A stretch of 64,000 nt of DNA from positions 2,344,363 through 2,408,362 of the forward strand of contig NC_015391.1 in assembly GCF_000195575.1 (NCBI RefSeq), in the 5' to 3' direction. The notes beneath the pieces are model-generated. The model saw only the letters and a list, made by a program, of their open reading frames with translations. It was not told where the DNA came from and did no database searches. The stretch's first letter is position 1. Each line of letters begins with the position of its first letter. Position numbers and translations under genes: made by a program. Positions 1 through 64,000 of the stretch are shown one piece after another. This stretch comes from Carnobacterium sp. 17-4 (GTDB lineage: Bacteria > Bacillota > Bacilli > Lactobacillales > Carnobacteriaceae).

Positions 1-560
1 TGAGTGATCCAGAGGTTAAAGCTATTTTTGAACTTTATCAAGATTATGCTGAAGTTCCTTATATTTCACCTGAACGTGATTTAGAGGGATGGTTAACTGC
101 AGCATCTATTGGCTCTGAAAAGCTTGTGCCAAAAAGAAATATGATTCGTTATGAAGAAGACTTATTGCCTGGTCATTTGATTTTATTGTGGCGTATAAAT
201 TTTGGAACATTCACAAATACGAGCGGATATCCAAAATATTTTGAATACGATTATGGCATCAATGGTGCTCAAGCCTTAGATGAAATTCAAGAAAAGGGGT
301 ACGCAAACGAACTTTCCGCATCTGATTCGTTACCGTATCTAAATGCTGCACAACTAAAAGCCATTTTAAAACAATTTGAACTAACCGGTTATTCTAAACT
401 AAAAAAGCCGGAATTAATGAAACTCGCTACAGAACACTTAACAGATGAGCAACTTGCTCCCCATTTTAAAATTAGAGGATATAAAATCACTCCAGCGGGA
501 GAAGAGCTACTACTGAAATATCCTGAACCAGTGGATCGCCATCCTAAAAAGAAATACTAA
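1..560 (+). CDS. SAP-like domain protein, 5' end cut by one base
   Basis: The reading frame is open from base 3 to the stop at 558-560. Bases 1-2 are TG followed by AGT GAT, so an ATG whose A lies just outside the window is the likely start, giving about 186 residues. The C-terminal third has a SAP-like helix-turn-helix pattern (LNAAQLKAILKQF, then LKKPELMKLATEHL) often linked to nucleic-acid binding, and the protein ends in a basic tail. I do not recognise the N-terminal part. Function unknown; DNA/RNA binding is an inference from the SAP-like repeat alone. Confidence 0.7.
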   Translation, partial: SDPEVKAIFELYQDYAEVPYISPERDLEGWLTAASIGSEKLVPKRNMIRYEEDLLPGHLILLWRINFGTFTNTSGYPKYFEYDYGINGAQALDEIQEKGYANELSASDSLPYLNAAQLKAILKQFELTGYSKLKKPELMKLATEHLTDEQLAPHFKIRGYKITPAGEELLLKYPEPVDRHPKKKY

Positions 561-571
561 TTTAGCTAAGC

Positions 572-613
572 AAAAAAAGAGAGTTGAGACTTTTATCTCA
601 ACTCTCTTTTTTT
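572..613. terminator. bidirectional intrinsic terminator
   Basis: 18-base arms (572-589 and 596-613) pair around a short loop, with an A-run on one side and a T-run on the other. It can serve both the SAP-like gene (+) and the AraC gene (-), whose stop codon lies inside it. Confidence 0.85.
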
Positions 614-1735
614 GTCTATCCATACTTCTTTTTCTTTCTTTGCCAATTGTTTTGGCGTTACCCCATAAACAGTTTTGAAATTTCGGATAAAGACAGTAGA
701 GTCTGCAAATCCTACCAATAAAGCCACCTCTTGAACAGTCATTTCAAGGGAAACTAAAAAAGTCTTTCCGATTTGAACACGAAAATGATTAAGTAATCCT
801 TTAAATGTCACATCAAACGTTGTAGAGAGTAAATGGTTGATCTTTTTCTTAGACAAATTCATTGCTAAGGCTACTTCTTCAATCGAAAGTTCTTTGCGGC
901 AATGTTCAAGAATGTAAATAGCTGTTTCCCATGCATCATAGGACTTTCCTGAATAGGGTCTATCCATCAATTTCTCACGGTAATCCAAGGGTGTGGAGCC
1001 CATAATTTCTTTGAACATTTTATAAAAATATGCTTCAGTTTGGTAACCACAGATTTTCCCGATTTGATTAATGGATAAATCATCAAATTGAAACAAAGCT
1101 ACAGCGTTCCGAATGCGTACTTGATTTAATAACTGATAAAAAGTTCTACCTGTAAGTTCTCTCAGTTGACTATTTAAGAACTCTTCTTTTATTTTCAATT
1201 CCTTGCTGACCATTTGAAGTGTCAGTTTTTCTTGATGGTGAATTTGGATGTATTCTAAGATTTTCCAAGTCAAATTTCGTTGAAATCCCGCTTCTTTTGA
1301 TGGCAATTGTTGGGTTTTATGCGAAAAATAAGATAAATAGGCTACCAACGAAATATGTAACGCTTCCATATTTCCATTTGTTGTCTGCTTTTCAGTATAA
1401 ACTGACTCACATAAAAATTCGATTTGCTTTCTAGCCTCTTCATCTAGCGAAATAATGGGAAGAGATCTGTCTAAATTTTTGATTGCATTTAAATACCTTG
1501 TTTTATCTGTGCTAATCAATAGTAACAATCCTATAGAAAAACGAATACGGAAAAGTTGGATAGGCTGTTTTTTATCAATGAGCAGCCTGTTCACGTGATA
1601 AGGCATAAGCTGGATGAAATCTCCTTGCCTTATAGGGAAAGAGGTATGATTAATTTCAATCACTGCAGCACCGGAAAGGATAATGAGAAATTCAATTTCA
1701 TCTCGATAATGTTTTGTTTCAGACTTACCAATCAT
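593..1735 (-). CDS. AraC-family transcriptional regulator with cupin and two HTH regions
   Basis: 380 residues from the ATG at 1735. The N-terminus (about 1-60) has a cupin-like sensor pattern (IRQGDFIQLMPYHVNRL). A central AraC helix-turn-helix pair lies near residues 155-255 and a second AraC-type HTH at the C-terminus (about 275-365, ending VGFADSTVFIRNFKTVYGVTP). Tandem AraC modules in one chain are less common than a single pair. The ATG has no convincing ribosome site. The same frame is open upstream to a strong AGGAGAGG at 1821-1830 followed by an ATT (1822-1820) or ATA (1816-1814) codon, so the real protein may be about 27-29 residues longer with a non-canonical start. It is divergent from the SDR gene at 1940, which it may control. 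Confidence 0.85.
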   Translation of the reverse strand: MIGKSETKHYRDEIEFLIILSGAAVIEINHTSFPIRQGDFIQLMPYHVNRLLIDKKQPIQLFRIRFSIGLLLLISTDKTRYLNAIKNLDRSLPIISLDEEARKQIEFLCESVYTEKQTTNGNMEALHISLVAYLSYFSHKTQQLPSKEAGFQRNLTWKILEYIQIHHQEKLTLQMVSKELKIKEEFLNSQLRELTGRTFYQLLNQVRIRNAVALFQFDDLSINQIGKICGYQTEAYFYKMFKEIMGSTPLDYREKLMDRPYSGKSYDAWETAIYILEHCRKELSIEEVALAMNLSKKKINHLLSTTFDVTFKGLLNHFRVQIGKTFLVSLEMTVQEVALLVGFADSTVFIRNFKTVYGVTPKQLAKKEKEVWIDKKRELR

Positions 1736-1939
1736 TTCTTTTTGGATACTAAGATCAGTCGGTTTAAACTTTTGCGAAAAATAATCGACACTTGTATAAG
1801 GAAAATTAGTTGGTATTGTAATCCTCTCCTTCCTTAACTATTTTACTATAAAGTTAGTGATTAGTCTTTTTTTAATGATTATTTTATAAGATAATATTTT
1901 ATACTGTATGTGAATTAAAAAACAAAAGGAGTGATTCAA

Positions 1940-2914
1940 ATGTCAAAAGTATTTGTATTAGGTGGAACAGGATTTTTAGGTTATTACACAGTAAAAGAAT
2001 TATTGTCTAAAGGTTACGAAGTCAAGACAATGGCGTTACCTCCAATGCCCACAGATGATTTATTGTCATCGGAAGTAGAATGCAGCTTAGGAAATATCAA
2101 TGAATTAACAGATGGCGAAATTCGCTCATTACTAGCAGATTGTGAAAGCTTTATTTATGCCGCTGGAGCAGATGAACGAATTGTTCCACAAAAACCAGCT
2201 TTGAAATTTTTCTATGAAGCAAATGTGTTACCAACACAACGATTGGCACGGCTGGCTAAAGAAGCGGGAATAAAGAAATTTGTCCTTTTTGGTTCTTACT
2301 TTGCTGAGTTTGCAGAAAGATTGCCTGAATACCAATTAAGAAACCAAGCTTATCCAAATACTCGCTTATTACAAGAACAAGTGGCATTTGCAGAAGGAGA
2401 AGGCAATATGATCGTTACTTCTTTACGCTTACCTTATATTTTCGGAACAATATCTGGAAGAACACCTCTGTGGAAAATGTACACCGATCAAATAAAAGGC
2501 AAATCTGTTTATCCGGTATTGAAAGGTGGCACAGCTATGGTTACTGTCGAACAAGTGGCAGAAGCAGCTGTTGGTGCTATGGAAAAAGGGAAACACCGTC
2601 ATACTTATGCTATTTCAGCATTAAATATGAAATTCCAAGATTTTTTCCAAATGATGGTAGATGCACTAGGACAATCCGAAACCACTCAAGTTCCTGTAGT
2701 CGATTATGAAAAAATGAAACCTGTTTATGAAGAAATAGATAGAAATGCCGCTGAAAAAGGCTTGGAACACGGTATGCATATGGTCGTAAGTACTAAACTT
2801 CAAACAGAAGATCTATATCTTGATCCAAAAGATACAATGTCTGTGTTAGGAATAAAAGACCACGACGTTCTCCAGTCTATTAAAGAGACTTTAGTAAAAT
2901 GTGTCCAAGATTAA
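1940..2914 (+). CDS. NAD(P)-dependent epimerase/dehydratase-like SDR protein
   Basis: 324 residues starting at the ATG 1940, eight bases after AAAAGGAG (a GTG at 1931 is in frame but overlaps the ribosome site). The N-terminus carries the Rossmann motif GGTGFLGYYTVKELL (residues 8-22), typical of extended SDR proteins. The usual YxxxK catalytic pair appears as Y-P-N-T-R, so Lys is replaced by Arg and the catalytic role is doubtful; an NAD(P)-binding isomerase or NmrA-like sensor is possible. Substrate unknown. Divergent to the AraC regulator, a common arrangement for regulator and target. Confidence 0.8.
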   Translation: MSKVFVLGGTGFLGYYTVKELLSKGYEVKTMALPPMPTDDLLSSEVECSLGNINELTDGEIRSLLADCESFIYAAGADERIVPQKPALKFFYEANVLPTQRLARLAKEAGIKKFVLFGSYFAEFAERLPEYQLRNQAYPNTRLLQEQVAFAEGEGNMIVTSLRLPYIFGTISGRTPLWKMYTDQIKGKSVYPVLKGGTAMVTVEQVAEAAVGAMEKGKHRHTYAISALNMKFQDFFQMMVDALGQSETTQVPVVDYEKMKPVYEEIDRNAAEKGLEHGMHMVVSTKLQTEDLYLDPKDTMSVLGIKDHDVLQSIKETLVKCVQD

Positions 2915-2937
2915 TCACTAAAAATATTTTTACTTTT

Positions 2938-2971
2938 AGGTATTGATGATAATTCATCAGTACCTTTTTTT
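2938..2971 (+). terminator. intrinsic terminator after SDR gene
   Basis: 12-base arms (AGGTATTGATGA and TCATCAGTACCT, one mismatch) around a 4-5-base loop are followed by a run of seven T. Confidence 0.85.
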
Positions 2972-3003
2972 ATCTTATTCCTCTAAATAAAACTTTATTT
3001 TTC

Positions 3004-3034
3004 TAGATAACACACTATCTATATGTGATATAAT
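3004..3034 (+). promoter_or_regulatory. extended -10 promoter with overlapping 18-bp palindromic operator candidate
   Basis: TATAAT at 3029-3034 is preceded by TGA, giving an extended -10. Just upstream, TAGATA (3004-3009) and TATCTA (3016-3021) form a perfect inverted repeat with a six-base spacer that covers where a -35 would lie. This looks like a repressor or activator site for the DUF1858/DUF438 pair. The cognate regulator is unknown to me. Confidence 0.6.
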
Positions 3035-3072
3035 TAACAAGAAAAAACATTTTTAGAAACGGAGTACTTGAT

Positions 3073-3297
3073 ATGAAAGAAATCAGTCTAGACTCTTCTG
3101 TTTACGAACTAGTTACAGCGTACCCAGAAATTCAGCACGTTTTATTTGATTTAGGTTTAAAAGACATCCAAAAACCTGGCATGTTAGAGACTGTAGGAAG
3201 ATATATGACTATTCCAAAGGGAGCAAAGATGAAAAAAATTGATTTGCAAGTCATTATTGATCAATTGGAACAACTAGGCTTTACTATTAAGGAGTGA
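3073..3297 (+). CDS. DUF1858 domain protein
   Basis: 74 residues, entirely a DUF1858-type domain: a short helical module with V-Y-E-L-V-T-A-Y-P-E and a conserved L-x-x-L-G-L core. Such domains often sit beside hemerythrin-like or hybrid-cluster proteins. The ATG follows GGAGTACTTGAT. It is four bases upstream of the DUF438 gene and certainly co-transcribed, so the two probably act together. The biochemical role is not established; a ligand- or redox-linked partner function is inference. Confidence 0.85.
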   Translation: MKEISLDSSVYELVTAYPEIQHVLFDLGLKDIQKPGMLETVGRYMTIPKGAKMKKIDLQVIIDQLEQLGFTIKE

Positions 3298-3301
3298 ATT
3301 T

Positions 3302-4621
3302 ATGGAAAATAATACTGTTCAACGTCAGAAAAAAATTGTTGAAATTCTAACCTTACTTCATGAAGGTGGAGAGTTTGAAGAAGCAAAGCGTCTTTTTGAT
3401 GAGTCATTTGATGGCGTAGATGTCAGCGAAATTACATCTGCAGAAAGAGAGTTAATTGCTAGCGGTTTGGATCCTTCAGAAATTCAACATCTATGCAATG
3501 TTCATGCGGCTGTATTCAAAGGTTCTATTAGAGATATCCATCGTTCAAATTATGAACATGAATATCCTGGCCATCCCGTTCATACTTTAAAGCTAGAAAA
3601 CAGAGTGATCCACTCACTCTTAGAAGATGAAATTCAAGAAGTTTTTGACCGATTTGCTAACGGAGACTTTTCTCAAAAAGAACGGCTACAGCATGCTTTA
3701 TTAGATTTGACACAAATTGATAAGCATTATGCACGAAAAGAAACATTGATTTTTTCTTATATGGAACGGTATGGCATTACTGCACCACCAAAAGTTATGT
3801 GGGGTGTTGATGACGCTATCCGTGTAGCTATCAAAGATGTAAATCTTTATTTAAGTAGCGAAAAAGTTGCAATTAACCCTCTTAGGGATAAAATCAAACA
3901 CATCATAACAGAAGTAGAAGAAATGATTTTTAAAGAAGAAGAAATTATGGTTCCAATGGTTTTAGATGTTTTTTCCTTAACGGATTGGCAAAGGATTGCT
4001 GAAGATAGCTTAGATATTGGTTTTGCTTTTATTCCTAAACCTTTAAATTGGAAACCGAGTAAAGATGCTCTAGCACAAGAAAAAGATCAGCAAGAATCTC
4101 GGTCACAAGCAGCAAAAAATGCCGCTGCTATGACTGCAGCTATCTCGCAAGCTCCTCCTATTACCGAAACAGAACATTACGATTGGCAAGACGATCCATT
4201 AAGCGAAGGATCTATCGTTTTACCAACCGGTGTCCTTCAGTTAAAAGAATTAACGGCTATTTTTGGTGTTTTACCTGTAGATCTCACTTTCGTAGACAAT
4301 GAAGATCGCGTACGCTTCTATTCAGAAGGAAAGAATCGTGTTTTTCCCCGTACAAATTCTGTTATTGGACGCGAAGTGATTAACTGTCATCCTCCTAAAA
4401 GTATGCATATGGTTCAGAAAATTCTTGATGACTTTAGAAACGGAGAAAGAAATGAAGCAGAATTTTGGATTAATTTACGTGGAAAGATGATTTACATTCG
4501 CTATCATGCTATTCATGATCCTGAAACAACCAACTATTTAGGCTGTTTAGAAGTTACACAAGATATTACTGAAATTCAAAAAATCCATGGAGAACATCGA
4601 TTGTTGAGTGAGAGCAACTAA
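3302..4621 (+). CDS. DUF438 / hemerythrin-like / PAS sensor protein
   Basis: 439 residues. Order of parts: DUF438 N-terminal domain (about 1-85), hemerythrin-like helical region (about 90-230) with spaced His/Glu such as HPVHTLKLEN, DKHYARKETL and FKEEEIMVPM, an Ala/Gln-rich linker (about 255-290), and a C-terminal PAS domain (about 310-430) with the family motif INCHPPKSMHMV. Non-heme diiron binding and sensing of oxygen or nitric oxide are plausible from the family but not shown here. No output domain is visible, so signalling would go through a partner, perhaps the DUF1858 protein. Start codon follows AAGGAGTGAATTT. Confidence 0.85.
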   Translation: MENNTVQRQKKIVEILTLLHEGGEFEEAKRLFDESFDGVDVSEITSAERELIASGLDPSEIQHLCNVHAAVFKGSIRDIHRSNYEHEYPGHPVHTLKLENRVIHSLLEDEIQEVFDRFANGDFSQKERLQHALLDLTQIDKHYARKETLIFSYMERYGITAPPKVMWGVDDAIRVAIKDVNLYLSSEKVAINPLRDKIKHIITEVEEMIFKEEEIMVPMVLDVFSLTDWQRIAEDSLDIGFAFIPKPLNWKPSKDALAQEKDQQESRSQAAKNAAAMTAAISQAPPITETEHYDWQDDPLSEGSIVLPTGVLQLKELTAIFGVLPVDLTFVDNEDRVRFYSEGKNRVFPRTNSVIGREVINCHPPKSMHMVQKILDDFRNGERNEAEFWINLRGKMIYIRYHAIHDPETTNYLGCLEVTQDITEIQKIHGEHRLLSESN

Positions 4622-4666
4622 CCCTTATTCAAAGATATTAAAGGTAGGAAAATCATTGAAATTAAG

Positions 4667-4722
4667 ACTATCAAACAACCCATCATTCCACATAAGGATG
4701 ACCGGTTGTTTGATAGTTTTTT
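4667..4722 (+). terminator. intrinsic terminator after DUF438 gene
   Basis: 13-base perfect arms (4667-4679 and 4705-4717) with a long loop, followed by TTTTTT. It runs up to the stop codon of the convergent gene at 4725. Confidence 0.8.
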
Positions 4723-4724
4723 AA

Positions 4725-5327
4725 TTATCCTAGTTTAATTGTAAATTCAAAACCCGTTGGATTTTCATTAAAAGGTCTGCCGGGTTCTTTAAAGATGAGT
4801 TCAATTCCAGTAACATCATCTGGCAAAGCGGGTGAGATAATGTAGTTCTGACTCATATGCCCGGTTGTTCCCCCGCCGCCTTCTGAACGGCAGTCGTATG
4901 TATCATTAATGGATAATTCAAAAAAATCAGAACTATAGTTAACTTCAATATTATCTTTTGTCTCCTCCCAATCTGTATCTAGATACAACACACTAGCGTT
5001 AGCATACTGCCGAATAAAGGTCACCGTATAGATGACTCCATCATTTTCATAAATCTTAAGTACTGGCACATATTTTTTGAATTCAACAGGCACAACCATT
5101 GGCTTGAGACTAGCTTCCATTGCCATTGTCGTAAAGAGCGATTGTAAATACTCTTCCTGTAGGTCGTACTCGTCCGCCAAACTAGAAACGACCTCATCTG
5201 GTGGAAAAATTGTATTTTCCCCTAGAACTTCTTTACGTTGGTTTAATAATTCACAAATCTTTTTATCAATTGATAAAAGACTTTCGTTATAATAAGTGTT
5301 TGAGCTTTCAGTTGGTTCAAATGTCAT
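4725..5327 (-). CDS. conserved hypothetical protein
   Basis: 200 residues from the ATG at 5327, which follows GGAGGAACTACGT; an upstream in-frame ATG at 5342 overlaps that ribosome site and is rejected. Residues about 15-40 form a short charged helix (IDKKICELLNQRKEVLG) resembling a chorismate-mutase-type or coiled-coil helix, without other support. The rest looks beta-rich with a Gly-rich turn (RSEGGGGTTGH) near 155. No signal peptide or membrane segment. Function not recognised. Convergent with the DUF438 gene. Confidence 0.7.
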   Translation of the reverse strand: MTFEPTESSNTYYNESLLSIDKKICELLNQRKEVLGENTIFPPDEVVSSLADEYDLQEEYLQSLFTTMAMEASLKPMVVPVEFKKYVPVLKIYENDGVIYTVTFIRQYANASVLYLDTDWEETKDNIEVNYSSDFFELSINDTYDCRSEGGGGTTGHMSQNYIISPALPDDVTGIELIFKEPGRPFNENPTGFEFTIKLG

Positions 5328-5419
5328 ACGTAGTTCCTCCATTTTTTCTAAATAAAATAATAGTTTTCCATTTAGTATCAGTAATTACAGCTTGAAGTTT
5401 CATTTAAACAAAGGAAATT

Positions 5420-6313
5420 TTAATTCGCTACATTATTTTTATCATACACCGTTTGTTCAAAATGAGCCACAGCGCCAATCAAGTTAGCATCATTATGAAA
5501 TTCACAAACTTGAATGTTTAATTTTATATCATATGCCCTCTGACGTTCTAAATAAAAAGAAGTCCGTTCATGTAAACGTTGTATAAGGTCTTCTCTGACA
5601 GATATGCCCCCGCCAATAACAACCATATCAGGATTAAAACTAATAGAAAGATTATAAATTCCACGCGCCAAAGCATCAATAAGACCGTCCACATATTTAA
5701 CAGCCAGTGGTTCTCCTCTATCCGCTTCTTTAAAAAGATACTTTCCATCCACAACTGTATCTAATCCCATTTCTTTTCCATAGCGTTCTGCAGTATGAAC
5801 CGGACTTCCCATTTCACTTAACGTATGTTCACCATCTAACAACATATAACCAAATTCTCCTCCAAAAAGGTCTTTCCCTTTAAATAACTTACGATCAATA
5901 ACAACGGATCCACCAATACCAGAACCAATGATCAGGAACAAAGAGTGTTGGATATTTTTTGCAGCGCCATGCCACACTTCTGCTAATGCCGCACAGTTGG
6001 CATCATTTTCCATCGAAACTGGCACTCCAAATAGGTTTTCCCATTCTTTTTTTATTGAGAAAAAATGGAGATAAGGAACCGCACTGATTCCACTGATGGT
6101 TCCTTCTTGTGCATCAACAGCACCTGGAGCACTGATAGCCACACCCTTCACTGAATGATTTTTCGTAAAATTATGATAAACATTCATCATTTCTTCTTTC
6201 ATATCATCCCAATTTTTTGGTGTATAAAATGAACCTTTATTGCTTAACCCTTCATTTTCCCACAATCCAAATTTTACTGCTGATCCGCCGATATCAAATA
6301 CCACAATACTCAT
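5420..6313 (-). CDS. ROK-family sugar kinase, beta-glucoside kinase-like
   Basis: 297 residues, typical ROK length. The ATP-binding signature DIGGSAVKFG is at residues 6-15. The ROK core follows: SMENDANCAALAE with the catalytic Asp, GSGIGGSVV and GGEFGYM. The zinc motif CxCGxxGC of most ROK glucokinases is absent, and GGEFGYM replaces GGEIGH, as in the BglK-type beta-glucoside kinases of Listeria and relatives. It probably phosphorylates a sugar or beta-glucoside in the cytoplasm with ATP. Monocistronic by context. The exact substrate is uncertain. Confidence 0.85.
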   Translation of the reverse strand: MSIVVFDIGGSAVKFGLWENEGLSNKGSFYTPKNWDDMKEEMMNVYHNFTKNHSVKGVAISAPGAVDAQEGTISGISAVPYLHFFSIKKEWENLFGVPVSMENDANCAALAEVWHGAAKNIQHSLFLIIGSGIGGSVVIDRKLFKGKDLFGGEFGYMLLDGEHTLSEMGSPVHTAERYGKEMGLDTVVDGKYLFKEADRGEPLAVKYVDGLIDALARGIYNLSISFNPDMVVIGGGISVREDLIQRLHERTSFYLERQRAYDIKLNIQVCEFHNDANLIGAVAHFEQTVYDKNNVAN

Positions 6314-6489
6314 CTAGTCACTCCCCATCATTCAAAATAACACCGTTTTCATTTTGTTCGCTATTAAATATCATTTAATTTTTTTAAGTATTGAGTAATA
6401 CAAGCGCATAAGGAAATTCAACCTCTTTATTACCTTCTGTAAACTAAATTAGCATTACTACATGCAAAAGTCTATACATTTAATATACT

Positions 6490-6542
6490 AAACTACTCAT
6501 TCATTAAAAAATTTTTTTATTTTTTTAATGAATGAGTAGTTT
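6490..6542. repeat. 22-bp perfect inverted repeat in a divergent intergenic region
   Basis: The arms 6490-6511 and 6521-6542 are exact complements around a nine-base loop. Each end carries A or T runs like a bidirectional terminator, yet both flanking genes point away from it. The 366-base gap 6314-6679 otherwise holds only the two promoters' space and no gene I can support. Confidence 0.8.
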
Positions 6543-6679
6543 TCTGACATTAGAGCTCTCTTTGTTACCACTAAACAACCATAATTCCTATCTCCCCTAA
6601 TAAAATCGCTTATTTTTTCTATAATCTTTTATTTATGCTATGCTCTTATAAAAAGTAAAATAGAATAGAGGTAATTGAA

Positions 6680-7306
6680 ATGACAGGAATGACATGGGAA
6701 ATTCTAAATATTATTGGTACAATTGCCTTTGCAATAAGTGGTGCATTTATCGCAATCAAAGTAAACTATGATATCCTTGGAGTTTATATTTTAGGCTTTA
6801 CAACAGCATTTGGAGGAGGACTCATCCGTAATTTAGTCATTGGTATTCCTGTCCAAAATATTTGGATGCAAAGTACTTTATTTAAGTTTGCTTTTTTAGC
6901 GATTACCTTAGTATTGCTCTTTCCAAATATTTGGAATATTCTTTGGAAAATAAATAGCATCGAATTTTTTGATGCCATTGGTTTAGCAGCGTTTGCTATT
7001 CAAGGTGCAAATTATGCTGTTTCCACTGAAGTTCCAGCAGTTGCAGTCGTTCTTGCTGCTGTTATCACTGGTGCAGGCGGAGGGTTATTAAGAGATATGT
7101 TTGCCGGACGTAAACCTATGATTTTCCATTCAGATGTATATGCTCTATGGGCTGCAATCGCTGGATTGATTATTGGATTAAATTGGGTTAGTGGTCCATA
7201 TGTAACGATCATACTCTTCATTTCGATTGTTGTTTTAAGAGTGATGTCCCTTTACTTCAATTGGAGTCTGCCCCACTCTTTCTATCCAAAAAAAGAAAAA
7301 GACTAG
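6680..7306 (+). CDS. TRIC/UPF0126-family membrane channel protein
   Basis: 208 residues with about six to seven hydrophobic segments and the duplicated UPF0126 (YadS) repeat. The paired glycine-rich motifs GGGLIRN (near residue 46) and GGGLLRD (near 132) mark the two repeats. Prokaryotic members are related to TRIC trimeric cation channels, so it is likely a plasma-membrane K+/cation conducting protein; this comes from family knowledge. Start ATG 6680 follows AGAGGTAATTGAA. Single gene, with a bidirectional terminator after it. Confidence 0.9.
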   Translation: MTGMTWEILNIIGTIAFAISGAFIAIKVNYDILGVYILGFTTAFGGGLIRNLVIGIPVQNIWMQSTLFKFAFLAITLVLLFPNIWNILWKINSIEFFDAIGLAAFAIQGANYAVSTEVPAVAVVLAAVITGAGGGLLRDMFAGRKPMIFHSDVYALWAAIAGLIIGLNWVSGPYVTIILFISIVVLRVMSLYFNWSLPHSFYPKKEKD

Positions 7307-7345
7307 TTAAGTTTGATCAACATCATTAATACTAAATTTATCATT

Positions 7346-7410
7346 AAAAAGGCTAGTAAATAAGGAGCTCTCTTTCATGCAGAGAATTCTTTTACTTACT
7401 AGCCTTTATT
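7346..7410. terminator. bidirectional terminator between convergent genes
   Basis: AAAGGCTAGTAA at about 7347-7359 pairs with TTACTAGCCTTT at 7396-7407, with a further inner stem (CTCT/AGAG). It separates the TRIC gene (+) from the PAS-GGDEF gene (-). Confidence 0.75.
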
Positions 7411-8385
7411 CTATAGAATAATCTGATTTCCACCATTTTTTTTTGCCACTTCTAATTTCTCAGATACCTTTTGAACCATTTCACTAATTGTTTCACTCGG
7501 ATCATAAACCGTAATTCCTCCGCTGACACTTACCTGATTAGGTATTACAAAGAATGTCTCTAAAACGGTTCTCCTGACTGTCTCCGCAATTTTATAAGCT
7601 TCATCTTTAAGAGCATTCTCCAACAGGATTAAAAAGACAGATTCTCTATATCTGCCGGCAACATATCTCTCTTGAACCACAGATTGAATCAACTGACCTG
7701 TTGTTTTTAATATTTCCTCGCTTAATAATAGTCCAAATTCTTCTTCGTATTTAGAATATTTATCAATATTTATGAAAATAACAGATAGCGGATAATTTTT
7801 TTCTTTGGCTTTATTTGCACACTTAGCTAATTCTACTATAATAGATGATCTTGTGTGTAGATTTGTAAGTGTATCTACCTTTATTTGAGTTACTAAATTT
7901 TTATTTTTAACTGTTAGTTGTTCACGTTCTTGTTCTTCTTTAGTTACATCAAATACGATCCCTTTAATAAAAAGTGGCGCTCCGTTTTTATCTCGCTCCG
8001 TTACCCTTCCTCTGTCTTGATAAACCCTCCAAGAACCATCTTTGGCTTGGATACGGTATTTAACTTCCCACATAGGTATATCATTTAGCATATGTTCTTT
8101 CATTGTTCTCATGACTTCTTCTTTGTCTTCAGGATGAATTTTATCTGTAAAAAATTGATAAGGAACTTTTTCAGGCAAATCCTCTTCTCGATACCCAATA
8201 GCTTCTGTTTTTAAAGAATTGAACTCAACTTCGTTAGTAGTGCAATCCCAAAACCATTGTCCTAAATTGCCTGTCCATCCATACTCTAGATGTTCCGATT
8301 CTTGAATCGTATGCAATAATTCTTTATTCAATCTATTTAAAGAGTCTACCTGCATAAGCAGCTCTTCCCTACTTAATTCTTTCAT
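7411..8385 (-). CDS. PAS domain protein with degenerate GGDEF domain
   Basis: 324 residues. A short N-terminal coiled coil (1-30) is followed by a PAS fold with PAC motif (about 40-150; WEVKYRIQAKDGSWRVY, GIVFDVTKEEQ), a linker helix, and a GGDEF-like domain (about 168-324). The GGDEF domain keeps DTLTNLHTR, the IFINIDKY strand and the final NGGNQI, but the active-site loop reads GRYRES instead of GGDEF. Diguanylate cyclase activity is therefore unlikely; a nucleotide-binding or scaffold role is the better guess. No membrane segment. Confidence 0.85.
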   Translation of the reverse strand: MKELSREELLMQVDSLNRLNKELLHTIQESEHLEYGWTGNLGQWFWDCTTNEVEFNSLKTEAIGYREEDLPEKVPYQFFTDKIHPEDKEEVMRTMKEHMLNDIPMWEVKYRIQAKDGSWRVYQDRGRVTERDKNGAPLFIKGIVFDVTKEEQEREQLTVKNKNLVTQIKVDTLTNLHTRSSIIVELAKCANKAKEKNYPLSVIFINIDKYSKYEEEFGLLLSEEILKTTGQLIQSVVQERYVAGRYRESVFLILLENALKDEAYKIAETVRRTVLETFFVIPNQVSVSGGITVYDPSETISEMVQKVSEKLEVAKKNGGNQIIL

Positions 8386-8863
8386 GGTATCTCCTCCATT
8401 TCAGAAAATCCTTATACTTATCTAGTCATCAATAATTAGTAACGTTATTGTGTTTTCTTGCTATTCATTATACCAATTTGATTAGATATCTAATTTAAGC
8501 AACATTAGATATTTGGAAAATAAACCTGTCAACATGTAATCATTCAGTTGATCTAAGTAATCTAAGAAAAGTAAAGTGGACTGTAGAATATATATGTATG
8601 ATCAGAAACGACACCAGAAAGGTAATGGGATTAGCAGTAAGAATTTTTTCACCTTAGTTTAGTGTTTTAAATAATGACTATGAAATAAATTTATTCTATT
8701 TTATTACATTCATTATATTTCTTAGTTTAATCGATTATTATTTCAATTACAACAATTAAGGTACCGTACCATTACTATATGTGATAAAAAGCTTTACATT
8801 TTAAAGTCAATTAGAACTCTTATTTCATGAAAAATTTCTTCTAGCGTCTTTATATATATGCTT
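8386..8863. other. intergenic stretch with no recognised gene
   Basis: About 480 bases of AT-rich sequence upstream of the PAS-GGDEF gene. I find no ORF with a ribosome site, no recognisable gene remnant and no RNA motif. It contains the promoter space of the minus-strand gene. Confidence 0.5.
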
Positions 8864-8914
8864 AAAACGTTTAGAGGTCCATTGCTGTGAGAGCATTGGA
8901 CCTCTAAACGTTTT
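8864..8914 (-). terminator. long hairpin, probable terminator of the rhodanese gene
   Basis: 22-base arms (8864-8885 and 8893-8914) match with one mismatch around a short loop. Only four T follow on either side, so termination may be weak. Confidence 0.65.
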
Positions 8915-8941
8915 AATGATTTATAATTTTTACATTTTATA

Positions 8942-9241
8942 TTATTCTGTTACCTCTCCTCTCCAAGCAGAAATACCACCTAATACATTCGTTATTTTGT
9001 ATCCTTCTGTTGCTAACAATTGGCAAGCTTTTGCAGAGCATGCTCCAGAATGACACATTACGTAATATTCTTGTTCTTTATCCAGTTTTTCTTTAGACCT
9101 CGTAAGATCACTTAAAGGTACATAAATAGCTTTTTCTATATGCTTATTTTGCCATTCATCAAGTTCTCGAACATCTACTAACGCAATTTGTTCTCTTTTC
9201 CATTTTTGTTCAAATTCTGGCATAGTGATTGATTGATACAT
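8942..9241 (-). CDS. rhodanese-like domain protein
   Basis: 99 residues, a single-domain rhodanese from the ATG at 9241 (seven bases after AGGTGG; a TTG directly before it is less likely). The active-site loop is CHSGACS with the persulfide-forming Cys, and the family element ALVDVRELDEW lies near the N-terminus. Cytoplasmic sulfur carrier or sulfurtransferase. The loop has Cys-Ser at its end rather than the usual Arg-Ser. Acceptor unknown. Transcribed alone. Confidence 0.9.
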   Translation of the reverse strand: MYQSITMPEFEQKWKREQIALVDVRELDEWQNKHIEKAIYVPLSDLTRSKEKLDKEQEYYVMCHSGACSAKACQLLATEGYKITNVLGGISAWRGEVTE

Positions 9242-9368
9242 CAATATTCCACCTTTTCTGGTCTAACCGTTATTAAAGAGCATAAGCTCCGCACTCAACA
9301 TACTCTCTACGGTATAATTTGTAAAGTGATCTATCAAAGTATTTCACAAAAAAACAACGCAAAACGAC

Positions 9369-9386
9369 ACAAAAATTATATTTTGT
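9369..9386 (+). promoter_or_regulatory. inverted repeat upstream of DeoR gene, operator candidate
   Basis: ACAAAA (9369-9374) and TTTTGT (9381-9386) flank ATTATA, about 70 bases before the regulator start. An outer AAAACAAC/GTTGTTTT pair also frames it. Autoregulation by the DeoR protein is inferred. Confidence 0.35.
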
Positions 9387-9454
9387 TATTTCTTGTTGTT
9401 TTAATCATTTAAAATGTTAAGATAGAAGAGAGAAAATTATTAGGTGGTGTTTTA

Positions 9455-10240
9455 TTGAACCAATTTAAAAGACAAGAACTGATTTTTGATTTGCTGAAAG
9501 TCAATGGAGAAGTGTCATCAAATGAACTTGCTGCTGAATTAAGTGTCTCCATGATGACAATCAATCGTGATCTTAAAGAGATTTCCACATGGGGGGATAT
9601 CCAACTTGTTCATGGCGGGGCTGTTTACCGAGGAGAAAATGCTTTAGAAAATACCATCTCTATTAAAGAAGAAGTTAGTGTTCAAGAAAAAAAACAAATT
9701 GGTAAGTTTTGTAGAAGCTTAGTCAAACCCGGCAGTGCTGTTTTTATTGAGACAGGAACTACTGCTCTGGCTGTGGCAAGAGAAATATTTACTATTGAAG
9801 GATGCCAGTTTTATACCAACTCCTTATTAGTTCTCAATTCTTTATCCAAGTATGAAGGAATTCATTTGCACAGTGTTCCTGGGAAGTACCGCGAATTATC
9901 TAAAGGCTTTTTAGGATTAGAGACGGCTGATTTTGTTAGAAATTTCAACTTTGATGTGGCTTTTATAGGAGCTGAAGGAGTCAGTGCCGACTCTGGAATC
10001 ACTCTACCGAATGAGGAAGATGCTTTTACAAAAAGAGCCATTATGAACCAGTCGAAGAAAACTATTTTGGTGGCAGATCATAAAAAATTTGGCCTCTCTT
10101 ACCTTCATAAAATCGGTGATGTTGAAGAGGTTGATCTGATTGTGACCGATTTAGATAGCCATCAACCCAGTTTTAAAGAATTAAAATCGTTGACAACTAT
10201 TGTATCTATTAATGAGGAGGAGAATAAATATGACTATTAA
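9455..10240 (+). CDS. DeoR/GlpR-family transcriptional regulator
   Basis: 261 residues from a TTG start at 9455, seven bases after TAGGTGG. The N-terminal winged HTH (1-57; SSNELAAELSVSMMTINRDLKEI) is followed by a DeoR C-terminal sensor domain (about 75-230; IETGTTALAVAREI, TNSLLVLNSL, GAEGVSADSGITL) related to sugar-phosphate isomerases. It should respond to a phosphorylated sugar. The 3' end overlaps the next gene by 11 bases, so the two are translationally coupled and the M24-like protein is probably its target or partner. Confidence 0.9.
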   Translation: MNQFKRQELIFDLLKVNGEVSSNELAAELSVSMMTINRDLKEISTWGDIQLVHGGAVYRGENALENTISIKEEVSVQEKKQIGKFCRSLVKPGSAVFIETGTTALAVAREIFTIEGCQFYTNSLLVLNSLSKYEGIHLHSVPGKYRELSKGFLGLETADFVRNFNFDVAFIGAEGVSADSGITLPNEEDAFTKRAIMNQSKKTILVADHKKFGLSYLHKIGDVEEVDLIVTDLDSHQPSFKELKSLTTIVSINEEENKYDY

Positions 10241-11615
10241 TTTAAATAAAGTAACCCTACCAACTATCCATACAAAACTTAAATCGGTTTATTTAACAGA
10301 TGAAACAATGATTGCTCGAAAGGAAAATTTTTTAGCAAAAATGAAACAACAGGCGATCGATACCGCAATTATTTACGCAGACCGTGAACATGGCGCAAAT
10401 TTTGAATATTTCACAGGGTTTATTCCACGTTTTGAAGAAGCTTGTTTAGTTATCCATGCAAACGGAGAAAGCTATTTGTTACTAGGAAATGAAAACCTAA
10501 AACTAGCGGCTCACTCTCGCATTCCTGCACATGCGGTTCACGTGCCTTACTTCTCTTTACCGAACCAACCGATGAATGGAGAAAAAACACTAGCAGATCA
10601 TTTTAAAGAAAGTCAAATTTTTCCCGATGCTACAATCGGTGTTATTGGATGGAAATTGTTTACATCTAGCCAATACGACAATAGTGACTTATTCGACTTG
10701 CCTTTCTATATCGTAGACAGTTTAATCAATTATGTTGCAGACCGTAAGCAATTAAAAAACTTTGCTTCAGCTCTCATCTCTCCAGAAGGCGGATTGCGTA
10801 CGACTCATAACGCCAACGAAATCGCTCATTTTGAATATGGAGCAACCCTAGCTGGAAAAGGTATGTTCGCAGCGATCCAAGCTGTGGAAGTTGGCAAAAC
10901 TGAAAAAGAAATTGGGGCTTTACTCGCTCAAGATGGCCAACCGAATACCGTAACAACGATTAGTGCTGCTGGCAAACGTTTTACCAATGCTACTCTTTAT
11001 CCAAGAGACAACGAAGCCTTGTTAGGCGATAACTATTCTATGACAGTCGGGTATAAAGGTGGTTTAAGTAGTCGTGCTGGCTTCGTAGCAGCTTCCAAAG
11101 AAGATCTGCCAGAAAACCAACTCGACTATTTAGAAAAAGTGGGCATCCCATACTTTACTGCATACGCTACTTGGTTGGAAACTATTAGTGTAGGAACGGT
11201 TGGAGATTCATTTTATGACAGGATAGAGGAAGTCTTCCCTGCTAACATTTACGGATGGACGTTAAATCCAGGACATTACACAGGAGACGATGAATGGATG
11301 TCATCACCATTCTTTAAAGGTTCTACAGCTGTAGTGAAGAGCGGTCAACTGTTCCAAGTAGACATCATTCCAAGTGTTCCTGGCTATTCAGGAGCAAGCT
11401 GTGAAGAACCCGTAGCCATTGCTGACAAAGCGTTACAAGACGAATTAAAACACCAGTATCCTGATGTGTGGAAACGAATCGAAGAAAGAAGAAATTACAT
11501 CAAACATGTTATCCAAATAGACTTATCGGATGACGTTTTACCTTTAAGTGATACCGTTGCATTTTACACGCCATTCTTATTAAATAAGACGTTAGCTTAT
11601 ACGAAAGAAGGATAA
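10230..11615 (+). CDS. M24-family (creatinase/aminopeptidase P fold) protein
   Basis: 461 residues from the ATG at 10230 behind GAGGAGGAGAATAAAT, inside the end of the DeoR gene. The N-terminal half resembles the creatinase N domain; the C-terminal half has a pita-bread-like pattern (LNPGHYTGDDEW, GQLFQVDIIPSVPGY, CEEPVAIAD). Some positions expected for the two-metal site look altered, so it may be a divergent Xaa-Pro peptidase or a non-peptidase relative. Pairing with a DeoR regulator suggests a catabolic function. Substrate unknown. Confidence 0.75.
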   Translation: MTINLNKVTLPTIHTKLKSVYLTDETMIARKENFLAKMKQQAIDTAIIYADREHGANFEYFTGFIPRFEEACLVIHANGESYLLLGNENLKLAAHSRIPAHAVHVPYFSLPNQPMNGEKTLADHFKESQIFPDATIGVIGWKLFTSSQYDNSDLFDLPFYIVDSLINYVADRKQLKNFASALISPEGGLRTTHNANEIAHFEYGATLAGKGMFAAIQAVEVGKTEKEIGALLAQDGQPNTVTTISAAGKRFTNATLYPRDNEALLGDNYSMTVGYKGGLSSRAGFVAASKEDLPENQLDYLEKVGIPYFTAYATWLETISVGTVGDSFYDRIEEVFPANIYGWTLNPGHYTGDDEWMSSPFFKGSTAVVKSGQLFQVDIIPSVPGYSGASCEEPVAIADKALQDELKHQYPDVWKRIEERRNYIKHVIQIDLSDDVLPLSDTVAFYTPFLLNKTLAYTKEG

Positions 11616-11616
11616 A

Positions 11617-11664
11617 CATAAAACCTCCCAACAAAAGTGTTGGGAGGTTTTATGCTTATTTTTT
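11617..11664. terminator. strong terminator, 17-bp perfect stem
   Basis: The arms 11617-11633 and 11638-11654 are exact complements around AAAG, followed by CTTATTTTTTT. It closes the M24 gene and overlaps the end of the kdgT relic on the other strand. Confidence 0.9.
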
Positions 11665-12106
11665 TGTGTGATAATCGGTAAATAAACTGTCTAAATCATA
11701 GTCCTCTGGATAAAATTCTTGAGACGTTGCTACTACCTGAATGCGTTTTTCCGTATAATTTACGGACCAATATGAGTGTAACTAAAATCGTGATAATGGC
11801 TAACGTAACGATTTGAGTGGTTGCACTATCCACGTAAGATTCCAGTCCAGGATTTGCTTGAGCAATAATTGCTGGAAACGATGCGGATACTCCCGCTACG
11901 GAGTTCATCGATAATGCTGCTACTCCATCATTCTTAAGGAGTTTTTGATCAACAATCACTATCGGACTCATCAAAACATAAAATATTATCACAAGGATAA
12001 TCCCGTAAATACCAGACTGAAGCCCTTCAATCAGATTCATTCCTTGACCAATGTTCCATCCCAAAACTGGAAGTAATACGGTAATTTTAGTATCAACATT
12101 ATTCCC
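11656..12106 (-). pseudogene. 2-keto-3-deoxygluconate permease (KdgT) remnant
   Basis: The translated remnant matches the C-terminal third of KdgT-type permeases: GMNLIEGLQSGIYGII, then the SVAGVSASFPAIIAQANP segment and a final transmembrane helix. The frame is closed by a stop (12109-12107) directly upstream, and the first two-thirds of the family (about 200 residues) are missing. In the 3' part the frame shifts at a run of five T (+ strand 11746-11750). Removing one base restores a natural-looking acidic tail (FYPEDYDLDSLF) ending at TAA 11658-11656. So this is a gene broken by both 5' deletion and a frameshift. The 122-residue ORF seen from the TTG at 12064 has no ribosome site. Confidence 0.75.
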
Positions 12107-12674
12107 TTAAAAAAACTGCTATCTTAGCAACTTCTTCATTAGATACTTCATGACCGCTATCCAATAACACAAGTTTTGTTGCGGGAAAATGATTTCCCAA
12201 CTGTTTAGACAACTGAAGCGATTCACTTGGAAGAGATAAACTATCTGTCGCTCCACTAGTGATAAAGATAGTGCTCTTTGAAACTGATTCAAATGTATAA
12301 CCTAAATTTGAAGGATGGAGCAACACGATTTTATCAGCGATATCTTGACGTTTTTCTAGCAGTCCTAGCAGAAAGTTTGCTCCATTTGAATAACCTACAA
12401 AAGTGACTTTAGAATCAGTTGGTTTAATCGAGTCCCATAACCTAAGAAACTGATTAACTTTTTCATTGAAATCATCATGTTGCAGTTTGCCATTTTTCAA
12501 AGGTGCAAAAAATCTTCTATCCGAACCAGACTCTACATCGCCTAAAAAACTGATAATAGATGCATTCGGATCAATATCACCAATGACAGATAAAAGACTG
12601 TATTCATTGCCGCCTGTGCCGTGAAATAAAACATAAAATTCATTTGTAGAACCTGGTATGTTAATATAATCCAT
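12099..12674 (-). CDS. alpha/beta hydrolase, carboxylesterase (MhqD-like)
   Basis: 191 residues. The serine-hydrolase signature GYSNGA supplies the nucleophile Ser (near 96), HGTGG the oxyanion hole (near 19), and GHE near the C-terminus the catalytic His. Size and motifs fit the small phospholipase/carboxylesterase family that includes B. subtilis MhqD. It is divergent from a VOC dioxygenase with only about 42 bases between starts, matching the mhqO/mhqD functional pairing in quinone and catechol resistance. That role is inference. Start follows GGAGGTACTTCCTT. Confidence 0.8.
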   Translation of the reverse strand: MDYINIPGSTNEFYVLFHGTGGNEYSLLSVIGDIDPNASIISFLGDVESGSDRRFFAPLKNGKLQHDDFNEKVNQFLRLWDSIKPTDSKVTFVGYSNGANFLLGLLEKRQDIADKIVLLHPSNLGYTFESVSKSTIFITSGATDSLSLPSESLQLSKQLGNHFPATKLVLLDSGHEVSNEEVAKIAVFLRE

Positions 12675-12716
12675 AAGGAAGTACCTCCAATAATTTAAAA
12701 GGATGTGTCACAATTT

Positions 12717-13667
12717 ATGTTGAATAAGTCTATTATACATCATGTTTCCGTCATTAATCGGAACATTGAACAATCATTCCAGTTTTATCATAACCTATTG
12801 GGTTTAGATTTAATATTAAAAACAGTTAACCAAGATGATGTAGAAATGTACCATTTGTTTTTTGGTGATACTAAGGGAAGACCAGGAACTGAATTCACTA
12901 TTTTTCAGATAAAAGATGGTGTAGACAGAACGTTTGGCACGAATGCTATTGAGAGAACTATATTTGCCGTTACGAATGAGGCAGCTCTTTATTTTTGGGA
13001 AAGCCGTTTGAACGAATTCGGTATATTTAATTGTGAAATTGAAGAATACAATGATTCAAAGATTTTACGCTTTGAAGATTTTGATGGTGTTCAACTAGGA
13101 ATAGTACCTGTTAGAGACGTTAATAACGATTTTTTCCCTAGAAAAACTTATGAGATTGATTTAGAAAATGCTATTTTAGGAATCGATTCAGTCCATTTGC
13201 GCGTCCGCTATCCTCTTGCAACTTCTAAAAATATGCAGCATATGTTTAACTTAGAACACACTAAAACTATTTCTCAAGGAGATTTCCCTACCTTAGTTCT
13301 CACAAAAAACAACACCTTATTTAATCAAGAAATTCATATTATCGAAGATAAAAGAAGTGCGCTAGAAGTGCCCGGCATTGGATCAGCGCATCATATTGCA
13401 TTATCCGTTAAAAATACTGAAGAGTTAAGTACCATTGAGCAAAAAGTTGTGGAGCGAAACTTTAAAAATTCAGGCGTGAAATTTAGAGAATTTTTCACCT
13501 CTATCTACTTTAGAGAACCTAACCAGCTCTTATTTGAAGTTGCAACAGAAGAAAGTGCACTTATAAAAGAAGATTATGGAACCACTAATTTTGATGACAT
13601 TCCATTAGCCTTACCTAGTTTTTTAGAACCTAAAAGAGAGTCGATTGAACGCCATTTGTATAAATAA
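12717..13667 (+). CDS. VOC-family ring-cleaving dioxygenase-like protein (MhqO-like)
   Basis: 316 residues from the ATG at 12717; a GTG at 12705 is in frame but too close to the AAAAGGA ribosome site. It has two vicinal-oxygen-chelate modules: the first starts IIHHVSVINRNIEQSFQFYHNLLGL with the metal His, the second is near residues 155-280 with GSAHHIALSV (His) and LLFEVATEE (Glu). This is the architecture of glyoxalase/extradiol dioxygenases such as MhqO/MhqA that open catechol or hydroquinone rings. The shared upstream region with the esterase suggests common control by a MarR-type quinone sensor located elsewhere. Confidence 0.8.
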   Translation: MLNKSIIHHVSVINRNIEQSFQFYHNLLGLDLILKTVNQDDVEMYHLFFGDTKGRPGTEFTIFQIKDGVDRTFGTNAIERTIFAVTNEAALYFWESRLNEFGIFNCEIEEYNDSKILRFEDFDGVQLGIVPVRDVNNDFFPRKTYEIDLENAILGIDSVHLRVRYPLATSKNMQHMFNLEHTKTISQGDFPTLVLTKNNTLFNQEIHIIEDKRSALEVPGIGSAHHIALSVKNTEELSTIEQKVVERNFKNSGVKFREFFTSIYFREPNQLLFEVATEESALIKEDYGTTNFDDIPLALPSFLEPKRESIERHLYK

Positions 13668-13758
13668 ATCGTACCTCTAATGGAAATAAGCTTGTAAAAG
13701 CCTATCAAACGCTATAGTATGGACTTTAAGACACGAAATAGAAAGAGGCAACAAAACT

Positions 13759-14205
13759 ATGACTATTATTCAAGCAGAACCAGCTAATATTGAAGAATTA
13801 AAAACTAAAGCAAATACAAAAGACAATTGGAAAATCAGACTCGAAGCCGTTACTGAATTAGCAAACTATGATTGTCAAAAATCAAGATATATCTTAACTA
13901 AACTTGCGTCGAATGACCGTGTTTTTGCAGTGAAAGAAGCAGCTTTTAATGCTACACAAGCGATGGGCATCACGAAAAAAGGCTTGCCTTTAGAATTGAA
14001 ACGAAAAGATATCAGATATAGCAGCAAAGACTTTGCAAAAGTTTTTAGTCGTGTTAAACGTGATACACAAATGGAAGAAATTGATTTGGATACTTTCAAA
14101 AAACAATTCCAAATCGTTAGTCCAGAAATGTATGATGTGATGCAATACGAAGAACAAGAAAACTTTGATTTGTGGATTTCCGCATCTTACGCAAATTTAC
14201 GCTAA
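13759..14205 (+). CDS. HEAT-repeat protein
   Basis: 148 residues with two or three HEAT-like helix pairs in the first half (DNWKIRLEAVTELANY, then RYILTKLASNDRVFAVKEAAFNATQAMG), followed by a charged C-terminal region. Probably a cytoplasmic protein-protein binding module. No enzyme motif. Start ATG 13759 follows AAAGAGGCAACAAAACT. A weak hairpin with a T-run follows at 14251-14272. Function unknown. Confidence 0.75.
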   Translation: MTIIQAEPANIEELKTKANTKDNWKIRLEAVTELANYDCQKSRYILTKLASNDRVFAVKEAAFNATQAMGITKKGLPLELKRKDIRYSSKDFAKVFSRVKRDTQMEEIDLDTFKKQFQIVSPEMYDVMQYEEQENFDLWISASYANLR

Positions 14206-14282
14206 ACTTTATATGTAAACCAGAGTGTACAACTACTTTTTCTAAATGAGAGAGTATTTGAGCACTCTTTTTGTATTTAAAC

Positions 14283-14771
14283 TTAATATCCTTTGACAAC
14301 TGTAATATCGCCTTCATCAGCTGTTGGCCTCTGAAAATGTTCATAATAGTGTTTTGCCATTTGATCGTCTAAAATAATATCATTTGGGTGGTTCCCTTTA
14401 CGAATTTTAATTCTTTGTATCGCAATTTCTTTTGGAGTAACTATTAAAATAATTTTTGGTTTAATTCCAAATGAAATAAGTTTATCTTTATATTCGTTAC
14501 GCATCTGACGTGACCAAAACGAATAATCTAACACGATATTCCTATTTTGAACAATCAATTCATGTAATTCTTTATCAAGAATACTTTTGATTTCATCGTA
14601 AACGACCTTTGGTAATGGATGTACGCTATAACCTCTCTTAAAGGACTCTTCATCAAAAGATAGACGACTATATCCTTGCTGTTCTAAAATTTTGGCATAT
14701 GTCGTTTTCCCTGAACCTGCTGCTCCACACATAAAAATCACTTTGCTTTTTAAAGAAATATTCTCCATCAT
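14283..14771 (-). CDS. P-loop kinase (AAA_33 type)
   Basis: 162 residues with a Walker A motif GAAGSGKTT (about 15-23) and the compact layout of predicted nucleotide, zeta-toxin or antibiotic-phosphotransferase kinases (IVLDYSFWSRQMRNEY near 80, a lid Arg-rich region QRIKIRKGNHP near 118). It likely transfers phosphate from ATP to a small molecule; acceptor unknown. ATG 14771 follows AGGAGGGACTCAA. Convergent with the HEAT-repeat gene; no partner genes. Confidence 0.75.
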   Translation of the reverse strand: MMENISLKSKVIFMCGAAGSGKTTYAKILEQQGYSRLSFDEESFKRGYSVHPLPKVVYDEIKSILDKELHELIVQNRNIVLDYSFWSRQMRNEYKDKLISFGIKPKIILIVTPKEIAIQRIKIRKGNHPNDIILDDQMAKHYYEHFQRPTADEGDITVVKGY

Positions 14772-14843
14772 TTGAGTCCCTCCTATTTAGATATACTGAA
14801 TTTATAAACTTAATTAACGACCTAGTCAAAACTATTTTCCATA

Positions 14844-14885
14844 CAAAAAGTCATCTATCTTTAATTAAAGACAAATGACTTTTTG
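14844..14885 (-). terminator. terminator of the M20/YitT/transporter operon
   Basis: 11-base arms CAAAAAGTCAT and ATGACTTTTTG (14844-14854, 14875-14885) close the minus-strand operon. Confidence 0.75.
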
Positions 14886-14895
14886 TTGATTTTCA

Positions 14896-16068
14896 TTAGC
14901 CAATCCATCCTGCAACAATACTTGTAATTAAAACGGAGGTGATTGTTACAGTTGAAAAACCAGCAATAATCATTTTTGGTAGAATTTGCGCTTCTATGAC
15001 TTGAACTTCTTCTTCCGTTTCACCGACGCTCTTGGCAGCTTCTTGACTTAAAATCATTGTTCCTGGGAATCCGTATAAAGGCGTCAATCCAACCGCCATA
15101 GACATGAGGAGACTGTAGCCTAACAACTTACCTACAATCACTGAGAATAGCAAACTCCCCCCAACTCCCACTAGAAATGATAAGATGATTGGCACAATCA
15201 TCTCGAATAAAGCTTGTGGTTCAATCGTTGCCAAAGGCCCAAAAATAATAATTAAAATAGCGAGCATCATTAGACCATACGCATCGATTCCACTTAAAAT
15301 ATTTGGTTTCAAAATCCCCATAGCTCTGAGCGCTACCCCTAGTAATAAGGCTACAATAAAGGTATTCAAAATTCCATTAGTAAGACTGTCAATATATGTT
15401 GAAACTAAAACAATTACCCCTACTATAAACAATGTCCCCGCTGTTGTTTCAAACATAGCAGGCAATTTACCTTTTTCTTCAGCATGGCCCTCTTTTTTTT
15501 TCACCATTTTCAAGGTACCCGCTCGGTACTCTCCTTGTAAACGGCGCGCTTCTTTTCGCAAAATCAGAGAGGTAAAAGGAAAACCAATCAAGCCTTGTAA
15601 AGCCGAAATTAAGACTGGCAAAACAGCCACTGATAACAACCCTGCTGCCAATGCCGCTTCTTGAACAATAATAATAGAAATCGTTCCGCCACTTACAGCT
15701 CCAATAGCTGCAATAGCATAGTTGCGACTCTCAAATAAAGGGCCAATCAATAATAAAGAAACAGCTATTCCAAGAATCGCTGAAACTCCAACTACTACCG
15801 TCTTCCACTGTTGCTTTAATTCATCAATACTGATCATTGTACCGATATGAACAATAATGAATCCTACTACAGTTGTTCCTAGACTTAATAAAGATGAGCT
15901 TGGTAAGATATCTTTTGGCAATAGATTGGATTTAAAGCCAATCAAAAAAATTAGAGACGCCACTAATAATGACGAAATTAAGGATTTTGTTTTTTTAGAA
16001 ATAAAATCACTTATAGCCCATACCAACATAATAATTGTAAACGCTAAGACTGCATTCATTTGTCTCAC
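14896..16068 (-). CDS. polytopic membrane transporter of unknown substrate
   Basis: 390 residues with about ten to eleven hydrophobic segments, a charged cytoplasmic loop near 170-200 (KEARRLQGEYRAG...KKKEGHAEEKGK), and glycine/serine-rich re-entrant-like stretches (AIGAVSGGTISIIIVQEAA near 122; VGLTPLYGFPGTM near 328) reminiscent of secondary carriers. I cannot name the family with confidence. As the last gene of an operon with a YitT protein (16-base gap) and an M20 peptidase, it may move an amino acid or dipeptide-like compound. Confidence 0.7.
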   Translation of the reverse strand: MRQMNAVLAFTIIMLVWAISDFISKKTKSLISSLLVASLIFLIGFKSNLLPKDILPSSSLLSLGTTVVGFIIVHIGTMISIDELKQQWKTVVVGVSAILGIAVSLLLIGPLFESRNYAIAAIGAVSGGTISIIIVQEAALAAGLLSVAVLPVLISALQGLIGFPFTSLILRKEARRLQGEYRAGTLKMVKKKEGHAEEKGKLPAMFETTAGTLFIVGVIVLVSTYIDSLTNGILNTFIVALLLGVALRAMGILKPNILSGIDAYGLMMLAILIIIFGPLATIEPQALFEMIVPIILSFLVGVGGSLLFSVIVGKLLGYSLLMSMAVGLTPLYGFPGTMILSQEAAKSVGETEEEVQVIEAQILPKMIIAGFSTVTITSVLITSIVAGWIG

Positions 16069-16084
16069 TCCTATTTTTTACTTT

Positions 16085-16924
16085 TTAACCCATTGGTAAA
16101 TAAGTAAATCCTAAGCCATGAACTTCCGAAACATTATAGGCAATGACAAAAGCATTTTTGTCAATTTTATCAACCAGTTTTATCACAGCTGAGTACTCTT
16201 GACTGCTTGCAACAATCATTAACATGTCCTTCTCTCTTCCTGTATACCCACCTGAAACAGAAAACACCGTAATTCCGCGACTAATGTCCTTTAATAATTT
16301 TTCTTTAATGGCATCAATAGATTGTTCACTCATAATCAAAACGGCTGTTTTTCGTTTCAAACCCGTTTCAATGTAGGTCATTACGATTGAGGTAATGACT
16401 AATGAAAAAATCGCCAATAAAAACTCTTCAACACCAAAAACAACTAAATTAAATATAACAATAACTGCATCTGTTGCTAATAGTCCAATAGAGGTATTCA
16501 AGCCAAAATACTTTTGAAAAATCAATGGTGGAATGGTGGTTCCTCCGCTTGAGGCTCCGATTTTATACAATATAGCCACACCCGTAGCAAAAATCGCACT
16601 TCCGAAAATTACTGACAATAACTGATCCGACGTGACCATTATCTCAGGTACTACAGCCAGAGAGATTGGCAACAGGATACTACCAATCACTGTCCGAATA
16701 AAATAAGGTTGCCCTAAAAAGAAAAAGGTAATAATCAACATGAAACCATTTAATACCAATACAACAACCGCTCGATCGACTCCAAAAACTTGTTCAACCA
16801 AAATGCCAATCCCGCTTACCCCCCCTGCTGCAATATGATGGGGTGCTAAAAACATATTGATACTAATCCCAATCAAAGCAATTGCCATTGCAACAATAGG
16901 TGTCTGTTTTATCAATTTAGTCAC
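16085..16924 (-). CDS. YitT-family membrane protein (DUF161/DUF2179)
   Basis: 279 residues. The N-terminal half is a five-helix YitT/DUF161 membrane domain (MFLAPHHIAAGGVSGIGI, IGASSGGTTIPPLI); the C-terminal soluble DUF2179 domain (about 190-279) includes ISRGITVFSVSGGYTG and VDKIDKNAFV. Widespread in firmicutes; transport or regulation is suspected but not proven. Middle gene of a three-gene operon, 31 bases after the M20 peptidase gene. Confidence 0.85.
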   Translation of the reverse strand: MTKLIKQTPIVAMAIALIGISINMFLAPHHIAAGGVSGIGILVEQVFGVDRAVVVLVLNGFMLIITFFFLGQPYFIRTVIGSILLPISLAVVPEIMVTSDQLLSVIFGSAIFATGVAILYKIGASSGGTTIPPLIFQKYFGLNTSIGLLATDAVIVIFNLVVFGVEEFLLAIFSLVITSIVMTYIETGLKRKTAVLIMSEQSIDAIKEKLLKDISRGITVFSVSGGYTGREKDMLMIVASSQEYSAVIKLVDKIDKNAFVIAYNVSEVHGLGFTYLPMG

Positions 16925-16955
16925 TTTTTTAGCCTCTTTTCTTTAAAGAGTAAGC

Positions 16956-18065
16956 TTAATGAATTTGTTTTACTAATTCACAGGATAATTCAACTGCTTT
17001 CATTAATTCGTTGATTGGCAAGTATTCATGAGTTGTATGAATCTTTCCATATCCGATTGACAAATTTAAAGCTTTTTTTCCATTAGCATTAAAAACATTC
17101 GCATCACTGCCACCCCCACTACTATCGTAAGCAACAGAACGTCCCACTTTTAAAATAGCTTGTGCAGCTTGTTTAACTAATTCATCTTCTTTCTCGAAAT
17201 GGTACCCAACAGACTTCGTATCAGTTGAAAAGTTAACTTCCCCACCTAAATCGATACTAGCAATTTCGAATTGTTCAATCATGTGATTGATTTGCTCTTG
17301 GCATTTCTCTTGAGAAATTGAACGAGCTTCTGCAACAACTTCAACCTTATCCGCTACAATATTACTCGCAACTCCACCGTTAATTGTCCCAATATTTGCG
17401 GTTGTCTCAGAATCTAAACGTCCTAACTTCATACCTGAAATGGCTTTTGCAGCAATTTCAATAGCTGAAACACCTTTTTCCGGCTCCAATCCAGCATGTG
17501 CTGTAACCCCTTTGACTTCAACCTTTAATCCCATTAAAGTTGGGCTATCCATTGTGATGCTGCCTACAGGACCGCCGTTGTCCAGTACAAAACCATATTT
17601 TGCCGTCATCTTCTTCATATCAAAGGCATTAGCTCCCACTAACCCAATTTCTTCACCTGGAGTTAAGACAAATTCAATCGTTCCATGAGGAATAGCTTCT
17701 TCTCTAATCACTTCAATTAATTCCAACATGATTGCAATGCCTGCTTTATCATCTGCTGCTAGAATGGTTGTCCCATCAGAATAGATGACGCCTCCTCGAA
17801 TTTGTGGGTTTATTCCTTTACCGGGCGCAACAGTATCTACATGAGCTGAAAAAAACAAGGGTGCTTTATCTTTTCCACCTTTTAGAGTAAACAAAAGGTT
17901 ATTTGCTCCTAACCCTGTTTGTTCCATAGTGTCATCTTCATAGACATCCAGCCCTAAACTTTCAAACCTTGCTTTAAGAAATGCTTGAAACTTCCCTTCA
18001 TCTTTAGCTTCAGAATCAATTTTAACTAACTCAATAAAAGTTTCAACAACTCGTTCGTTCATCAT
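16956..18065 (-). CDS. M20-family metallopeptidase, tripeptidase T-like
   Basis: 369 residues with the full di-zinc M20 layout: FFSAHVDTVAPG (His/Asp, near 81), AADDKAGIA (bridging Asp, near 113), TPGEEIGLVGANAF (catalytic Glu, near 146), GGSDANVF (Asp, near 322) and THEYLP (His, near 349). A lid/dimerisation domain lies in the middle. Cytoplasmic aminopeptidase acting on small peptides, as PepT-type enzymes do. First gene of the operon; ATG 18065 follows GGGGGAGTAAA. Confidence 0.85.
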   Translation of the reverse strand: MMNERVVETFIELVKIDSEAKDEGKFQAFLKARFESLGLDVYEDDTMEQTGLGANNLLFTLKGGKDKAPLFFSAHVDTVAPGKGINPQIRGGVIYSDGTTILAADDKAGIAIMLELIEVIREEAIPHGTIEFVLTPGEEIGLVGANAFDMKKMTAKYGFVLDNGGPVGSITMDSPTLMGLKVEVKGVTAHAGLEPEKGVSAIEIAAKAISGMKLGRLDSETTANIGTINGGVASNIVADKVEVVAEARSISQEKCQEQINHMIEQFEIASIDLGGEVNFSTDTKSVGYHFEKEDELVKQAAQAILKVGRSVAYDSSGGGSDANVFNANGKKALNLSIGYGKIHTTHEYLPINELMKAVELSCELVKQIH

Positions 18066-18218
18066 TTTACTCCCCCTAATCTTATTATTTTTTATAACAG
18101 CCTTTTATTTTTATAAACCTGATGTAGCCCTTTTACTCATAATTATCTAAACATATAACAAATATTTTCTAAACTTTATTCCTCGATGCGAGACTTAACC
18201 ATTTTATATTATGATAGG

Positions 18219-18249
18219 TGTTATCTTTATTATAATAAATGTTATCTTT
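18219..18249. promoter_or_regulatory. direct repeat with 21-bp period, operator candidate
   Basis: TGTTATCTTT occurs at 18219-18228 and again at 18240-18249, two helical turns apart, separated by TATAATA-rich sequence. It lies in the 324-base gap between the divergent M20 operon and the DUF308 gene. No gene is visible in the rest of that gap. Confidence 0.45.
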
Positions 18250-18389
18250 TTTCACCATCATTCTATCTCGCTACTTATACCGAAATCCTTTTATCTAAAT
18301 AATTTCGGTATCTTCACTTTAATCAAATCAATTGACTTTTTTAAGGTACAATTATAAACTCGCCGTATCAAGAGAGAGGAGGAATACAA

Positions 18390-18914
18390 ATGAGAAAAGA
18401 ACGAATGAAATTTTTGGTTCAAGGTATTCTTTTGTTGCTTTTAGGATTTCTGTTTATGTCAAATCCCATCCGCCAAGGCTCTTTATTTCTAATGATTATC
18501 GGAATTGCACTTACACTTATCGGAGTTGTCATTATCATTGATGGAATTGTTTTAACACAAGGCTTCAAATACAAATTGTTTCGTATAGCAGAAGGTATTT
18601 TATTTAGCGGCTTTGGTGTAGTCTTTTTTTTAAGAAACCCTGCCAGAGGAGCTGCTTTAATGATTTACTTTGTTGTTATCATGATGATTGTTTTAGCCGT
18701 TGTAAATACTATCGCTGTTTTCAAATTAAATCATAATGTAAAATGGCTAGCTATTGCACTAAACATCCTAGTGATTTGGTTTGGGTTTCAATCCTTACTT
18801 GACCCCCAATTAGCAGTAGCCATTTTCTACTGGACTGTTTCCTTCCAATTAATTTTCACGGGTATCAACCATATTCTTATGTACTTTCTCTTACCTGACT
18901 TATCCAGCGTATAA
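18390..18914 (+). CDS. DUF308/HdeD-like membrane protein
   Basis: 174 residues with six predicted membrane segments in three hairpin-like pairs (QGILLLLLGFLFMSNP..., LIGVVIIIDGIVL, AEGILFSGFGVVFF, and so on), the HdeD/DUF308 pattern. These are plasma-membrane proteins sometimes tied to acid or envelope stress; no mechanism is established. ATG 18390 follows AGAGGAGGAATACAA. Single gene. Confidence 0.85.
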   Translation: MRKERMKFLVQGILLLLLGFLFMSNPIRQGSLFLMIIGIALTLIGVVIIIDGIVLTQGFKYKLFRIAEGILFSGFGVVFFLRNPARGAALMIYFVVIMMIVLAVVNTIAVFKLNHNVKWLAIALNILVIWFGFQSLLDPQLAVAIFYWTVSFQLIFTGINHILMYFLLPDLSSV

Positions 18915-18920
18915 AATGTT

Positions 18921-18980
18921 AAGGACTCAGTTTTCAATACCGTTAGAAAGATTGAGCTTATTAAAACTGAGTTCTTTGGT
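18921..18980 (+). terminator. hairpin terminator after DUF308 gene
   Basis: 14-base arms (18921-18934 and 18963-18976; one G-T pair) with a long loop. T-run is modest. Confidence 0.6.
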
Positions 18981-19104
18981 TAGTTATTAAAAATGGAACG
19001 CAACTTCTTTGACTTTTACTTAAAATGAAATAGTTAATCTTTGTATTAAAAAGTAATTAATTGTACTATGACCATGTATCAAAAAAAATTAGGAGGGATA
19101 TTTT

Positions 19105-20079
19105 ATGTGCACAGGTTTATCTTACACGAATGACACGTTCTATTTTGGAAGAAATCTTGATTTGGAGTATGCTTTAGATAACAAAGTTGTTGTTACACCA
19201 AGAAACTACAAGTTTAAGCTACGCAAAGAGGAAGAGCTCACTTCACACTATTCGTTAATTGGTATGGCTATGGTAGTGGATAATTACCCTTTATATTTTG
19301 ATGCAGTTAATGAAAAAGGTCTTGGAATGGGCGGATTAAACTTTGACGGTTTTGCAGTCTATCACGACGAGCAAAAAGACAAAAAGAATATTACACCTTT
19401 TGAATTTATCCCTTACTTATTAGGCAAATGCGCTACTGTCCAAGAAGCTAAAACGCTATTAAAAGACATTAATCTGATCAACATTTCTTTTAGTGATAAG
19501 TTACAATTATCGCCATTACATTGGTTGATCTCAGATAAAGACAGTTCAATTGTTGTCGAATCAACTTCTGAAGGATTACAAGTATACGACAATCAATTTG
19601 GTGTATTAGCTAACAATCCTTCTTTCCCATATCATAAATACAATATGAGCAATTACTTAAACCTTACGTCAAATATCCCAGAAAACCGCTTAAGTTCTAA
19701 GGTTGATTTAGATGTCTACAGTCGAGGAATGGGAGCCATTGGTCTTCCAGGAGATCTTTCTTCTTCATCAAGATTTGTTCGTGCAGCATATGCTCGTTTA
19801 AATTCTGTTGCAGATAAAACAGAAAATGCGAATGTTTCTCAATTTTTCCACATTTTAGATTTTGTAGCACAACCAAGAGGTGGTGCTATGGCGCCAGAAG
19901 GAATTTATGAAATCACTCAATATTCTTCTTGTGTAAGCACTGAAACGCAAACTTATTACTATAAAACGTATGAGAACAGCCAAATATGTGCCGTGTCTAT
20001 GAAAGATTTACCTTTAGACAACGACGACCTATTTGTTTACGAATTAGAAAAAGATCAAGCTATTAACTACACTAACTAG
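19105..20079 (+). CDS. bsh: choloylglycine hydrolase (bile salt hydrolase)
   Basis: 324 residues. An N-terminal nucleophile hydrolase: Cys2 becomes the nucleophile after removal of Met1. Arg16 and Asp19 (YFGRNLDLEY), Asn in GGLNFDGF and in LANNPSF, and Arg in SSSSRFVRAA match the BSH catalytic set. The motifs VYSRGMGAIGLPGDLSS and NEKGLGMGGLNF are closer to bile salt hydrolases than to penicillin V acylases. It would cleave glycine or taurine from conjugated bile acids in the cytoplasm, fitting an animal-gut association. Single gene between terminators; start follows TAGGAGGGATATTTT. Confidence 0.88.
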   Translation: MCTGLSYTNDTFYFGRNLDLEYALDNKVVVTPRNYKFKLRKEEELTSHYSLIGMAMVVDNYPLYFDAVNEKGLGMGGLNFDGFAVYHDEQKDKKNITPFEFIPYLLGKCATVQEAKTLLKDINLINISFSDKLQLSPLHWLISDKDSSIVVESTSEGLQVYDNQFGVLANNPSFPYHKYNMSNYLNLTSNIPENRLSSKVDLDVYSRGMGAIGLPGDLSSSSRFVRAAYARLNSVADKTENANVSQFFHILDFVAQPRGGAMAPEGIYEITQYSSCVSTETQTYYYKTYENSQICAVSMKDLPLDNDDLFVYELEKDQAINYTN

Positions 20080-20096
20080 TCCGTTAAAATAGAAAT

Positions 20097-20140
20097 CTTG
20101 AAGAAACTGAGCAAATCCTTAGTTTTTTCAAGGTTTTTTT
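20097..20140 (+). terminator. terminator after bile salt hydrolase gene
   Basis: 15-base arms with two mismatches (20097-20111, 20118-20132) followed by seven T. Confidence 0.85.
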
Positions 20141-20141
20141 G

Positions 20142-20159
20142 TTTGAAAAGCTTTTCAAA
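20142..20159. promoter_or_regulatory. perfect 18-bp palindrome, operator candidate
   Basis: TTTGAAAAGCTTTTCAAA is an exact even palindrome. It lies 60 bases before a degraded ORF that looks like the start of a TetR-type regulator, and could be that regulator's former operator. Confidence 0.45.
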
Positions 20160-20220
20160 TGATAGAATCAGCATGATTATGGGATGATACACTTAAATAG
20201 CATTTGAGGAGAAGGAAATC

Positions 20221-20400
20221 ATCAAAAAAAAAGATAGCTTAACCAAAACGAACCTTCGTAACCGATTAAGATGCGGTTTTGAAGATTTGTTTATGGACTT
20301 TTGTTTGACTAAAATACTAAACATAGCGTATCAAACCAGTCAGAATTCTATCCCGTTTCAACCTCTTATTTCATCAAAATTTGTAACCGATTGCAATTAG
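20221..20400 (+). pseudogene. possible TetR-type regulator relic without a start codon
   Basis: A strong GAGGAGAAGGAAATC is followed directly by ATC and 59 open codons ending in TAG (20398-20400). The product has a TetR-like N-terminal outline: a basic start, LRNRLRCGFEDLFMDF, then IAYQTSQNSIPFQ and SSKF where TetR proteins have the HTH and the FxxK turn. There is no ATG, GTG or TTG at the right distance and the sensor domain is missing. The promoter of the next gene lies in its last part. Tentative. Confidence 0.3.
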
Positions 20401-20409
20401 TGCGATAAT
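20381..20409 (+). promoter_or_regulatory. sigma-A type promoter of the carboxyethylornithine synthase-like gene
   Basis: TTGTAA at 20381-20386, a 17-base spacer, then GATAAT at 20404-20409. Confidence 0.6.
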
Positions 20410-20460
20410 AGGGTGACGTGTCCAGTTATTCTGTACATAATCAACTAGGAGGTTACGAAC

Positions 20461-21477
20461 ATGCACCACAAAAAATTAAAAACGATTGGATTTGTCAATA
20501 GTCATAAAACCGGTGAGAAGCGGATTGCCTTATTACCTAAAGACATTACACGGATAAATCACAGAGAAGCTTTATTTTTTGAGGAAGGCTATGGAAATGG
20601 TTTAAATATCTCTGATACTGAGTATGCTGCACTAGGTTGCCAAGTTGTTCCAAGAAACGTTGCTTTGGAACAAGATATTATCTGCGATCCTAAAATCGGC
20701 GACGCTACATTTATAAACAATCTGTATCCAGGACAAACACTATTCGGCTGGGTCCATGCTGTTCAGAGCAAAGAAGTGACCGATATATTAATAGCTAATG
20801 AACTTTCTGCTTATGCTTGGGAAGATATGTATGAAGATAATCGCCATTCTTACTGGCGCAATAATGAATTAGCCGGAGAAGCTTCTGTTATGCATGCTTA
20901 CCAGTTAAATGGGATTATGCCTTATGATACAAAAGTTGCTATTTTAGGACGCGGTAATACAGCACGTGGTGCACAACGAATTTTAATTGGGTTAGGCGCA
21001 GACGTTAGAATGTATAATCGGAACCAAGAAAAACTCTTCCAAAAAGAAATGACCGAATTTGATGTGATCGTCAATGCGATATTATGGGATACTTCCCGTA
21101 CCGATCACCTCATTTACCAAACTGATTTAAAACGATTTAAACCTGGTACATTATTGATTGATGTCAGTTGTGATGAACATGGTGCCATTGAAACGACTAT
21201 TCCTACTACTTTAGAACACCCAACTTATGAAATTAACGACGTTATTCATTATGCAGTTGACCATACACCTACTATTTTTTACCGCTCTTCTTCAAGTGCT
21301 ATCTCAAAGGAAACCTATAAGTATATTGATGACTTAGTTGAAGGTCGTCCTAACATTATTTTAGAAGATGCTCTCATTGTTGAGCGAGGTCAAATTATAG
21401 ATGAACGCATCAATCAATTCCAAAATAGAACAACACCTCTTCTATCTATAGATTCAGATGAAGGAAAGCCTGCTTAA
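20461..21477 (+). CDS. ceo: N5-(carboxyethyl)ornithine synthase-like dehydrogenase
   Basis: 338 residues with the alanine dehydrogenase/transhydrogenase fold: N-terminal EKRIALLPKDITRI, NAD(P)-binding AILGRGNTARGAQRILIGLGA (near 160) and the family marker TPTIFYRSSS near 278. This combination matches N5-(L-1-carboxyethyl)-L-ornithine synthase of Lactococcus rather than true alanine dehydrogenase. The expected reaction is NADPH-dependent reductive condensation of pyruvate with the side-chain amine of ornithine or lysine. Assignment is by remembered similarity. Own promoter and terminator; ATG follows CTAGGAGGTTACGAAC. Confidence 0.7.
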   Translation: MHHKKLKTIGFVNSHKTGEKRIALLPKDITRINHREALFFEEGYGNGLNISDTEYAALGCQVVPRNVALEQDIICDPKIGDATFINNLYPGQTLFGWVHAVQSKEVTDILIANELSAYAWEDMYEDNRHSYWRNNELAGEASVMHAYQLNGIMPYDTKVAILGRGNTARGAQRILIGLGADVRMYNRNQEKLFQKEMTEFDVIVNAILWDTSRTDHLIYQTDLKRFKPGTLLIDVSCDEHGAIETTIPTTLEHPTYEINDVIHYAVDHTPTIFYRSSSSAISKETYKYIDDLVEGRPNIILEDALIVERGQIIDERINQFQNRTTPLLSIDSDEGKPA

Positions 21478-21548
21478 ATGATTTATTCAATGATCTTCTT
21501 CAAAAGTTTCCCTCACTTATTAAAACTAATCTTTTAAGATAAAGAAAC

Positions 21549-21600
21549 AATAAACTGATGCGAATTCATGCTATTTCTGAATTTACATCAGTTTATTTTT
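21549..21600 (+). terminator. terminator after the ceo-like gene
   Basis: AATAAACTGATG (21549-21560) pairs with CATCAGTTTATT (21586-21597), with an inner GAATT stem, followed by TTTTT. Confidence 0.85.
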
Positions 21601-21622
21601 CATTTAATTTCTTACTCATATA

Positions 21623-22257
21623 ATGAAATCAGTAACACAAAATAAAGAATAGTAAAGTATTTTATGGATGGTGGATCGTGTTAGGCGCAGCTATCGTACT
21701 AGCAGTGACGGACCAGCTTCGGTAGCAGTAGCGAACCTTTTTCAATTACCTGTTACAGAAGAGTTTGGCATTAGTAATAGTCCATTCGCAATCAGCAATT
21801 CACTTGTATTAGGTGTTGGAATCTTCCTATCGCCGTTTATTTCTAAGAAATTAGTTACTGGAAATTTTAGATTGATTTATTCTATTGCAGTTATAGTACA
21901 GTTGCAAGTACTATTTATGATGCTAGTGTACTTTTGATTCTAACTTACCTTGTAATGATTTTTGCTGAAAATTTCGTTCTTGCGATTATTATTGTTATTT
22001 TGTTTGGTTTAGGTAATGCGATAGGGTCTGTTTCCCCTCCTTTAATTACTTCTGCCATTTATTCAGCGGATGATTTTCCAAAGACATATGGTTATGTACA
22101 AAGTGGCGTTCAATTAGGGATGACAGTAGGCTCTTTAGTCGCTGCATCAATTGCTGATTCCACAGGTACGTATACTTTTTCATGGGTTTTTCTAGCTATT
22201 TCCGCAGCATTAGTAGCTGTATCATGGGTAAGCGCCTATCGAATTTCTCAAAAATAA
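21623..22257 (+). pseudogene. MFS transporter (oxalate/formate antiporter-like) with deletion and frameshifts
   Basis: Pieces of one MFS gene can be read in three frames. A start (ATG 21623, MKSVTQ) shifts frame near 21650. The next piece reads FYGWWIVLGAAIVLAV, shifts near 21707 at GTGACGGACC, and continues as GPASVAVANLFQL to about 21930. After another shift comes ILTYLVMIFAENFVLAI through the last helices, ending with TAA at 22257. The total of about 210 codons against roughly 400 for the family shows a large internal deletion. There is no ribosome site. The gene is dead. Confidence 0.8.
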
Positions 22258-22318
22258 GTATAAAATAAATTCAATACTAATTATAGTTAAGAACGACTTG
22301 AACTTACATTTACTATAT

Positions 22319-22362
22319 AGTATCAAAAAAACTCGACATACTCGTCGAGTTTTTTTGATACT
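22319..22362. terminator. bidirectional terminator, 19-bp perfect stem
   Basis: Arms 22319-22337 and 22344-22362 are exact complements with A7 and T7 tracts. It separates the dead MFS gene from the convergent PTS gene. Confidence 0.9.
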
Positions 22363-22424
22363 AGTCAACTTTTTCAAATTCAATTACTTTTTTCAATTAC
22401 ATATTTTTTGATTTTTTTCGAAAT

Positions 22425-23747
22425 CTATTTGCCAGACATACTTGCTGTAACTTTTTCATCAACACGCAAAAATGGTAAATATATAAATACACTAGCTATA
22501 ATAATTAGTATTTGTAACACCGCTGCACGCCAGTCTCCTCCAGTTGCTAAAAAACCAGAAATTACTGGTGGCGTAGTCCACGGAATCTGAACAACAACAT
22601 GATTAATTAATCCCGCGGCTGTAGCAAAATAAGCAATTGTTAATGAGAATATAGGAGCTAATACAAATGGAATAATTAAGCTTATATTAAAAACAATTGG
22701 AAGACCAAAGATAATTGGCTCACTTATATTAAAAATTGCAGGTGCAACAGATAGTTTAGCAAAATCTTTATAGTCCTTACGACGACTAAAAATAAAAATT
22801 GCAATTAATAATGCAATAGTATTTCCTGATCCACCCATAACGGCAAAAGTATCTTTGAATGCCATATTGATAATATGTGGTATTTCTTCATGACTTGCAT
22901 ATGCAGCCATATTTTCTTGCATATTTTGAATCAAAAATGGATCAAGAAGAGGACCTGAGATAACTGCTTGATGGATACCAAATCCAAAGAATAAGTTGGC
23001 GATAGAAGTAATCAATAAAAATCCTGGTAATCCAGTAGTAATCTTACTTAAGGGACCAGTAATAATAGTTGTAATTAATCCATTTACATCCATATTAAAT
23101 AACTGATTAACTGCAAAAGAAATAATTGCAAATGAGGTAACTGTTATTATAATTGGAATTAAGACATTAAACGATTTTAAAACTGCCGGTGGTATATTTC
23201 CTGATAATTTAATTTGTAATTTTTCATTATTTGACAATTTAATGAATAGTTCAGTTGCTAATAACCCAACAAAAATCCCGACAAACATTCCAGAAGCACC
23301 TATATGAGAAACTGGAATAATACCTGTAACTTCGATAGCTTTGTTAGCATTTTCTGGTGTAAACATTATGTTCATTGGTGTCAACACAACGAATGTTGAA
23401 ATTGATACGAGTACAGCTGCAATATGATTGGTGTAATCTCTGCTAATACACATATGATAAGAAACTGCTGCAACAATTAATAATGTAGTAATACTTAATG
23501 TTCCATTTGCAATTGACACACCAATTTGCTGAATATTCGTCAGTGTATCTGGACTAATTATTTTACCCATGAATCCTGTAGGTTCTAAAATAACATAATT
23601 GATCAATGTTACGAAACCAGCTAACATCATAAATGGCATAAAGGTCGCAAATGAATCACGCAAAGTACGTAAGTGAATTTGATTTCCAAGTTTTGTTGCA
23701 ATTAATCCGAACTTTTCAAATATTATGTCCCTTTTTGTCTTATCCAT
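22425..23747 (-). CDS. PTS beta-glucoside/cellobiose-type EIIC permease
   Basis: 440 residues from the ATG at 23747 (after AGAGGAGAGTTTTT; an upstream in-frame start at 23789 lacks a site). Lac-family EIIC with about ten membrane helices and conserved stretches FGLIATKLGNQIHLRTLRDSF, GFGIHQAV and NISEPIIFGLPIVFN (the substrate His/Glu region). It translocates a beta-glucoside such as cellobiose and depends on EIIA and EIIB from elsewhere, as neither is encoded nearby. Co-located with a GntR regulator and a GH1 phospho-glucosidase. Confidence 0.85.
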   Translation of the reverse strand: MDKTKRDIIFEKFGLIATKLGNQIHLRTLRDSFATFMPFMMLAGFVTLINYVILEPTGFMGKIISPDTLTNIQQIGVSIANGTLSITTLLIVAAVSYHMCISRDYTNHIAAVLVSISTFVVLTPMNIMFTPENANKAIEVTGIIPVSHIGASGMFVGIFVGLLATELFIKLSNNEKLQIKLSGNIPPAVLKSFNVLIPIIITVTSFAIISFAVNQLFNMDVNGLITTIITGPLSKITTGLPGFLLITSIANLFFGFGIHQAVISGPLLDPFLIQNMQENMAAYASHEEIPHIINMAFKDTFAVMGGSGNTIALLIAIFIFSRRKDYKDFAKLSVAPAIFNISEPIIFGLPIVFNISLIIPFVLAPIFSLTIAYFATAAGLINHVVVQIPWTTPPVISGFLATGGDWRAAVLQILIIIASVFIYLPFLRVDEKVTASMSGK

Positions 23748-23768
23748 AAAAACTCTCCTCTTCGTTTT

Positions 23769-23854
23769 TTGTAAGCGATAACTATTCATTACGGTTTCAT
23801 ACTACAACAACCAAAAGTAAAAGTAAACACTTTTTTCAAAAGTTATATACTTTT
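23769..23854 (-). promoter_or_regulatory. promoter, cre site and inverted repeat of the PTS EIIC gene
   Basis: On the minus strand TTTACT (23827-23822) and TAGTAT (23804-23799) are 17 bases apart. A cre-like TTGTAAGCGATAACT (23769-23783, one mismatch to consensus) lies between the start site and the gene, suited to CcpA repression. Upstream, AAAAGT and ACTTTT (23838-23843, 23849-23854) form an inverted repeat that may bind the GntR protein. Confidence 0.6.
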
Positions 23855-23865
23855 AAAAAAATAAA

Positions 23866-23893
23866 AAAAGCAACCTGAAAAAGGTTGCTTTAA
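23866..23893 (-). terminator. terminator of the GntR gene
   Basis: AAAGCAACCT and AGGTTGCTTT arms flank GAAAA, followed on the minus strand by a long T-rich tract. Confidence 0.85.
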
Positions 23894-23898
23894 ACTCT

Positions 23899-24612
23899 CT
23901 AATTTTCAACAAATACTGCTTCAAATACAAAATCTTTATATATATGTCTAGATAATGAATATTCAAAAGGAATACCCGATGAAAGTGAGACTACTTTATC
24001 TACTTCAATCATAAACTCACCTTTTTCAATATCTAATATATGCATATCAAATTCCGTTGCTAGGTCACCTTTTATCCATATATGAGAATCTTTAATTTCT
24101 AAATTAAGTTCCTGAGTAATATAAGAATAGACAGATTTTTTCAAATGTTTGGGCTCAAGACCTGGTATAATCGACAATGGCATAAATGTCTGTTCAATTG
24201 AATAAGGCTGATGATCTATAAAACGACTTCTAATAATATTATAAACATAATCTTTCGAACTTATTTTCAGCATATCTGCTATTTTTTCAGTTGGAAGCTC
24301 AATTGAAAAATTATGAATTTCAGATTCAACATGTTCTTCTCCTACTACGCTGAACAGTCCTTCATTCGGTCCAAAAACCTTTGAATTATCAATTGGCGTT
24401 CTTAAAACTTCAGTTCCAAAACCGCTTCTACTTCTTAAAACTCCTTCAGAAACTAGCAAATCAAGACCTTTTTTAATGGTAAGTTTGCTTGTTTTATATT
24501 CTTCTGCCAATTCTCCTCCAGATGGAAGTTTCTCTCCAACAAGGTAGTAACCATTCATAATTTTTTCTTTAACATCTAAATATACTTCCATATATTTTGG
24601 AATTTTTTTCAT
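23899..24612 (-). CDS. GntR-family regulator with UTRA domain
   Basis: 237 residues. N-terminal winged HTH (about 5-70; GEKLPSGGELAEEYKTSKLTIKKGL) and C-terminal UTRA effector domain (about 95-230; VYNIIRSRFIDHQPYSIEQTFMP, FEYSLSRHIYKD). It likely binds a phosphorylated beta-glucoside and represses the divergent phospho-glucosidase gene and the EIIC gene behind it. A terminator separates it from EIIC, so the three genes are separate transcripts under one regulator (inference). Confidence 0.88.
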   Translation of the reverse strand: MKKIPKYMEVYLDVKEKIMNGYYLVGEKLPSGGELAEEYKTSKLTIKKGLDLLVSEGVLRSRSGFGTEVLRTPIDNSKVFGPNEGLFSVVGEEHVESEIHNFSIELPTEKIADMLKISSKDYVYNIIRSRFIDHQPYSIEQTFMPLSIIPGLEPKHLKKSVYSYITQELNLEIKDSHIWIKGDLATEFDMHILDIEKGEFMIEVDKVVSLSSGIPFEYSLSRHIYKDFVFEAVFVEN

Positions 24613-24636
24613 ATCGTATCTCCTAGCCTCTTTAAT

Positions 24637-24762
24637 AAGTATAGTGCTTAGTATACTTTATCATAAAACCCTTGTTGATTTCCACTTAAAAATATAGTTT
24701 TTAAATAAAAATATATATTTTTATAAATAAGTATTTATTTTTAACTGAGGTAGTGTTATTAT
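24637..24762 (+). promoter_or_regulatory. divergent control region of the beta-glucoside locus
   Basis: AAGTATA/TATACTT (24637-24643, 24652-24658) is an inverted repeat next to the GntR gene. A perfect 20-bp AT-rich palindrome spans 24705-24724. An extended -10 TGTTATTAT (24754-24762) fits the plus-strand GH1 gene. The GTATAC-like repeat recurs before the EIIC gene, consistent with one GntR operator family. Confidence 0.5.
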
Positions 24763-24789
24763 GAATTTGTTATACAAGGAGGTATAAGA

Positions 24790-26208
24790 ATGAATAAACA
24801 AAAATTAACTTTCCCTCAAGACTTTTGGTGGGGTTCTGCATGGTCAGCTGAACAGGCTGAAGGTAGAGGAGAAACTGGAAAAGCTGAAACTGTTTGGGAA
24901 AGATGGTATAAAGAACAACCATATCGCTTTTACAATGGAATTGGTTCAGAGACAACTACTGATCATATTCATCGATATAAGGAAGATGTGCAGTTAATGA
25001 AACAAACTGGACATAATTCATTTCGCGTCTCAATTTCATGGGCAAGAATGTTTCCAGATGACGGCATTGGTAAAGTAAATCCTAAAGCTATAGCTTTTTA
25101 TAGTGATTTATTTAAAGAAATGAATGAAAAGGGTATCAAAGTTTTTGCAAATCTTTATCATTTTGATATGCCCGCTAAATTACAAGATATAGGGGGTTGG
25201 GAATCTCGCGAAGTTGTTGATGCATATGTAAATTTTGCTGATACATGCTTTAAAGAATTTGGCGACTTAGTCTATCACTGGTTCACTTTTAATGAACCAC
25301 TTGGACCTATTTTAGGATCCTATCTAGAAGATTTTCATTATCCAAATATTGTTGATTTCAAAAGAGGCGCCCAAGCTGCTTTCTTTACCATATTAGCACA
25401 TGCTAAAGCTATTGAAGCTTTCAAAAAACACAATTTATCTAGCAAAATTGGTGTTATTCTGAATCTAAGTCCAACATTTCCAAGGAGCCAAAATCCTGCT
25501 GATATAAAAGCTGCTGAAATTGCTGACTTGTTCTATACAAGAAGTTTTCTTGATCCAATGGTCAAAGGAACTTTCCCTAAAAAATTGGTTAATTTATTAA
25601 AAGAGTATGACCAAATGCCTGACGATTTTACTGAATTAGATTTAACATTTATTGCTGAAAATACTTCACAAATACTAGGCCTAAATTACTATGAACCTCG
25701 TCGAGTAAAAGCACGTCTAACAGCGATTAACCAAGAAGGACCATTTTTACCAGAATGGTTCTTTGAAAATTATATTATGCCTGGGCGTCGGATGAATGAA
25801 TATAGAGGCTGGGAGATTTATGAAAAAGGTGTTTATGATTTATGTATGGATATTAAAAATAATTATGGAAACATTGAAGCATTTATTTCTGAAAATGGAA
25901 TGGGCGTTGCTAATGAAGAACGTTTCATGAATGAAAGCGGTCAAGTAATAGATACCTACCGTATTGAATTCATTAAAGACCACTTGGCATATTTATGGAA
26001 AGCCATTAATGATGGATGCAATATTAAAGGATATCATTTATGGGCATTTATTGATTGTTGGTCATGGATTAATTCTTACAAAAACCGCTATGGATTAGTC
26101 TCTTTAGATTTACCCACTCAAAGACGGACAATTAAGAAAAGTGGAGAATTTTACAAGCAATTAAGTGATGATAACGGTTTTGAATACGACAAAGATTTAT
26201 TTGTTTGA
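24790..26208 (+). CDS. glycoside hydrolase family 1 6-phospho-beta-glucosidase
   Basis: 472 residues, normal GH1 length. TFNEP (near 168) carries the acid/base Glu and ISENGMG (near 365) the nucleophile Glu. WSWINSYKNRYG near the C-terminus keeps the Ser, Lys and Tyr that hold the 6-phosphate in phospho-glycosidases. It hydrolyses phosphorylated beta-glucosides brought in by the PTS to glucose-6-phosphate and an aglycone or glucose. ATG follows AAGGAGGTATAAGA. Divergent from its likely GntR repressor. Confidence 0.9.
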   Translation: MNKQKLTFPQDFWWGSAWSAEQAEGRGETGKAETVWERWYKEQPYRFYNGIGSETTTDHIHRYKEDVQLMKQTGHNSFRVSISWARMFPDDGIGKVNPKAIAFYSDLFKEMNEKGIKVFANLYHFDMPAKLQDIGGWESREVVDAYVNFADTCFKEFGDLVYHWFTFNEPLGPILGSYLEDFHYPNIVDFKRGAQAAFFTILAHAKAIEAFKKHNLSSKIGVILNLSPTFPRSQNPADIKAAEIADLFYTRSFLDPMVKGTFPKKLVNLLKEYDQMPDDFTELDLTFIAENTSQILGLNYYEPRRVKARLTAINQEGPFLPEWFFENYIMPGRRMNEYRGWEIYEKGVYDLCMDIKNNYGNIEAFISENGMGVANEERFMNESGQVIDTYRIEFIKDHLAYLWKAINDGCNIKGYHLWAFIDCWSWINSYKNRYGLVSLDLPTQRRTIKKSGEFYKQLSDDNGFEYDKDLFV

Positions 26209-26366
26209 AAAAATCCAAAGATTCTATTCACAATCGAGTAGAAAGTAGCTGATTAATTTATGTATCTACTTCTCATACGAGTGTACATTTGGTTCCTTAC
26301 ACTGCAGTTCAATAACTTAAGTATCTCCGCTAGTAAATTTGGTCTAAATACTTTATATAAAAAAAG

Positions 26367-26422
26367 GTCAGCAGGTACGAGTTCGGTTCAATACCGCATT
26401 CATATCTGCTGACTAATTTTTT
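26367..26422. terminator. hairpin terminator containing a repeated core
   Basis: GTCAGCAG (26367-26374) pairs with CTGCTGAC (26406-26413), followed by TAATTTTTT. It encloses an inner CGGT-TCAAT-ACCG stem. The 24-base core 26379-26402 recurs at 32832-32855 with one change, in both cases just downstream of an aldo/keto reductase gene. The 270-base gap 26209-26478 holds nothing else that I recognise except a small 11-bp hairpin at 26443-26467. Confidence 0.65.
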
Positions 26423-26478
26423 GATTTAAAAGTTAAGTATCCTTCTGTATGAGTATCTCATACAGAAAACCCCGTTAT

Positions 26479-27468
26479 CTAAGGTTTCAAAACCTTTTCG
26501 ATTTCGGCTAATTCTGAAGGAGAAAAATCAAGGTTATCTAATGCTTTGATATTATCCTCAATTTGACTTACCTTACTGGCACCAATCAATACACTTGTAA
26601 CTTTTCCATCTCTTAAAATCCACGAAACAGCCATTTCAGCTAACGTTTGACCTCGGCGTTTTGCGATTTCATTTAATGCTCTTGATTGCGCTATAGTATC
26701 ATTTACTTTTGCTTCGTCTAAGAACGGGCTTGTTGTCCGACCAGCTCTCGAATCCTTTGGAATGCCGTTTAGGTAACGGTCTGTCAACATACCTTGAGCT
26801 AAGGGACTAAACGCAATCGTTCCTAGTTGGTTTTCTTGTAAAACATCTTGTAGACCATCTTCTATCCAGCGGTTATACATGCTGTAAGAGGGTTGATGAA
26901 TAATGAAAGGTGTTTTTAATTCTTTAAATATCTTTGAAATTTCAGCTGTTTGTTCGGCAGAGTAATTAGAAATTCCAATATACAAAGCTTTACCTTGGCG
27001 AACCATTAAGTCCAACGCCTGTGCTGTTTCTTCAAAAGGTGTATCTGGATCTGGACGATGTGAATAAAAAATATCAACATAATCTAACCCCAAGCGCTTC
27101 AAGCTTTGATCAACACTAGCAGTCAAATATTTTTTAGATCCAAATTCGCCATATGGACCTGGCCACATGTCATAACCGGCCTTGCTTGAAATAATCAATT
27201 CATCACGGTAAGGAAGTAAATCTTTCTTTAAAATACGTCCAAAGTTTTCTTCGGCACTTCCTGCTGGAGGACCGTAATTATTAGCTAAGTCAAAATGGGT
27301 AATTCCCAAATCGAATGCACGGTGAACCATTTTACGGCTGTTTTCAAATAAATCCACATCACCGAAATTATGCCACATTCCTAAAGACAATGCTGGCAAT
27401 TTTAATCCACTGTTCCCCACACGATTGTAAATCATATTGTCGTAACGATTTTCTGCTGCTTGATACAT
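26479..27468 (-). CDS. aldo/keto reductase, glyceraldehyde-3-phosphate reductase-like (copy 1)
   Basis: 329 residues, AKR TIM barrel of the YghZ/Gpr type. The catalytic tetrad is visible as Asp and Tyr in FDLANNYGPP, Lys in ISSKAGYDMW and His in FYSHRPD; NADPH-binding SVLIGASKVSQIEDN is near the C-terminus. It should reduce aldehydes such as methylglyoxal or L-glyceraldehyde-3-phosphate. It is about 95% identical to the copy at 32958-33947 (17 differences) and shares its promoter region, so the duplication is recent. The two copies bracket the nrd operon. Confidence 0.9.
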   Translation of the reverse strand: MYQAAENRYDNMIYNRVGNSGLKLPALSLGMWHNFGDVDLFENSRKMVHRAFDLGITHFDLANNYGPPAGSAEENFGRILKKDLLPYRDELIISSKAGYDMWPGPYGEFGSKKYLTASVDQSLKRLGLDYVDIFYSHRPDPDTPFEETAQALDLMVRQGKALYIGISNYSAEQTAEISKIFKELKTPFIIHQPSYSMYNRWIEDGLQDVLQENQLGTIAFSPLAQGMLTDRYLNGIPKDSRAGRTTSPFLDEAKVNDTIAQSRALNEIAKRRGQTLAEMAVSWILRDGKVTSVLIGASKVSQIEDNIKALDNLDFSPSELAEIEKVLKP

Positions 27469-27508
27469 TCAACCACTCCAGTTTTTTGATTTATTTCTCC
27501 CACTTCCC

Positions 27509-27537
27509 ATTATAGCGCTTCCAAACAAAGGAAACAA
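27509..27537 (-). promoter_or_regulatory. promoter with overlapping cre site, reductase copy 1
   Basis: Minus-strand TTGTTT (27537-27532) and TATAAT (27514-27509) with a 17-base spacer. The cre-like TTGGAAGCGCTATAA (27524-27510, one mismatch) covers the -10, fitting CcpA repression. Confidence 0.65.
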
Positions 27538-27671
27538 TCTATTGTAAGAGTTTCCAATATAATTTGATTAAGGACCTTTATTTTTAAATTTCCACTTCTT
27601 TCAAGCTCTACATCGACATTAGATCAACTACAACGTAGGATTTATCTTTTTTTCATAAAAAGCTTCCTTAA

Positions 27672-27719
27672 TCACTACATATTGTGTTATCATATTTTCG
27701 TAAGCACAACATATAGATT
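27672..27719 (+). promoter_or_regulatory. pair of NrdR boxes upstream of nrdI
   Basis: TCACTACATATTGTGT (27672-27687) and GCACAACATATAGATT (27704-27719) resemble the NrdR box ACACWATATNTWGTGT (about 14/16 and 12/16). Their starts are 32 bases apart, about three helical turns, the usual geometry for cooperative NrdR binding. The 302-base gap 27469-27770 otherwise carries the two divergent promoters. Confidence 0.65.
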
Positions 27720-27770
27720 TCGTGTATGTAAAATACAGAACAAAATTTAATGAATAGAAGGAGACTTTTA

Positions 27771-28235
27771 ATGGCAAATAAAATAAACATTATCTACATC
27801 AGTCTAAACGGCAATACGAAATACTTTGTTGAGTGTTTAAGCGAGTACATAGAAGCAACTAAGGACATAGTTGTAGAATTGCTGAATATTAAAGACCTAA
27901 AAGGAGAAACTTTTCCAGTCGATGAACCTTTCGTGAGTTTCTTGCCGACTTATTTAAATGGTGGAAATGGAATCCATACAGGAGATAAGGAAGTATTAAC
28001 CACTAGACTAGGAGATTTTATAGTATCTAACGCTAACTTTAAATTCTGTTACGGAATTGTCGGAAGCGGAAACCGGAATTTCAATAATCAATTCTGTCTA
28101 AGTGCTAAGCAATATGCAGAAAGATTTGGTTTTCCTCTAATCGATGTCTTTGAATTACGAGGGACGCAGTCAGATGTAGAACGAATTGCCAACTTGATTA
28201 TTAATCATCATGAAGAATTTCTTAATGAACTTTAG
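27771..28235 (+). CDS. nrdI: NrdI, flavodoxin-like activator of class Ib ribonucleotide reductase
   Basis: 154 residues from the ATG at 27771 behind GAAGGAGACTTTTA (an upstream in-frame start at 27750 overlaps that site). The NrdI fold is evident from IIYISLNGNTKYFVECL (FMN phosphate loop), FLPTYLNGGNG and GIVGSGNRNFNNQFCLSAKQYA. It supplies oxidant from reduced FMN to build the Mn(III)2-tyrosyl radical of NrdF. First gene of the operon, 22 bases before nrdE. Confidence 0.92.
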   Translation: MANKINIIYISLNGNTKYFVECLSEYIEATKDIVVELLNIKDLKGETFPVDEPFVSFLPTYLNGGNGIHTGDKEVLTTRLGDFIVSNANFKFCYGIVGSGNRNFNNQFCLSAKQYAERFGFPLIDVFELRGTQSDVERIANLIINHHEEFLNEL

Positions 28236-28257
28236 AAAAATCTAGGAGTGAATAACT

Positions 28258-30456
28258 TTGCCAAATCAAACAACTACTATCAAAAGCGCTAAAACATACT
28301 TTTATCTAAATAACCTTGTTAATATTCCAGTCAATGAGGAAATTCCTTTACAGAAGGATCAAGAAGCGCTAAAAGCTTACTTTGAAGAAGAAATCATTCC
28401 CAATACCTTAACATTTCCTTCACTAGAAGAAAAGTTGGCTTTTATGGTGGATAACAACTACATTGACTTAGAAGTTTTAACTCTTTATAAGCAAGATGAA
28501 AGTGATCAATATGATTTTGCATTTATTAAAAAAATATTCAAACAAATCTATGCCGCTAACTTTAAGTTCAAAAGTTTTATGGGCGCTTATAAATTTTACT
28601 CACAGTATGCATTGAAAACAAATGATCACTCAAAATACTTGGAACAATTTGAAGATCGCATTGCTTTTAATGCTTTATACCTAGGTAACGGAGATAGAAC
28701 ATTAGCTATTCAACTTGCTGAGGAGCTCATTTCGCAACGTTACCAACCAGCTACACCTACTTTTCTAAATGCTGGGAAAAAGAAACGTGGGGAAATGATT
28801 TCCTGTTTCTTAATTGATATTGCTGATTCAATGCTTTCTATTGGCCGAGGAGTAAACTCTGCTTTGCAGCTTTCTCGCATTGGTGGTGGAGTTGGTGTTA
28901 ACCTATCCAATATCCGATCAGCTGGCGATCCAATTAAAGATATCGCCAATGCTTCTTCTGGTGTTCTTCCAGTAATGAAGCTGCTAGAAGATGCATTTAG
29001 TTATAGTAACCAACTTGGGCAACGTAATGGCGCAGGCGTAGTCTATTTGAATGTTTTCCATCCAGATATCTTAGGCTTTTTGTCAACTAAGAAAGAAAAT
29101 GCAGATGAGAAAATACGGGTTAAAACACTTTCTTTGGGATTAGTCGTTCCTGATAAATATTATGAATTAATAAAAACAAATAAACCGATGTATCTATTTA
29201 GCCCCTACAGTGTAGAAAAGGAATATGGTATTCCGTTCTCATACATAGACCTGTCTGCCGAGTATGACAATATGGTTGAGAATTTGAACATCAAAAAAAC
29301 TCAAATCAATGCTCGAGAACTGGAGCAAGAGATTTCGCGTTTGCAACAAGAATCCGGCTATCCGTATATTTTAAATATTGATACAGCCAATAACACAAAC
29401 CCTGTGGATGGAAAAATTATTATGAGTAACTTATGTTCAGAGATTCTCCAACCGCAAGAACCTTCTACACTCAATGCTGACTTGTCTTATGAACAAACAG
29501 GTACAGATATTAGCTGTAACTTAGGCTCAAGCAACATTATGAATATGTTGCAATCTCCTAATTTTGCTAAATCCGTTAATTTAGCAGTTCGTGCATTAAC
29601 AACGGTCACAGATTCAAGCAATGTTTTAGAAGTACCGACTATTAGCAAAGGCAACTCTATGTACCATACGATTGGTTTAGGTGCTATGGGATTACATACC
29701 GCTTTAGCCTTGCACCAGATTGAATACGGTTCGAAAGAATCGATTGAATTCACTGAGGCTTACTTCTTGGCTTTAAACTATCATTCTTTGATAGCAAGTA
29801 ACGAGATAGCTCAAGAACGTGGAGAAACCTTTTTTGGATTTGAGAAATCCAAATATGCTGATGGCTCATACTTTAATCCTTATTTAGAAAGTGAATTCAC
29901 ATTAGTAAATGAAAAAGTAAAGAACATCTTTGTTAACATCCAATTGCCCACGGTTGCAGATTGGAAAGACCTAAAAGAAAAAGTCTTTCAGCATGGTTTG
30001 TATCACCGTAACCGTCTAGCCGTTGCACCCAACGGTTCTATTTCATATGTAAACGAAACGAGTGCATCCTTACATCCGATTACTCAACTTATTGAAAATC
30101 GTCAAGAGAAGAAAGTGGGCTCTATTTTCTATCCAGCACCTTTCCTTTCAAATGAAACTCTTCCTTATTACAAATCAGCTTATGATTATGATCAGCGTAA
30201 AATTATTGATATTTATGCCGCTGCTCAAAAACATATCGATCAAGGTATGAGCTTGACTTTATTTATGCGCTCAACACTTCCTGAAAATATATACGAATGG
30301 AAAACAGGCGTTTCCTCAAAACTAACAACTAGAGACTTGAATCGTCTGAGGAATTACGCTTGGACAAAAGGAATAAAATCACTTTACTATATCAGAACTT
30401 ATACCGAAGATGATGAATTTACAACGGCAAATACTTGTGAATCATGCATGATTTAA
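28258..30456 (+). CDS. nrdE: class Ib ribonucleoside-diphosphate reductase, catalytic subunit
   Basis: 732 residues from a TTG start at 28258 after AGGAGTGAATAACT. It carries the redox Cys in ISCFLI (Cys183), the active-site NLCSE (Asn391, Cys393, Glu395), the partner Cys in DISCNLGSSN (Cys420), a Tyr pair in SLYYIRTY for radical transfer and the C-terminal CESC pair (727/730) for re-reduction. It reduces NDPs to dNDPs with NrdF. No separate nrdH glutaredoxin-like gene is in the operon, so its reductant comes from elsewhere. nrdF1 begins 14 bases after its stop. Confidence 0.93.
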   Translation: MPNQTTTIKSAKTYFYLNNLVNIPVNEEIPLQKDQEALKAYFEEEIIPNTLTFPSLEEKLAFMVDNNYIDLEVLTLYKQDESDQYDFAFIKKIFKQIYAANFKFKSFMGAYKFYSQYALKTNDHSKYLEQFEDRIAFNALYLGNGDRTLAIQLAEELISQRYQPATPTFLNAGKKKRGEMISCFLIDIADSMLSIGRGVNSALQLSRIGGGVGVNLSNIRSAGDPIKDIANASSGVLPVMKLLEDAFSYSNQLGQRNGAGVVYLNVFHPDILGFLSTKKENADEKIRVKTLSLGLVVPDKYYELIKTNKPMYLFSPYSVEKEYGIPFSYIDLSAEYDNMVENLNIKKTQINARELEQEISRLQQESGYPYILNIDTANNTNPVDGKIIMSNLCSEILQPQEPSTLNADLSYEQTGTDISCNLGSSNIMNMLQSPNFAKSVNLAVRALTTVTDSSNVLEVPTISKGNSMYHTIGLGAMGLHTALALHQIEYGSKESIEFTEAYFLALNYHSLIASNEIAQERGETFFGFEKSKYADGSYFNPYLESEFTLVNEKVKNIFVNIQLPTVADWKDLKEKVFQHGLYHRNRLAVAPNGSISYVNETSASLHPITQLIENRQEKKVGSIFYPAPFLSNETLPYYKSAYDYDQRKIIDIYAAAQKHIDQGMSLTLFMRSTLPENIYEWKTGVSSKLTTRDLNRLRNYAWTKGIKSLYYIRTYTEDDEFTTANTCESCMI

Positions 30457-30470
30457 TAGGAGGGGAAATT

Positions 30471-31430
30471 ATGTCTTACTTACATTACAAAGCAATCAAT
30501 TGGAATGAAATCGAAGATAGTTTAGATCATTCAACTTGGGAGAAATTAACGTCATTATTTTGGTTAGACACTCGAATCCCTGTTACAAACGAAAAATCAC
30601 AATGGGAGGATCTTCCAGAAAATGAAAGAAAAGTATTTTTGAAAACGCTGGCTGGGCTAGCTTCAGTAGCTACTTTTCAATCTGAGAGAGGTTTCATGGT
30701 AATCGAAGAGGGAGAACACACTCAGCAAGAGGCTGCTATTTACAATAATATTCAATTTATTGAATCTGTTCATGCTAAAGCATACAACACAATCCTGATA
30801 GGATTTAACGAACCAAAAGAAGTTGATGATATCTTAATTTGGGCAGATAACAATATAGAACTTAAATACAGATTAGATCGTATTCTTGAAGTCTACAAGA
30901 CAGGAACTACACTTCAAAAGCGAGTAGCAAACTTAATCTTGGAAGGAGTCCTAACCTATAGTGGCCTCTTTACTCCGTTACTGTATTGGACACAGAAGAG
31001 ATTCACTAGCGTTGCTGAAATTATTAAGTTAGTTCTCACGAATGAATCTTTACATTGCTTCTATATTAGTCACAAATTCCAATTAGGTTTTTCTGAATTA
31101 TCACAACAAGAACAAACAGAATTGAGAGATTGGACTTTTGATTTGTTTGTTGATCTAGTAAACAATGAATTAAATTATATAGAACAAATTTACTATAGAA
31201 CAGACTGGCTTGAGGAAGTTAAAGATTTTATTCGACAACAAGCTAACAACGCTCTTAAAAGCCTGGGTTTTGACACGATTTACCCAGAATCGGCTACAAA
31301 TAATACCTATATTGATTCCATCAACGCTATCTTGACTAAAGTAACTCATCATGAAGTAGATAGTCAATCAAGCATCAGCTTCCAAGTTGATAAAGAAGAT
31401 CTAATGACTGAAGAAGACTACGACTTTTAA
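30471..31430 (+). CDS. NrdF paralogue 1, atypical radical subunit lacking a metal ligand
   Basis: 319 residues from the ATG at 30471, after AGGAGGGGAAATT. Numbering follows enterobacterial NrdF: Trp31, Glu98, His101, Tyr105, Glu158, Glu192 and His195 are present. However, the position of metal ligand Asp67 is Ala (LASVATFQ), and radical-transfer Asp191 is Asn (TNESLH in place of RDExxH). The conserved RYNANK, NPI and HDFF segments near the C-terminus are also changed. The extreme C-terminus EEDYDF, which docks on NrdE, is intact. It probably cannot form a normal dimetal-radical cofactor alone. A heterodimer partner for NrdF2, like yeast Rnr4, or a regulator is a reasonable hypothesis. Confidence 0.85.
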   Translation: MSYLHYKAINWNEIEDSLDHSTWEKLTSLFWLDTRIPVTNEKSQWEDLPENERKVFLKTLAGLASVATFQSERGFMVIEEGEHTQQEAAIYNNIQFIESVHAKAYNTILIGFNEPKEVDDILIWADNNIELKYRLDRILEVYKTGTTLQKRVANLILEGVLTYSGLFTPLLYWTQKRFTSVAEIIKLVLTNESLHCFYISHKFQLGFSELSQQEQTELRDWTFDLFVDLVNNELNYIEQIYYRTDWLEEVKDFIRQQANNALKSLGFDTIYPESATNNTYIDSINAILTKVTHHEVDSQSSISFQVDKEDLMTEEDYDF

Positions 31431-31492
31431 CAAATAAATTCAGAATTCAAACTTTAAAAGACTGGATTCTATTTTAAGGAGGAAAAATACCT

Positions 31493-32449
31493 ATGACTTC
31501 AAAGCATCAGGTAATAAATTGGAATAAAATTGAAGATGAATTAGATGATTACGTTTGGGATAAGGCAACCTCACAATTCTGGTTAGATACTCGTGTTCCT
31601 ATTTCAAACGACTTAGCTGACTGGCGAGAACTTTCATCTGTTGAACAAGAAGTTATTAAAAAGGTTGTCGGCGGTCTGGCATTACTAGATACATTACAGT
31701 CTGAAAAAGGTGTTAACGCTATGCGAGAGGATGTTCGTACTCATAAAGAAGCTGCTATTCTTAACAACTTTTTGTTTATGGAATCCATTCATGCGAAGAG
31801 TTATGGAACAATCCTAACTTCTTTGAACAGCATCAAAAGCATCAATGAAATTTATGATTGGATGAATAATGACGAACGGATGCAATACAAGGCAAAACGG
31901 ATTAATGATATCTATAAAACCGGTAATGCTTTGCAAAAGAAGATTGCAAGTATATTCTTAGAAGGTATTTTATACTATAGTAACTTCTTTGCTCCATTAT
32001 GGTACCGCGGCAGTAATAAACTTGCTAACTTAGCTGAGCTTATTAAATTGATTATCCGTGACGAATCAGTACATGGTACTTACTTAGGGTATAAATTTCA
32101 ATTAACTTATAATGAATTACCTGAAGAAGAGCAAAATAAATTGCTAGATTGGATGTACCCATTGTTAGAAGATTTGATGGAAAATGAATTAGCTTATACT
32201 GAAGAAATTTATAGCCACATTGGTATAGCCGAAGACGTTAAAACATTCGTTCGTTACAATGCTAATAAATCATTACAAAATATGGGTTTCCCAGCTTATT
32301 ATGACAATGCTGATTTAGCTGATGTTAACCCTATTGTAATGAATGGTATTTCAATTGAAACGTCGAACCATGACTTCTTCTCACAAGTTGGAGCTGGATA
32401 TCTTATGGGTGATGCTGAATCAATGGTAGATGAAGACTACGATTTTTAA
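31493..32449 (+). CDS. nrdF: class Ib ribonucleotide reductase radical subunit (canonical NrdF)
   Basis: 318 residues. All ligands are present: Asp66 (ALLDTLQ), Glu97 and His100 (FMESIHAKSY) with radical Tyr104, Glu in IFLEGILYYS, and RDESVH with Asp, Glu and His. RYNANK and NPIVMNG are conserved and the C-terminus ends DEDYDF for NrdE docking. It holds the dimetal-tyrosyl radical that starts catalysis in NrdE. It lies 62 bases after nrdF1 with its own AAGGAGGAAAAATACCT, so both NrdF proteins are made from one message. Confidence 0.93.
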   Translation: MTSKHQVINWNKIEDELDDYVWDKATSQFWLDTRVPISNDLADWRELSSVEQEVIKKVVGGLALLDTLQSEKGVNAMREDVRTHKEAAILNNFLFMESIHAKSYGTILTSLNSIKSINEIYDWMNNDERMQYKAKRINDIYKTGNALQKKIASIFLEGILYYSNFFAPLWYRGSNKLANLAELIKLIIRDESVHGTYLGYKFQLTYNELPEEEQNKLLDWMYPLLEDLMENELAYTEEIYSHIGIAEDVKTFVRYNANKSLQNMGFPAYYDNADLADVNPIVMNGISIETSNHDFFSQVGAGYLMGDAESMVDEDYDF

Positions 32450-32476
32450 TATAAAAAGAAGAACTGCAGTTGTAAT

Positions 32477-32539
32477 AAAATGGACCCTGCATAATAAAAA
32501 CTCTAACTTTTAGGGGTCAGCATCTACAGAGTCCATTTT
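32477..32539. repeat. hairpin after nrd operon enclosing an IS3-type end
   Basis: Arms 32477-32489 and 32527-32539 match at 12 of 13 positions around a 37-base loop. The loop contains AAAACTCTAACTTTTAGGGGTCA (two pieces of one 23-base stretch near 32497-32519), whose complement reads like the TGACCCCTAAAAGTT terminus of IS3-family elements. It may now act as the operon's 3' structure. Confidence 0.5.
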
Positions 32540-32607
32540 AAATAGTGTGGATGAGTCAAATTAAGTTAAACTAAAATCTAGTTTGAGAAGCGTGAAACCA
32601 ATGGGTC

Positions 32608-32790
32608 TCACGCTTTTTCCACTCTAAAACTTAGCAAAATACGGTACTTAAAGTTCTGGACATTTCGATATCCATAAGACACTCCTTTAATAACTTTGAT
32701 TTTATTGATTTATCCTTCCAAAGAACTATTCGAAAAGGCATATTTAAAGTTGATTTCAATCCTAGGCAGATTTTCACGCTCAACCTGAAC
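32608..32790 (-). pseudogene. ISL3-family transposase C-terminal remnant
   Basis: Minus-strand translation gives the ISL3 transposase tail YAFSNSSLEG, stop, INKIKVIKGVSYGYRNV, QNFKYRILLSFR, then a TGA at 32610-32608. The in-frame TAA and the missing remainder of the protein show it is a fragment. A hairpin (about 32587-32617) lies at its end. Part of the insertion-sequence debris between nrdF2 and the second reductase copy. Confidence 0.75.
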
Positions 32791-32831
32791 GGATAGGGAT
32801 AAAACGCATAAAGCAAAAAACCAGCAGGCAT

Positions 32832-32855
32832 GAGTCCGGTTCAATACCGCATTCA
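32832..32855. repeat. second copy of the 24-base hairpin core
   Basis: It differs at one base from 26379-26402 and lies in the same relative place downstream of reductase copy 2, so it is probably a leftover of the same duplication. Confidence 0.6.
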
Positions 32856-32878
32856 CACCAGCCAATTAGCTGCTTAAT

Positions 32879-32905
32879 ATAAAACTCTAACTTTTGGAGG
32901 GCACA
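32879..32905. mobile_element. solitary IS3-type terminal sequence
   Basis: AAAACTCTAACTTTTGGAGG at 32881-32900 repeats, in the same orientation, the element end seen at 32497-32516. No transposase accompanies it. The gap 32450-32957 is thus filled by insertion-sequence debris. Confidence 0.45.
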
Positions 32906-32957
32906 TCAGTTGAGCACCTTTTTTTGAAGGGTAACTGGAACAAAAAAGCACAATTGT

Positions 32958-33947
32958 CTAACGTTTCAAAATCTTTTCAATTTCGGTTAATTCTGAAGTA
33001 GAAAAATCAAGGTTATCTAATGCTTTGACATTATCCTCAATTTGGCTCACCTTGCTGGCTCCAATCAATACGCTTGTGACTTTTCCATCTCTTAAAATCC
33101 ACGAAACAGCCATTTCAGCTAACGTTTGACCTCGGCGTTTCGCGATTTCGTTTAGCGCTCTTGATTGCTCTAAGGTAGCTTTTACTTTTGCTTCATCTAA
33201 GAATTGACTTGTTGTCCGACCAGCTCTTGAATCTTTTGGAATGCCATTCAGATAACGGTCTGTCAACATACCTTGTGCTAAGGGACTAAACGCAATAGTT
33301 CCTAATTGGTTTTCTTGTAAAACATCTTGTAGTCCATCTTCTATCCAACGGTTATACATACTGTAAGAAGGTTGATGAATAATGAAAGGCGTTTTTAATT
33401 CTTTAAATATTTTTGAAATTTCAGCTGTTTGTTCAGCAGAGTAATTAGAGATTCCAATATACAATGCTTTACCTTGGCGAACCATTAAGTCCAATGCTTG
33501 TGCTGTTTCTTCAAAAGGTGTATCCGGATCTGGACGGTGAGAATAAAAGATATCTACATAATCTAATCCCATCCGTATCAAACTTTGATCAATACTAGCA
33601 GTCAAATTCTTTTTAGAACCAAATTCACCATAAGGACCTGGCCACATATAATAACCGGCCTTGCTTGAGATAACCAACTCATCACGGTAAGGAAGCAAAT
33701 CTTTCTTTAAAATACGCCCAAAATTTTCTTCGGCACTACCCGCTGGAGGGCCGTAGTTATTGGCCAAGTCAAAATGTGTAATTCCCAAATCAAATGCACG
33801 ATGAACCATTTCACGGCTGTTTTCAAATAAATCTACATCACCGAAATTATGCCACATCCCTAAAGACAATGCTGGCAATTTTAATCCACTGTTTCCCACA
33901 CGATTGTAAATCATATTGTCATAACGATTTTCTGCTGCTTGATACAT
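32958..33947 (-). CDS. aldo/keto reductase, glyceraldehyde-3-phosphate reductase-like (copy 2)
   Basis: 329 residues, about 95% identical to 26479-27468. The catalytic tetrad is kept (FDLANNYGPP, ISSKAGYYMW, FYSHRPD). Differences include Tyr for Asp in GYYMW beside the catalytic Lys and a small cluster KATLEQ for NDTIAQ. It has the same promoter layout and cre site. It likely shares the aldehyde-reducing function, with possible drift in specificity. Confidence 0.9.
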   Translation of the reverse strand: MYQAAENRYDNMIYNRVGNSGLKLPALSLGMWHNFGDVDLFENSREMVHRAFDLGITHFDLANNYGPPAGSAEENFGRILKKDLLPYRDELVISSKAGYYMWPGPYGEFGSKKNLTASIDQSLIRMGLDYVDIFYSHRPDPDTPFEETAQALDLMVRQGKALYIGISNYSAEQTAEISKIFKELKTPFIIHQPSYSMYNRWIEDGLQDVLQENQLGTIAFSPLAQGMLTDRYLNGIPKDSRAGRTTSQFLDEAKVKATLEQSRALNEIAKRRGQTLAEMAVSWILRDGKVTSVLIGASKVSQIEDNVKALDNLDFSTSELTEIEKILKR

Positions 33948-33988
33948 TCAACCACTCCAGTTTTTTCATTCTATTTCTTCCATTTTTA

Positions 33989-34017
33989 ATTATAGCGCTT
34001 TCAAACAAAGGAAACAA
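33989..34017 (-). promoter_or_regulatory. promoter with overlapping cre site, reductase copy 2
   Basis: TTGTTT (34017-34012), 17-base spacer, TATAAT (33994-33989). The cre-like TTGAAAGCGCTATAA (34004-33990) overlaps the -10, as in copy 1. Confidence 0.65.
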
Positions 34018-34325
34018 TCTATTGTAAGAGTTTTTATTTTAATCCTAACGTTTCACAATTATCCGTAAATAATGCCAACCGTATCTTCGAGAATTTTGTA
34101 AGTACACTTGCTTAATCTGTTCTTTTAGATAAGTTCTAGGTTGATCTTAAAGTCTATGCTTTTACCGTATGACTCCAGCTCCCGGTGTTACAGTAACCAA
34201 AATTAAATCTTCGAGAAAATTTTTGATTCTTTTTTAATCGCTTGCATTGTATCCCTCTCCTTATGTTTGGATAATCCGTATTTTACTTTTAACATAAAAA
34301 AGATTTTGAGAAGACTGTATGATAG
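34018..34325. other. gap with a possible small gene relic
   Basis: The duplicated promoter block ends near 34032. On the minus strand AAGGAGAGGGATACA precedes an ATG (about 34249) with 14 codons and a stop. The following bases read LVTVTPGAGV in another frame, perhaps a decayed gene. Nothing can be named. Confidence 0.3.
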
Positions 34326-34370
34326 AAAAAATTCGCAGTGGAGTTTTTTACTCCTGTTGCGAATTTTTTA
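34326..34370. terminator. terminator of the mgl operon
   Basis: AAAAAATTCGCA and TGCGAATTTTTT arms with an inner GGAGT/ACTCC stem. Lies just after the small membrane protein gene on the minus strand. Confidence 0.9.
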
Positions 34371-34379
34371 TCAACAAAC

Positions 34380-34559
34380 TTAACTCAATAATGCAAACCC
34401 TAAGACGACGATCAAGGATACAACAATCCCAAAAATAAACTTATTCATTGATTCAACACTAACGTCAATTTTTTCATAAAGCGAATCTTTTCCAAGCGTT
34501 TGCTTTGTTTTCGTTTGTTCTTCTGGTTGTGAGAAATCAACGTATTTTATTTCTTCCAT
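34380..34559 (-). CDS. small single-pass membrane protein at the end of the mgl operon
   Basis: 59 residues: an acidic and polar N-terminal half (MEEIKYVDFSQPEEQTKTKQ), then one hydrophobic C-terminal helix (about 38-58; FIFGIVVSLIVVLGFALL) ending in Ser. ATG at 34559 is preceded by GAGAGTGGTTCAAT. It begins 28 bases after mglC and lies before the operon terminator, so it is co-transcribed with the galactose transporter. A C-tail or bitopic accessory protein of the transporter is a fair guess; I know no named family. Confidence 0.75.
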   Translation of the reverse strand: MEEIKYVDFSQPEEQTKTKQTLGKDSLYEKIDVSVESMNKFIFGIVVSLIVVLGFALLS

Positions 34560-34587
34560 ATTGAACCACTCTCATTTCCTTTGCTTT

Positions 34588-35607
34588 TTATTTTTTAACA
34601 ATGTATTTACGAACGTCAATAGAAACAGCTAAAATAATGATTAACCCTTTGATAATGTATTGAAGATAAGGACTGACCCCAACGAAGGTTAAACCATAGT
34701 TGATAAATTGTAAGATAACAGCTCCCATGATGACACCGGGGATTGTTCCGACTCCTCCTGAGAAAGAGACTCCGCCGATGACACTAGCTGAAATAGCATC
34801 TAGGTCATAGTTCAATCCCGTATTACTCGTTGTCGAACCAATACGGGCAGCTTCTAAGAAACCGGCAACCCCGTATAGCACACCTGAAATAATGAAAATA
34901 ATCATTATGTTTTTAACGATATTTACACCTGAAACCTCAGCCGCTTCTGTGTTTCCACCAATAGCATACATATTTTTTCCTAATTTAGTCTTGTTCCAAA
35001 CAAACCACATGATAACGGAGATAATGGCAGCATAGAAAATAACATATGGTAATTTAACTGGTCCGATATCAACGGTGTTACGAACTAAATTAGTGTAACG
35101 AACATCCAGTGAGCCGATGGGTTGTGCACCATTAGGTGGACGATCGATGTAAATACATGAGAGACCGTACGCAATCAATTGAGTTCCTAAAGTAATAATA
35201 AATGCATGTACTTTTAATTTTGCTACACCAAAACCATTAATAGCACCAAATGTCATCCCGACTGCAATAGCAGCTAATAAAGGCACAATAAGAGGAAGCG
35301 CTGGTAGATTAGGGTACATTCTTGATGCATATGTGGTACTTTGCGCCAGTGAAGAAGCGACCACTGCACAAAGACCTAAAATCCGACCAGCTGACAGGTC
35401 AGTTCCTTTTAAAATAATTAAACCTGCTGCACCTAACGCCATAATAATTCGCGTAGAAGCTTGACCTAATATATTTGTAATATTTTGCAATGAAATAAAG
35501 GAAGGCTCCATAATGATAACCACTAACATCAAAGCTCCTAATACCATGTACAAAGAATAATTCAGTAAAAAATCATTTAGTTTCATTTTCTTTTGAGTGT
35601 TTTCCAT
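34588..35607 (-). CDS. mglC: galactose/methyl-galactoside ABC transporter permease
   Basis: 339 residues with eight to ten membrane helices. The sugar permease signature AAGLIILKGTDLSAGRILGL and the coupling region GVNIVKNIMIIFIISGVLYGVAGFL and ASVIGGVSFSGGVGTIPG are typical of MglC/RbsC. It forms the membrane channel for the MglB-bound sugar with two MglA ATPases. Third gene of mglBAC, 57 bases after mglA. Confidence 0.9.
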   Translation of the reverse strand: MENTQKKMKLNDFLLNYSLYMVLGALMLVVIIMEPSFISLQNITNILGQASTRIIMALGAAGLIILKGTDLSAGRILGLCAVVASSLAQSTTYASRMYPNLPALPLIVPLLAAIAVGMTFGAINGFGVAKLKVHAFIITLGTQLIAYGLSCIYIDRPPNGAQPIGSLDVRYTNLVRNTVDIGPVKLPYVIFYAAIISVIMWFVWNKTKLGKNMYAIGGNTEAAEVSGVNIVKNIMIIFIISGVLYGVAGFLEAARIGSTTSNTGLNYDLDAISASVIGGVSFSGGVGTIPGVIMGAVILQFINYGLTFVGVSPYLQYIIKGLIIILAVSIDVRKYIVKK

Positions 35608-35664
35608 AGTTGCACCTTTCTTATAAAGATCTTGAAAGTTAAGCGAATTTTCTTGTTAAACGAT

Positions 35665-37164
35665 TTAAATAAATTTCGCTGATAATCTTAAAATCTCTTC
35701 TTGGGTCATATTTTTTGTTTCATCTATTCCTGCTACTTGTCCATTTGACATCACGAGCATTCGGTCACTAATTCCGATCAATTCAGCCATTTCACTAGAA
35801 ACAACAATAACTGATTTGCCTCGATTAGCCAATTCTAAAACCAATTGATAAATTTCATATTTGGCTCCTACGTCAATTCCACGTGTGGGTTCATCTAATA
35901 AGTAGATATCTGCATCTGTTAGTAACCATCTTCCAATAATGACTTTTTGCTGATTCCCACCTGATAAACTTCCAATATGTGTTTTAGCACTTGGTGTTTT
36001 AACATTCATACTTTTAATCACTTGTTCTGTATCTTTAGCCATCATTTTTTCATTGACCATGCCATACTTCGTATACTGATTTAAATTAGCGATCACCGCA
36101 TTAAATGTGATACTTAACCCACCAAAGATACCGGTAGCTCTCCGTTCTTCTGTGACAAATGCAAAGCCATTATTGATTGCATCACGTGAATGATTGTTAT
36201 GAATGATTTCACCATTCAGCTTAATTTCACCTTTATCATGTCGAGCTACTCCAAAAATATTTTCGAGTAATTCCGTTCTTCTTGAGCCAACTAGACCAGC
36301 AATTCCCAGTACTTCTCCTTTTCGCAAAGTAAATGAGACATCTTGAATGGACGGTTGATACATCGCTGTTAAGTTCTTAACCTCCATAACAACTTCTCCA
36401 GGTACATTTGTTTTAGGCGGAAACCGATCATTTAATTCGCGCCCAACCATCAGATTAATAATTTTCCCCATTGTTAATTCTTTTGAAGGTGTCGTGCTGA
36501 TCCACTGTCCGTCGCGCATAATAGTAACTTCATCAGAAATTCGCAAAATCTCTTCCATTTTATGAGAGATATAAACCACCGCACAGCCTTCTGCTTTTAA
36601 TTGATTGATGATCCGGAACAAATGATTCACTTCTTTTTCAGAAAGAGACGAAGTTGGTTCATCCAAAACTAAAATTTTTGCGCCATAACTAACCGCTTTA
36701 GCGATTTCTACCATTTGTCGTTGAGACACTGACAATGTCCCAATTTCTTTCCTAGGATTGATATCAATTTCTAATTCTTTAAATATATTTTGAGTATCTT
36801 CATACATTTTTTTTTCATCAACCAAAAAACCTTTCATTGGAAATCGTCCCAACCAAATATTTTCCATAATGCTTCTGCGCATCACTTGATTTAATTCTTG
36901 ATGGACCATTGAGACTCCGTGTTCCAATGCATCTTTTGGGTTTGTGAATTTTGTCGGAATACCGTCAATTAAAATTTCTCCTGCATCTTCAATATAAATA
37001 CCAAAGAGACACTTCATTAAAGTTGACTTCCCTGCCCCATTTTCTCCCATTAAAGCATGGATGGTTCCAGGTCTTAATTTTAACTGAGCTTGGTCCAACG
37101 CCTTCACCCCTGGAAAAACCTTATCAATATCTCGCATTTCCAGAATATAATTAGATGCTGCCAT
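35665..37164 (-). CDS. mglA: galactose/methyl-galactoside ABC transporter, duplicated ATPase
   Basis: 499 residues from the ATG at 37164 (GGCGGTGATTTTT before it). Two ABC cassettes: the first with Walker [10 protein letters not shown] (near 37), signature LSVSQRQ and Walker [12 protein letters not shown]; the second with the degenerate Walker [10 protein letters not shown] usual in this class, signature LSGGNQQK and [11 protein letters not shown]. It energises uptake through MglC. Confidence 0.93.
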
Positions 37165-37205
37165 AAAAATCACCGCCTTTAATCAAACTTTTTTCTGTTA
37201 AAAGA

Positions 37206-37242
37206 ATAAGAATCGATAGACAAACTCTCTATCAATTCTTAT
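37206..37242 (-). repeat. hairpin between mglB and mglA
   Basis: 14-base arms (37206-37219, 37229-37242, one mismatch) in the 139-base gap, followed on the minus strand by TCTTTT. Such a structure can stabilise or partly terminate the mRNA, so that more binding protein than ATPase is made. Confidence 0.65.
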
Positions 37243-37303
37243 CCAGTTTTTAATACACTTTACCATTCATAGATTTTAAAGAAATCAATCATCTATGATT
37301 GAA

Positions 37304-38329
37304 TTACTCACCAGAGTATGCTTGATAAGGAATACGAATTGAAATACCTGTATCATCGTATTCATAATCTGTATCTTCAATATAGTCTTTGCCCTGTGCA
37401 GCATTTACACCTAAAGCAAAAATTGCTTCTGCCATTCCAACAGCATCTTGTTTGACGGTACCTGACATATAATTCTTAGCAATCAAGTCCACTGCTTCAT
37501 CAGTTGCATCAACACCAAAAACTGGGATAAATTTATCCTCGTCATTGTTATAGCCGCCGGATTGTAAAGCAGCAATAGCTCCTGATGCCATTGAATCATT
37601 ATTAGCTAAAACCATTTCAATGTTGTCGCCTTCACGTGATAACCAAGCCGAAACAGCTGTGTTGGCTTTATCAGCATCCCAATTCGCTACTTGTTGACCA
37701 ATCTCTTTTACTTCTATACCAGAATCTTTAATAGTAGAAACCGAAAATTGTGTACGAGCAATCGCTTCAGGATTATCAGCGTCTCCCATTAGCATCACGT
37801 AATTTAAAACTCCATCCCCGTTTTTATCCAAGGTTTTCTCTGAATTCCATAACTCAGAGGCCATCTCACCTTGAATAACGCCAGCTTCTTCAGGCTTCGT
37901 TCCGACAAAACGTGCTTGATCGTAACCTGTTAATACTTCGCTGTCTGGCTCACGATTGAAGAAGATAACTGGAATATCAGCTGCTGAAGCTTTATCAATA
38001 ACTGTTTGAGCAGCTCCCGTATCAACAACATTGACTAGTAAAACTTTTACGCCTTTTTGGATCAAAACATCAATTTGATCATTTTGAGTAGCTTGATCCC
38101 CTTTAGAATCGTTCATCAATAATTCCACATCTTTATTATCTTTTGAAGCTTCTTCTAATGCTTGTCGAACAGAAGAAATATACGTATCATCATATTTATA
38201 AAATGCTACTCCTATTTTATCTCCATCCCCTGAAGAACTGCCTTCTGTAGATGAATCTCCACAGGCACTCAAGGTTCCCATCATTACTAATGCAGCTGAC
38301 CCCAACAAAAACTTTTTAACTTTACTCAT
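37304..38329 (-). CDS. mglB: galactose/glucose-binding lipoprotein of ABC transporter
   Basis: 341 residues from the ATG at 38329 (GGAGGTTTGGAA before it). Signal peptide with lipobox LSAC (Cys near 24), so it is anchored outside the membrane. The periplasmic-binding fold matches MglB closely: VAFYKYDDTYISSVR, LLMNDSKGDQATQNDQIDVL, the EF-hand-like calcium loop DKNGDGVLNY, ANNDSMASGAI and FGVDATDEA. Binds galactose or glucose. First gene of mglBAC, behind a CcpA-controlled promoter and the YesMN-type system. Confidence 0.92.
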   Translation of the reverse strand: MSKVKKFLLGSAALVMMGTLSACGDSSTEGSSSGDGDKIGVAFYKYDDTYISSVRQALEEASKDNKDVELLMNDSKGDQATQNDQIDVLIQKGVKVLLVNVVDTGAAQTVIDKASAADIPVIFFNREPDSEVLTGYDQARFVGTKPEEAGVIQGEMASELWNSEKTLDKNGDGVLNYVMLMGDADNPEAIARTQFSVSTIKDSGIEVKEIGQQVANWDADKANTAVSAWLSREGDNIEMVLANNDSMASGAIAALQSGGYNNDEDKFIPVFGVDATDEAVDLIAKNYMSGTVKQDAVGMAEAIFALGVNAAQGKDYIEDTDYEYDDTGISIRIPYQAYSGE

Positions 38330-38357
38330 TTCCAAACCTCCAAAAATATTTATTTAC

Positions 38358-38386
38358 TTCATATGTAAACGTTACCATTTTTTCAA
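38358..38386 (-). promoter_or_regulatory. mglB promoter with a perfect cre site in its spacer
   Basis: Minus-strand TTGAAA (38386-38381) and TATGAA (38363-38358) with a 17-base spacer. The spacer contains ATGGTAACGTTTACA (38378-38364), which matches the cre consensus WTGNNARCGNWWWCA at every position. CcpA binding here would block RNA polymerase directly. Confidence 0.75.
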
Positions 38387-38394
38387 CTCATCGC

Positions 38395-38616
38395 CTATGT
38401 GATTTCATACTTTTTCTGTTCAAAATAATACGATAACTCTGTTTCTTTATTTTCAGTAGTCATTGCACTTGAGATGATAGTAGTGCCAAGTACAAGTGGC
38501 TCGGTAACGTATAGTAGCATTCTAGTTTTAGTATTGGCTTCATCGTTTTCTTTTATGATCCTAATGCTATTGGTTGTATAAAAATAGGTATGAATGAATT
38601 TCTTCATCCACACCAA
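38395..38616 (-). CDS. small hypothetical protein
   Basis: 73 codons from a TTG at 38616, eight bases after AGGCGG. The N-terminal part WMKKFIHTYFYTTN is related to a second, truncated copy near 42381-42430 (VCMKKFIYAYF). The remainder is polar with one mildly hydrophobic stretch (LLYVTEPLVLGTTIISS). It overlaps the likely upstream region of mglB. Whether it is translated is uncertain. Confidence 0.35.
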   Translation of the reverse strand: MVWMKKFIHTYFYTTNSIRIIKENDEANTKTRMLLYVTEPLVLGTTIISSAMTTENKETELSYYFEQKKYEIT

Positions 38617-38689
38617 AAGTGATACCGCCTTTTAGTACTCGTCCTCTTTTTATGATTAATATTAAACACTAAACAGTTTTCTTTCTTGG

Positions 38690-40444
38690 CTACTTCTCTT
38701 TTTGATCCTCTCCTCGAACGATTTTTGGCAACCAGATACTAATCATTGTGCCTTCGTCCATTTCGCTTGTAACTTCTACTCCAAAGTCCTTTCCGAAATA
38801 AATTTGAATTCTTTGATGAACATTACGTATGCCGATACCAACTTTTTCACTATTTTTCCCAGCTTCGATCTCTTTAAGTGTCTCTGGTAAAATTCCGATG
38901 CCATCATCCGTGATTTGGATCAAAATTTTGTCTTGTTTATCGAAAACTTTGATGCCAATGTTTCCTTCGTCAACCATTCGTTCAATTCCATGATATAAAG
39001 CATTCTCAAGAAATGGTTGAAGAATAATTTTAACTGTCAGACAATCCAGAATCGTATCATCCGCTTCGATTGAATACTGAAATTGGTTTTTGTATCGAAT
39101 TTGTTGAATAGTTAGATAGCTTTCGGCATGTGCTAACTCCTGGCGAAGAGAAATAAAATCATTTCCCTTACTTAAAGAAATGCGCAATAACTTTCCAAGT
39201 GCCGCTACCATTTCCGAAGCTCCTTCATTATTTCCCCGTTCTGACATCCATAATATAGATTCTAATGTATTATACAAAAAATGTGGGTTGATCTGGGCTT
39301 GCAAAACATTCATTTCGCTTTTCCTTAATTCCTCTTGTTCCTCTTTTACTTGTAGCATCAACATTTTTACATGATCAATTAAATAATTATACGATCCTGA
39401 CAACTGCTGGATTTCAGTGAATCGAGTTTCATCAGTGTAAATATCAAATTGGTCCTTATCCGAATTCCGCATCACTTTTACCATTTTAGTAATTGGCTGT
39501 GCTATGTACTTAGACACTCCTATACTGATCAATACGACCAAACTAACAATCGCAAGAAATACCCATAACATATATCTTTGAACTTCTTGCATGGCTTCTT
39601 TGATGGACTCTTGCAAATAGGAGACTCCAATGACTTTCCAACCGGTTGAAGATACTGATGCAACGGCAATCACATTTTCTTTATTGGGGGTTATGTATAC
39701 ACCATCAGACTTATCCGCGATAAAATCTAAGTTCTCTTCTTTAGCGTTCGTTTGTCTAATCTGCTGCTTTGGATGATAGACTAGTGCGTTTTGGCTGTCT
39801 AGAATGAACGAATAGCCCCTCTTACCAATAGATACTTTATCAAAATAGTTACCTATTGAATTAAAATTAAAATCAATCAGGAGTAGATACTCTTCTTTAT
39901 CAACTATGACCGGTGCCGTACCCGATAAAACCCAGCGGTCATTTTTTTCAAAAATATTCTGTACGTGAGGAAGCGAAAAAGAAAATTGATTTGGTTTCAA
40001 GTCTTCTTGGAACCAATCTTGTTCATAAATCTTTAATTCCTTTTTAAGTGTGTATTGCGATGGTGCATAGTCTACTAATTGACCATTAGCATTTATTAGT
40101 CCAATCGATACGATATTACGATTTAAACGATAGCTTACTCCTAATAAATTGGCTATTTCATTTTTTTGTAATGTTGAACTCTTCAATTCATCCAAGATGC
40201 CATAAGCCATTCTAGTCATATTGTCTATTTCGTTAGCTAATGTGATACTGGATTGCACTACGCTTTGTTGAGTAGTGGTTTTAGTCGTAGCAATCAACGT
40301 TTCTTTAAAAGTGACCGATAAAAAACCGGCAAATAACAGAATCGTAAAAATAGAGATGACACCTAATGATAAGGCTAAAATAATACGTAAGCTTTTAAAT
40401 TTATCAGTTATTGTTTTGATTGTCTTTTTAATGATTTGACTCAT
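38690..40444 (-). CDS. sensor histidine kinase, YesM type
   Basis: 584 residues. Membrane helix near 20-42, extracellular dCache/PAS-like sensor (about 43-285), second helix (about 288-308), HAMP (about 308-360), coiled coil, His-kinase domain with INPHFLYNTLESILWM (phospho-acceptor His near 385) and HATPase with LENALYHGIE and DDGIGI. It pairs with the YesN-type regulator 18 bases upstream. Its position directly before mglBAC suggests control of galactose uptake in response to an external sugar or binding protein (inference). Confidence 0.88.
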   Translation of the reverse strand: MSQIIKKTIKTITDKFKSLRIILALSLGVISIFTILLFAGFLSVTFKETLIATTKTTTQQSVVQSSITLANEIDNMTRMAYGILDELKSSTLQKNEIANLLGVSYRLNRNIVSIGLINANGQLVDYAPSQYTLKKELKIYEQDWFQEDLKPNQFSFSLPHVQNIFEKNDRWVLSGTAPVIVDKEEYLLLIDFNFNSIGNYFDKVSIGKRGYSFILDSQNALVYHPKQQIRQTNAKEENLDFIADKSDGVYITPNKENVIAVASVSSTGWKVIGVSYLQESIKEAMQEVQRYMLWVFLAIVSLVVLISIGVSKYIAQPITKMVKVMRNSDKDQFDIYTDETRFTEIQQLSGSYNYLIDHVKMLMLQVKEEQEELRKSEMNVLQAQINPHFLYNTLESILWMSERGNNEGASEMVAALGKLLRISLSKGNDFISLRQELAHAESYLTIQQIRYKNQFQYSIEADDTILDCLTVKIILQPFLENALYHGIERMVDEGNIGIKVFDKQDKILIQITDDGIGILPETLKEIEAGKNSEKVGIGIRNVHQRIQIYFGKDFGVEVTSEMDEGTMISIWLPKIVRGEDQKEK

Positions 40445-40462
40445 TTCGCTTCATCTCTCCCG

Positions 40463-42106
40463 CTAGCTTTTTGATTCAGCCAGGAGTTTATTTTTTTTGA
40501 ATGTTTCCCGGATTTTGTTTGGTGATTCGCCAAAATACTTTTTAAAGCAGTAGGAAAAATAATGCTGGTCGGTATAGCCTGAATCTATTGCTATCTCAAA
40601 AATCTTATGGTCTGTCGTCAATAAGTGCTCTTTAGCTTTTTCCATGCGTATTTTGACCAGTGCATCTGTAAAAGAAAGACCATTTTCTTTTTTAAAAAGC
40701 GAACTAAAATAACTAGGACTGATCAACATTTGTTTGCTGACTTGTTTTAAAGAAAGGGAAGAATCTGAATAATGTTTAACTAAATAATCATAGCTTTGCT
40801 TAGCTAAAGAATCACTTTTCTCTTTGCGTTGCTCTTGAATGATTGCAATAGCTGACAAGCAAAAGTTTTTAAACCACTCTTTAATGACTTGTCTGTCTTC
40901 ATATCGATGAATCTCAGAAATGACTTGCACCTGTTGAAGTATATCTGAATCGTATTTTAAAATCGTTGTTTTATAGGCTTTTAAGACGGACACGTATAAT
41001 TCCATCAAAAAAATTTGTAAATGTTCTTGACTATTCATTCCGACATAAAATTGTTGAAATAATTGATCTATAAAAGTTTCTAATTCCTCTTTAGACCCTA
41101 TTTTAATCAGAGAAACTAATTTCGCTTCATTAACCTCATCGAAAACTATTTCATTTTGACGAACGGTTTCAATGTCAGAAATATAAATCCCTTTGTTTTC
41201 TCCAAGAGTCGTCTGGTAATTTAAAGCTGAAATAGAAGACTGAAAAGCTCGTTTGGTATCTGAAATCCGTACATATTCTTCGCTAACTCCAATACCGATA
41301 GAAAATCCAAATATTTTTTGTACACTTTTATTAATTTCTTTCACAAGAATATCTGTATACATTTCGATATTTTCTTTGGTATCGGATAAAATAGCAACAC
41401 TGTTCGATGTGAAAGTAAAGACCTCGCCTTGCACATACTTATCCACAATTTTTCTGATAGTATTGGTTAATGAAAACTTCATAAGTTCTAAATTTTGGCT
41501 CCCACTGCTGCTTTTTGCAAAGGAAGGTTTATCAATAGTGATATTTAGCAAGACCTGCCTTTCTCCAGTAAGGTCTAACTGATAGGTTTGAAGCAGCTTT
41601 TGGAATTCACTTTCTGATACGTCGCTGTAATTATCAGTGATCAAGGAAACCAAAAAAGACATTTTATTAACGTCAAATTTTTTCAAAAAATCTTTTTCAA
41701 TCGTCTCCAAGTCATTTGCTGACCGTTTCTCTTCATCCAACTTTTCCCGTACTTTTCCAAGCATATTTTCTAAATCACTAATAGAAGCCGGTTTTAATAA
41801 ATACTCAAGAATGGTTAATTTTATGCCGCTGACTGCGTACTCAAAATCTTCATATCCGCTTAAAAATACAATCTTAACAGCAGGATTTTCTTCCCTTACT
41901 CGTTTAGACAGTTCAATACCATCCATGATCGGCATTTTTATATCCGTGATCAATATATCTGGAACGTTATCTTCCATCACCTCCAATGCTTCTTCACCGT
42001 TACTGGCTTCCCCAATGATTTCGAATCCCATTTTTTCCCAATGGACGAGTTCAATAATGGATTGACGAATATCCTGTTCATCATCTACTAACATAATTGA
42101 ATACAA
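40463..42106 (-). CDS. response regulator, YesN type with AraC output domain
   Basis: 547 residues. Receiver domain (1-120) with phospho-acceptor Asp in ILITDIKMPIMDG (near 55), a long middle region (about 135-430) and a C-terminal AraC HTH pair (about 440-540; LSLKQVSKQMLISPSYFSSLF, IAIDSGYTDQHYFSYCFKKYFG). First gene of the regulator-kinase operon; probable activator of mglBAC. Confidence 0.9.
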   Translation of the reverse strand: MYSIMLVDDEQDIRQSIIELVHWEKMGFEIIGEASNGEEALEVMEDNVPDILITDIKMPIMDGIELSKRVREENPAVKIVFLSGYEDFEYAVSGIKLTILEYLLKPASISDLENMLGKVREKLDEEKRSANDLETIEKDFLKKFDVNKMSFLVSLITDNYSDVSESEFQKLLQTYQLDLTGERQVLLNITIDKPSFAKSSSGSQNLELMKFSLTNTIRKIVDKYVQGEVFTFTSNSVAILSDTKENIEMYTDILVKEINKSVQKIFGFSIGIGVSEEYVRISDTKRAFQSSISALNYQTTLGENKGIYISDIETVRQNEIVFDEVNEAKLVSLIKIGSKEELETFIDQLFQQFYVGMNSQEHLQIFLMELYVSVLKAYKTTILKYDSDILQQVQVISEIHRYEDRQVIKEWFKNFCLSAIAIIQEQRKEKSDSLAKQSYDYLVKHYSDSSLSLKQVSKQMLISPSYFSSLFKKENGLSFTDALVKIRMEKAKEHLLTTDHKIFEIAIDSGYTDQHYFSYCFKKYFGESPNKIRETFKKNKLLAESKS

Positions 42107-42143
42107 CCAATTCCCCCCTTTTTAGAGCTTACGACTCCATCTT

Positions 42144-42158
42144 ACGTAAGCGATTTCA
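42144..42158 (-). promoter_or_regulatory. cre-like site upstream of the yesN-type gene
   Basis: On the plus strand ACGTAAGCGATTTCA differs at one position from WTGNNARCGNWWWCA. It lies 38 bases before the start codon, so CcpA may repress the two-component genes as well as mglB. The 391-base gap 42107-42497 also contains the repeat at 42381 and a terminator. Confidence 0.5.
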
Positions 42159-42380
42159 TTTATTCAATACTAACCATGTTATTTTTCATGATTTTTTCAT
42201 AGTTGCTGCCTTTATTTAGCCACTTCTGTTATTTTTTTAAAAGGAATCACCATTTCTTTACACTAGCGTAAGAGTGCTTTTTCATTCCGGTACACTAAAG
42301 CAGTATAGAAAGTTCCTTTCTAGTGAGTTGTGATGCCTTTATTCTGATTAGAAAGTTCAGCTGTTTCTATTTTTTTGCAA

Positions 42381-42430
42381 AAAATAGGCGTAAATGAATT
42401 TCTTCATACACACCCAAAACTATACAGCCC
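42381..42430 (-). repeat. degraded second copy of the small ORF start
   Basis: About 80% identical over 49 bases to 38581-38629, and like it encodes xMKKFIxxYF on the minus strand before stops intervene. The two copies flank the two-component genes. Confidence 0.6.
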
Positions 42431-42432
42431 AA

Positions 42433-42474
42433 AAAGAAGAGCCGTGCTTATGGTAGACGTTTCTTCTTTAATTT
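42433..42474 (-). terminator. terminator of the MarR-GNAT operon
   Basis: AAAGAAGA (42433-42440) pairs with TCTTCTTT (42462-42469); on the minus strand the stem is followed by a short T tract. Confidence 0.55.
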
Positions 42475-42497
42475 TGCTCTAACTAACTGCATCCATA

Positions 42498-43007
42498 TTA
42501 GATTTCCTTAAACATTATCAAATCAGTTTGCTCGTCATCTCCCATGAAAAACGAATGCGAACTGGTCTGAATAAACCCTTTATTTTTATAGAAGGAAAGA
42601 GCACTTAGATTTTCTTCCCAAACACCTAACCAGATCACTTTTTTGTTCTTTTCTTTTACAAATTGTTCAGCTTTTTCTATCAAAATCGTTCCATACCCTT
42701 TTCTTTTGCGCTCACTTCGAATGTAGATTCTTTCGATTTCTACAGCATCTTCAGCAATATCTTCTGTTTGAGCTTCACCTATGTTTAATTTTAAGTAACC
42801 GACTATTTCTTCGTTATCTGATAGAAAGAAAAAAGTAGAGTTTTTGTTTGTGAGTTCTTGCTTGAGTTGTGTACTATTATAGGCTTCCTCTAAATAATTT
42901 TTTAGGTTTTCCTCAGTGTTTTGATCTTTAAATGTGTCCGTAAATAGTTCAATACTAATTTTTTGAAGCTGTTTTAAATCCTCTACGGTGCATTTTTTCA
43001 ATTCCAT
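42498..43007 (-). CDS. GNAT-family N-acetyltransferase
   Basis: 169 residues with the GNAT acetyl-CoA loop: IERIYIRSERKRKGYGTILIEKAEQF (R/Q-x-x-G-x-G/A at RKRKGYG, near 100-106) and the later strand VIWLGVWEENLSALSFYKNKGF. It acetylates an amine, target unknown. It follows the MarR gene by 14 bases and is likely regulated by it. Confidence 0.88.
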   Translation of the reverse strand: MELKKCTVEDLKQLQKISIELFTDTFKDQNTEENLKNYLEEAYNSTQLKQELTNKNSTFFFLSDNEEIVGYLKLNIGEAQTEDIAEDAVEIERIYIRSERKRKGYGTILIEKAEQFVKEKNKKVIWLGVWEENLSALSFYKNKGFIQTSSHSFFMGDDEQTDLIMFKEI

Positions 43008-43021
43008 AATGATAGTCTCCT

Positions 43022-43474
43022 CTAATAATTTCGTTTATTTCCTTTTTTCACATAATCCCATTCATATTCCGTATTTTGTTTTATTTTATTTAAAATCCGA
43101 GAAAAATTTTTGACTTCCTCATCCGATAACCCTTTCAAAGCAACTTCATTAGAATAATTATTTTCTTTAACAATATATTCTGCTAATTTATCACCTTTAG
43201 GTGTAGTAAATAACCTCTTTATTTTTTTATTCCCTGAGTCACTTCTTTTTTCAATCAGTCCGTTTCGTTCAAGTTTTTGGATAGCTCTCGATGCAGTTGT
43301 GCGATCTACTTTTATCATTTCACTTAAATTATCTGGTATTATTCCTGGATTCTCTTTAATCCTTACTAAGTAGAGGTATTGACCTCTTGTAAGATTGAGA
43401 TCTTTAAATTCTATATTAGCGATAGAGTCTAATGATCTTGCGATAACACCGATGTCACGAAGAATATCTATCAT
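43022..43474 (-). CDS. MarR-family transcriptional regulator
   Basis: 150 residues from the ATG at 43474 (GAGGGAACGCA before it; an upstream in-frame start at 43501 is less likely). Winged HTH: LTRGQYLYLVRIKENPGIIPDNLSEMIKVDRTTASRAIQKLERNGLI. It probably represses its own operon with the GNAT gene through the inverted repeat in the promoter. Confidence 0.88.
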   Translation of the reverse strand: MIDILRDIGVIARSLDSIANIEFKDLNLTRGQYLYLVRIKENPGIIPDNLSEMIKVDRTTASRAIQKLERNGLIEKRSDSGNKKIKRLFTTPKGDKLAEYIVKENNYSNEVALKGLSDEEVKNFSRILNKIKQNTEYEWDYVKKGNKRNY

Positions 43475-43506
43475 TGCGTTCCCTCTTTTCGTTCTTAACA
43501 ATTCCT

Positions 43507-43535
43507 ATTATAGATATTTTAGTTGCATTTGCAAC
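43507..43535 (-). promoter_or_regulatory. MarR-GNAT promoter with inverted-repeat operator
   Basis: GTTGCA-TT-TGCAAC (43522-43535) overlaps the minus-strand -35 TTGCAA (43534-43529). TATAAT lies at 43512-43507 with a 16-base spacer. The repeat has the size and symmetry of MarR sites. Confidence 0.65.
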
Positions 43536-43751
43536 AAAAAAAACACTCTTTTATACTTGTTTATTTAAAGACATGATCCACAAAACTTTAGATACGTATT
43601 TTTGATTACTTGAAGCAGCCGTTTTTCTAAATTAAAATTGCAACGATTATTTATAGTAAACTTTTATGCTATAGGCAGATTATTTCATAAAAATACAAAT
43701 ACGTGGTATGGTTCTTTTTGGAACAAAAACTTTTTATTGGGGGCCATTTTT

Positions 43752-45098
43752 TTGAAAATTATTGTCGTAGGAACATCACATGCTGGCTATGAAGCCATTC
43801 AAACATTATTGAAGGAGCAGCCAGATGCTGAATTACATTTGTATGAACGTGGAGACACCGCATCATTCTTATCTTGTGGAATTCAAAGTTACTTAGAAGA
43901 CATTGCCGAGTCTTTAGATAGTTTACATTATGCAACAGAGGATTCATATATCGAACAAAATGTAAATGTTCATATGAATAGTGACGTTGTTGGGATTAAC
44001 CCAAAAGCTAAAACCATTACTGTTAAAACAACTGATGGAGAAACTGAAGAAAGCTATGATAAATTGATTCTTTCTCCTGGTGCAGCACCTGTTAGAATTC
44101 CAATTCCTGGTGCAGACTTAGATAATATCTTCTATGTACGTGGCCGTAATTGGGCTGAAAAAGTTAAAACACGTATGGGTCAATCGAAAAAAGCGGTTGT
44201 TGTTGGTGGAGGTTACATCGGTATTGAAGTCGCTGAAGCATTTACTAAAGCAGGTATTGAGACAACCGTTATTGATTCTTTAGACCGCGTCTTGAATACT
44301 TACCTTGATCAAGAATTTGTTGATGTATTAAACAAAAACATGGATAAAAATGGATTGACTGTTCGCACTAGCGAAATGGTAAAAGAAGTTGTTGGCGAAA
44401 ACGGAACAGTTAAAAAAGTTGTTACAGATAAAGGGGAATACGAAGCAGACACTGTGATCATGGCTGTTGGTGTTCGTCCAAATACGAAATGGCTTCAAGG
44501 AATCGTTGAATTGAATCCAGACGGAACAGTCGTTATTGACGACTACCTAGAAACCTCTGAAAAAGATATTTTTGCAATGGGTGATGCTACAAAAATTCCA
44601 TTTGCGCCAAATCATGGTAAAAAACTAATTGCTTTAGCGTCTAATGCTCGTCGTCAAGGAGTCATTGCAGCTAAAAATATTTTAGAGAAAAAAGTAAAAA
44701 TGCCTGAAGTATCTGGGACATCTGGTTTAACATTATTCGACTACAAATTAGCTTCTACAGGGGTCAAGGACATCGATCAAGATTCTATTGATGCTGAAGT
44801 TGCTAGCACATTCGTAGTAGAAAATATCCGTCCTACTTTTATTGATGACGAAAAAGTTATGATGAAAATTCATTTTGAAAAAGACAGTCACCGTATTGTT
44901 GGTGCTCAATTGATGTCAACTTATGACGTTACAGCATCCATCAATGCATTGTCAGTAGCTATCTCTTCAGGTTGGACACTAGAACAATTAGCCTTTGCTG
45001 ATTTCTTCTTCCAACCAGGATTCAACCGTCCGTGGAACTACCTAAATGTTCTTGCTCAAAAAGCTTTAGACGGCAATTTTGATAGTGAAAAGTTATAA
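43752..45098 (+). CDS. nox: NADH oxidase / CoA-disulfide reductase family flavoprotein
   Basis: 448 residues from a TTG at 43752, where the family N-terminus KIIVVGTSHAGYEAI begins; upstream in-frame codons do not resemble the family. FAD-binding GTSHAGY, redox-active Cys42 in SFLSCGIQ, NAD-binding VVVGGGYIGIEVAEAF (near 155), IFAMGDAT and the dimerisation domain FADFFFQPGFNRPWN. Single-Cys enzymes of this family reduce O2 to water or H2O2 with NADH, important for NAD regeneration in lactic acid bacteria. The ribosome site (GGGGGCC) is unusual. Monocistronic. Confidence 0.88.
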   Translation: MKIIVVGTSHAGYEAIQTLLKEQPDAELHLYERGDTASFLSCGIQSYLEDIAESLDSLHYATEDSYIEQNVNVHMNSDVVGINPKAKTITVKTTDGETEESYDKLILSPGAAPVRIPIPGADLDNIFYVRGRNWAEKVKTRMGQSKKAVVVGGGYIGIEVAEAFTKAGIETTVIDSLDRVLNTYLDQEFVDVLNKNMDKNGLTVRTSEMVKEVVGENGTVKKVVTDKGEYEADTVIMAVGVRPNTKWLQGIVELNPDGTVVIDDYLETSEKDIFAMGDATKIPFAPNHGKKLIALASNARRQGVIAAKNILEKKVKMPEVSGTSGLTLFDYKLASTGVKDIDQDSIDAEVASTFVVENIRPTFIDDEKVMMKIHFEKDSHRIVGAQLMSTYDVTASINALSVAISSGWTLEQLAFADFFFQPGFNRPWNYLNVLAQKALDGNFDSEKL

Positions 45099-45140
45099 TA
45101 TTTTTTTGTGAAAGCAAATAATTCAACCGACTAGTATAGA

Positions 45141-45187
45141 AAAAAATAGCATCAAAGTAGGTATTTCCTACTTTGATGCTATTTTTT
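45141..45187. terminator. bidirectional terminator, 21-bp perfect stem
   Basis: Arms 45141-45161 and 45167-45187 are exact complements around TATTT with A and T tracts. It serves nox (+) and the convergent efflux gene (-). Confidence 0.92.
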
Positions 45188-46610
45188 ATACTTCTAAAAC
45201 GGGAGCTTTGTACATACTTTTTGATTTCAAGAAATAAGCGATCACTAGTGCAACAATCGCAATTCCTACAAAAATATATTGACTGTAATCAATAGCTACC
45301 AGCAATGCTTTTTCGGCTAACTGTCCTTGTCCTTGAAGGCTTATTTCTTGTCTACTAGAAATACTGGTCATAGCAATGGTAACGACAGATGTTCCAACAG
45401 CACCAAATACTTGTTGAATCGTAGAATTCGTTGCTGTTCCTGATGGATTTAATTTATCAGGCAATTGATTCAACCCATACGCTTGAATTGGCATCATGAT
45501 CATTGCCGTTCCCACATTACGTACAATCAAAACTAAAACAATCCACAGAAGAGAGGTGGTCATTGTCAGTTGAGAGAGCGCCAAAGTTGTGATTAAGATA
45601 ATAGAAAATCCTGAATAGGCCATTGGTTTGATTCCATATTTATCAAACCAACGTCCGCAAATTGGCATTGCAATCACGCTTGCTACAGAAGGTGGCAGCA
45701 TAACTAAGCCCGAAATAGAAACAGACTGCAGTTGAACTTTTTGTAGAAAATACGGTATGGTAACCATTGTCGAATACATCAGCATAGCTAATAATGCGAG
45801 CAAAATGGAAGATAATGCATACATTGGAAACTTATAAATTGAGAGATCTAATAATGGGTTACCTATCGAAAATTGACGTTTAATAAATAATCCTACTAAA
45901 ATCAGACCTACCACAATAATCCCTATAGAGATCAAAAGATTAGAGTTTGCATTACTAAATTGGTTAACGCCTAGCAGGATAGCGGATAATCCCGCCCCAG
46001 ATAAGACGACGGATAAATAATCCATTTTTTTATGAATATCAACAGGTAATAATGAATCTACTTTAAAAAATCCAACGATTAGACAAATTAAACTGAATGG
46101 TAAGATCATCAAAAATAATGCGCGCCAGTTAAAGAAATCAATCAACACACCAGATATTGTAGGTCCAATCGACGGAGCGAACATAATAATGAATCCATAC
46201 ATCCCCATTGCTTTTCCCCGGTCTTCACGATCAAAGACCGTAATCATAATATTCATAAGCAATGGCGAAAGTACTGATGCTCCACAAGCTTGAATAATTC
46301 GGGATACCAGTAAAAAGGAAAAACTTGTTGAAAAATAAGCCAAAATTGTTCCAATATTAAATAGCATCAAGGCCGTCAAAAAAACATTTCGACTTTTGAA
46401 CCGAGTAATAAAAAAAGCAGATGCTGGTATCAAAACTCCTGCAGTTAACATATACGACGTTGTTAACCATTGAGTCGTTGCAAACGAAGCAATCTGAAAC
46501 TCATCCATGATGCTTGGTAAAGCGTTGTTTAATAATACATTGTTTAAAGCTGAAATGAAGGCAGCAACCATCATCACAACTACTGTAATTAAATATTTCT
46601 TTTCTTTCAA
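45186..46610 (-). CDS. DHA2-family multidrug efflux MFS transporter
   Basis: 474 residues from a TTG at 46610, eight bases after AAGGAGG. Fourteen membrane segments; DHA2 motifs include LNNALPSIMDEF near the first helix, TTSYMLTAGVLIPASAF and GPTISGVLIDFFNWRALF (motif C region). Proton-driven drug export across the plasma membrane; substrate unknown. Not linked to an adjacent regulator. Confidence 0.88.
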   Translation of the reverse strand: MKEKKYLITVVVMMVAAFISALNNVLLNNALPSIMDEFQIASFATTQWLTTSYMLTAGVLIPASAFFITRFKSRNVFLTALMLFNIGTILAYFSTSFSFLLVSRIIQACGASVLSPLLMNIMITVFDREDRGKAMGMYGFIIMFAPSIGPTISGVLIDFFNWRALFLMILPFSLICLIVGFFKVDSLLPVDIHKKMDYLSVVLSGAGLSAILLGVNQFSNANSNLLISIGIIVVGLILVGLFIKRQFSIGNPLLDLSIYKFPMYALSSILLALLAMLMYSTMVTIPYFLQKVQLQSVSISGLVMLPPSVASVIAMPICGRWFDKYGIKPMAYSGFSIILITTLALSQLTMTTSLLWIVLVLIVRNVGTAMIMMPIQAYGLNQLPDKLNPSGTATNSTIQQVFGAVGTSVVTIAMTSISSRQEISLQGQGQLAEKALLVAIDYSQYIFVGIAIVALVIAYFLKSKSMYKAPVLEV

Positions 46611-46714
46611 AACATTTTCCTCCTTTAGACACAGGTTAGTATTATAGACCTGTTTAGATGACAAAGGAAATGTTTTTTTATGGAAATCACATGAGGAATG
46701 TAGACTACGCAAAA

Positions 46715-46746
46715 GAAGACACTCTCTAAAATTAGAAAGTGTCTTC
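46715..46746 (-). terminator. terminator of the kdp operon
   Basis: GAAGACACT-C-TCTAA pairs with TTAGA-A-AGTGTCTTC; on the minus strand TTTT follows. Confidence 0.7.
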
Positions 46747-46781
46747 CTTAATATGGGTCTATACTTCTCAGTTTCACTTTA

Positions 46782-47468
46782 TTATTCTCTGTAATCTTTC
46801 ATTCTATACCCTACACCAATTTCAGTAGTCAGGTATTCTGGTTCCAATGTATTGTATTCCATTTTTTTTCGAATATTAGACATATTGACCCGTAATATTT
46901 GAGAATCTCCAGCATAAGGCCCCCACACTGCTGTCATCAAAGTATTATACGTAACCACTTTTCCTAAATTTTCGAATAGTACTTTTAAAATACGGTATTC
47001 ATTTTTGGTTAAATGGACTTCTTTTCCTAGTTTATACAAAAGCTGCTTTTCAAAATCGATTTTCAGATCTTTATTTTTAATAGTAGGAGACTCAATTACT
47101 TGATTAGTTGAATGTCTTAAAGATGTACGTATCCTAGCTAACAATTCATGTGTTCCAAACGGTTTTGTCACATAATCATCTGCACCATGGTCTAAAGCTT
47201 TAACTTTTTCCAATTCATTGGTCCTAGCAGATAAGATAATAATTGGGATAGTCATTCTCTTGCGCACTATTTTCAATAAATCAATTCCATCGATATCAGG
47301 TAGACCTAGATCCAGCAGCAACAAATCAAAACTTTCTGTTTGAAGAAAAGTCAAAGCTTCCATTCCTGTCTTAGCAACTTTTAGCAGATAATTTTCTTTG
47401 CTTAATACGACTTCCATGAAATCAATGATTGTAGCATCATCTTCAATCAATAACAACTGTTTAACCAT
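46782..47468 (-). CDS. kdpE: KdpE response regulator
   Basis: 228 residues from the ATG at 47468 (GGAGGTGACGATT). Receiver domain with phospho-acceptor Asp in LLLLDLGLPDIDG (near 52) and conserved Lys in YVTKPFG, then an OmpR-type winged HTH (about 130-225; HLTKNEYRILKVLFENLGKVV). Activates kdp transcription under K+ limitation. Last gene of kdpFABCDE, 15 bases after kdpD. Confidence 0.92.
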   Translation of the reverse strand: MVKQLLLIEDDATIIDFMEVVLSKENYLLKVAKTGMEALTFLQTESFDLLLLDLGLPDIDGIDLLKIVRKRMTIPIIILSARTNELEKVKALDHGADDYVTKPFGTHELLARIRTSLRHSTNQVIESPTIKNKDLKIDFEKQLLYKLGKEVHLTKNEYRILKVLFENLGKVVTYNTLMTAVWGPYAGDSQILRVNMSNIRKKMEYNTLEPEYLTTEIGVGYRMKDYRE

Positions 47469-47483
47469 AATCGTCACCTCCAA

Positions 47484-50081
47484 TTAACTGACATAAAATC
47501 TAAAAATCGTTTTTCCTTGTTCTTTCTCTATTTCAAGTTTCCCGTTATGCGCATGGATGATTGTTTTGACGATGCTTAGCCCTATTCCCAATCCGTTTTT
47601 TGAATCAACTGGAACTTCTTCATTCATCACTAAGTTATTCTGCAGTTTTTGAAATTGACTCGAAGGAATTTCACCATAGTTCACAATTTCAAACTGCACA
47701 AATTCTCCACTTTTCTTGATGATCAAAGAGACCTCTTTCATTTTATCTCCATGCCTAAATGCATTTTCAACTAAATTAAACAGTGCCTGTTCGATTAAAA
47801 TCGGATCTACATTAACAAATATTAATTCTTCCGGTAATGAAACAGCTAATTTTTGAACCGGGTACACCTTTTTTAATCGATTTAAAACAGCTTCGATGAT
47901 TTCTTCTAATGATTCATTGGTTTTTTTCACTTTCATCGTATCCATGTTAATACGCGTTATCGATAGTAAGTTTTCTACCATTCGTATTAGCCATTGAGAT
48001 TCTTCCTGGATATCCAATAACAATTTTTTTTTCGTTTCTTGTTTTATTTCTAGATCTTCATCTCCAAGTGTCTCTGCTATTCCTGAAATAGCTGTCAAAG
48101 GAGTCCGTAAATCATGAGAAATCGCTCGTAATAAATTGCTCCTGACTTTTTCACGCTCATTCTCAATCTGTATTCTTTTTGTTTCTTCTTTCAAATAGGA
48201 TTGTTCAAGCACAATAGCCAATTGAGTAACTATCAGTTTTAAATAGTTCAAATGACTGTTTTTTATTTCTTTATCTTCACTTTTTTCAATCCCTAAAACA
48301 CCTAGACTTTTTCCATTTAACACAATAGGCAAATAAAACCCTTTAGCACCCGTTAACGTGTCCGTACCATGTCCAGCTTCTTTTTGATTTTTCACTGACC
48401 AAAAAGCGACAGCTGCTTCATCTGTAGAATCCAATACCGACGCGGTATCCTCAAGTGTTTTAAGACTTTTTTTATGACCATTATTATCATAGACAATGAC
48501 TTCGTGATTTAATAAGCGTGATAAAAAAATAGTGGTGCTATTAAAGATCTGCTGATTGGTTGTTGCTATGATATAACGTTTATTCAACTCATACAGTATT
48601 TCCATCTGTTGCTCTTTTTCTTTCGAGGTAAGGGCTCGTTTCTTTAAGCGTACCATTAAGTTACTGACCATCAATGCTACCATCAGCATGATAAAAAGCG
48701 TTATAGGGTATCCCTCTTTATAAACGGTCAACGAATACAAGGGTTCAACAAAGAACCAGTTGAACGATAATACACTCACAATAGAAGACAATGCACTCCA
48801 GAAATAACCGGAAGTCAACCGAGCTGTCACTAAAACACATAAAATAAAAACCAGCATCAGATTTTGTTCACCAAAGTGCAAATAATGTAAAATTTCTGTG
48901 ATTAAGGTCGCAGCAATGACTCCACCAAACGCGATAGCAAAGTCCCTTACTCCACCTTCAATGACTTCATCAAAAGAGAAAATGGGCTGATTTTTTTTTT
49001 CCTTATAAGGAATAAGATGAATCTCAGTTTCAACTAGTCGTTTAATGAGTCGATCTTCAAATGATTCAAAAAAGACCCCTTGGTACCACTTCTTCGTGAG
49101 ATTTTTTCCTATTATGATATCTGTAGCACCAATCATTTTAGAATATTCCACGATGGTCTCAAAACTATCTTCCGCTTCAATACTAATGACTTCGGCACCC
49201 AGTTTTTCGGCAAGAGGAATCGTATCAGGAGTTTCATCTAAGGAGCGAATCTGGATAACCACCCACTCAGCACCCACCCCTTGAGCCAGCCTGGAACTCC
49301 AACGGATACATTTTTCTGCCATCTTAGGATAGGTATCCTCAATAATCGTCAATAGTTTACTTTGGATTCCGATTGTTTTTGCACTAACACGATTAATATG
49401 ATCAGACGCTCGTTGAATCGCTAAACCTCTAAGTTGATCTAGTTTTTCAATGATAAAGAAATTTCTCAGCGCTTGTATTGCGCTCTCATTGGAATATATT
49501 TTCCCTTGTTCAAGACGCTCAATCAATTCATTTGGTTCAACATCGATCACTTTTAAAACAGCATGCGTGAAAAATGTATCTGGAACTGTTTCTTTCATTT
49601 CAATCCCAGTTACTTCTTCAACAATATCATTTAGGCTTTCTACATGTTGAACGTTAATAGTTGTGAATACATTGATTCCAGCATTCAATAACTCATCTAC
49701 ATCTTGATACCGCTTCTTATTTCTAGAACCTTCTGCATTCGTATGCGCTAATTCATCAATCAAGACAATATCCGGAGACAACTCAATTAGCTTATCAATA
49801 TCTGGTTCGCAAAGCGTTAATTGTTTATAAGACAGTTTTTTCACTGGAACTGTAGGAATACCTTCCACCAATCGATTTGTATCTGGTCGGTTATGAGGTT
49901 CAATATATCCTATAACAACAGTTTTACCCATGAGTATTAACTCATGGGCTTCCGATAGCATTCCATAGGTTTTGCCTACTCCAGCTGCAAAACCAAAGAA
50001 CACTCTCAATTTACCACGTTTTGTATCTTCAAATTGAATTTTTCTTAATATTTTTTCAGTTTTCTGGTTCATTCCATCCAT
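47484..50081 (-). CDS. kdpD: KdpD sensor histidine kinase
   Basis: 865 residues, full length. N-terminal KdpD domain with Walker A GFAAGVGKT (near 29-37), USP-like domain (about 250-360), four membrane helices (about 385-490), GAF-like region, HisKA with AISHDLRTPLTAISGIAETL (His near 655) and HATPase with NLVENAFRHGD and GIGLSIV. Senses low K+ or osmotic state and phosphorylates KdpE. Confidence 0.95.
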   Translation of the reverse strand: MDGMNQKTEKILRKIQFEDTKRGKLRVFFGFAAGVGKTYGMLSEAHELILMGKTVVIGYIEPHNRPDTNRLVEGIPTVPVKKLSYKQLTLCEPDIDKLIELSPDIVLIDELAHTNAEGSRNKKRYQDVDELLNAGINVFTTINVQHVESLNDIVEEVTGIEMKETVPDTFFTHAVLKVIDVEPNELIERLEQGKIYSNESAIQALRNFFIIEKLDQLRGLAIQRASDHINRVSAKTIGIQSKLLTIIEDTYPKMAEKCIRWSSRLAQGVGAEWVVIQIRSLDETPDTIPLAEKLGAEVISIEAEDSFETIVEYSKMIGATDIIIGKNLTKKWYQGVFFESFEDRLIKRLVETEIHLIPYKEKKNQPIFSFDEVIEGGVRDFAIAFGGVIAATLITEILHYLHFGEQNLMLVFILCVLVTARLTSGYFWSALSSIVSVLSFNWFFVEPLYSLTVYKEGYPITLFIMLMVALMVSNLMVRLKKRALTSKEKEQQMEILYELNKRYIIATTNQQIFNSTTIFLSRLLNHEVIVYDNNGHKKSLKTLEDTASVLDSTDEAAVAFWSVKNQKEAGHGTDTLTGAKGFYLPIVLNGKSLGVLGIEKSEDKEIKNSHLNYLKLIVTQLAIVLEQSYLKEETKRIQIENEREKVRSNLLRAISHDLRTPLTAISGIAETLGDEDLEIKQETKKKLLLDIQEESQWLIRMVENLLSITRINMDTMKVKKTNESLEEIIEAVLNRLKKVYPVQKLAVSLPEELIFVNVDPILIEQALFNLVENAFRHGDKMKEVSLIIKKSGEFVQFEIVNYGEIPSSQFQKLQNNLVMNEEVPVDSKNGLGIGLSIVKTIIHAHNGKLEIEKEQGKTIFRFYVS

Positions 50082-50097
50082 AGTGACATCCTTCCCA

Positions 50098-50625
50098 CTA
50101 TTGAAGTTCGTCTAAAGCTCGATTCAAATCCATAATGTTCACGTATTGACGATTTGAAAATAAGTCTGATTCGCTATTTTCAACTATTATATCACTTATA
50201 GCCTTACTGTTGATATTTCTATTTTCAGCGATTCGTTCGATTTGAAATTCTGCCGCTGAGATACTGATATGTGGATCAACTCCACTGGCTGAAGCCGTTA
50301 CTAGATCGATCGGTACTTCTGATTTAGTAGGATTTTTTATTAATTGTTCATCTATTCTTTTCTCTACAATTGTTGCTTGTTCTTCAGAAAATGGAGACAA
50401 TTGGCTAATTTCTGAACTTCTACCAGAAAAGTATTTGTCATCTTCAAACTGTTGGCCGATCAATGATGAACCCATCAGTTGTTCATTTATGGTGATCTGA
50501 CTGCCATTTGCCTGATGTAAAAAAAATAACTGTCCAATTCCTGTCATCAACAAGGTATATACCCCGCCGAAAAAGAGGATGCTTATTCCTAAAAATCGCA
50601 AACTTGCCCAAAATGTTTTTTTCAT
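50098..50625 (-). CDS. kdpC: KdpC subunit of K+-transporting ATPase
   Basis: 175 residues, slightly short for the family. One N-terminal membrane helix (about 12-34), then the periplasmic-side domain with YFSGRSSEIS, DLVTASASGVDPHIS and AAEFQIERIAENR. Needed for assembly and substrate affinity of KdpFABC. 10 bases after kdpB. Confidence 0.93.
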   Translation of the reverse strand: MKKTFWASLRFLGISILFFGGVYTLLMTGIGQLFFLHQANGSQITINEQLMGSSLIGQQFEDDKYFSGRSSEISQLSPFSEEQATIVEKRIDEQLIKNPTKSEVPIDLVTASASGVDPHISISAAEFQIERIAENRNINSKAISDIIVENSESDLFSNRQYVNIMDLNRALDELQ

Positions 50626-50635
50626 TGTTCTCCTC

Positions 50636-52666
50636 CTATAAGATTATCCAAGACAATAACATATCGATTAATTTTATTGAGATAAATGGTGCAATGATCC
50701 CGCCTAATCCATAAACTAAAAGATTGTATCGTAAAATTTGACTGGCGGATTTTTCTTGATAGCGTATACCTTTTAAAGCTAATGGTATTAACGCAACGAT
50801 AATGACCGCATTGTAGATAACAGCTGATAAGATTGCAGTCAAAGGACTTCCCAATCCCATTACATTTAGAACGCTTAATTCTGGATAAATACCATAAAAC
50901 AGTACGGGTATCACTGCAAAATATTTCGCTATATCATTAGCAATACTAAAAGTCGTCAACGCTCCTCGAGTCATTAAAAGCTGTTTTCCAATTCTTACGA
51001 CTTGAAGGAGTTTGGTCGGACTTGAATCTAAGTCAATAAGGTTTCCAGCTTCTTTAGCCGCTTGAGTTCCTGTATTCATGGCCATTGCTACATCCGCTTG
51101 GGCTAAGGCGGGCGCATCGTTCGTACCATCTCCCGTCATGGCAACCAAATGGCCTTTTTCTTGGTACTCTCGAATCAGGTTCATTTTATTCTCAGGAGTT
51201 GCTTCGGCAAGGAAATCATCTACTCCTGATTCTGCTGCGATTGCTGCGGCCGTTAGAGGATTATCTCCGGTGATCATAATCGTTTTAATCCCCATTTTTC
51301 TCATATCAGCAAATCGTTCTTTAACACCGTTTTTAACGATATCTTTTAAATAAACCACTCCAAGCACTTGTCCGTTCTTCACAACCACTAAAGGAGTTCC
51401 TCCAGCACGTGCGATCGTCTCAACTATTTCGTCACATCCGGGAGGGTACATATTTCCTTTCGACTCAACATATTTTTTTATTGTATCGGCGGCTCCTTTA
51501 CGAATTTCATCGCCACCGTAGTCGATTCCGCTCATCCGAGTTTTTGCACTGAAGTCAATAAATTTCACTTCTGCTTTTTGCAGTTCTCTTTCTCGGATGT
51601 TGAATCGCTCTTTTGCTAGGATCACGATGCTACGACCCTCTGCTGTCTCATCGGCTAATGAAGAAAGTTGAGCTGCATCTGCAAGTTGTTTCTCACTGAC
51701 ACCGCTAACCGGAAGAAATTCACTGGCGCGTCTATTCCCTAACGTAATGGTCCCTGTTTTGTCTAAAAGTAAGATGTCAACGTCTCCAGCAGCTTCAATC
51801 GCTCTACCACTCATGGCAATAACATTTTCCTTGGTCAATCGACTCATTCCTGCAATCCCTATAGAAGAAATCAATGCGCCAATCGTTGTTGGCGCTAAGC
51901 AAATCAGTAAAGCGATGACAATCACACTAGATAGAGTTTCCCCTCTCCCTGATACCTGGCTACTAAAATTAGTAAAAGGTACTAAAGTAATAGAAACCGT
52001 TAGAAAAATAATCGTTAATGTGATTAAAAAAATCTGTAATCCTATTTCGTTAGGTGTCTTCTTTCGATGTGTCCCTTCAACCATTGAAATCATTTTATCC
52101 AAAAAGGATTGTCCAATTTCAGATGTGACTCGGATAACTAAATAATCTGAAACGACTGTTGTTCCTCCAGTCACTGCACTTCTGTCCCCACCCGATTCTC
52201 GGATAACTGGCGCTGACTCTCCAGTAATGGCACTCTCGTCAACCGAAGCTGCGCCTTCGACGACATCACCATCTGCCGGTATTTGTTCCCCAATTTTTAC
52301 ATAAACCAGATCTCCTTTTTTTAAATCTGAAGAGTTCGTTTCGATCAACTGGTCATTTTTTATATCTTCTAATTTTTGTATTTTATGAGTGATCACATCT
52401 TTTTTTGCTTTTTTAAGACTGTCCGCTTGAGCTTTCCCTCGCCCTTCTGCAATGGCTTCTGCAAAATTTGCAAATAATAGCGTCAACCATAAGAAGAACG
52501 TTATCGTTAAACTAAACCACATTGGAACAGAATGATCTGTAAAGCTTAAGATGGTGGTCAAAATAGCACCGACATATACAATAAACATGACGGGATTCTT
52601 AAGTTGTTCTCGTGGATCTAATTTTTTAAATGACTCTCTAATGGCCCATTTGTAAACATTTTTCAT
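50636..52666 (-). CDS. kdpB: KdpB P-type ATPase subunit
   Basis: 676 residues. P-type landmarks: actuator ITGESAPV, phosphorylation site [11 protein letters not shown] (Asp near 303), KGAA nucleotide-binding region, TGDN and [13 protein letters not shown] hinge. Seven membrane helices. Hydrolyses ATP to drive K+ uptake through KdpA. Confidence 0.95.
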
Positions 52667-52677
52667 TTTGGTTCCTC

Positions 52678-54354
52678 CTATTTAATAGAGAAAAAATCTG
52701 CGATTGGCCCTAACGCCAACGCTGGTAAAAAGCTAAGTGCTCCAATAACGACGATGATAATAATCAGCATAGTGACAAAAGTTGAATTAGTAGTGGACAG
52801 CGTTCCTTCGCTCAATGCTGCTTTTTTCTTGCTGCCCATATTTTCTGCTAAAAATAAAATAGCTACAATTGGAAGGAATCTGGATAACGTCATCAGAAGG
52901 CTTCCTAGTAAATTCAAGAAAGTCGTATCTGCTAATAATCCACCAAACGCGCTCCCATTATTATTTGCAAGAGAAGTAGCTCCATATAAAATTTCACTAA
53001 AACCGTGAGCTCCAGTATTGGTCAACCAAGACATTACATCTGGATGCATCGTCATAGCCATGGCTCCAAAAAGTGTTAGCATCAATGGGGTCAACACTAC
53101 TATACCGGCCATTTTGATATCAAATGCATCAATTTTTTTCCCTAAATATTCTGGTGTTCTTCCTACTAATAACCCTGCAATAAATACTGTTAGTATCAAG
53201 AATGCAAGCATTCCATATAATCCACTACCGGCTCCACCAAATATAATTTCGCCAAGTTGCATCAAGAACATCGGAATAGCTCCGCCTAAGGGAGTAAAAC
53301 TGTCCAACATCGAGTTGATTGATCCATTTGAAGCAGCCGTGGTACTAATGGCCCATAAACTAGACCATCCTATCCCAAAACGCATCTCTTTTCCTTCTAA
53401 GTTCATTGATTCTGCCACATTCACAAATGCTGGTCCAAAACTTTCACTGACTACAACACCCACAAAAGCCAGCACTGCAAAGAATAGTGAAGCAATCATG
53501 ATTGTTCTGCCTTGTTTCCAATCCTTGACCCAGAATCCAAAAGTAACGATCAATGCTGCTGGAATCAGTAATATACTAATATTTTCTACAAAATTTGATA
53601 ACAGCGTTGGATTTTCAAATGGGAAAGCTGAGTTGCTTCCAAAAAATCCTCCACCATTTGTTCCCAGTTGTTTGATAGCTACTTGACTAGCCACAGGTCC
53701 TAAATACAGCCATAACTCTTGTCCTTCAAATCCTTGATAAGCTACTCCTTGACTCAAGGTTTGAACCGTTCCTTGCGAGATTAAGATAATCGCTACGATA
53801 ACTGACAGTGGAAATAGCGTATAAAGTAAACTTCTCGTTAGATCTTTCCAAAAGTTTCCTATCAACTTCGTTCGCTTTTGCGTAATACCTCTAAATAAGG
53901 TACATACGACTGCCATTCCTACACCTGCTGAAACAAAATTTTGAACAGTTAATCCAAACATTTGTGAAAAGTTAGAAAGACTGGTTTCTCCAGAGTATGC
54001 CTGCCAGTTGGTATTGGTCACAAAACTGACTGAAGTATTGATGGCTAAATCCAATGACATATTTGCAACATTCTGTCCTCCAGGTAGAAAATGCTGCGTC
54101 ATTAATAATACCGTTAGAAATACAAATGATAAGATTGATAATATTAAAATGGACAAGAGATACCTTTTCGCACTCATATTATTTTGACTTACAGATCCCA
54201 GAATCTTATATACCCCATTCTCTAGCGGTTGAAGAAAACGCACATACTTAGGTATTTTCCCTTGCATCGTCTCCTTTATGTACCAACCTAAAGGGATCGA
54301 AATTAATATCAATACAAAGAAAAAGAACATACCTTGAAACATCATACTGCTCAT
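52678..54354 (-). CDS. kdpA: KdpA K+-binding channel-like subunit
   Basis: 558 residues, about ten membrane helices with four selectivity-filter-like loops: [34 protein letters not shown] and [15 protein letters not shown]. Start ATG 54354 overlaps the kdpF stop (ATGA). K+ entry path of KdpFABC. Confidence 0.95.
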
Positions 54355-54431
54355 ATTTCTTCCCCCTTAAATAAAAACCAAAAAAGATATACCATCAATA
54401 ACGCACCCACTATTCCTAGAAAAAATTCCAT
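54351..54431 (-). CDS. kdpF: KdpF small stabilising subunit
   Basis: 26 residues, one hydrophobic helix: MEFFLGIVGALLMVYLFWF followed by LFKGEEI. ATG at 54431, nine bases after AAAGGAG (another in-frame ATG nine bases upstream abuts the ribosome site). Its stop overlaps the kdpA start. Size, position and single helix match KdpF, which stabilises the KdpABC complex. Confidence 0.85.
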   Translation of the reverse strand: MEFFLGIVGALLMVYLFWFLFKGEEI

Positions 54432-54500
54432 TTTCGCCATCTCCTTTACTCTTTCATCTTATCCAATAAGCTATAAAGATAGTGTTAATCTTTCCTTTAT

Positions 54501-54522
54501 TTCTTTATACTTTCTTTATACT
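54501..54522 (-). promoter_or_regulatory. tandem 11-bp direct repeat, KdpE-site candidate
   Basis: TTCTTTATACT at 54501-54511 is repeated exactly at 54512-54522, about 70 bases before kdpF. Head-to-tail repeats with an 11-base period are the usual target form for OmpR/KdpE-type regulators. Confidence 0.55.
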
Positions 54523-54658
54523 CCTGTTATCTAATTGCTCTTGGAAATCTCACAGTATACAAAAACTAGTAAAACCTTTAAAACAATACTTACTCAACTT
54601 GAACTTATGGTAAACTTATTCCATCTAAATAATAACAACTGTTTTAAGGAGGTGAATT

Positions 54659-55213
54659 ATGAATAGGATAAACGGATTTAAGCTTGCTTCCTACTTCTTG
54701 CTAATTACGCTATTTTTGTCTTTGTCAGCTTGTTCTCCACATCCTGACTTTGATGTTTACACTGGTAAAGCTTTAAACATTGGTGTTATCGGAGAACCTC
54801 CTGAAATAAAAGAAGAAAACATTCAATTTCATAGAATTTCTTTTGATGATTTAATGGATAAAAATCCAGATTATTATGATGCAATCTTTATTATGAAAGA
54901 AAATTTATCTCAAGCTAGTGAAAAACAATATTTTGAAGTTTACCTAAACTCTGATATGCCGTTCTTTTTTATAGCAGCGAAGAGTCATATTCCTTTTACC
55001 GAAGTAGATATCACTTTTGATGATTCATCATGGGAGAATTGGAATTGGACCTCGGAGGATAGTTCTGTTTATGTTTCTGGAATGATGAGCAATCCAGAAG
55101 AAGATTTATTTAAATCCTGGGGTTATGGTTTATATAACGATACAAAAACAGAAGAAAATATAATAGACGTTTATTCAAGAATATTTATGACAATAGAAGA
55201 ACCTGAATCATGA
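54659..55213 (+). CDS. hypothetical lipoprotein
   Basis: 184 residues with a lipoprotein signal: positive start, hydrophobic stretch and lipobox LSAC (Cys near 25). The mature part is acidic and aromatic-rich (WENWNW) with no family I recognise. ATG 54659 follows AAGGAGGTGAATT. Stands alone between divergent kdp and convergent tyrA; a role outside the membrane is all that can be said. Confidence 0.8.
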   Translation: MNRINGFKLASYFLLITLFLSLSACSPHPDFDVYTGKALNIGVIGEPPEIKEENIQFHRISFDDLMDKNPDYYDAIFIMKENLSQASEKQYFEVYLNSDMPFFFIAAKSHIPFTEVDITFDDSSWENWNWTSEDSSVYVSGMMSNPEEDLFKSWGYGLYNDTKTEENIIDVYSRIFMTIEEPES

Positions 55214-55300
55214 TAAATTCCTATTTCTATGCAAATTTCCTTATGTATATCAGCAATAAAATGCACTGCCTTGTGATTGAGACTCCTATTTTCAAAACTA

Positions 55301-55340
55301 AAAAAGATGAACTTCCATTAAGAGGAAGTTCACCTTTTTT
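55301..55340. terminator. bidirectional terminator between lipoprotein gene and tyrA
   Basis: 16-base arms (55301-55316, 55324-55339; one mismatch), flanked by A and T tracts. Confidence 0.88.
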
Positions 55341-55351
55341 AGAGAAAGCAT

Positions 55352-56188
55352 TTAGTACCATTCTCTTCGTTTACTAGTAGCCTGTTTAAAAATCTTTTTC
55401 AGCTCATCTTCATCATTATCTGCTAGTGTACGTTTCATAGTATTTAGTTCAGTCTCGAATTGTTCAATCGACGTCAATAAGGCTGTTCGGTTGTTTAAAA
55501 ACAGTTCACTCCACAATTCAGCATTGATATCAGCAATTCTTGTCAATTCTTGAAAACTATTTCCTGCAAACGTCAGTGTTTCTTCTGAAGCTTGCTGGCT
55601 ATTTACAACTGCTACAGACAAGACATGCATCAATTGACTGACATAGGCGATTTGTTCATCATGTTTTCCAGGAGAAACACGCGTTACTTGATTAAAGCCA
55701 ATCTCTCTATAAAGCTTCTCAATAAGTTGTAAAGAAGCTTCTTTGTTTGTCGGAATAGGAATAATCAAAGCATTCGCTCCTATAAATCGTGTGTAGTCTG
55801 CTCCAATAATCCCTTGTTTTTCACTTCCACGCATCGGATGAGCAAATACAAAGTCGACTGTTGAAGGAAGTACTTTAGAGACTTTTTCTATAATCGCTGT
55901 TTTAACACCCGTCACATCGGTTAGAATAGCTCCATCTTTCAAGATGTTTTTATATTGCTCGACAAATGGCGCAATTTGGTTAGGATAAAGAGAAATCATA
56001 ATGACATCCATATCCCGCAAAATGTCATTAGCTTCTACAAATCCCTGTTTGATCATTCCTTGATCTACAGCTATTTTTAACGTGGATTCGCTGACGTCTA
56101 TCCCGTAAACATTGGTATAACCAGCTGCTTGAAGACCTTTAGCAAACGAACCACCAATGACTCCTAAACCGACAATCGCAATGTTCAT
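55352..56188 (-). CDS. tyrA: prephenate dehydrogenase
   Basis: 278 residues. NAD-binding GLGVIGGSFAKGL (6-18), then DVTGVKTAI and FAHPMRGSEKQGI, which contains the catalytic His region. It lacks the C-terminal ACT domain of many TyrA proteins, so no Tyr feedback domain is present. Converts prephenate to 4-hydroxyphenylpyruvate. Last gene of aroE-aroK-aroQ-tyrA, overlapping aroQ by four bases. Confidence 0.92.
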   Translation of the reverse strand: MNIAIVGLGVIGGSFAKGLQAAGYTNVYGIDVSESTLKIAVDQGMIKQGFVEANDILRDMDVIMISLYPNQIAPFVEQYKNILKDGAILTDVTGVKTAIIEKVSKVLPSTVDFVFAHPMRGSEKQGIIGADYTRFIGANALIIPIPTNKEASLQLIEKLYREIGFNQVTRVSPGKHDEQIAYVSQLMHVLSVAVVNSQQASEETLTFAGNSFQELTRIADINAELWSELFLNNRTALLTSIEQFETELNTMKRTLADNDEDELKKIFKQATSKRREWY

Positions 56189-56634
56189 TCGTTCTCACCT
56201 TTATTTCTGACTTCTTTCAATGCTTGGATAGCCAACAAATAACCTGTTGCTCCAAATCCTGAAATTTGTCCAATACAAGCTGGTGCTACGACAGACTCTT
56301 TCCGGAAAGACTCCCGGGAATGAATGGCACTTAAATGCACTTCTACAGTTGGTATCGTTACTGACTTCACTGCATCTTGAATGGCATAGCTGTAATGAGT
56401 ATACGCTGCAGGATTAAGAACGATCCCGTCTACCTTATCCATATGGGCTTGTTGGATTCGGTCAATCAAATCCCCTTCTGAGTTGCTTTGAAAAAAGGAA
56501 CAGTCTACTTCTTGAATTTCAGCGTATTGTTGAATCTTACTTTCTATCTCTTTCAATGTTTGCCTACCATATATCTCGGGTTCACGGGTACCTAAAAAGT
56601 TTAAATTTGGTCCATTAATAATAACGATTTTCAT
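56185..56634 (-). CDS. aroQ: 3-dehydroquinate dehydratase, type II
   Basis: 149 residues, normal for the dodecameric type II enzyme. NGPNLNFLGTREPEIYG with the catalytic Tyr and Arg at the N-terminus, NPAAYTHYSYAI, and the His-containing EVHLSAIHSRESFR. Converts 3-dehydroquinate to 3-dehydroshikimate. One base after aroK. Confidence 0.93.
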   Translation of the reverse strand: MKIVIINGPNLNFLGTREPEIYGRQTLKEIESKIQQYAEIQEVDCSFFQSNSEGDLIDRIQQAHMDKVDGIVLNPAAYTHYSYAIQDAVKSVTIPTVEVHLSAIHSRESFRKESVVAPACIGQISGFGATGYLLAIQALKEVRNKGENE

Positions 56635-56635
56635 G

Positions 56636-57157
56636 CTAACCTCTCCTTTTATGCGTAATGGTTTTTGGAAGATTATTCTTGATAGTGTTCAGTACATCTT
56701 CTAAATTGGATTGATTATCCACTCTAAAATCGGCGAATGACTGGTATAAATCCAAACGTTGTTCATATAATTGGTACAGCTTATCTTTGCCACCTTTTAA
56801 TAATGGTCGATGACCAATTTCGATATCTTTAATGATGTGTTCGATAGGCCGATTAATAAACACAATCCAGCCTGTTTTTCCTAGTGCCTGAATATTTTCG
56901 GGATTCAGAACGACTCCGCCACCACACGAAATGACCGTGTGATCTTCAGTTACTGCTAGTTTTTTGCATGCTTTTGTCTCTATTGCTCTAAAATGAGCTT
57001 CACTCACTTCAAATAGTTCCGGAATGGTTTGTTTTGTTGTGTGTTCAATAAAAAGATCGATATCTTTAAACGGCATGCCTAGTTGTTGACTAAGTTTTTC
57101 TCCAATCGTGCTTTTACCACTACCTGTCATCCCAATCAACACTATATTCGTCTTCAT
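56636..57157 (-). CDS. aroK: shikimate kinase
   Basis: 173 residues. Walker A GMTGSGKST (8-16), shikimate-binding Asp in DIDLFIE, CGGGVVLNPEN and the lid Arg in GHRPLL. Phosphorylates shikimate with ATP. Overlaps the aroE stop by four bases (ATGA), so the two are coupled. Confidence 0.93.
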   Translation of the reverse strand: MKTNIVLIGMTGSGKSTIGEKLSQQLGMPFKDIDLFIEHTTKQTIPELFEVSEAHFRAIETKACKKLAVTEDHTVISCGGGVVLNPENIQALGKTGWIVFINRPIEHIIKDIEIGHRPLLKGGKDKLYQLYEQRLDLYQSFADFRVDNQSNLEDVLNTIKNNLPKTITHKRRG

Positions 57158-57969
57158 AAGCTTTCACCAGTTTGTCTCTTCCATTCAGAAATCAACTCTT
57201 CTGTAACTTGCTCATCAATCGAACACTTTTCCCAGATTTCTACTGCTCGAACAGCTTGACCCACTAACATATCTAACCCATTAGCCGTTTGTTTGTTGTT
57301 TTCACATCCCAATCGTAAGAAAGTGGTCTCACTAGGGTTGTAAATCAAATCAATCAGATAATCAAATCTTTGAATAACTTTTTCACTTAAAGGAGTCTCT
57401 TTAACATTAGGGTACATCCCAACAGGAGAGGTATTAATTAAAAAATCTCCCGTTAAAGATTGGGCATTTTCATAATTGGTATACCTTTTATTTTTTGTGT
57501 TTTTAAACCGTTCAGGATTCCGAGATACAATATAGATCATCTTAATCCCATGATCCATTAAATACGCTTCGACTGTTTTTGAGGCACCACCTGATCCTAA
57601 AACAACTGCAATTTTCCCATTCACATTCCATTGTCTACGGTTCAAAATCAGACCAAAGCCATCGTAATCTGTATTGTGTCCGATTAATTTCCCATTTATA
57701 TTTTCAATCGTATTCACTGCTCCCAATTTTTTTGCAAATGAATCAATTTCATCTAGATAAGGAATAACGGTTTCTTTATAAGGTATTGTGACATTTACCC
57801 CATTGATAGATAACGTTCTAATACCTTCCATCGCTTTTTTTAATTCTGTTGGAGGAAACGCAAAGAGCTTGTAAGCAGCATCTAGTCTTATTTTTTGATA
57901 AATTAACTTATGAAGGCTTGGAGAATAGCTATGTACAAGCGATTCTCCTAATAATCCGTAAAATTTCAT
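57154..57969 (-). CDS. aroE: shikimate dehydrogenase
   Basis: 271 residues. Substrate-binding SYSPSLH, catalytic Lys in NVTIPYKE and Asp in HNTDYDGFG, NADP-binding VVLGSGGASKTVEAYL. Reduces 3-dehydroshikimate. First gene of the minus arm of the aromatic cluster; its promoter is at 58005-58033. A short GAGGTG ribosome site precedes the ATG. Confidence 0.93.
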   Translation of the reverse strand: MKFYGLLGESLVHSYSPSLHKLIYQKIRLDAAYKLFAFPPTELKKAMEGIRTLSINGVNVTIPYKETVIPYLDEIDSFAKKLGAVNTIENINGKLIGHNTDYDGFGLILNRRQWNVNGKIAVVLGSGGASKTVEAYLMDHGIKMIYIVSRNPERFKNTKNKRYTNYENAQSLTGDFLINTSPVGMYPNVKETPLSEKVIQRFDYLIDLIYNPSETTFLRLGCENNKQTANGLDMLVGQAVRAVEIWEKCSIDEQVTEELISEWKRQTGESL

Positions 57970-58004
57970 AGGGCACCTCTTCCCATCCTGTGATAATGTG
58001 TTGA

Positions 58005-58033
58005 AGTATAGACAAAAGAAACCTAAAGTTCAA
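58005..58033 (-). promoter_or_regulatory. promoter of aroE-aroK-aroQ-tyrA
   Basis: TTGAAC (58033-58028), 17-base spacer and TATACT (58010-58005) on the minus strand. No leader peptide or terminator follows, so this arm lacks the attenuator of the plus arm. Confidence 0.65.
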
Positions 58034-58136
58034 TTAAAAAATTTTTTTAAAATTATTTTAATGCTTCTCATTCTTTTGGTACCAAACGTTTAACCTATTT
58101 TTAATATTATTTTTTAAAATTCTTTTTTGTTTTTTG

Positions 58137-58165
58137 TTGACAATATTTTTTTTACTTGCTAGTAT
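58137..58165 (+). promoter_or_regulatory. consensus promoter of the plus-arm aro operon
   Basis: TTGACA (58137-58142), a 17-base T-rich spacer and TAGTAT (58160-58165). Transcription would start near 58172, giving a leader of about 320 bases before the first enzyme gene. Confidence 0.8.
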
Positions 58166-58215
58166 TGGTCTCACAGTTGGGAACCAGCTGATAATGATCA
58201 ATTGAGGAGAGACCA
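58166..58215 (+). promoter_or_regulatory. 5' leader hairpin adjoining the leader-peptide ribosome site
   Basis: TGGTCTC (58166-58172) pairs with GAGACCA (58209-58215), which overlaps the last base of the ribosome site GAGGAG (58204-58209). Inside, CAGTTGG (58074+100: 58174-58180) pairs with CCAGCTG (58184-58190). It may modulate leader-peptide translation, but part of the outer arm lies at the expected transcription start. Confidence 0.4.
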
Positions 58216-58217
58216 CC

Positions 58218-58319
58218 ATGAACTTACAAGCACAACTTAAAACTGCAATGGACTCACAATTGAATAATTATTATTTTAGCTTCTTTATGAGAAAATCTAT
58301 AGAGGCTAAAGTTTTTTAA
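58218..58319 (+). CDS. aromatic leader peptide of the aro operon
   Basis: 33 residues, ATG at 58218 eight bases after GAGGAG. The middle reads NNYYFSFFMRK: Tyr18, Tyr19, Phe20, Ser21, Phe22, Phe23 (58269-58286). Stalling on these codons when charged tRNA-Tyr or tRNA-Phe is short would place a ribosome just before the hairpin segment at 58292-58306. The peptide lies between a consensus promoter and an intrinsic terminator ahead of aromatic biosynthesis genes, the classical layout for attenuation. Confidence 0.75.
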   Translation: MNLQAQLKTAMDSQLNNYYFSFFMRKSIEAKVF

Positions 58320-58466
58320 GCTGCTAACAACAGTTGCCCTATAGATTTTGAAAGAAATCGAAGGGGCAACGAACTAATCTGATTTTTATATACACTATTA
58401 GTGAACTTACCTAACGCTACATTCGATAATCTTTCAATAGACTATCGGGTGTGGCGTTTTTTCGTT
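58292..58466 (+). promoter_or_regulatory. attenuator: alternative hairpins and terminator before aro genes
   Basis: Segment 1 (58292-58306) overlaps the leader peptide and pairs with segment 2 (58337-58349, CTATAGATTTT core). Segment 2's GTTGCCC (58333-58339) can instead pair with segment 3 GGGCAAC (58364-58370). A 16-base stem (58413-58428 with 58443-58458, three G-U pairs) followed by TTTTTTCGTTTTT is the terminator. ATCGAA at 58357-58362 can pair with TTCGAT in the terminator's left arm. No T-box sequence is present. The switching mechanism is inferred. Confidence 0.7.
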
Positions 58467-58494
58467 TTTCAATAATTTTAGTGGAGGAAGATAG

Positions 58495-59031
58495 ATGATC
58501 ATTCATACGTTAGGACCCAGCAGCACGGATAGTTATACAGTCGCAGAATCTTTACTACAATCAGAAGACGATGGTATTGTAGGCTATCCATCTTTTGACA
58601 GCTTATTGCACAATATTCATCAGTTAACCGAACAATACGTCTTGTTCCCTGTAGCTTTTAAAAGTGCCCGAAAAGATTATGGGTGGAAAGAATTTAATTA
58701 TGATTACTGGGATAAAGTTGAATTGGTAGACGTCTTCCAACGAAAAACCAAGCCTATGGTTCTAATTAAAAATAGCTTTTATGCAGAAAACCGAGCGATG
58801 ATTCATCCAGCCACCACTATTTTTTTGAAAAAATATTTAATTAAAAAAAACGAAGATACCGTAATTGAATTTTCAGACAGTAAATTCAAAGCTTGGTCAG
58901 CCTTTTGTAAAAAAAATCTGAAATATACGATTATTAGCGAGGATGTGTTTGAAAAAGAAAAAAGAGTCGGGTACACGATTGAAGAACGTTATGAGCCAGT
59001 AATGGTGTGGTGTTTGTACAAAATAAACTAA
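58495..59031 (+). CDS. prephenate dehydratase/BacA-like protein
   Basis: 178 residues. It starts MIIHTLGPSSTDSYTVAESLL, like the N-terminal GP-x-T/S-S motif of prephenate dehydratase-fold proteins, and continues with LFPVAF, KPMVLIKN and IHPATTIFLKKYL at the places where B. subtilis BacA (prephenate decarboxylase) has comparable segments. The dehydratase TRF motif and the ACT domain are absent. As first gene of the aro operon it probably acts on prephenate, either as a minimal dehydratase or in a side branch. ATG follows GGAGGAAGATAG. Confidence 0.55.
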   Translation: MIIHTLGPSSTDSYTVAESLLQSEDDGIVGYPSFDSLLHNIHQLTEQYVLFPVAFKSARKDYGWKEFNYDYWDKVELVDVFQRKTKPMVLIKNSFYAENRAMIHPATTIFLKKYLIKKNEDTVIEFSDSKFKAWSAFCKKNLKYTIISEDVFEKEKRVGYTIEERYEPVMVWCLYKIN

Positions 59032-59052
59032 ACAATACAGAGGAGAATGACT

Positions 59053-60093
59053 ATGATAATCGTATTAAAACAAGGAATCAAAGCAAATGAGGTTAAAGAA
59101 CTAGCTGCTAAATTAGAATCTCAAGGAGTTACCGTGAGTCATTTTACCGATATCAAGCGCGATTTTTTAGGTCTGATTGGCGATACTAGTGGGATCGATG
59201 CTCACCAATTGCATGCTTTTTCGGAAGTAGAGCAAGTTATTCGAGTAGAAGATCCTTACAAAAGAGCGAATAGAAAATTTCATCCTGAGAATTCTATCAT
59301 CAAAATTGGTGACGAAACAATCGGTGGTACTAAATTAGGAATTATCGCGGGACCATGTTCTGTAGAAAGTGAAGAACAAATTGTGACTATTGCAAAACAA
59401 CTTAAACAAGCTGGTGCGAACTTCTTACGCGGAGGTGCATTCAAGCCAAGAACTTCTCCATACAGTTTCCAAGGTCTTGAATTAGAAGGATTAAAAATGC
59501 TCCAAGTTGCTAAAGCTGAAACGGGCATGCCTATTGTGACTGAATTGATGTCGACAAAATGGGTCGATCAATTTGTTGACTCAGTAGACATCATTCAAAT
59601 TGGTGCACGCAACATGCAAAACTTTGATTTACTCAAAGAAGTTGGACGAACGAATACACCAGTCCTTTTAAAACGTGGCTTATCTGCAACCTACAAAGAA
59701 TGGTTGATGTCAGCTGAGTACATCATGGCTGGAGGAAATAAAAATGTTATTTTATGCGAACGCGGCATTCGGACATTTGAAACAGAAACCCGCAATACAC
59801 TAGATATCCAAGCTGTTCCTGTCATCAAAGAACTCTCTCACTTGCCAATTATTATTGATCCGAGCCATGCTGGTGGAATGTCTTACTTGGTTGAAGCAGG
59901 CGCTAAATCAGGTATCGTTGCCGGAGCAGATGGCTTAATGATTGAGGTTCACAATGATCCAGCTAACGCTTGGAGCGATGGCGAACAATGTTTGACACCA
60001 GATGAATTCGCTAGATTGATGGAAAAAGCTCGTAAGCTAGCTGAGTTCGAAGGTCGTTCAATCGATGAAGCAGCTACTATTTTGACCAAATAA
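59053..60093 (+). CDS. aroF: 3-deoxy-7-phosphoheptulonate synthase (DAHP synthase)
   Basis: 346 residues from ATG 59053 (AGGAGAATGACT before it; ATG 59047 abuts the site). An N-terminal ferredoxin-like/ACT-like regulatory domain (about 1-70) precedes the TIM barrel with AGPCSVES, GGAFKPRTSPYSFQGL, NMQNFDLL and IIDPSHAGG. Condenses PEP and erythrose-4-phosphate, the first committed step. The N-terminal domain suggests feedback by an aromatic amino acid. Confidence 0.93.
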   Translation: MIIVLKQGIKANEVKELAAKLESQGVTVSHFTDIKRDFLGLIGDTSGIDAHQLHAFSEVEQVIRVEDPYKRANRKFHPENSIIKIGDETIGGTKLGIIAGPCSVESEEQIVTIAKQLKQAGANFLRGGAFKPRTSPYSFQGLELEGLKMLQVAKAETGMPIVTELMSTKWVDQFVDSVDIIQIGARNMQNFDLLKEVGRTNTPVLLKRGLSATYKEWLMSAEYIMAGGNKNVILCERGIRTFETETRNTLDIQAVPVIKELSHLPIIIDPSHAGGMSYLVEAGAKSGIVAGADGLMIEVHNDPANAWSDGEQCLTPDEFARLMEKARKLAEFEGRSIDEAATILTK

Positions 60094-60113
60094 ATTGTGG
60101 GAGGATAAAATCA

Positions 60114-61199
60114 ATGTCTGTCTTAACCGTTAAACTTCCAACAAATGAAGTGAGTTACGAATTAAAGATTGAAAAAGGAATACTCAACCGCGTCAGTAAT
60201 GAAGTCTCAAAAATCTTTACTGGAGCTAAAATTGCCATTGTCACCGATGAAACCGTCTATGACCTTTACGCTAAATCTATTATAAAAGATTTAAAAGCAG
60301 CAGATTATGAAGTGCAGTGCAGTGTTTTGCCTCCGGGAGAACAGACTAAAACATTTGACTCGCTGCCCACTCTCTACAGTGCGTTTGCGGATTTCGGATT
60401 AACACGTAGCGACTTGATCATTGCTCTAGGCGGCGGCGTGATAGGGGATATTACTGGTTTTGCCGCTTCTTCTTACTTGAGAGGCATCTCCTATGTCCAA
60501 ATTCCCACTACACTTCTAGCGCAAGTTGACAGTAGTGTAGGAGGAAAAGTGGGCGTCGATCTACCTGAGGGGAAAAACTTAGTTGGTACTTTTTATCACC
60601 CCCTACTCGTCTTGATCGATCCATTGGTCCTAGAAACCTTGACGGATTCTGCCTTTGCTGATGGAATGGCAGAAGTAATCAAATATGGCTGTATAAAAGA
60701 CCTTAATTTATTTCATCGTCTGATGAACTTGTCTTCTAGAAAAGAAGTCATGCAGCACATTGATTGGCTCATTGAAACCTGTTGTACGATTAAACAAGTG
60801 ATTGTGCAAGCAGATGAAAAAGATTTGGGTGAACGAATGGTGTTGAACTTTGGGCATACATTGGGACACGCTATAGAAGCCTATTACCAGTATGAAAAAT
60901 ATACCCATGGTCAAGGTGTGGCTATTGGTATGGTGGCTATTTCAAGAATCGCAGAATCCAAACGGATGACAACAGTTGGAACCACTGATCAGTTAATCAC
61001 TCTCTTACAGCAACATCAATTACCTATAGAACTAGAAAACCCTGAAGCTTATCCTAAACTATTGCCTTATATCAAAAAAGACAAGAAAAATATTGCAGGC
61101 AGTTTATCCGTGATTGTTTTGGCTGACTTTGGACGCGCTACTGTACATCAAACGGCTCTGTCATTTTTCGATTCTTTAGACACTGGAGGAACACTATGA
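60114..61199 (+). CDS. aroB: 3-dehydroquinate synthase
   Basis: 361 residues. NAD-binding GGGVIGDITGFAAS, substrate region SSVGGKVGVDLPEGKN, and metal ligands in EVIKYG and NFGHTLGHAIE. Cyclises DAHP to 3-dehydroquinate. Overlaps aroA by four bases (ATGA). Confidence 0.95.
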   Translation: MSVLTVKLPTNEVSYELKIEKGILNRVSNEVSKIFTGAKIAIVTDETVYDLYAKSIIKDLKAADYEVQCSVLPPGEQTKTFDSLPTLYSAFADFGLTRSDLIIALGGGVIGDITGFAASSYLRGISYVQIPTTLLAQVDSSVGGKVGVDLPEGKNLVGTFYHPLLVLIDPLVLETLTDSAFADGMAEVIKYGCIKDLNLFHRLMNLSSRKEVMQHIDWLIETCCTIKQVIVQADEKDLGERMVLNFGHTLGHAIEAYYQYEKYTHGQGVAIGMVAISRIAESKRMTTVGTTDQLITLLQQHQLPIELENPEAYPKLLPYIKKDKKNIAGSLSVIVLADFGRATVHQTALSFFDSLDTGGTL

Positions 61200-62449
61200 C
61201 CAACTTAACCCTTACCACTAAGAAATTAAGCGGAACCGTTACTGTCCCGCCTTCTAAAAGTATGGCGCATCGAGCAGTGATCTGCGCTAGTTTAGCAGCA
61301 GGTCGCAGTACGATCAAGAATATTCAACTATCTGATGATATTCTTGCAACTATCGAGGGTATGCGTTCGTTTGGAGCGATTATTTCTTATGATAATCAGA
61401 CATTGACTATCGAGGGCATCCGCAATGGAGCAGCTAAAGAAAGGCGCACAATCAATTGCAATGAGTCCGGCTCTACCTTGCGTTTTCTGATTCCTTTAGC
61501 GACACTATTTACAGGAGAAACGCACTTTATCGGTCAAGGACATTTAGGCAAACGTCCGCTTGAACCTTATCAAGAATTATTCGAGGCTCAATCGCTCCAC
61601 TACGAACAAGCCGCAACTAAAAACCTACAGTTGAGTGTCGCCGGACCTTTGACACCAGGTATCTATGAAATGCGTGGCGATATCAGTTCCCAGTTTATCA
61701 CCGGTATGTTACTGACTTTGCCTTTACTTGCCGAAGACTCTGTCCTAAAAATTACGACTCATTTAGAATCGAAAGGCTACATTGATTTGACCCTGTCTGT
61801 CTTGCAATCCTTTGGCATTGTGATTGAACAAGATGAGGATGGACAAGAATACCGCATTAAAGGCCAGCAAACTTATACCGCTCGTGATTACACAGTTGAA
61901 GGGGATTACTCACAAGCAGCCTTCTGGTTGAGTGCAAATGCATTAGGGAATGAGCTTTTGGTAAATGGATTGGATTCAGATTCTTTACAAGGTGATCAAG
62001 CTATCGTCTCGATCTTAGATACAGTGAATGGCGGTTCTACTGAAAGTGAACGTGTCATAGATGGAGCTCAAGTACCAGATATTATTCCAGTAGTGGCTCT
62101 GGTCGCTGCATTAAGCAAAGGCAAAACAAAAATTATCAATCTGGAACGTCTACGGATCAAAGAAAGTGACCGATTAGTCGCCACTCAAAAAGAATTGGCT
62201 GCTTTAGGTGCACAGATTGAGATAATAGGAGATTCACTTTTGATCGAAGGGGTTTCTGAACTCTCCGGCGGTCAAGAAGTTTGGAGTCATAAGGATCATC
62301 GCATGGCTATGATGTTGGCTATTGCTTCAACCGTATGCAAAGAACAGATTCACATCAAAGACACAGATTGTGTCAAGAAGTCTTATCCCAACTTTTGGGA
62401 AACATTCCAACAACTAGGAGGAAAAATACATGAGTGGAATATGGGGTAA
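61196..62449 (+). CDS. aroA: 5-enolpyruvylshikimate-3-phosphate synthase
   Basis: 417 residues. PPSKSMAHRAVICASLAAG (residues 18-36), ESGSTLRFLIPLA, GDISSQFITG, the catalytic Asp in VPDIIPV and RIKESDRL. Joins shikimate-3-phosphate with PEP. The PEP-binding loop reads NESGSTLRF, without the usual GNSGT-type sequence. Overlaps aroC by 20 bases. Confidence 0.94.
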   Translation: MTNLTLTTKKLSGTVTVPPSKSMAHRAVICASLAAGRSTIKNIQLSDDILATIEGMRSFGAIISYDNQTLTIEGIRNGAAKERRTINCNESGSTLRFLIPLATLFTGETHFIGQGHLGKRPLEPYQELFEAQSLHYEQAATKNLQLSVAGPLTPGIYEMRGDISSQFITGMLLTLPLLAEDSVLKITTHLESKGYIDLTLSVLQSFGIVIEQDEDGQEYRIKGQQTYTARDYTVEGDYSQAAFWLSANALGNELLVNGLDSDSLQGDQAIVSILDTVNGGSTESERVIDGAQVPDIIPVVALVAALSKGKTKIINLERLRIKESDRLVATQKELAALGAQIEIIGDSLLIEGVSELSGGQEVWSHKDHRMAMMLAIASTVCKEQIHIKDTDCVKKSYPNFWETFQQLGGKIHEWNMG

Positions 62450-63527
62450 AAATTTACAACTCTCACTATTTGGAGAGTCACATGGTGTGGCGATTGGTAT
62501 TACCATCAATGGCCTGCCTCCAGGTTTGGAAATAGATATGGACCAGGTTTTAGTTGAAATGGCACGCAGAGCGCCGGGGAAAAATGAATTGACGACACCA
62601 AGAAAAGAAAAAGATCATCCAGAAATTTTAAGCGGCTTTTTAGATGGGAAAACAACTGGTGCACCACTGACTGCCATCATTTGGAACACAAATACGCGCT
62701 CCAAAGACTACAGTGTGCTGAAGGATGTTATGCGCCCGGGACAAGCTGATTACCCTGGACGTGTGCGTTACAACGGCCACAATGACCATCGTGGCAGCGG
62801 CCATTTTTCAGGAAGGATCACTGCTCCTCTCGTATTTGCAGGTGCCATTTGTCAGCAATGGCTGAAAAAAAAAGGTGTAACAGTAGGATCTCATATTCAA
62901 TCGATTGGAACAATCGAAGATGAAACTTTTGAGGATCAAAAAACAGTCACTTTAGAGCAAATTAAACAGTTCAAAGAAGAACAGCTTCCTTTGTTTAATA
63001 CGGAAAAAAAATCAGAAATGACCAACTTGATTTTGGAAGCAAAAGAAGATGGAGATTCTGTAGGCGGGGTCGTTGAAACATTCGTCTTAGGATTAGATGC
63101 TGGGTATGGAAATCCATTCTTTGACTCAGTTGAATCTCAACTGGCTCATCTCGTATTTGCCGTTCCAGCCATTAAGGGTATTGAATTTGGAACAGGATTC
63201 GACATTACCAAAATGCGCGGTTCAGAAGCAAACGACGAATATTACTACGATGAACAAGGGCGCATCAAAACACGCTCCAACAATAACGGTGGAATCATTG
63301 GCGGGATTACTTATGGCATGCCGATTGTTTTCAGAGCTGCTGTTAAACCGCCTGCTTCCATCAAAAAGAAGCAACAGACGATCAATATCCAAGAAGGAAC
63401 TGAGACTGAACTTGAAGTCGAAGGACGTCACGATCCTTGTATCGTTCCACGCGTATTGCCAGTATTAGAGGCAGTTACCGCTATCGGATTAATGGATTTG
63501 ATGCTTGGAGGACAATCTAATGAATGA
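62430..63527 (+). CDS. aroC: chorismate synthase
   Basis: 365 residues. Signatures GESHGVAIG (10-18), DHRGSGHFSGRITAP (His near 110) and NNNGGIIGGITYGMPI with the FMN-binding region. Converts EPSP to chorismate with reduced FMN. ATG 62430 sits behind AGGAGGAAAAATAC inside aroA. Confidence 0.95.
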   Translation: MSGIWGKNLQLSLFGESHGVAIGITINGLPPGLEIDMDQVLVEMARRAPGKNELTTPRKEKDHPEILSGFLDGKTTGAPLTAIIWNTNTRSKDYSVLKDVMRPGQADYPGRVRYNGHNDHRGSGHFSGRITAPLVFAGAICQQWLKKKGVTVGSHIQSIGTIEDETFEDQKTVTLEQIKQFKEEQLPLFNTEKKSEMTNLILEAKEDGDSVGGVVETFVLGLDAGYGNPFFDSVESQLAHLVFAVPAIKGIEFGTGFDITKMRGSEANDEYYYDEQGRIKTRSNNNGGIIGGITYGMPIVFRAAVKPPASIKKKQQTINIQEGTETELEVEGRHDPCIVPRVLPVLEAVTAIGLMDLMLGGQSNE

Positions 63528-63798
63528 ATTGGAACAGTACCGCAAAGAGATTGATGAGATTGATCAAGAACTTACTCGCTTGTTTGAGTTACGGCTAAAC
63601 ACAGTTTTAAAAGTCGGTCGCTACAAAAAGCAGCACAACTTACCGGTATTGGATGCCACTCGCGAAAAAGCTGTTATTGAGAGAAATATCGCTCGCTTAA
63701 AAGATCCACAGTTCGAGCCACAAGTTACTCAATTCTTCCAATCGATGATGGACATTACGAAAGAAACTCAAACAACTCTCTTAAAATCAGAACCGTGA
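63520..63798 (+). CDS. chorismate mutase, AroQ class
   Basis: 92 residues from ATG 63520 (GGAGGACAATCTA before it), overlapping aroC by eight bases. All-helical AroQ-type fold: YRKEIDEIDQELTRLFELRLN with the first catalytic Arg, then VGRYKKQHNLPVLDATRE. Converts chorismate to prephenate, feeding TyrA and the prephenate-acting enzyme of the operon. Stand-alone, not fused. Confidence 0.92.
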   Translation: MNELEQYRKEIDEIDQELTRLFELRLNTVLKVGRYKKQHNLPVLDATREKAVIERNIARLKDPQFEPQVTQFFQSMMDITKETQTTLLKSEP

Positions 63799-63815
63799 TT
63801 TATCGGTTTATTGCA

Positions 63816-63867
63816 CAAAAACAGGTTACTCATGAACAGTTGTGTTCATTGAATAACCTGTTTTTTT
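63816..63867 (+). terminator. terminator of the plus-arm aro operon
   Basis: AACAGGTTA and TAACCTGTT with an inner TGAACA/TGTTCA stem, followed by seven T. Confidence 0.9.
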
Positions 63868-63904
63868 ATAGCTGGTGTTGGGCTTTTCCCCTCCCAAAGA
63901 TAAC

Positions 63905-64000
63905 TTAGTCCATTAATTTTATTTCTTCTAAATTCTCATACAGCTGTGGGTATTCATGACACTTAGGATTTCTAGGTGAACATATTTCTCTTCCAAACGA
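63905..64000 (-). CDS. C-terminal end of a probable endonuclease III-like protein (partial)
   Basis: The minus strand is open from the window edge to a TAA at 63907-63905. The visible 31 residues include FGREICSPRNPKCHEYPQLY, which resembles the iron-sulfur loop of endonuclease III-type glycosylases (C-x6-C-x2-C-x5-C), but the third and fourth Cys positions are not Cys. Too little is present to be sure. Confidence 0.4.
   Translation of the reverse strand, partial: SFGREICSPRNPKCHEYPQLYENLEEIKLMD

Follow-up and report, generated by a model that had tools for sequence, protein, structure and literature searches.

Tandem nrdF genes in Carnobacterium sp. 17-4 probably encode a class Ib ribonucleotide reductase whose small subunit pairs two different chains

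Why should one ribonucleotide reductase (RNR) operon encode two different small subunits, one of them apparently unable to handle a radical? The question is raised by a 64,000-nucleotide stretch of the Carnobacterium sp. 17-4 genome (the window), in which an operon of the order nrdI-nrdE-nrdF1-nrdF2 carries two nrdF genes in tandem; a third, canonical NrdF is encoded elsewhere in the same genome, together with an nrdE and an nrdI of its own. Among RNRs that combine a live with a dead small subunit, yeast Rnr2/Rnr4 is the best known. Below, β' denotes NrdF1 and its relatives and β denotes their canonical partners. The features of the locus are as follows.

27672..27687, + strand: NrdR-box-like site 1, upstream of nrdI, 2 mismatches to the box consensus
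27704..27719, − strand: NrdR-box-like site 2, at a distance of 32 nt from site 1, 3 mismatches to the box consensus
27771..28235, + strand: nrdI, long-loop assembly flavoprotein (NF002714, 208 bits, cut-off 190)
28258..30456, + strand: nrdE, class Ib catalytic subunit α, TTG start (TIGR04170, 1067 bits, cut-off 750)
30458..30465, + strand: nrdF1 ribosome binding site, AGGAGGGG, ahead of ATG 30471
30471..31430, + strand: nrdF1, encoding β', an NrdF-like, predicted non-catalytic partner (PF00268, 187 bits)
30669..30671, + strand: Ala67 codon GCT, replacing a metal-ligand Asp (D in 123/123 other NrdF rows)
31041..31043, + strand: Asn191 codon AAT, replacing the radical-path Asp (D in 123/123 other NrdF rows)
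31380..31382, + strand: Phe304 codon TTC, replacing the tail Tyr, the E. coli Y356 equivalent (Y in 123/123 other NrdF rows)
31416..31427, + strand: C-terminal docking motif D316-Y317-D318-F319 (D316, Y317 and F319 in 13/13 β')
31476..31482, + strand: nrdF2 ribosome binding site, AAGGAGG, ahead of ATG 31493
31493..32449, + strand: nrdF2, encoding canonical class Ib β, partner of β' (TIGR04171, 435 bits, cut-off 355)

The nrdI start is ATG 27771, preceded by AGAAGGAG; NrdF1 is 319 amino acids long from ATG 30471 and NrdF2 318 from ATG 31493, with numbering one lower than that of NrdF1. An alternative, longer in-frame nrdF1 start is present at 30444, but lies within nrdE. The whole window contains 8 NrdR-box matches against 6.0 expected by chance, and both sites listed above are mostly kept across 4 aligned upstream regions; a promoter and terminator scan gave chance-level matches only.

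The class Ib ligand set (D67, E98, H101, E158, E192 and H195) is incomplete in NrdF1 and complete in NrdF2. Residue count and alignment bear out the sequence-only reading of this DNA, which had claimed that NrdF1 has A67 and N191 and otherwise retains W31, E98, H101, Y105, E158, E192, H195 and a C-terminal EEDYDF, and that NrdF2 is canonical; the latter has all six metal ligands, the Tyr, RDESVH, the radical-path Asp and the tail Tyr. The list of NrdF1 losses in that reading was correct for Ala67 and Asn191 but incomplete, having overlooked that the tail Tyr is absent as well, with Phe304 standing where NrdF2 has GAGYLMG. This position is the equivalent of E. coli Y356, at which a Tyr relays the radical to NrdE. 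NrdF1 belongs to the ribonucleotide reductase small chain family PF00268 (187 bits, gathering score 33.6) and resembles class Ib NrdF, the Mn2-Tyr radical protein, in its fold, its nrdI/nrdE operon and its tail motif; it differs in lacking D67, D191 and the tail Tyr and in scoring under the cut-off of 355 bits of the class Ib model TIGR04171 (289 bits), as do four other β' proteins (159–188 bits). Lacking D67, D191 and the relay Tyr, NrdF1 would be unable to make or pass a radical, and the reading of β' as apparently catalytically dead is well supported by these residues. The Carnobacteriaceae form might still bind metal, with five of its six ligands and Y105 left.

Class Ie NrdF proteins, which are metal-free, carry a DOPA radical and have a QSK or VPK pattern, are likewise NrdF-derived with altered metal ligands; in them three glutamates are replaced (PMC11846895). 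The Carnobacteriaceae β' shows the reverse pattern, with E98, E158 and E192 present and D67, D191 and the tail Tyr lost, whereas a class Ie control from an L. gasseri plasmid has V, P and K at the three glutamates and retains exactly what NrdF1 has lost; Lys at position 192 occurs in 0/13 β' proteins of the wider family described below. On this control we reject a class Ie identity for NrdF1, in agreement with the sequence-only reading. By analogy with the class Ie surprise, β' could instead be a new kind of radical generator in which the metal site differs or Tyr105 is modified, and the presence of Y105, H101, E98, E158, E192 and H195 in Carnobacteriaceae fits such a role, but we consider it very improbable: D191 is lost in 13/13 β' and Y105 in 5/13, even the class Ie control has kept D67, D191 and the tail Tyr, and the tail Tyr missing from 13/13 β' is, according to PMC8463856, shared by every class I RNR so far characterised.

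A67 and N191 are constant in 6/6 Carnobacteriaceae genomes with the gene (that of strain 17-4 counted), and NrdF1 is under purifying selection, though looser than that on NrdF2: pooled dN/dS is 0.137 (bootstrap 0.103–0.180) versus 0.025, and NrdF1 evolves about five times faster. Recent decay of NrdF1, a danger that the sequence-only reading had itself raised, is ruled out by these constant residues together with the purifying dN/dS. It is scarcely credible, too, that NrdF1 is a functionless duplicate on its way to loss. The faster evolution agrees with such a fate, and broken copies of β' exist, namely a frameshifted gene in L. plantarum (L112), a further copy given as two fragments (H136) and, in two E. 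faecium records (H89, H90), the N-terminal third alone, one of these (L115) being followed by a transposase gene; against it, dN/dS is 0.137 in Carnobacteriaceae and 0.09–0.36 between L. sakei type β' pairs, frames are intact in 13 operons at identities down to 22%, and gene order and docking tail are common to all 13, one of which is without nrdE. Chance is excluded because A67 and N191 occur in all six genomes and because 18/18 β' rows, from 13/13 operons, have lost all three residues, which 123/123 other NrdF rows retain.

A first order-wide search with NrdF1 as query pointed to restriction to a single family, a view overturned by plasmid matches with two nrdF places each. Genes for β' are found also in Lactobacillaceae, Enterococcus and Lactococcus, in the order nrdI-nrdE-β'-β, and are often plasmid-borne (about 210 plasmid records). 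Each of 13 operons counted has β' as the gene directly preceding β, and in 12 of them it lies immediately 3' of nrdE; one locus (L145) consists of nrdI-β'-β without an adjacent nrdE, and in an Enterococcus plasmid (L114) an annotated tpx gene sits between β' and β. None of the 13 β' has D67, D191 or the tail Tyr, all of which are present in 13/13 partners and in 8/8 outside controls (a class Ie protein among them), although 13/13 need not stand for 13 independent losses, since a single ancestral event is possible. W31, D316, Y317 and F319 are invariant in 13/13 β', and the docking tail (DYxF) and the N-terminal helices are retained. In one branch, which includes L. sakei, Pediococcus and E. 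faecalis (7/13 β'), E192 and H195 are also gone, as are Y105, E98 or E158 in some members, leaving two or three metal ligands versus the five of six in Carnobacteriaceae; H101 is gone in 2 of the other six β'. To judge from these alignments, catalytic residues appear to decay across β' and docking does not, and the graded series of ligand loss shows which parts of an R2 protein are needed once catalysis is gone. An exact DNA pattern of the β' N-terminus matched only the genome of strain 17-4 among 398 genomes of the phylum, the pattern being narrow enough for a diverged β' to escape it.

In a tree with outgroups and one row per operon, the 13 partners form one clade (100/100) and the 13 β' another (96/98), the β' being one side of a starred branch; the tree carries long-branch warnings. 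A first tree of 62 rows, built without class Ie or a proteobacterial outgroup, also placed 18 partner rows in one clade (100/100), and its β' fell, with long-branch warnings, into two groups not joined as one clade. The tree with outgroups contains no eukaryotic R2, and it is by inference that we place the origin of β' within NrdF, independently of Rnr4. Distances among β' proteins correlate with those of β (r 0.915), NrdI (0.840) and NrdE (0.829); the partial correlation of β' with β given NrdE is 0.69, and that of β' with NrdE given β is 0.10. All four operon genes co-diverge (r 0.83–0.93), so that linkage by itself accounts for a large part of the β'-β correlation.

We think it probable that nrdI-nrdE-nrdF1-nrdF2 is a class Ib RNR with a radical-generating subunit of two different chains, β-β'. 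NrdF2 would bind the dimetal site, form the tyrosyl radical with NrdI and hand this radical on to NrdE by way of its tail Tyr. NrdF1, which retains the R2 fold, the helices of the N-terminus and a tail for docking on NrdE, would most likely pair with NrdF2, stabilise β and its cofactor, and contribute structure and a docking point to the idle half of the holoenzyme, in the manner of yeast Rnr4 with Rnr2. One dead half should be tolerable given the half-of-sites working that PMC8463856 describes for class Ia and reports as supported for Ib and Ic too, and given the universality of the Y356 equivalent among the characterised enzymes. Sections of PMC2704937 and PMC3267527 describe Rnr4 as a faster-evolving R2 paralogue without metal ligands that cannot hold the dimetal site, forms a heterodimer with Rnr2 and has a conserved dimer surface. 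NrdF1 and NrdF2 offer the same combination of a paralogue that has lost catalytic residues and evolves faster under purifying selection with a canonical companion, and from the genes we infer here the physical heterodimer that in yeast has been seen. The differences are that β' is a bacterial class Ib protein, linked to NrdI in one operon and often on a plasmid, with D67, D191 and the tail Tyr as its common losses.

AlphaFold2 models of two β' proteins (that of the window and one of the L. sakei type) have the R2 fold, with the Mn2-NrdF structure 4n83 as best PDB match (for NrdF1, Foldseek E 9.8e-17, TM 0.75/0.84), although the presence of canonical NrdFs in the alignments biases the models in favour of the canonical fold. 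The most constrained part of NrdF1 is residues 1–110: as point estimates, dN/dS is 0.078 there, 0.221 in residues 206–300 and 0.236 in the last 19, and in NrdF2 residues 1–110 are the least constrained (0.035 versus 0.006–0.029 elsewhere, again point estimates). Among nine β' representatives, canonical-invariant sites are kept at 73% in residues 1–50, 64% in 51–110 and 23–43% in 111–300. The β-β interface is located in the N-terminal half, but this conservation is no proof of dimerisation since the N-terminal part of β also touches NrdE (both as given in part of PMC8463856); partner-specific substitutions are not significantly enriched in residues 1–110 (12/23, p 0.06).

These patterns bear on a docking-competent regulator, in which a β' homodimer or monomer docks on NrdE by its tail, blocks or tunes active β and so regulates dNTP output. 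Such a decoy would account for 13/13 β' having a docking tail but no radical relay Tyr, and for the position of β' right after nrdE in 12/13 operons, but we regard it as unlikely: residues 1–110 are held more tightly than the tail it would depend on, β' tracks β and not NrdE in the partial correlations, the nrdI-β'-β locus has no adjacent nrdE, and constant co-transcription with β would be odd for a switch. Both options gain from the existence of the wider family, and the heterodimer is the best reading, fitting the sequences somewhat better on account of the N-terminal constraint, that locus and the tracking of β over NrdE. Rather improbable is an assembly factor outside the working enzyme, which would transiently help NrdI or manganese reach β, or keep β open. 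It draws on the nrdI-β'-β arrangement persisting without nrdE in one genome, on the five of six metal ligands left in Carnobacteriaceae and on the long-loop NrdI of all aligned tandem operons (the NF002714 model having been scored on the NrdI of the window, which is 30–32% identical to NrdIs from three non-tandem operons); however, 7/13 β' have two or three ligands only, the docking motif should be needless for assembly alone, and Weissella L096 has a long-loop NrdI without tandem nrdF.

In the open-access PMC literature, which our search covered, we found no description of a bacterial RNR that joins a working small subunit to a conserved, apparently dead sister. According to the introduction of PMC3824934, a second copy of R2 can give rise to β-β' heterodimers in many organisms, and part of that paper describes the apicomplexan R2_e2, like β' a divergent R2 next to an orthodox one, but eukaryotic. 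The same source gives five of six iron ligands and an Asp beside a ligand Glu as identical over five R2-type clades with few exceptions; matched by motif, this Asp corresponds to D191, which β' lacks and those clades keep. An E. coli class Ia β-β' with a non-functional β' polypeptide and half-site reactivity, as cited in PMC5154197, involves a truncated form of β from one strain, whereas here β' is a separate conserved gene.

More broadly, we lean slightly towards a plasmid-mobile class I RNR in which an obligate β-β' replaces symmetric β2 and half-of-sites working has become genetically fixed, one chain making and conducting the radical and the other docking and stabilising; with its long-loop NrdI it would form a separate class Ib subtype of single origin in Lactobacillales, its dead chain caught at varying stages of metal-site loss. 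If so, this would be a second, apparently independent asymmetric β-β', making the arrangement a repeatable evolutionary outcome, and a natural system in which the radical-carrying half, the NrdI-binding half and working with one engaged half are separable by gene. Many plasmids of lactic acid bacteria from food and the gut carry the operon, in which the annotation of β' as "ribonucleotide-diphosphate reductase subunit beta" masks the predicted loss of function. Among 50,697 phage records, 738 match NrdF1, each at <60% identity at its best place, and one viral-collection contig bears an operon of the L. sakei type.

The operon considered here consists of four genes in the window:

27771-28235 (+), nrdI
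28258-30456 (+), nrdE
30471-31430 (+), nrdF1, encoding the protein we term beta'
31493-32449 (+), nrdF2, encoding its partner beta

Residue counts and alignment bear out the sequence-only reading that NrdF1 has Ala67 and Asn191, that it retains W31, E98, H101, Y105, E158, E192, H195 and the EEDYDF motif, and that NrdF2 is canonical. A loss absent from that reading is evident in the alignment at position 304, which is Phe in NrdF1 versus the Tyr of GAGYLMG in NrdF2; the E. coli equivalent, Y356, is described in a passage of PMC8463856 as conserved throughout the class I RNRs so far characterised, and as essential for passing the radical from one subunit to the other. The genome also encodes a third NrdF, which is canonical and has its own nrdE and nrdI (contig C2, 1347397-1348335).

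Matches to NrdF1 at the family threshold (E 1e-90 or better) are present in six of 18 Carnobacteriaceae genomes, its own included, at 72-100% identity, and in none of the other 12; Desemzia incerta has an orthologue at 82%, and its record was counted once with genome G008 because both proteins are identical. All six genomes have the tandem with an NrdF2 orthologue. Whether Ala67 and Asn191 are conserved in orthologues was a question of the earlier reading, and both are present in 6/6, with F or L at position 304. For ten pairs drawn from five species (G014 being excluded for its different length), NrdF1 has a pooled dN/dS of 0.137 (bootstrap 0.103-0.180, 60 replicates), compared with 0.025 for NrdF2, so that NrdF1 is about five times looser, yet clearly constrained. 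Point estimates for residues 1-110, 111-205, 206-300 and 301-319 are 0.078, 0.112, 0.221 and 0.236 in NrdF1 and 0.035, 0.010, 0.029 and 0.006 in NrdF2. The conservation of A67 and N191 in 6/6 genomes, together with the pooled value of 0.137, speaks strongly against NrdF1 being simply in decay.

Plasmid matches to NrdF1 included records with two nrdF places, and these led to a wider family. The order nrdI-nrdE-beta'-beta occurs in Latilactobacillus sakei, Enterococcus faecalis, Lactiplantibacillus plantarum, Lactococcus lactis, Enterococcus species and Pediococcus pentosaceus; nrdI is absent from some gene tables, yet was found in the DNA of those tandem loci, and in Enterococcus sp. ZQ21 beta' and beta are separated by a gene annotated as tpx. 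An L. sakei beta' query gave 165 plasmid records whose best place reaches 60% identity or more, among 441 matches at E 1e-5. A Lactococcus-type query gave 44 records at E 1e-60; identity is 80% or higher in 38 and under 60% in the other six, at least three of which carry the annotation of the same gene. A third beta' type is found on five E. faecalis plasmids. In the order as a whole, beta' is present in at least 14 of 395 sampled genomes (6, 7 and 1 by three queries), after exclusion of 7/13 matches in one search and 3/10 in another as canonical NrdFs. We compared 13 operons, five of them taken from plasmid records. In titles, abstract openings and passages of the open-access literature we found no description of this beta'-beta arrangement. 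Passages of a 2010 survey list NrdE, NrdF and NrdI on pGdh442 and mention no second nrdF (PMC3019208); a passage on an L. pentosus plasmid tabulates both nrdF genes and assigns metal binding to both (PMC6662855); and a bacterial beta-beta' has been speculated on for a short nrdB in Liberibacter, with reference to work on E. coli beta' (PMC5154197).

Three losses are uniform across the beta' rows compared. An alignment of 150 NrdF places, reduced to 141 rows by dropping six same-gene repeats and three broken or cut copies, has D67, D191 and the tail Tyr in 123/123 non-beta' rows and in 0/18 beta' rows, some of the 18 being near-duplicates. Since the 123 rows are mostly close relatives, it matters that all three are also kept in 8/8 outside controls (Enterobacter, Corynebacterium, two Bacillus, Paenibacillus, Allomeiothermus, Sinorhizobium and the class Ie L. 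gasseri protein).

Residues kept in 13 beta' proteins, one per operon (all 13 partners keep every residue listed)
W31 13; D67 0; E98 11; H101 11; Y105 8; E158 11; D191 0; E192 6; H195 6; Tyr304 0; D316 13; Y317 13; F319 13

We take D191 to be a member of the W-D-H radical path. By motif it appears to be the Asp beside a ligand Glu that a passage of PMC3824934 describes as near-universal in R2 proteins.

In the 123 non-beta' rows 112 columns reach 98% invariance or more, and of these nine beta' representatives keep 73% in residues 1-50, 64% in 51-110, 43% in 111-150, 41% in 151-205, 41% in 206-262, 23% in 263-300 and 52% in 301-319. Sixteen invariant positions, D67, D191 and Y304 among them, are lost in 9/9, and W11, D16, D19, W23, W31, D33, R35, W45, E87, K103, L161, Y198, K202, D316 and Y317 are kept in 9/9. 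As mapped in passages of PMC8463856, the beta-beta interface is the N-terminal half, and alpha is contacted by N-terminal auxiliary structures and the C-terminus; set against this map, what survives best is what dimerisation or docking would need, and what is lost is the chemistry. Modelled with AlphaFold2, the window beta' (pLDDT 76.8, pTM 0.81) and an L. sakei-type beta' (79.9, 0.78) both have low-confidence tails and best match NrdF structures (4n83); canonical NrdFs were present in the model alignments.

We propose that beta' would be unable to hold a normal dimetal site. By established R2 chemistry, a protein with no such site, no radical-path Asp and no relay Tyr should neither make nor pass a radical, and the sequences argue strongly that beta' does neither. 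N-terminal conservation would fit dimerisation or docking alike, two uses that are indistinguishable here; the main rival accounts are that beta' serves as a decoy, which we consider unlikely, or as an assembly factor, which seems quite improbable. We favor NrdF1-NrdF2 as a beta-beta' subunit, a reading that is probable because beta' appears inactive, because one dead half would be tolerable and because yeast offers a precedent. Passages of PMC8463856 describe class Ia as working half-of-sites, which an asymmetric class Ib complex supports, and it is on this basis that a dead half could be tolerated. Yeast Rnr4 lacks three iron-binding residues and evolves faster than Rnr2, but keeps its dimer surface and is required for Rnr2 activation (PMC2704937; PMC3267527).

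In a 45-row tree with outgroups, which carried long-branch warnings, beta' and the partners, 13 rows each, come out as two separate clades (96/98 and 100/100, respectively), with nearly the same inner order except that G236 and G310 swap places; an earlier 62-row tree, with the same warnings, united the partners but split beta' into two groups that were not resolved as one clade. Across 13 operons the distances between beta' proteins follow those between their partners (r 0.921, p 0.0001, slope 4.25). In the 12 operons with nrdE, the correlation of beta' is 0.915 for beta, 0.829 for NrdE and 0.840 for NrdI; with NrdE held constant the partial r of beta' and beta is 0.69, and with beta held constant that of beta' and NrdE is 0.10. 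All operon genes co-diverge, so part of these correlations is linkage. Locus L145 (genome G281, 1888-4390) has nrdI-beta'-beta with no nrdE within the 8.5 kb read, which suggests that the two belong with each other whether or not an NrdE is linked. At 23 positions a residue common to the nine partner betas occurs in less than 10% of other NrdFs, and the 12/23 in residues 1-110 are not a significant enrichment (p 0.06).

The tandem-operon NrdIs belong to a long-loop type and share 25-34% identity with the other four NrdIs in the alignment (of the tandem NrdIs, that of the window alone was scored with model NF002714); Weissella locus L096 has a long-loop NrdI without the tandem. Two NrdR-box-like sites, 32 nt apart, lie upstream of nrdI and are largely conserved in four upstream regions aligned; scored against a consensus whose window-wide match count is near chance, they at most suggest normal RNR control of the window operon. 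Four Lactococcus/Enterococcus plasmid operons (L113, L114, L137, L138) adjoin a divergent gene for a Crp/Fnr-family regulator, through which they may be coupled to the oxygen or redox state.

The window operon lies between two very similar genes that share one orientation (26479-27468 (-) and 32958-33947 (-)), the former scoring as an aldo/keto reductase (PF00248). Here direct repeats spaced about 6.45-6.48 kb apart, of 300 nt (89%), 82 nt (83%) and 77 nt (73%), could let recombination remove or duplicate the operon. On an E. faecium plasmid (L115, 5500-7377) the beta' gene that comes after nrdI stops at about 110 residues, and a gene annotated as an IS30 transposase lies immediately downstream of it. 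A mobilizable Lactobacillus gasseri plasmid (L130, 3435-7009) carries a class Ie operon, annotated as class 1b, in the order nrdF-nrdI-nrdE with V/P/K ligands. Elsewhere in the window, 47484-54354 (-) holds Kdp potassium transport genes, namely KdpA, an E1-E2 ATPase in the KdpB position and the sensor kinase KdpD.
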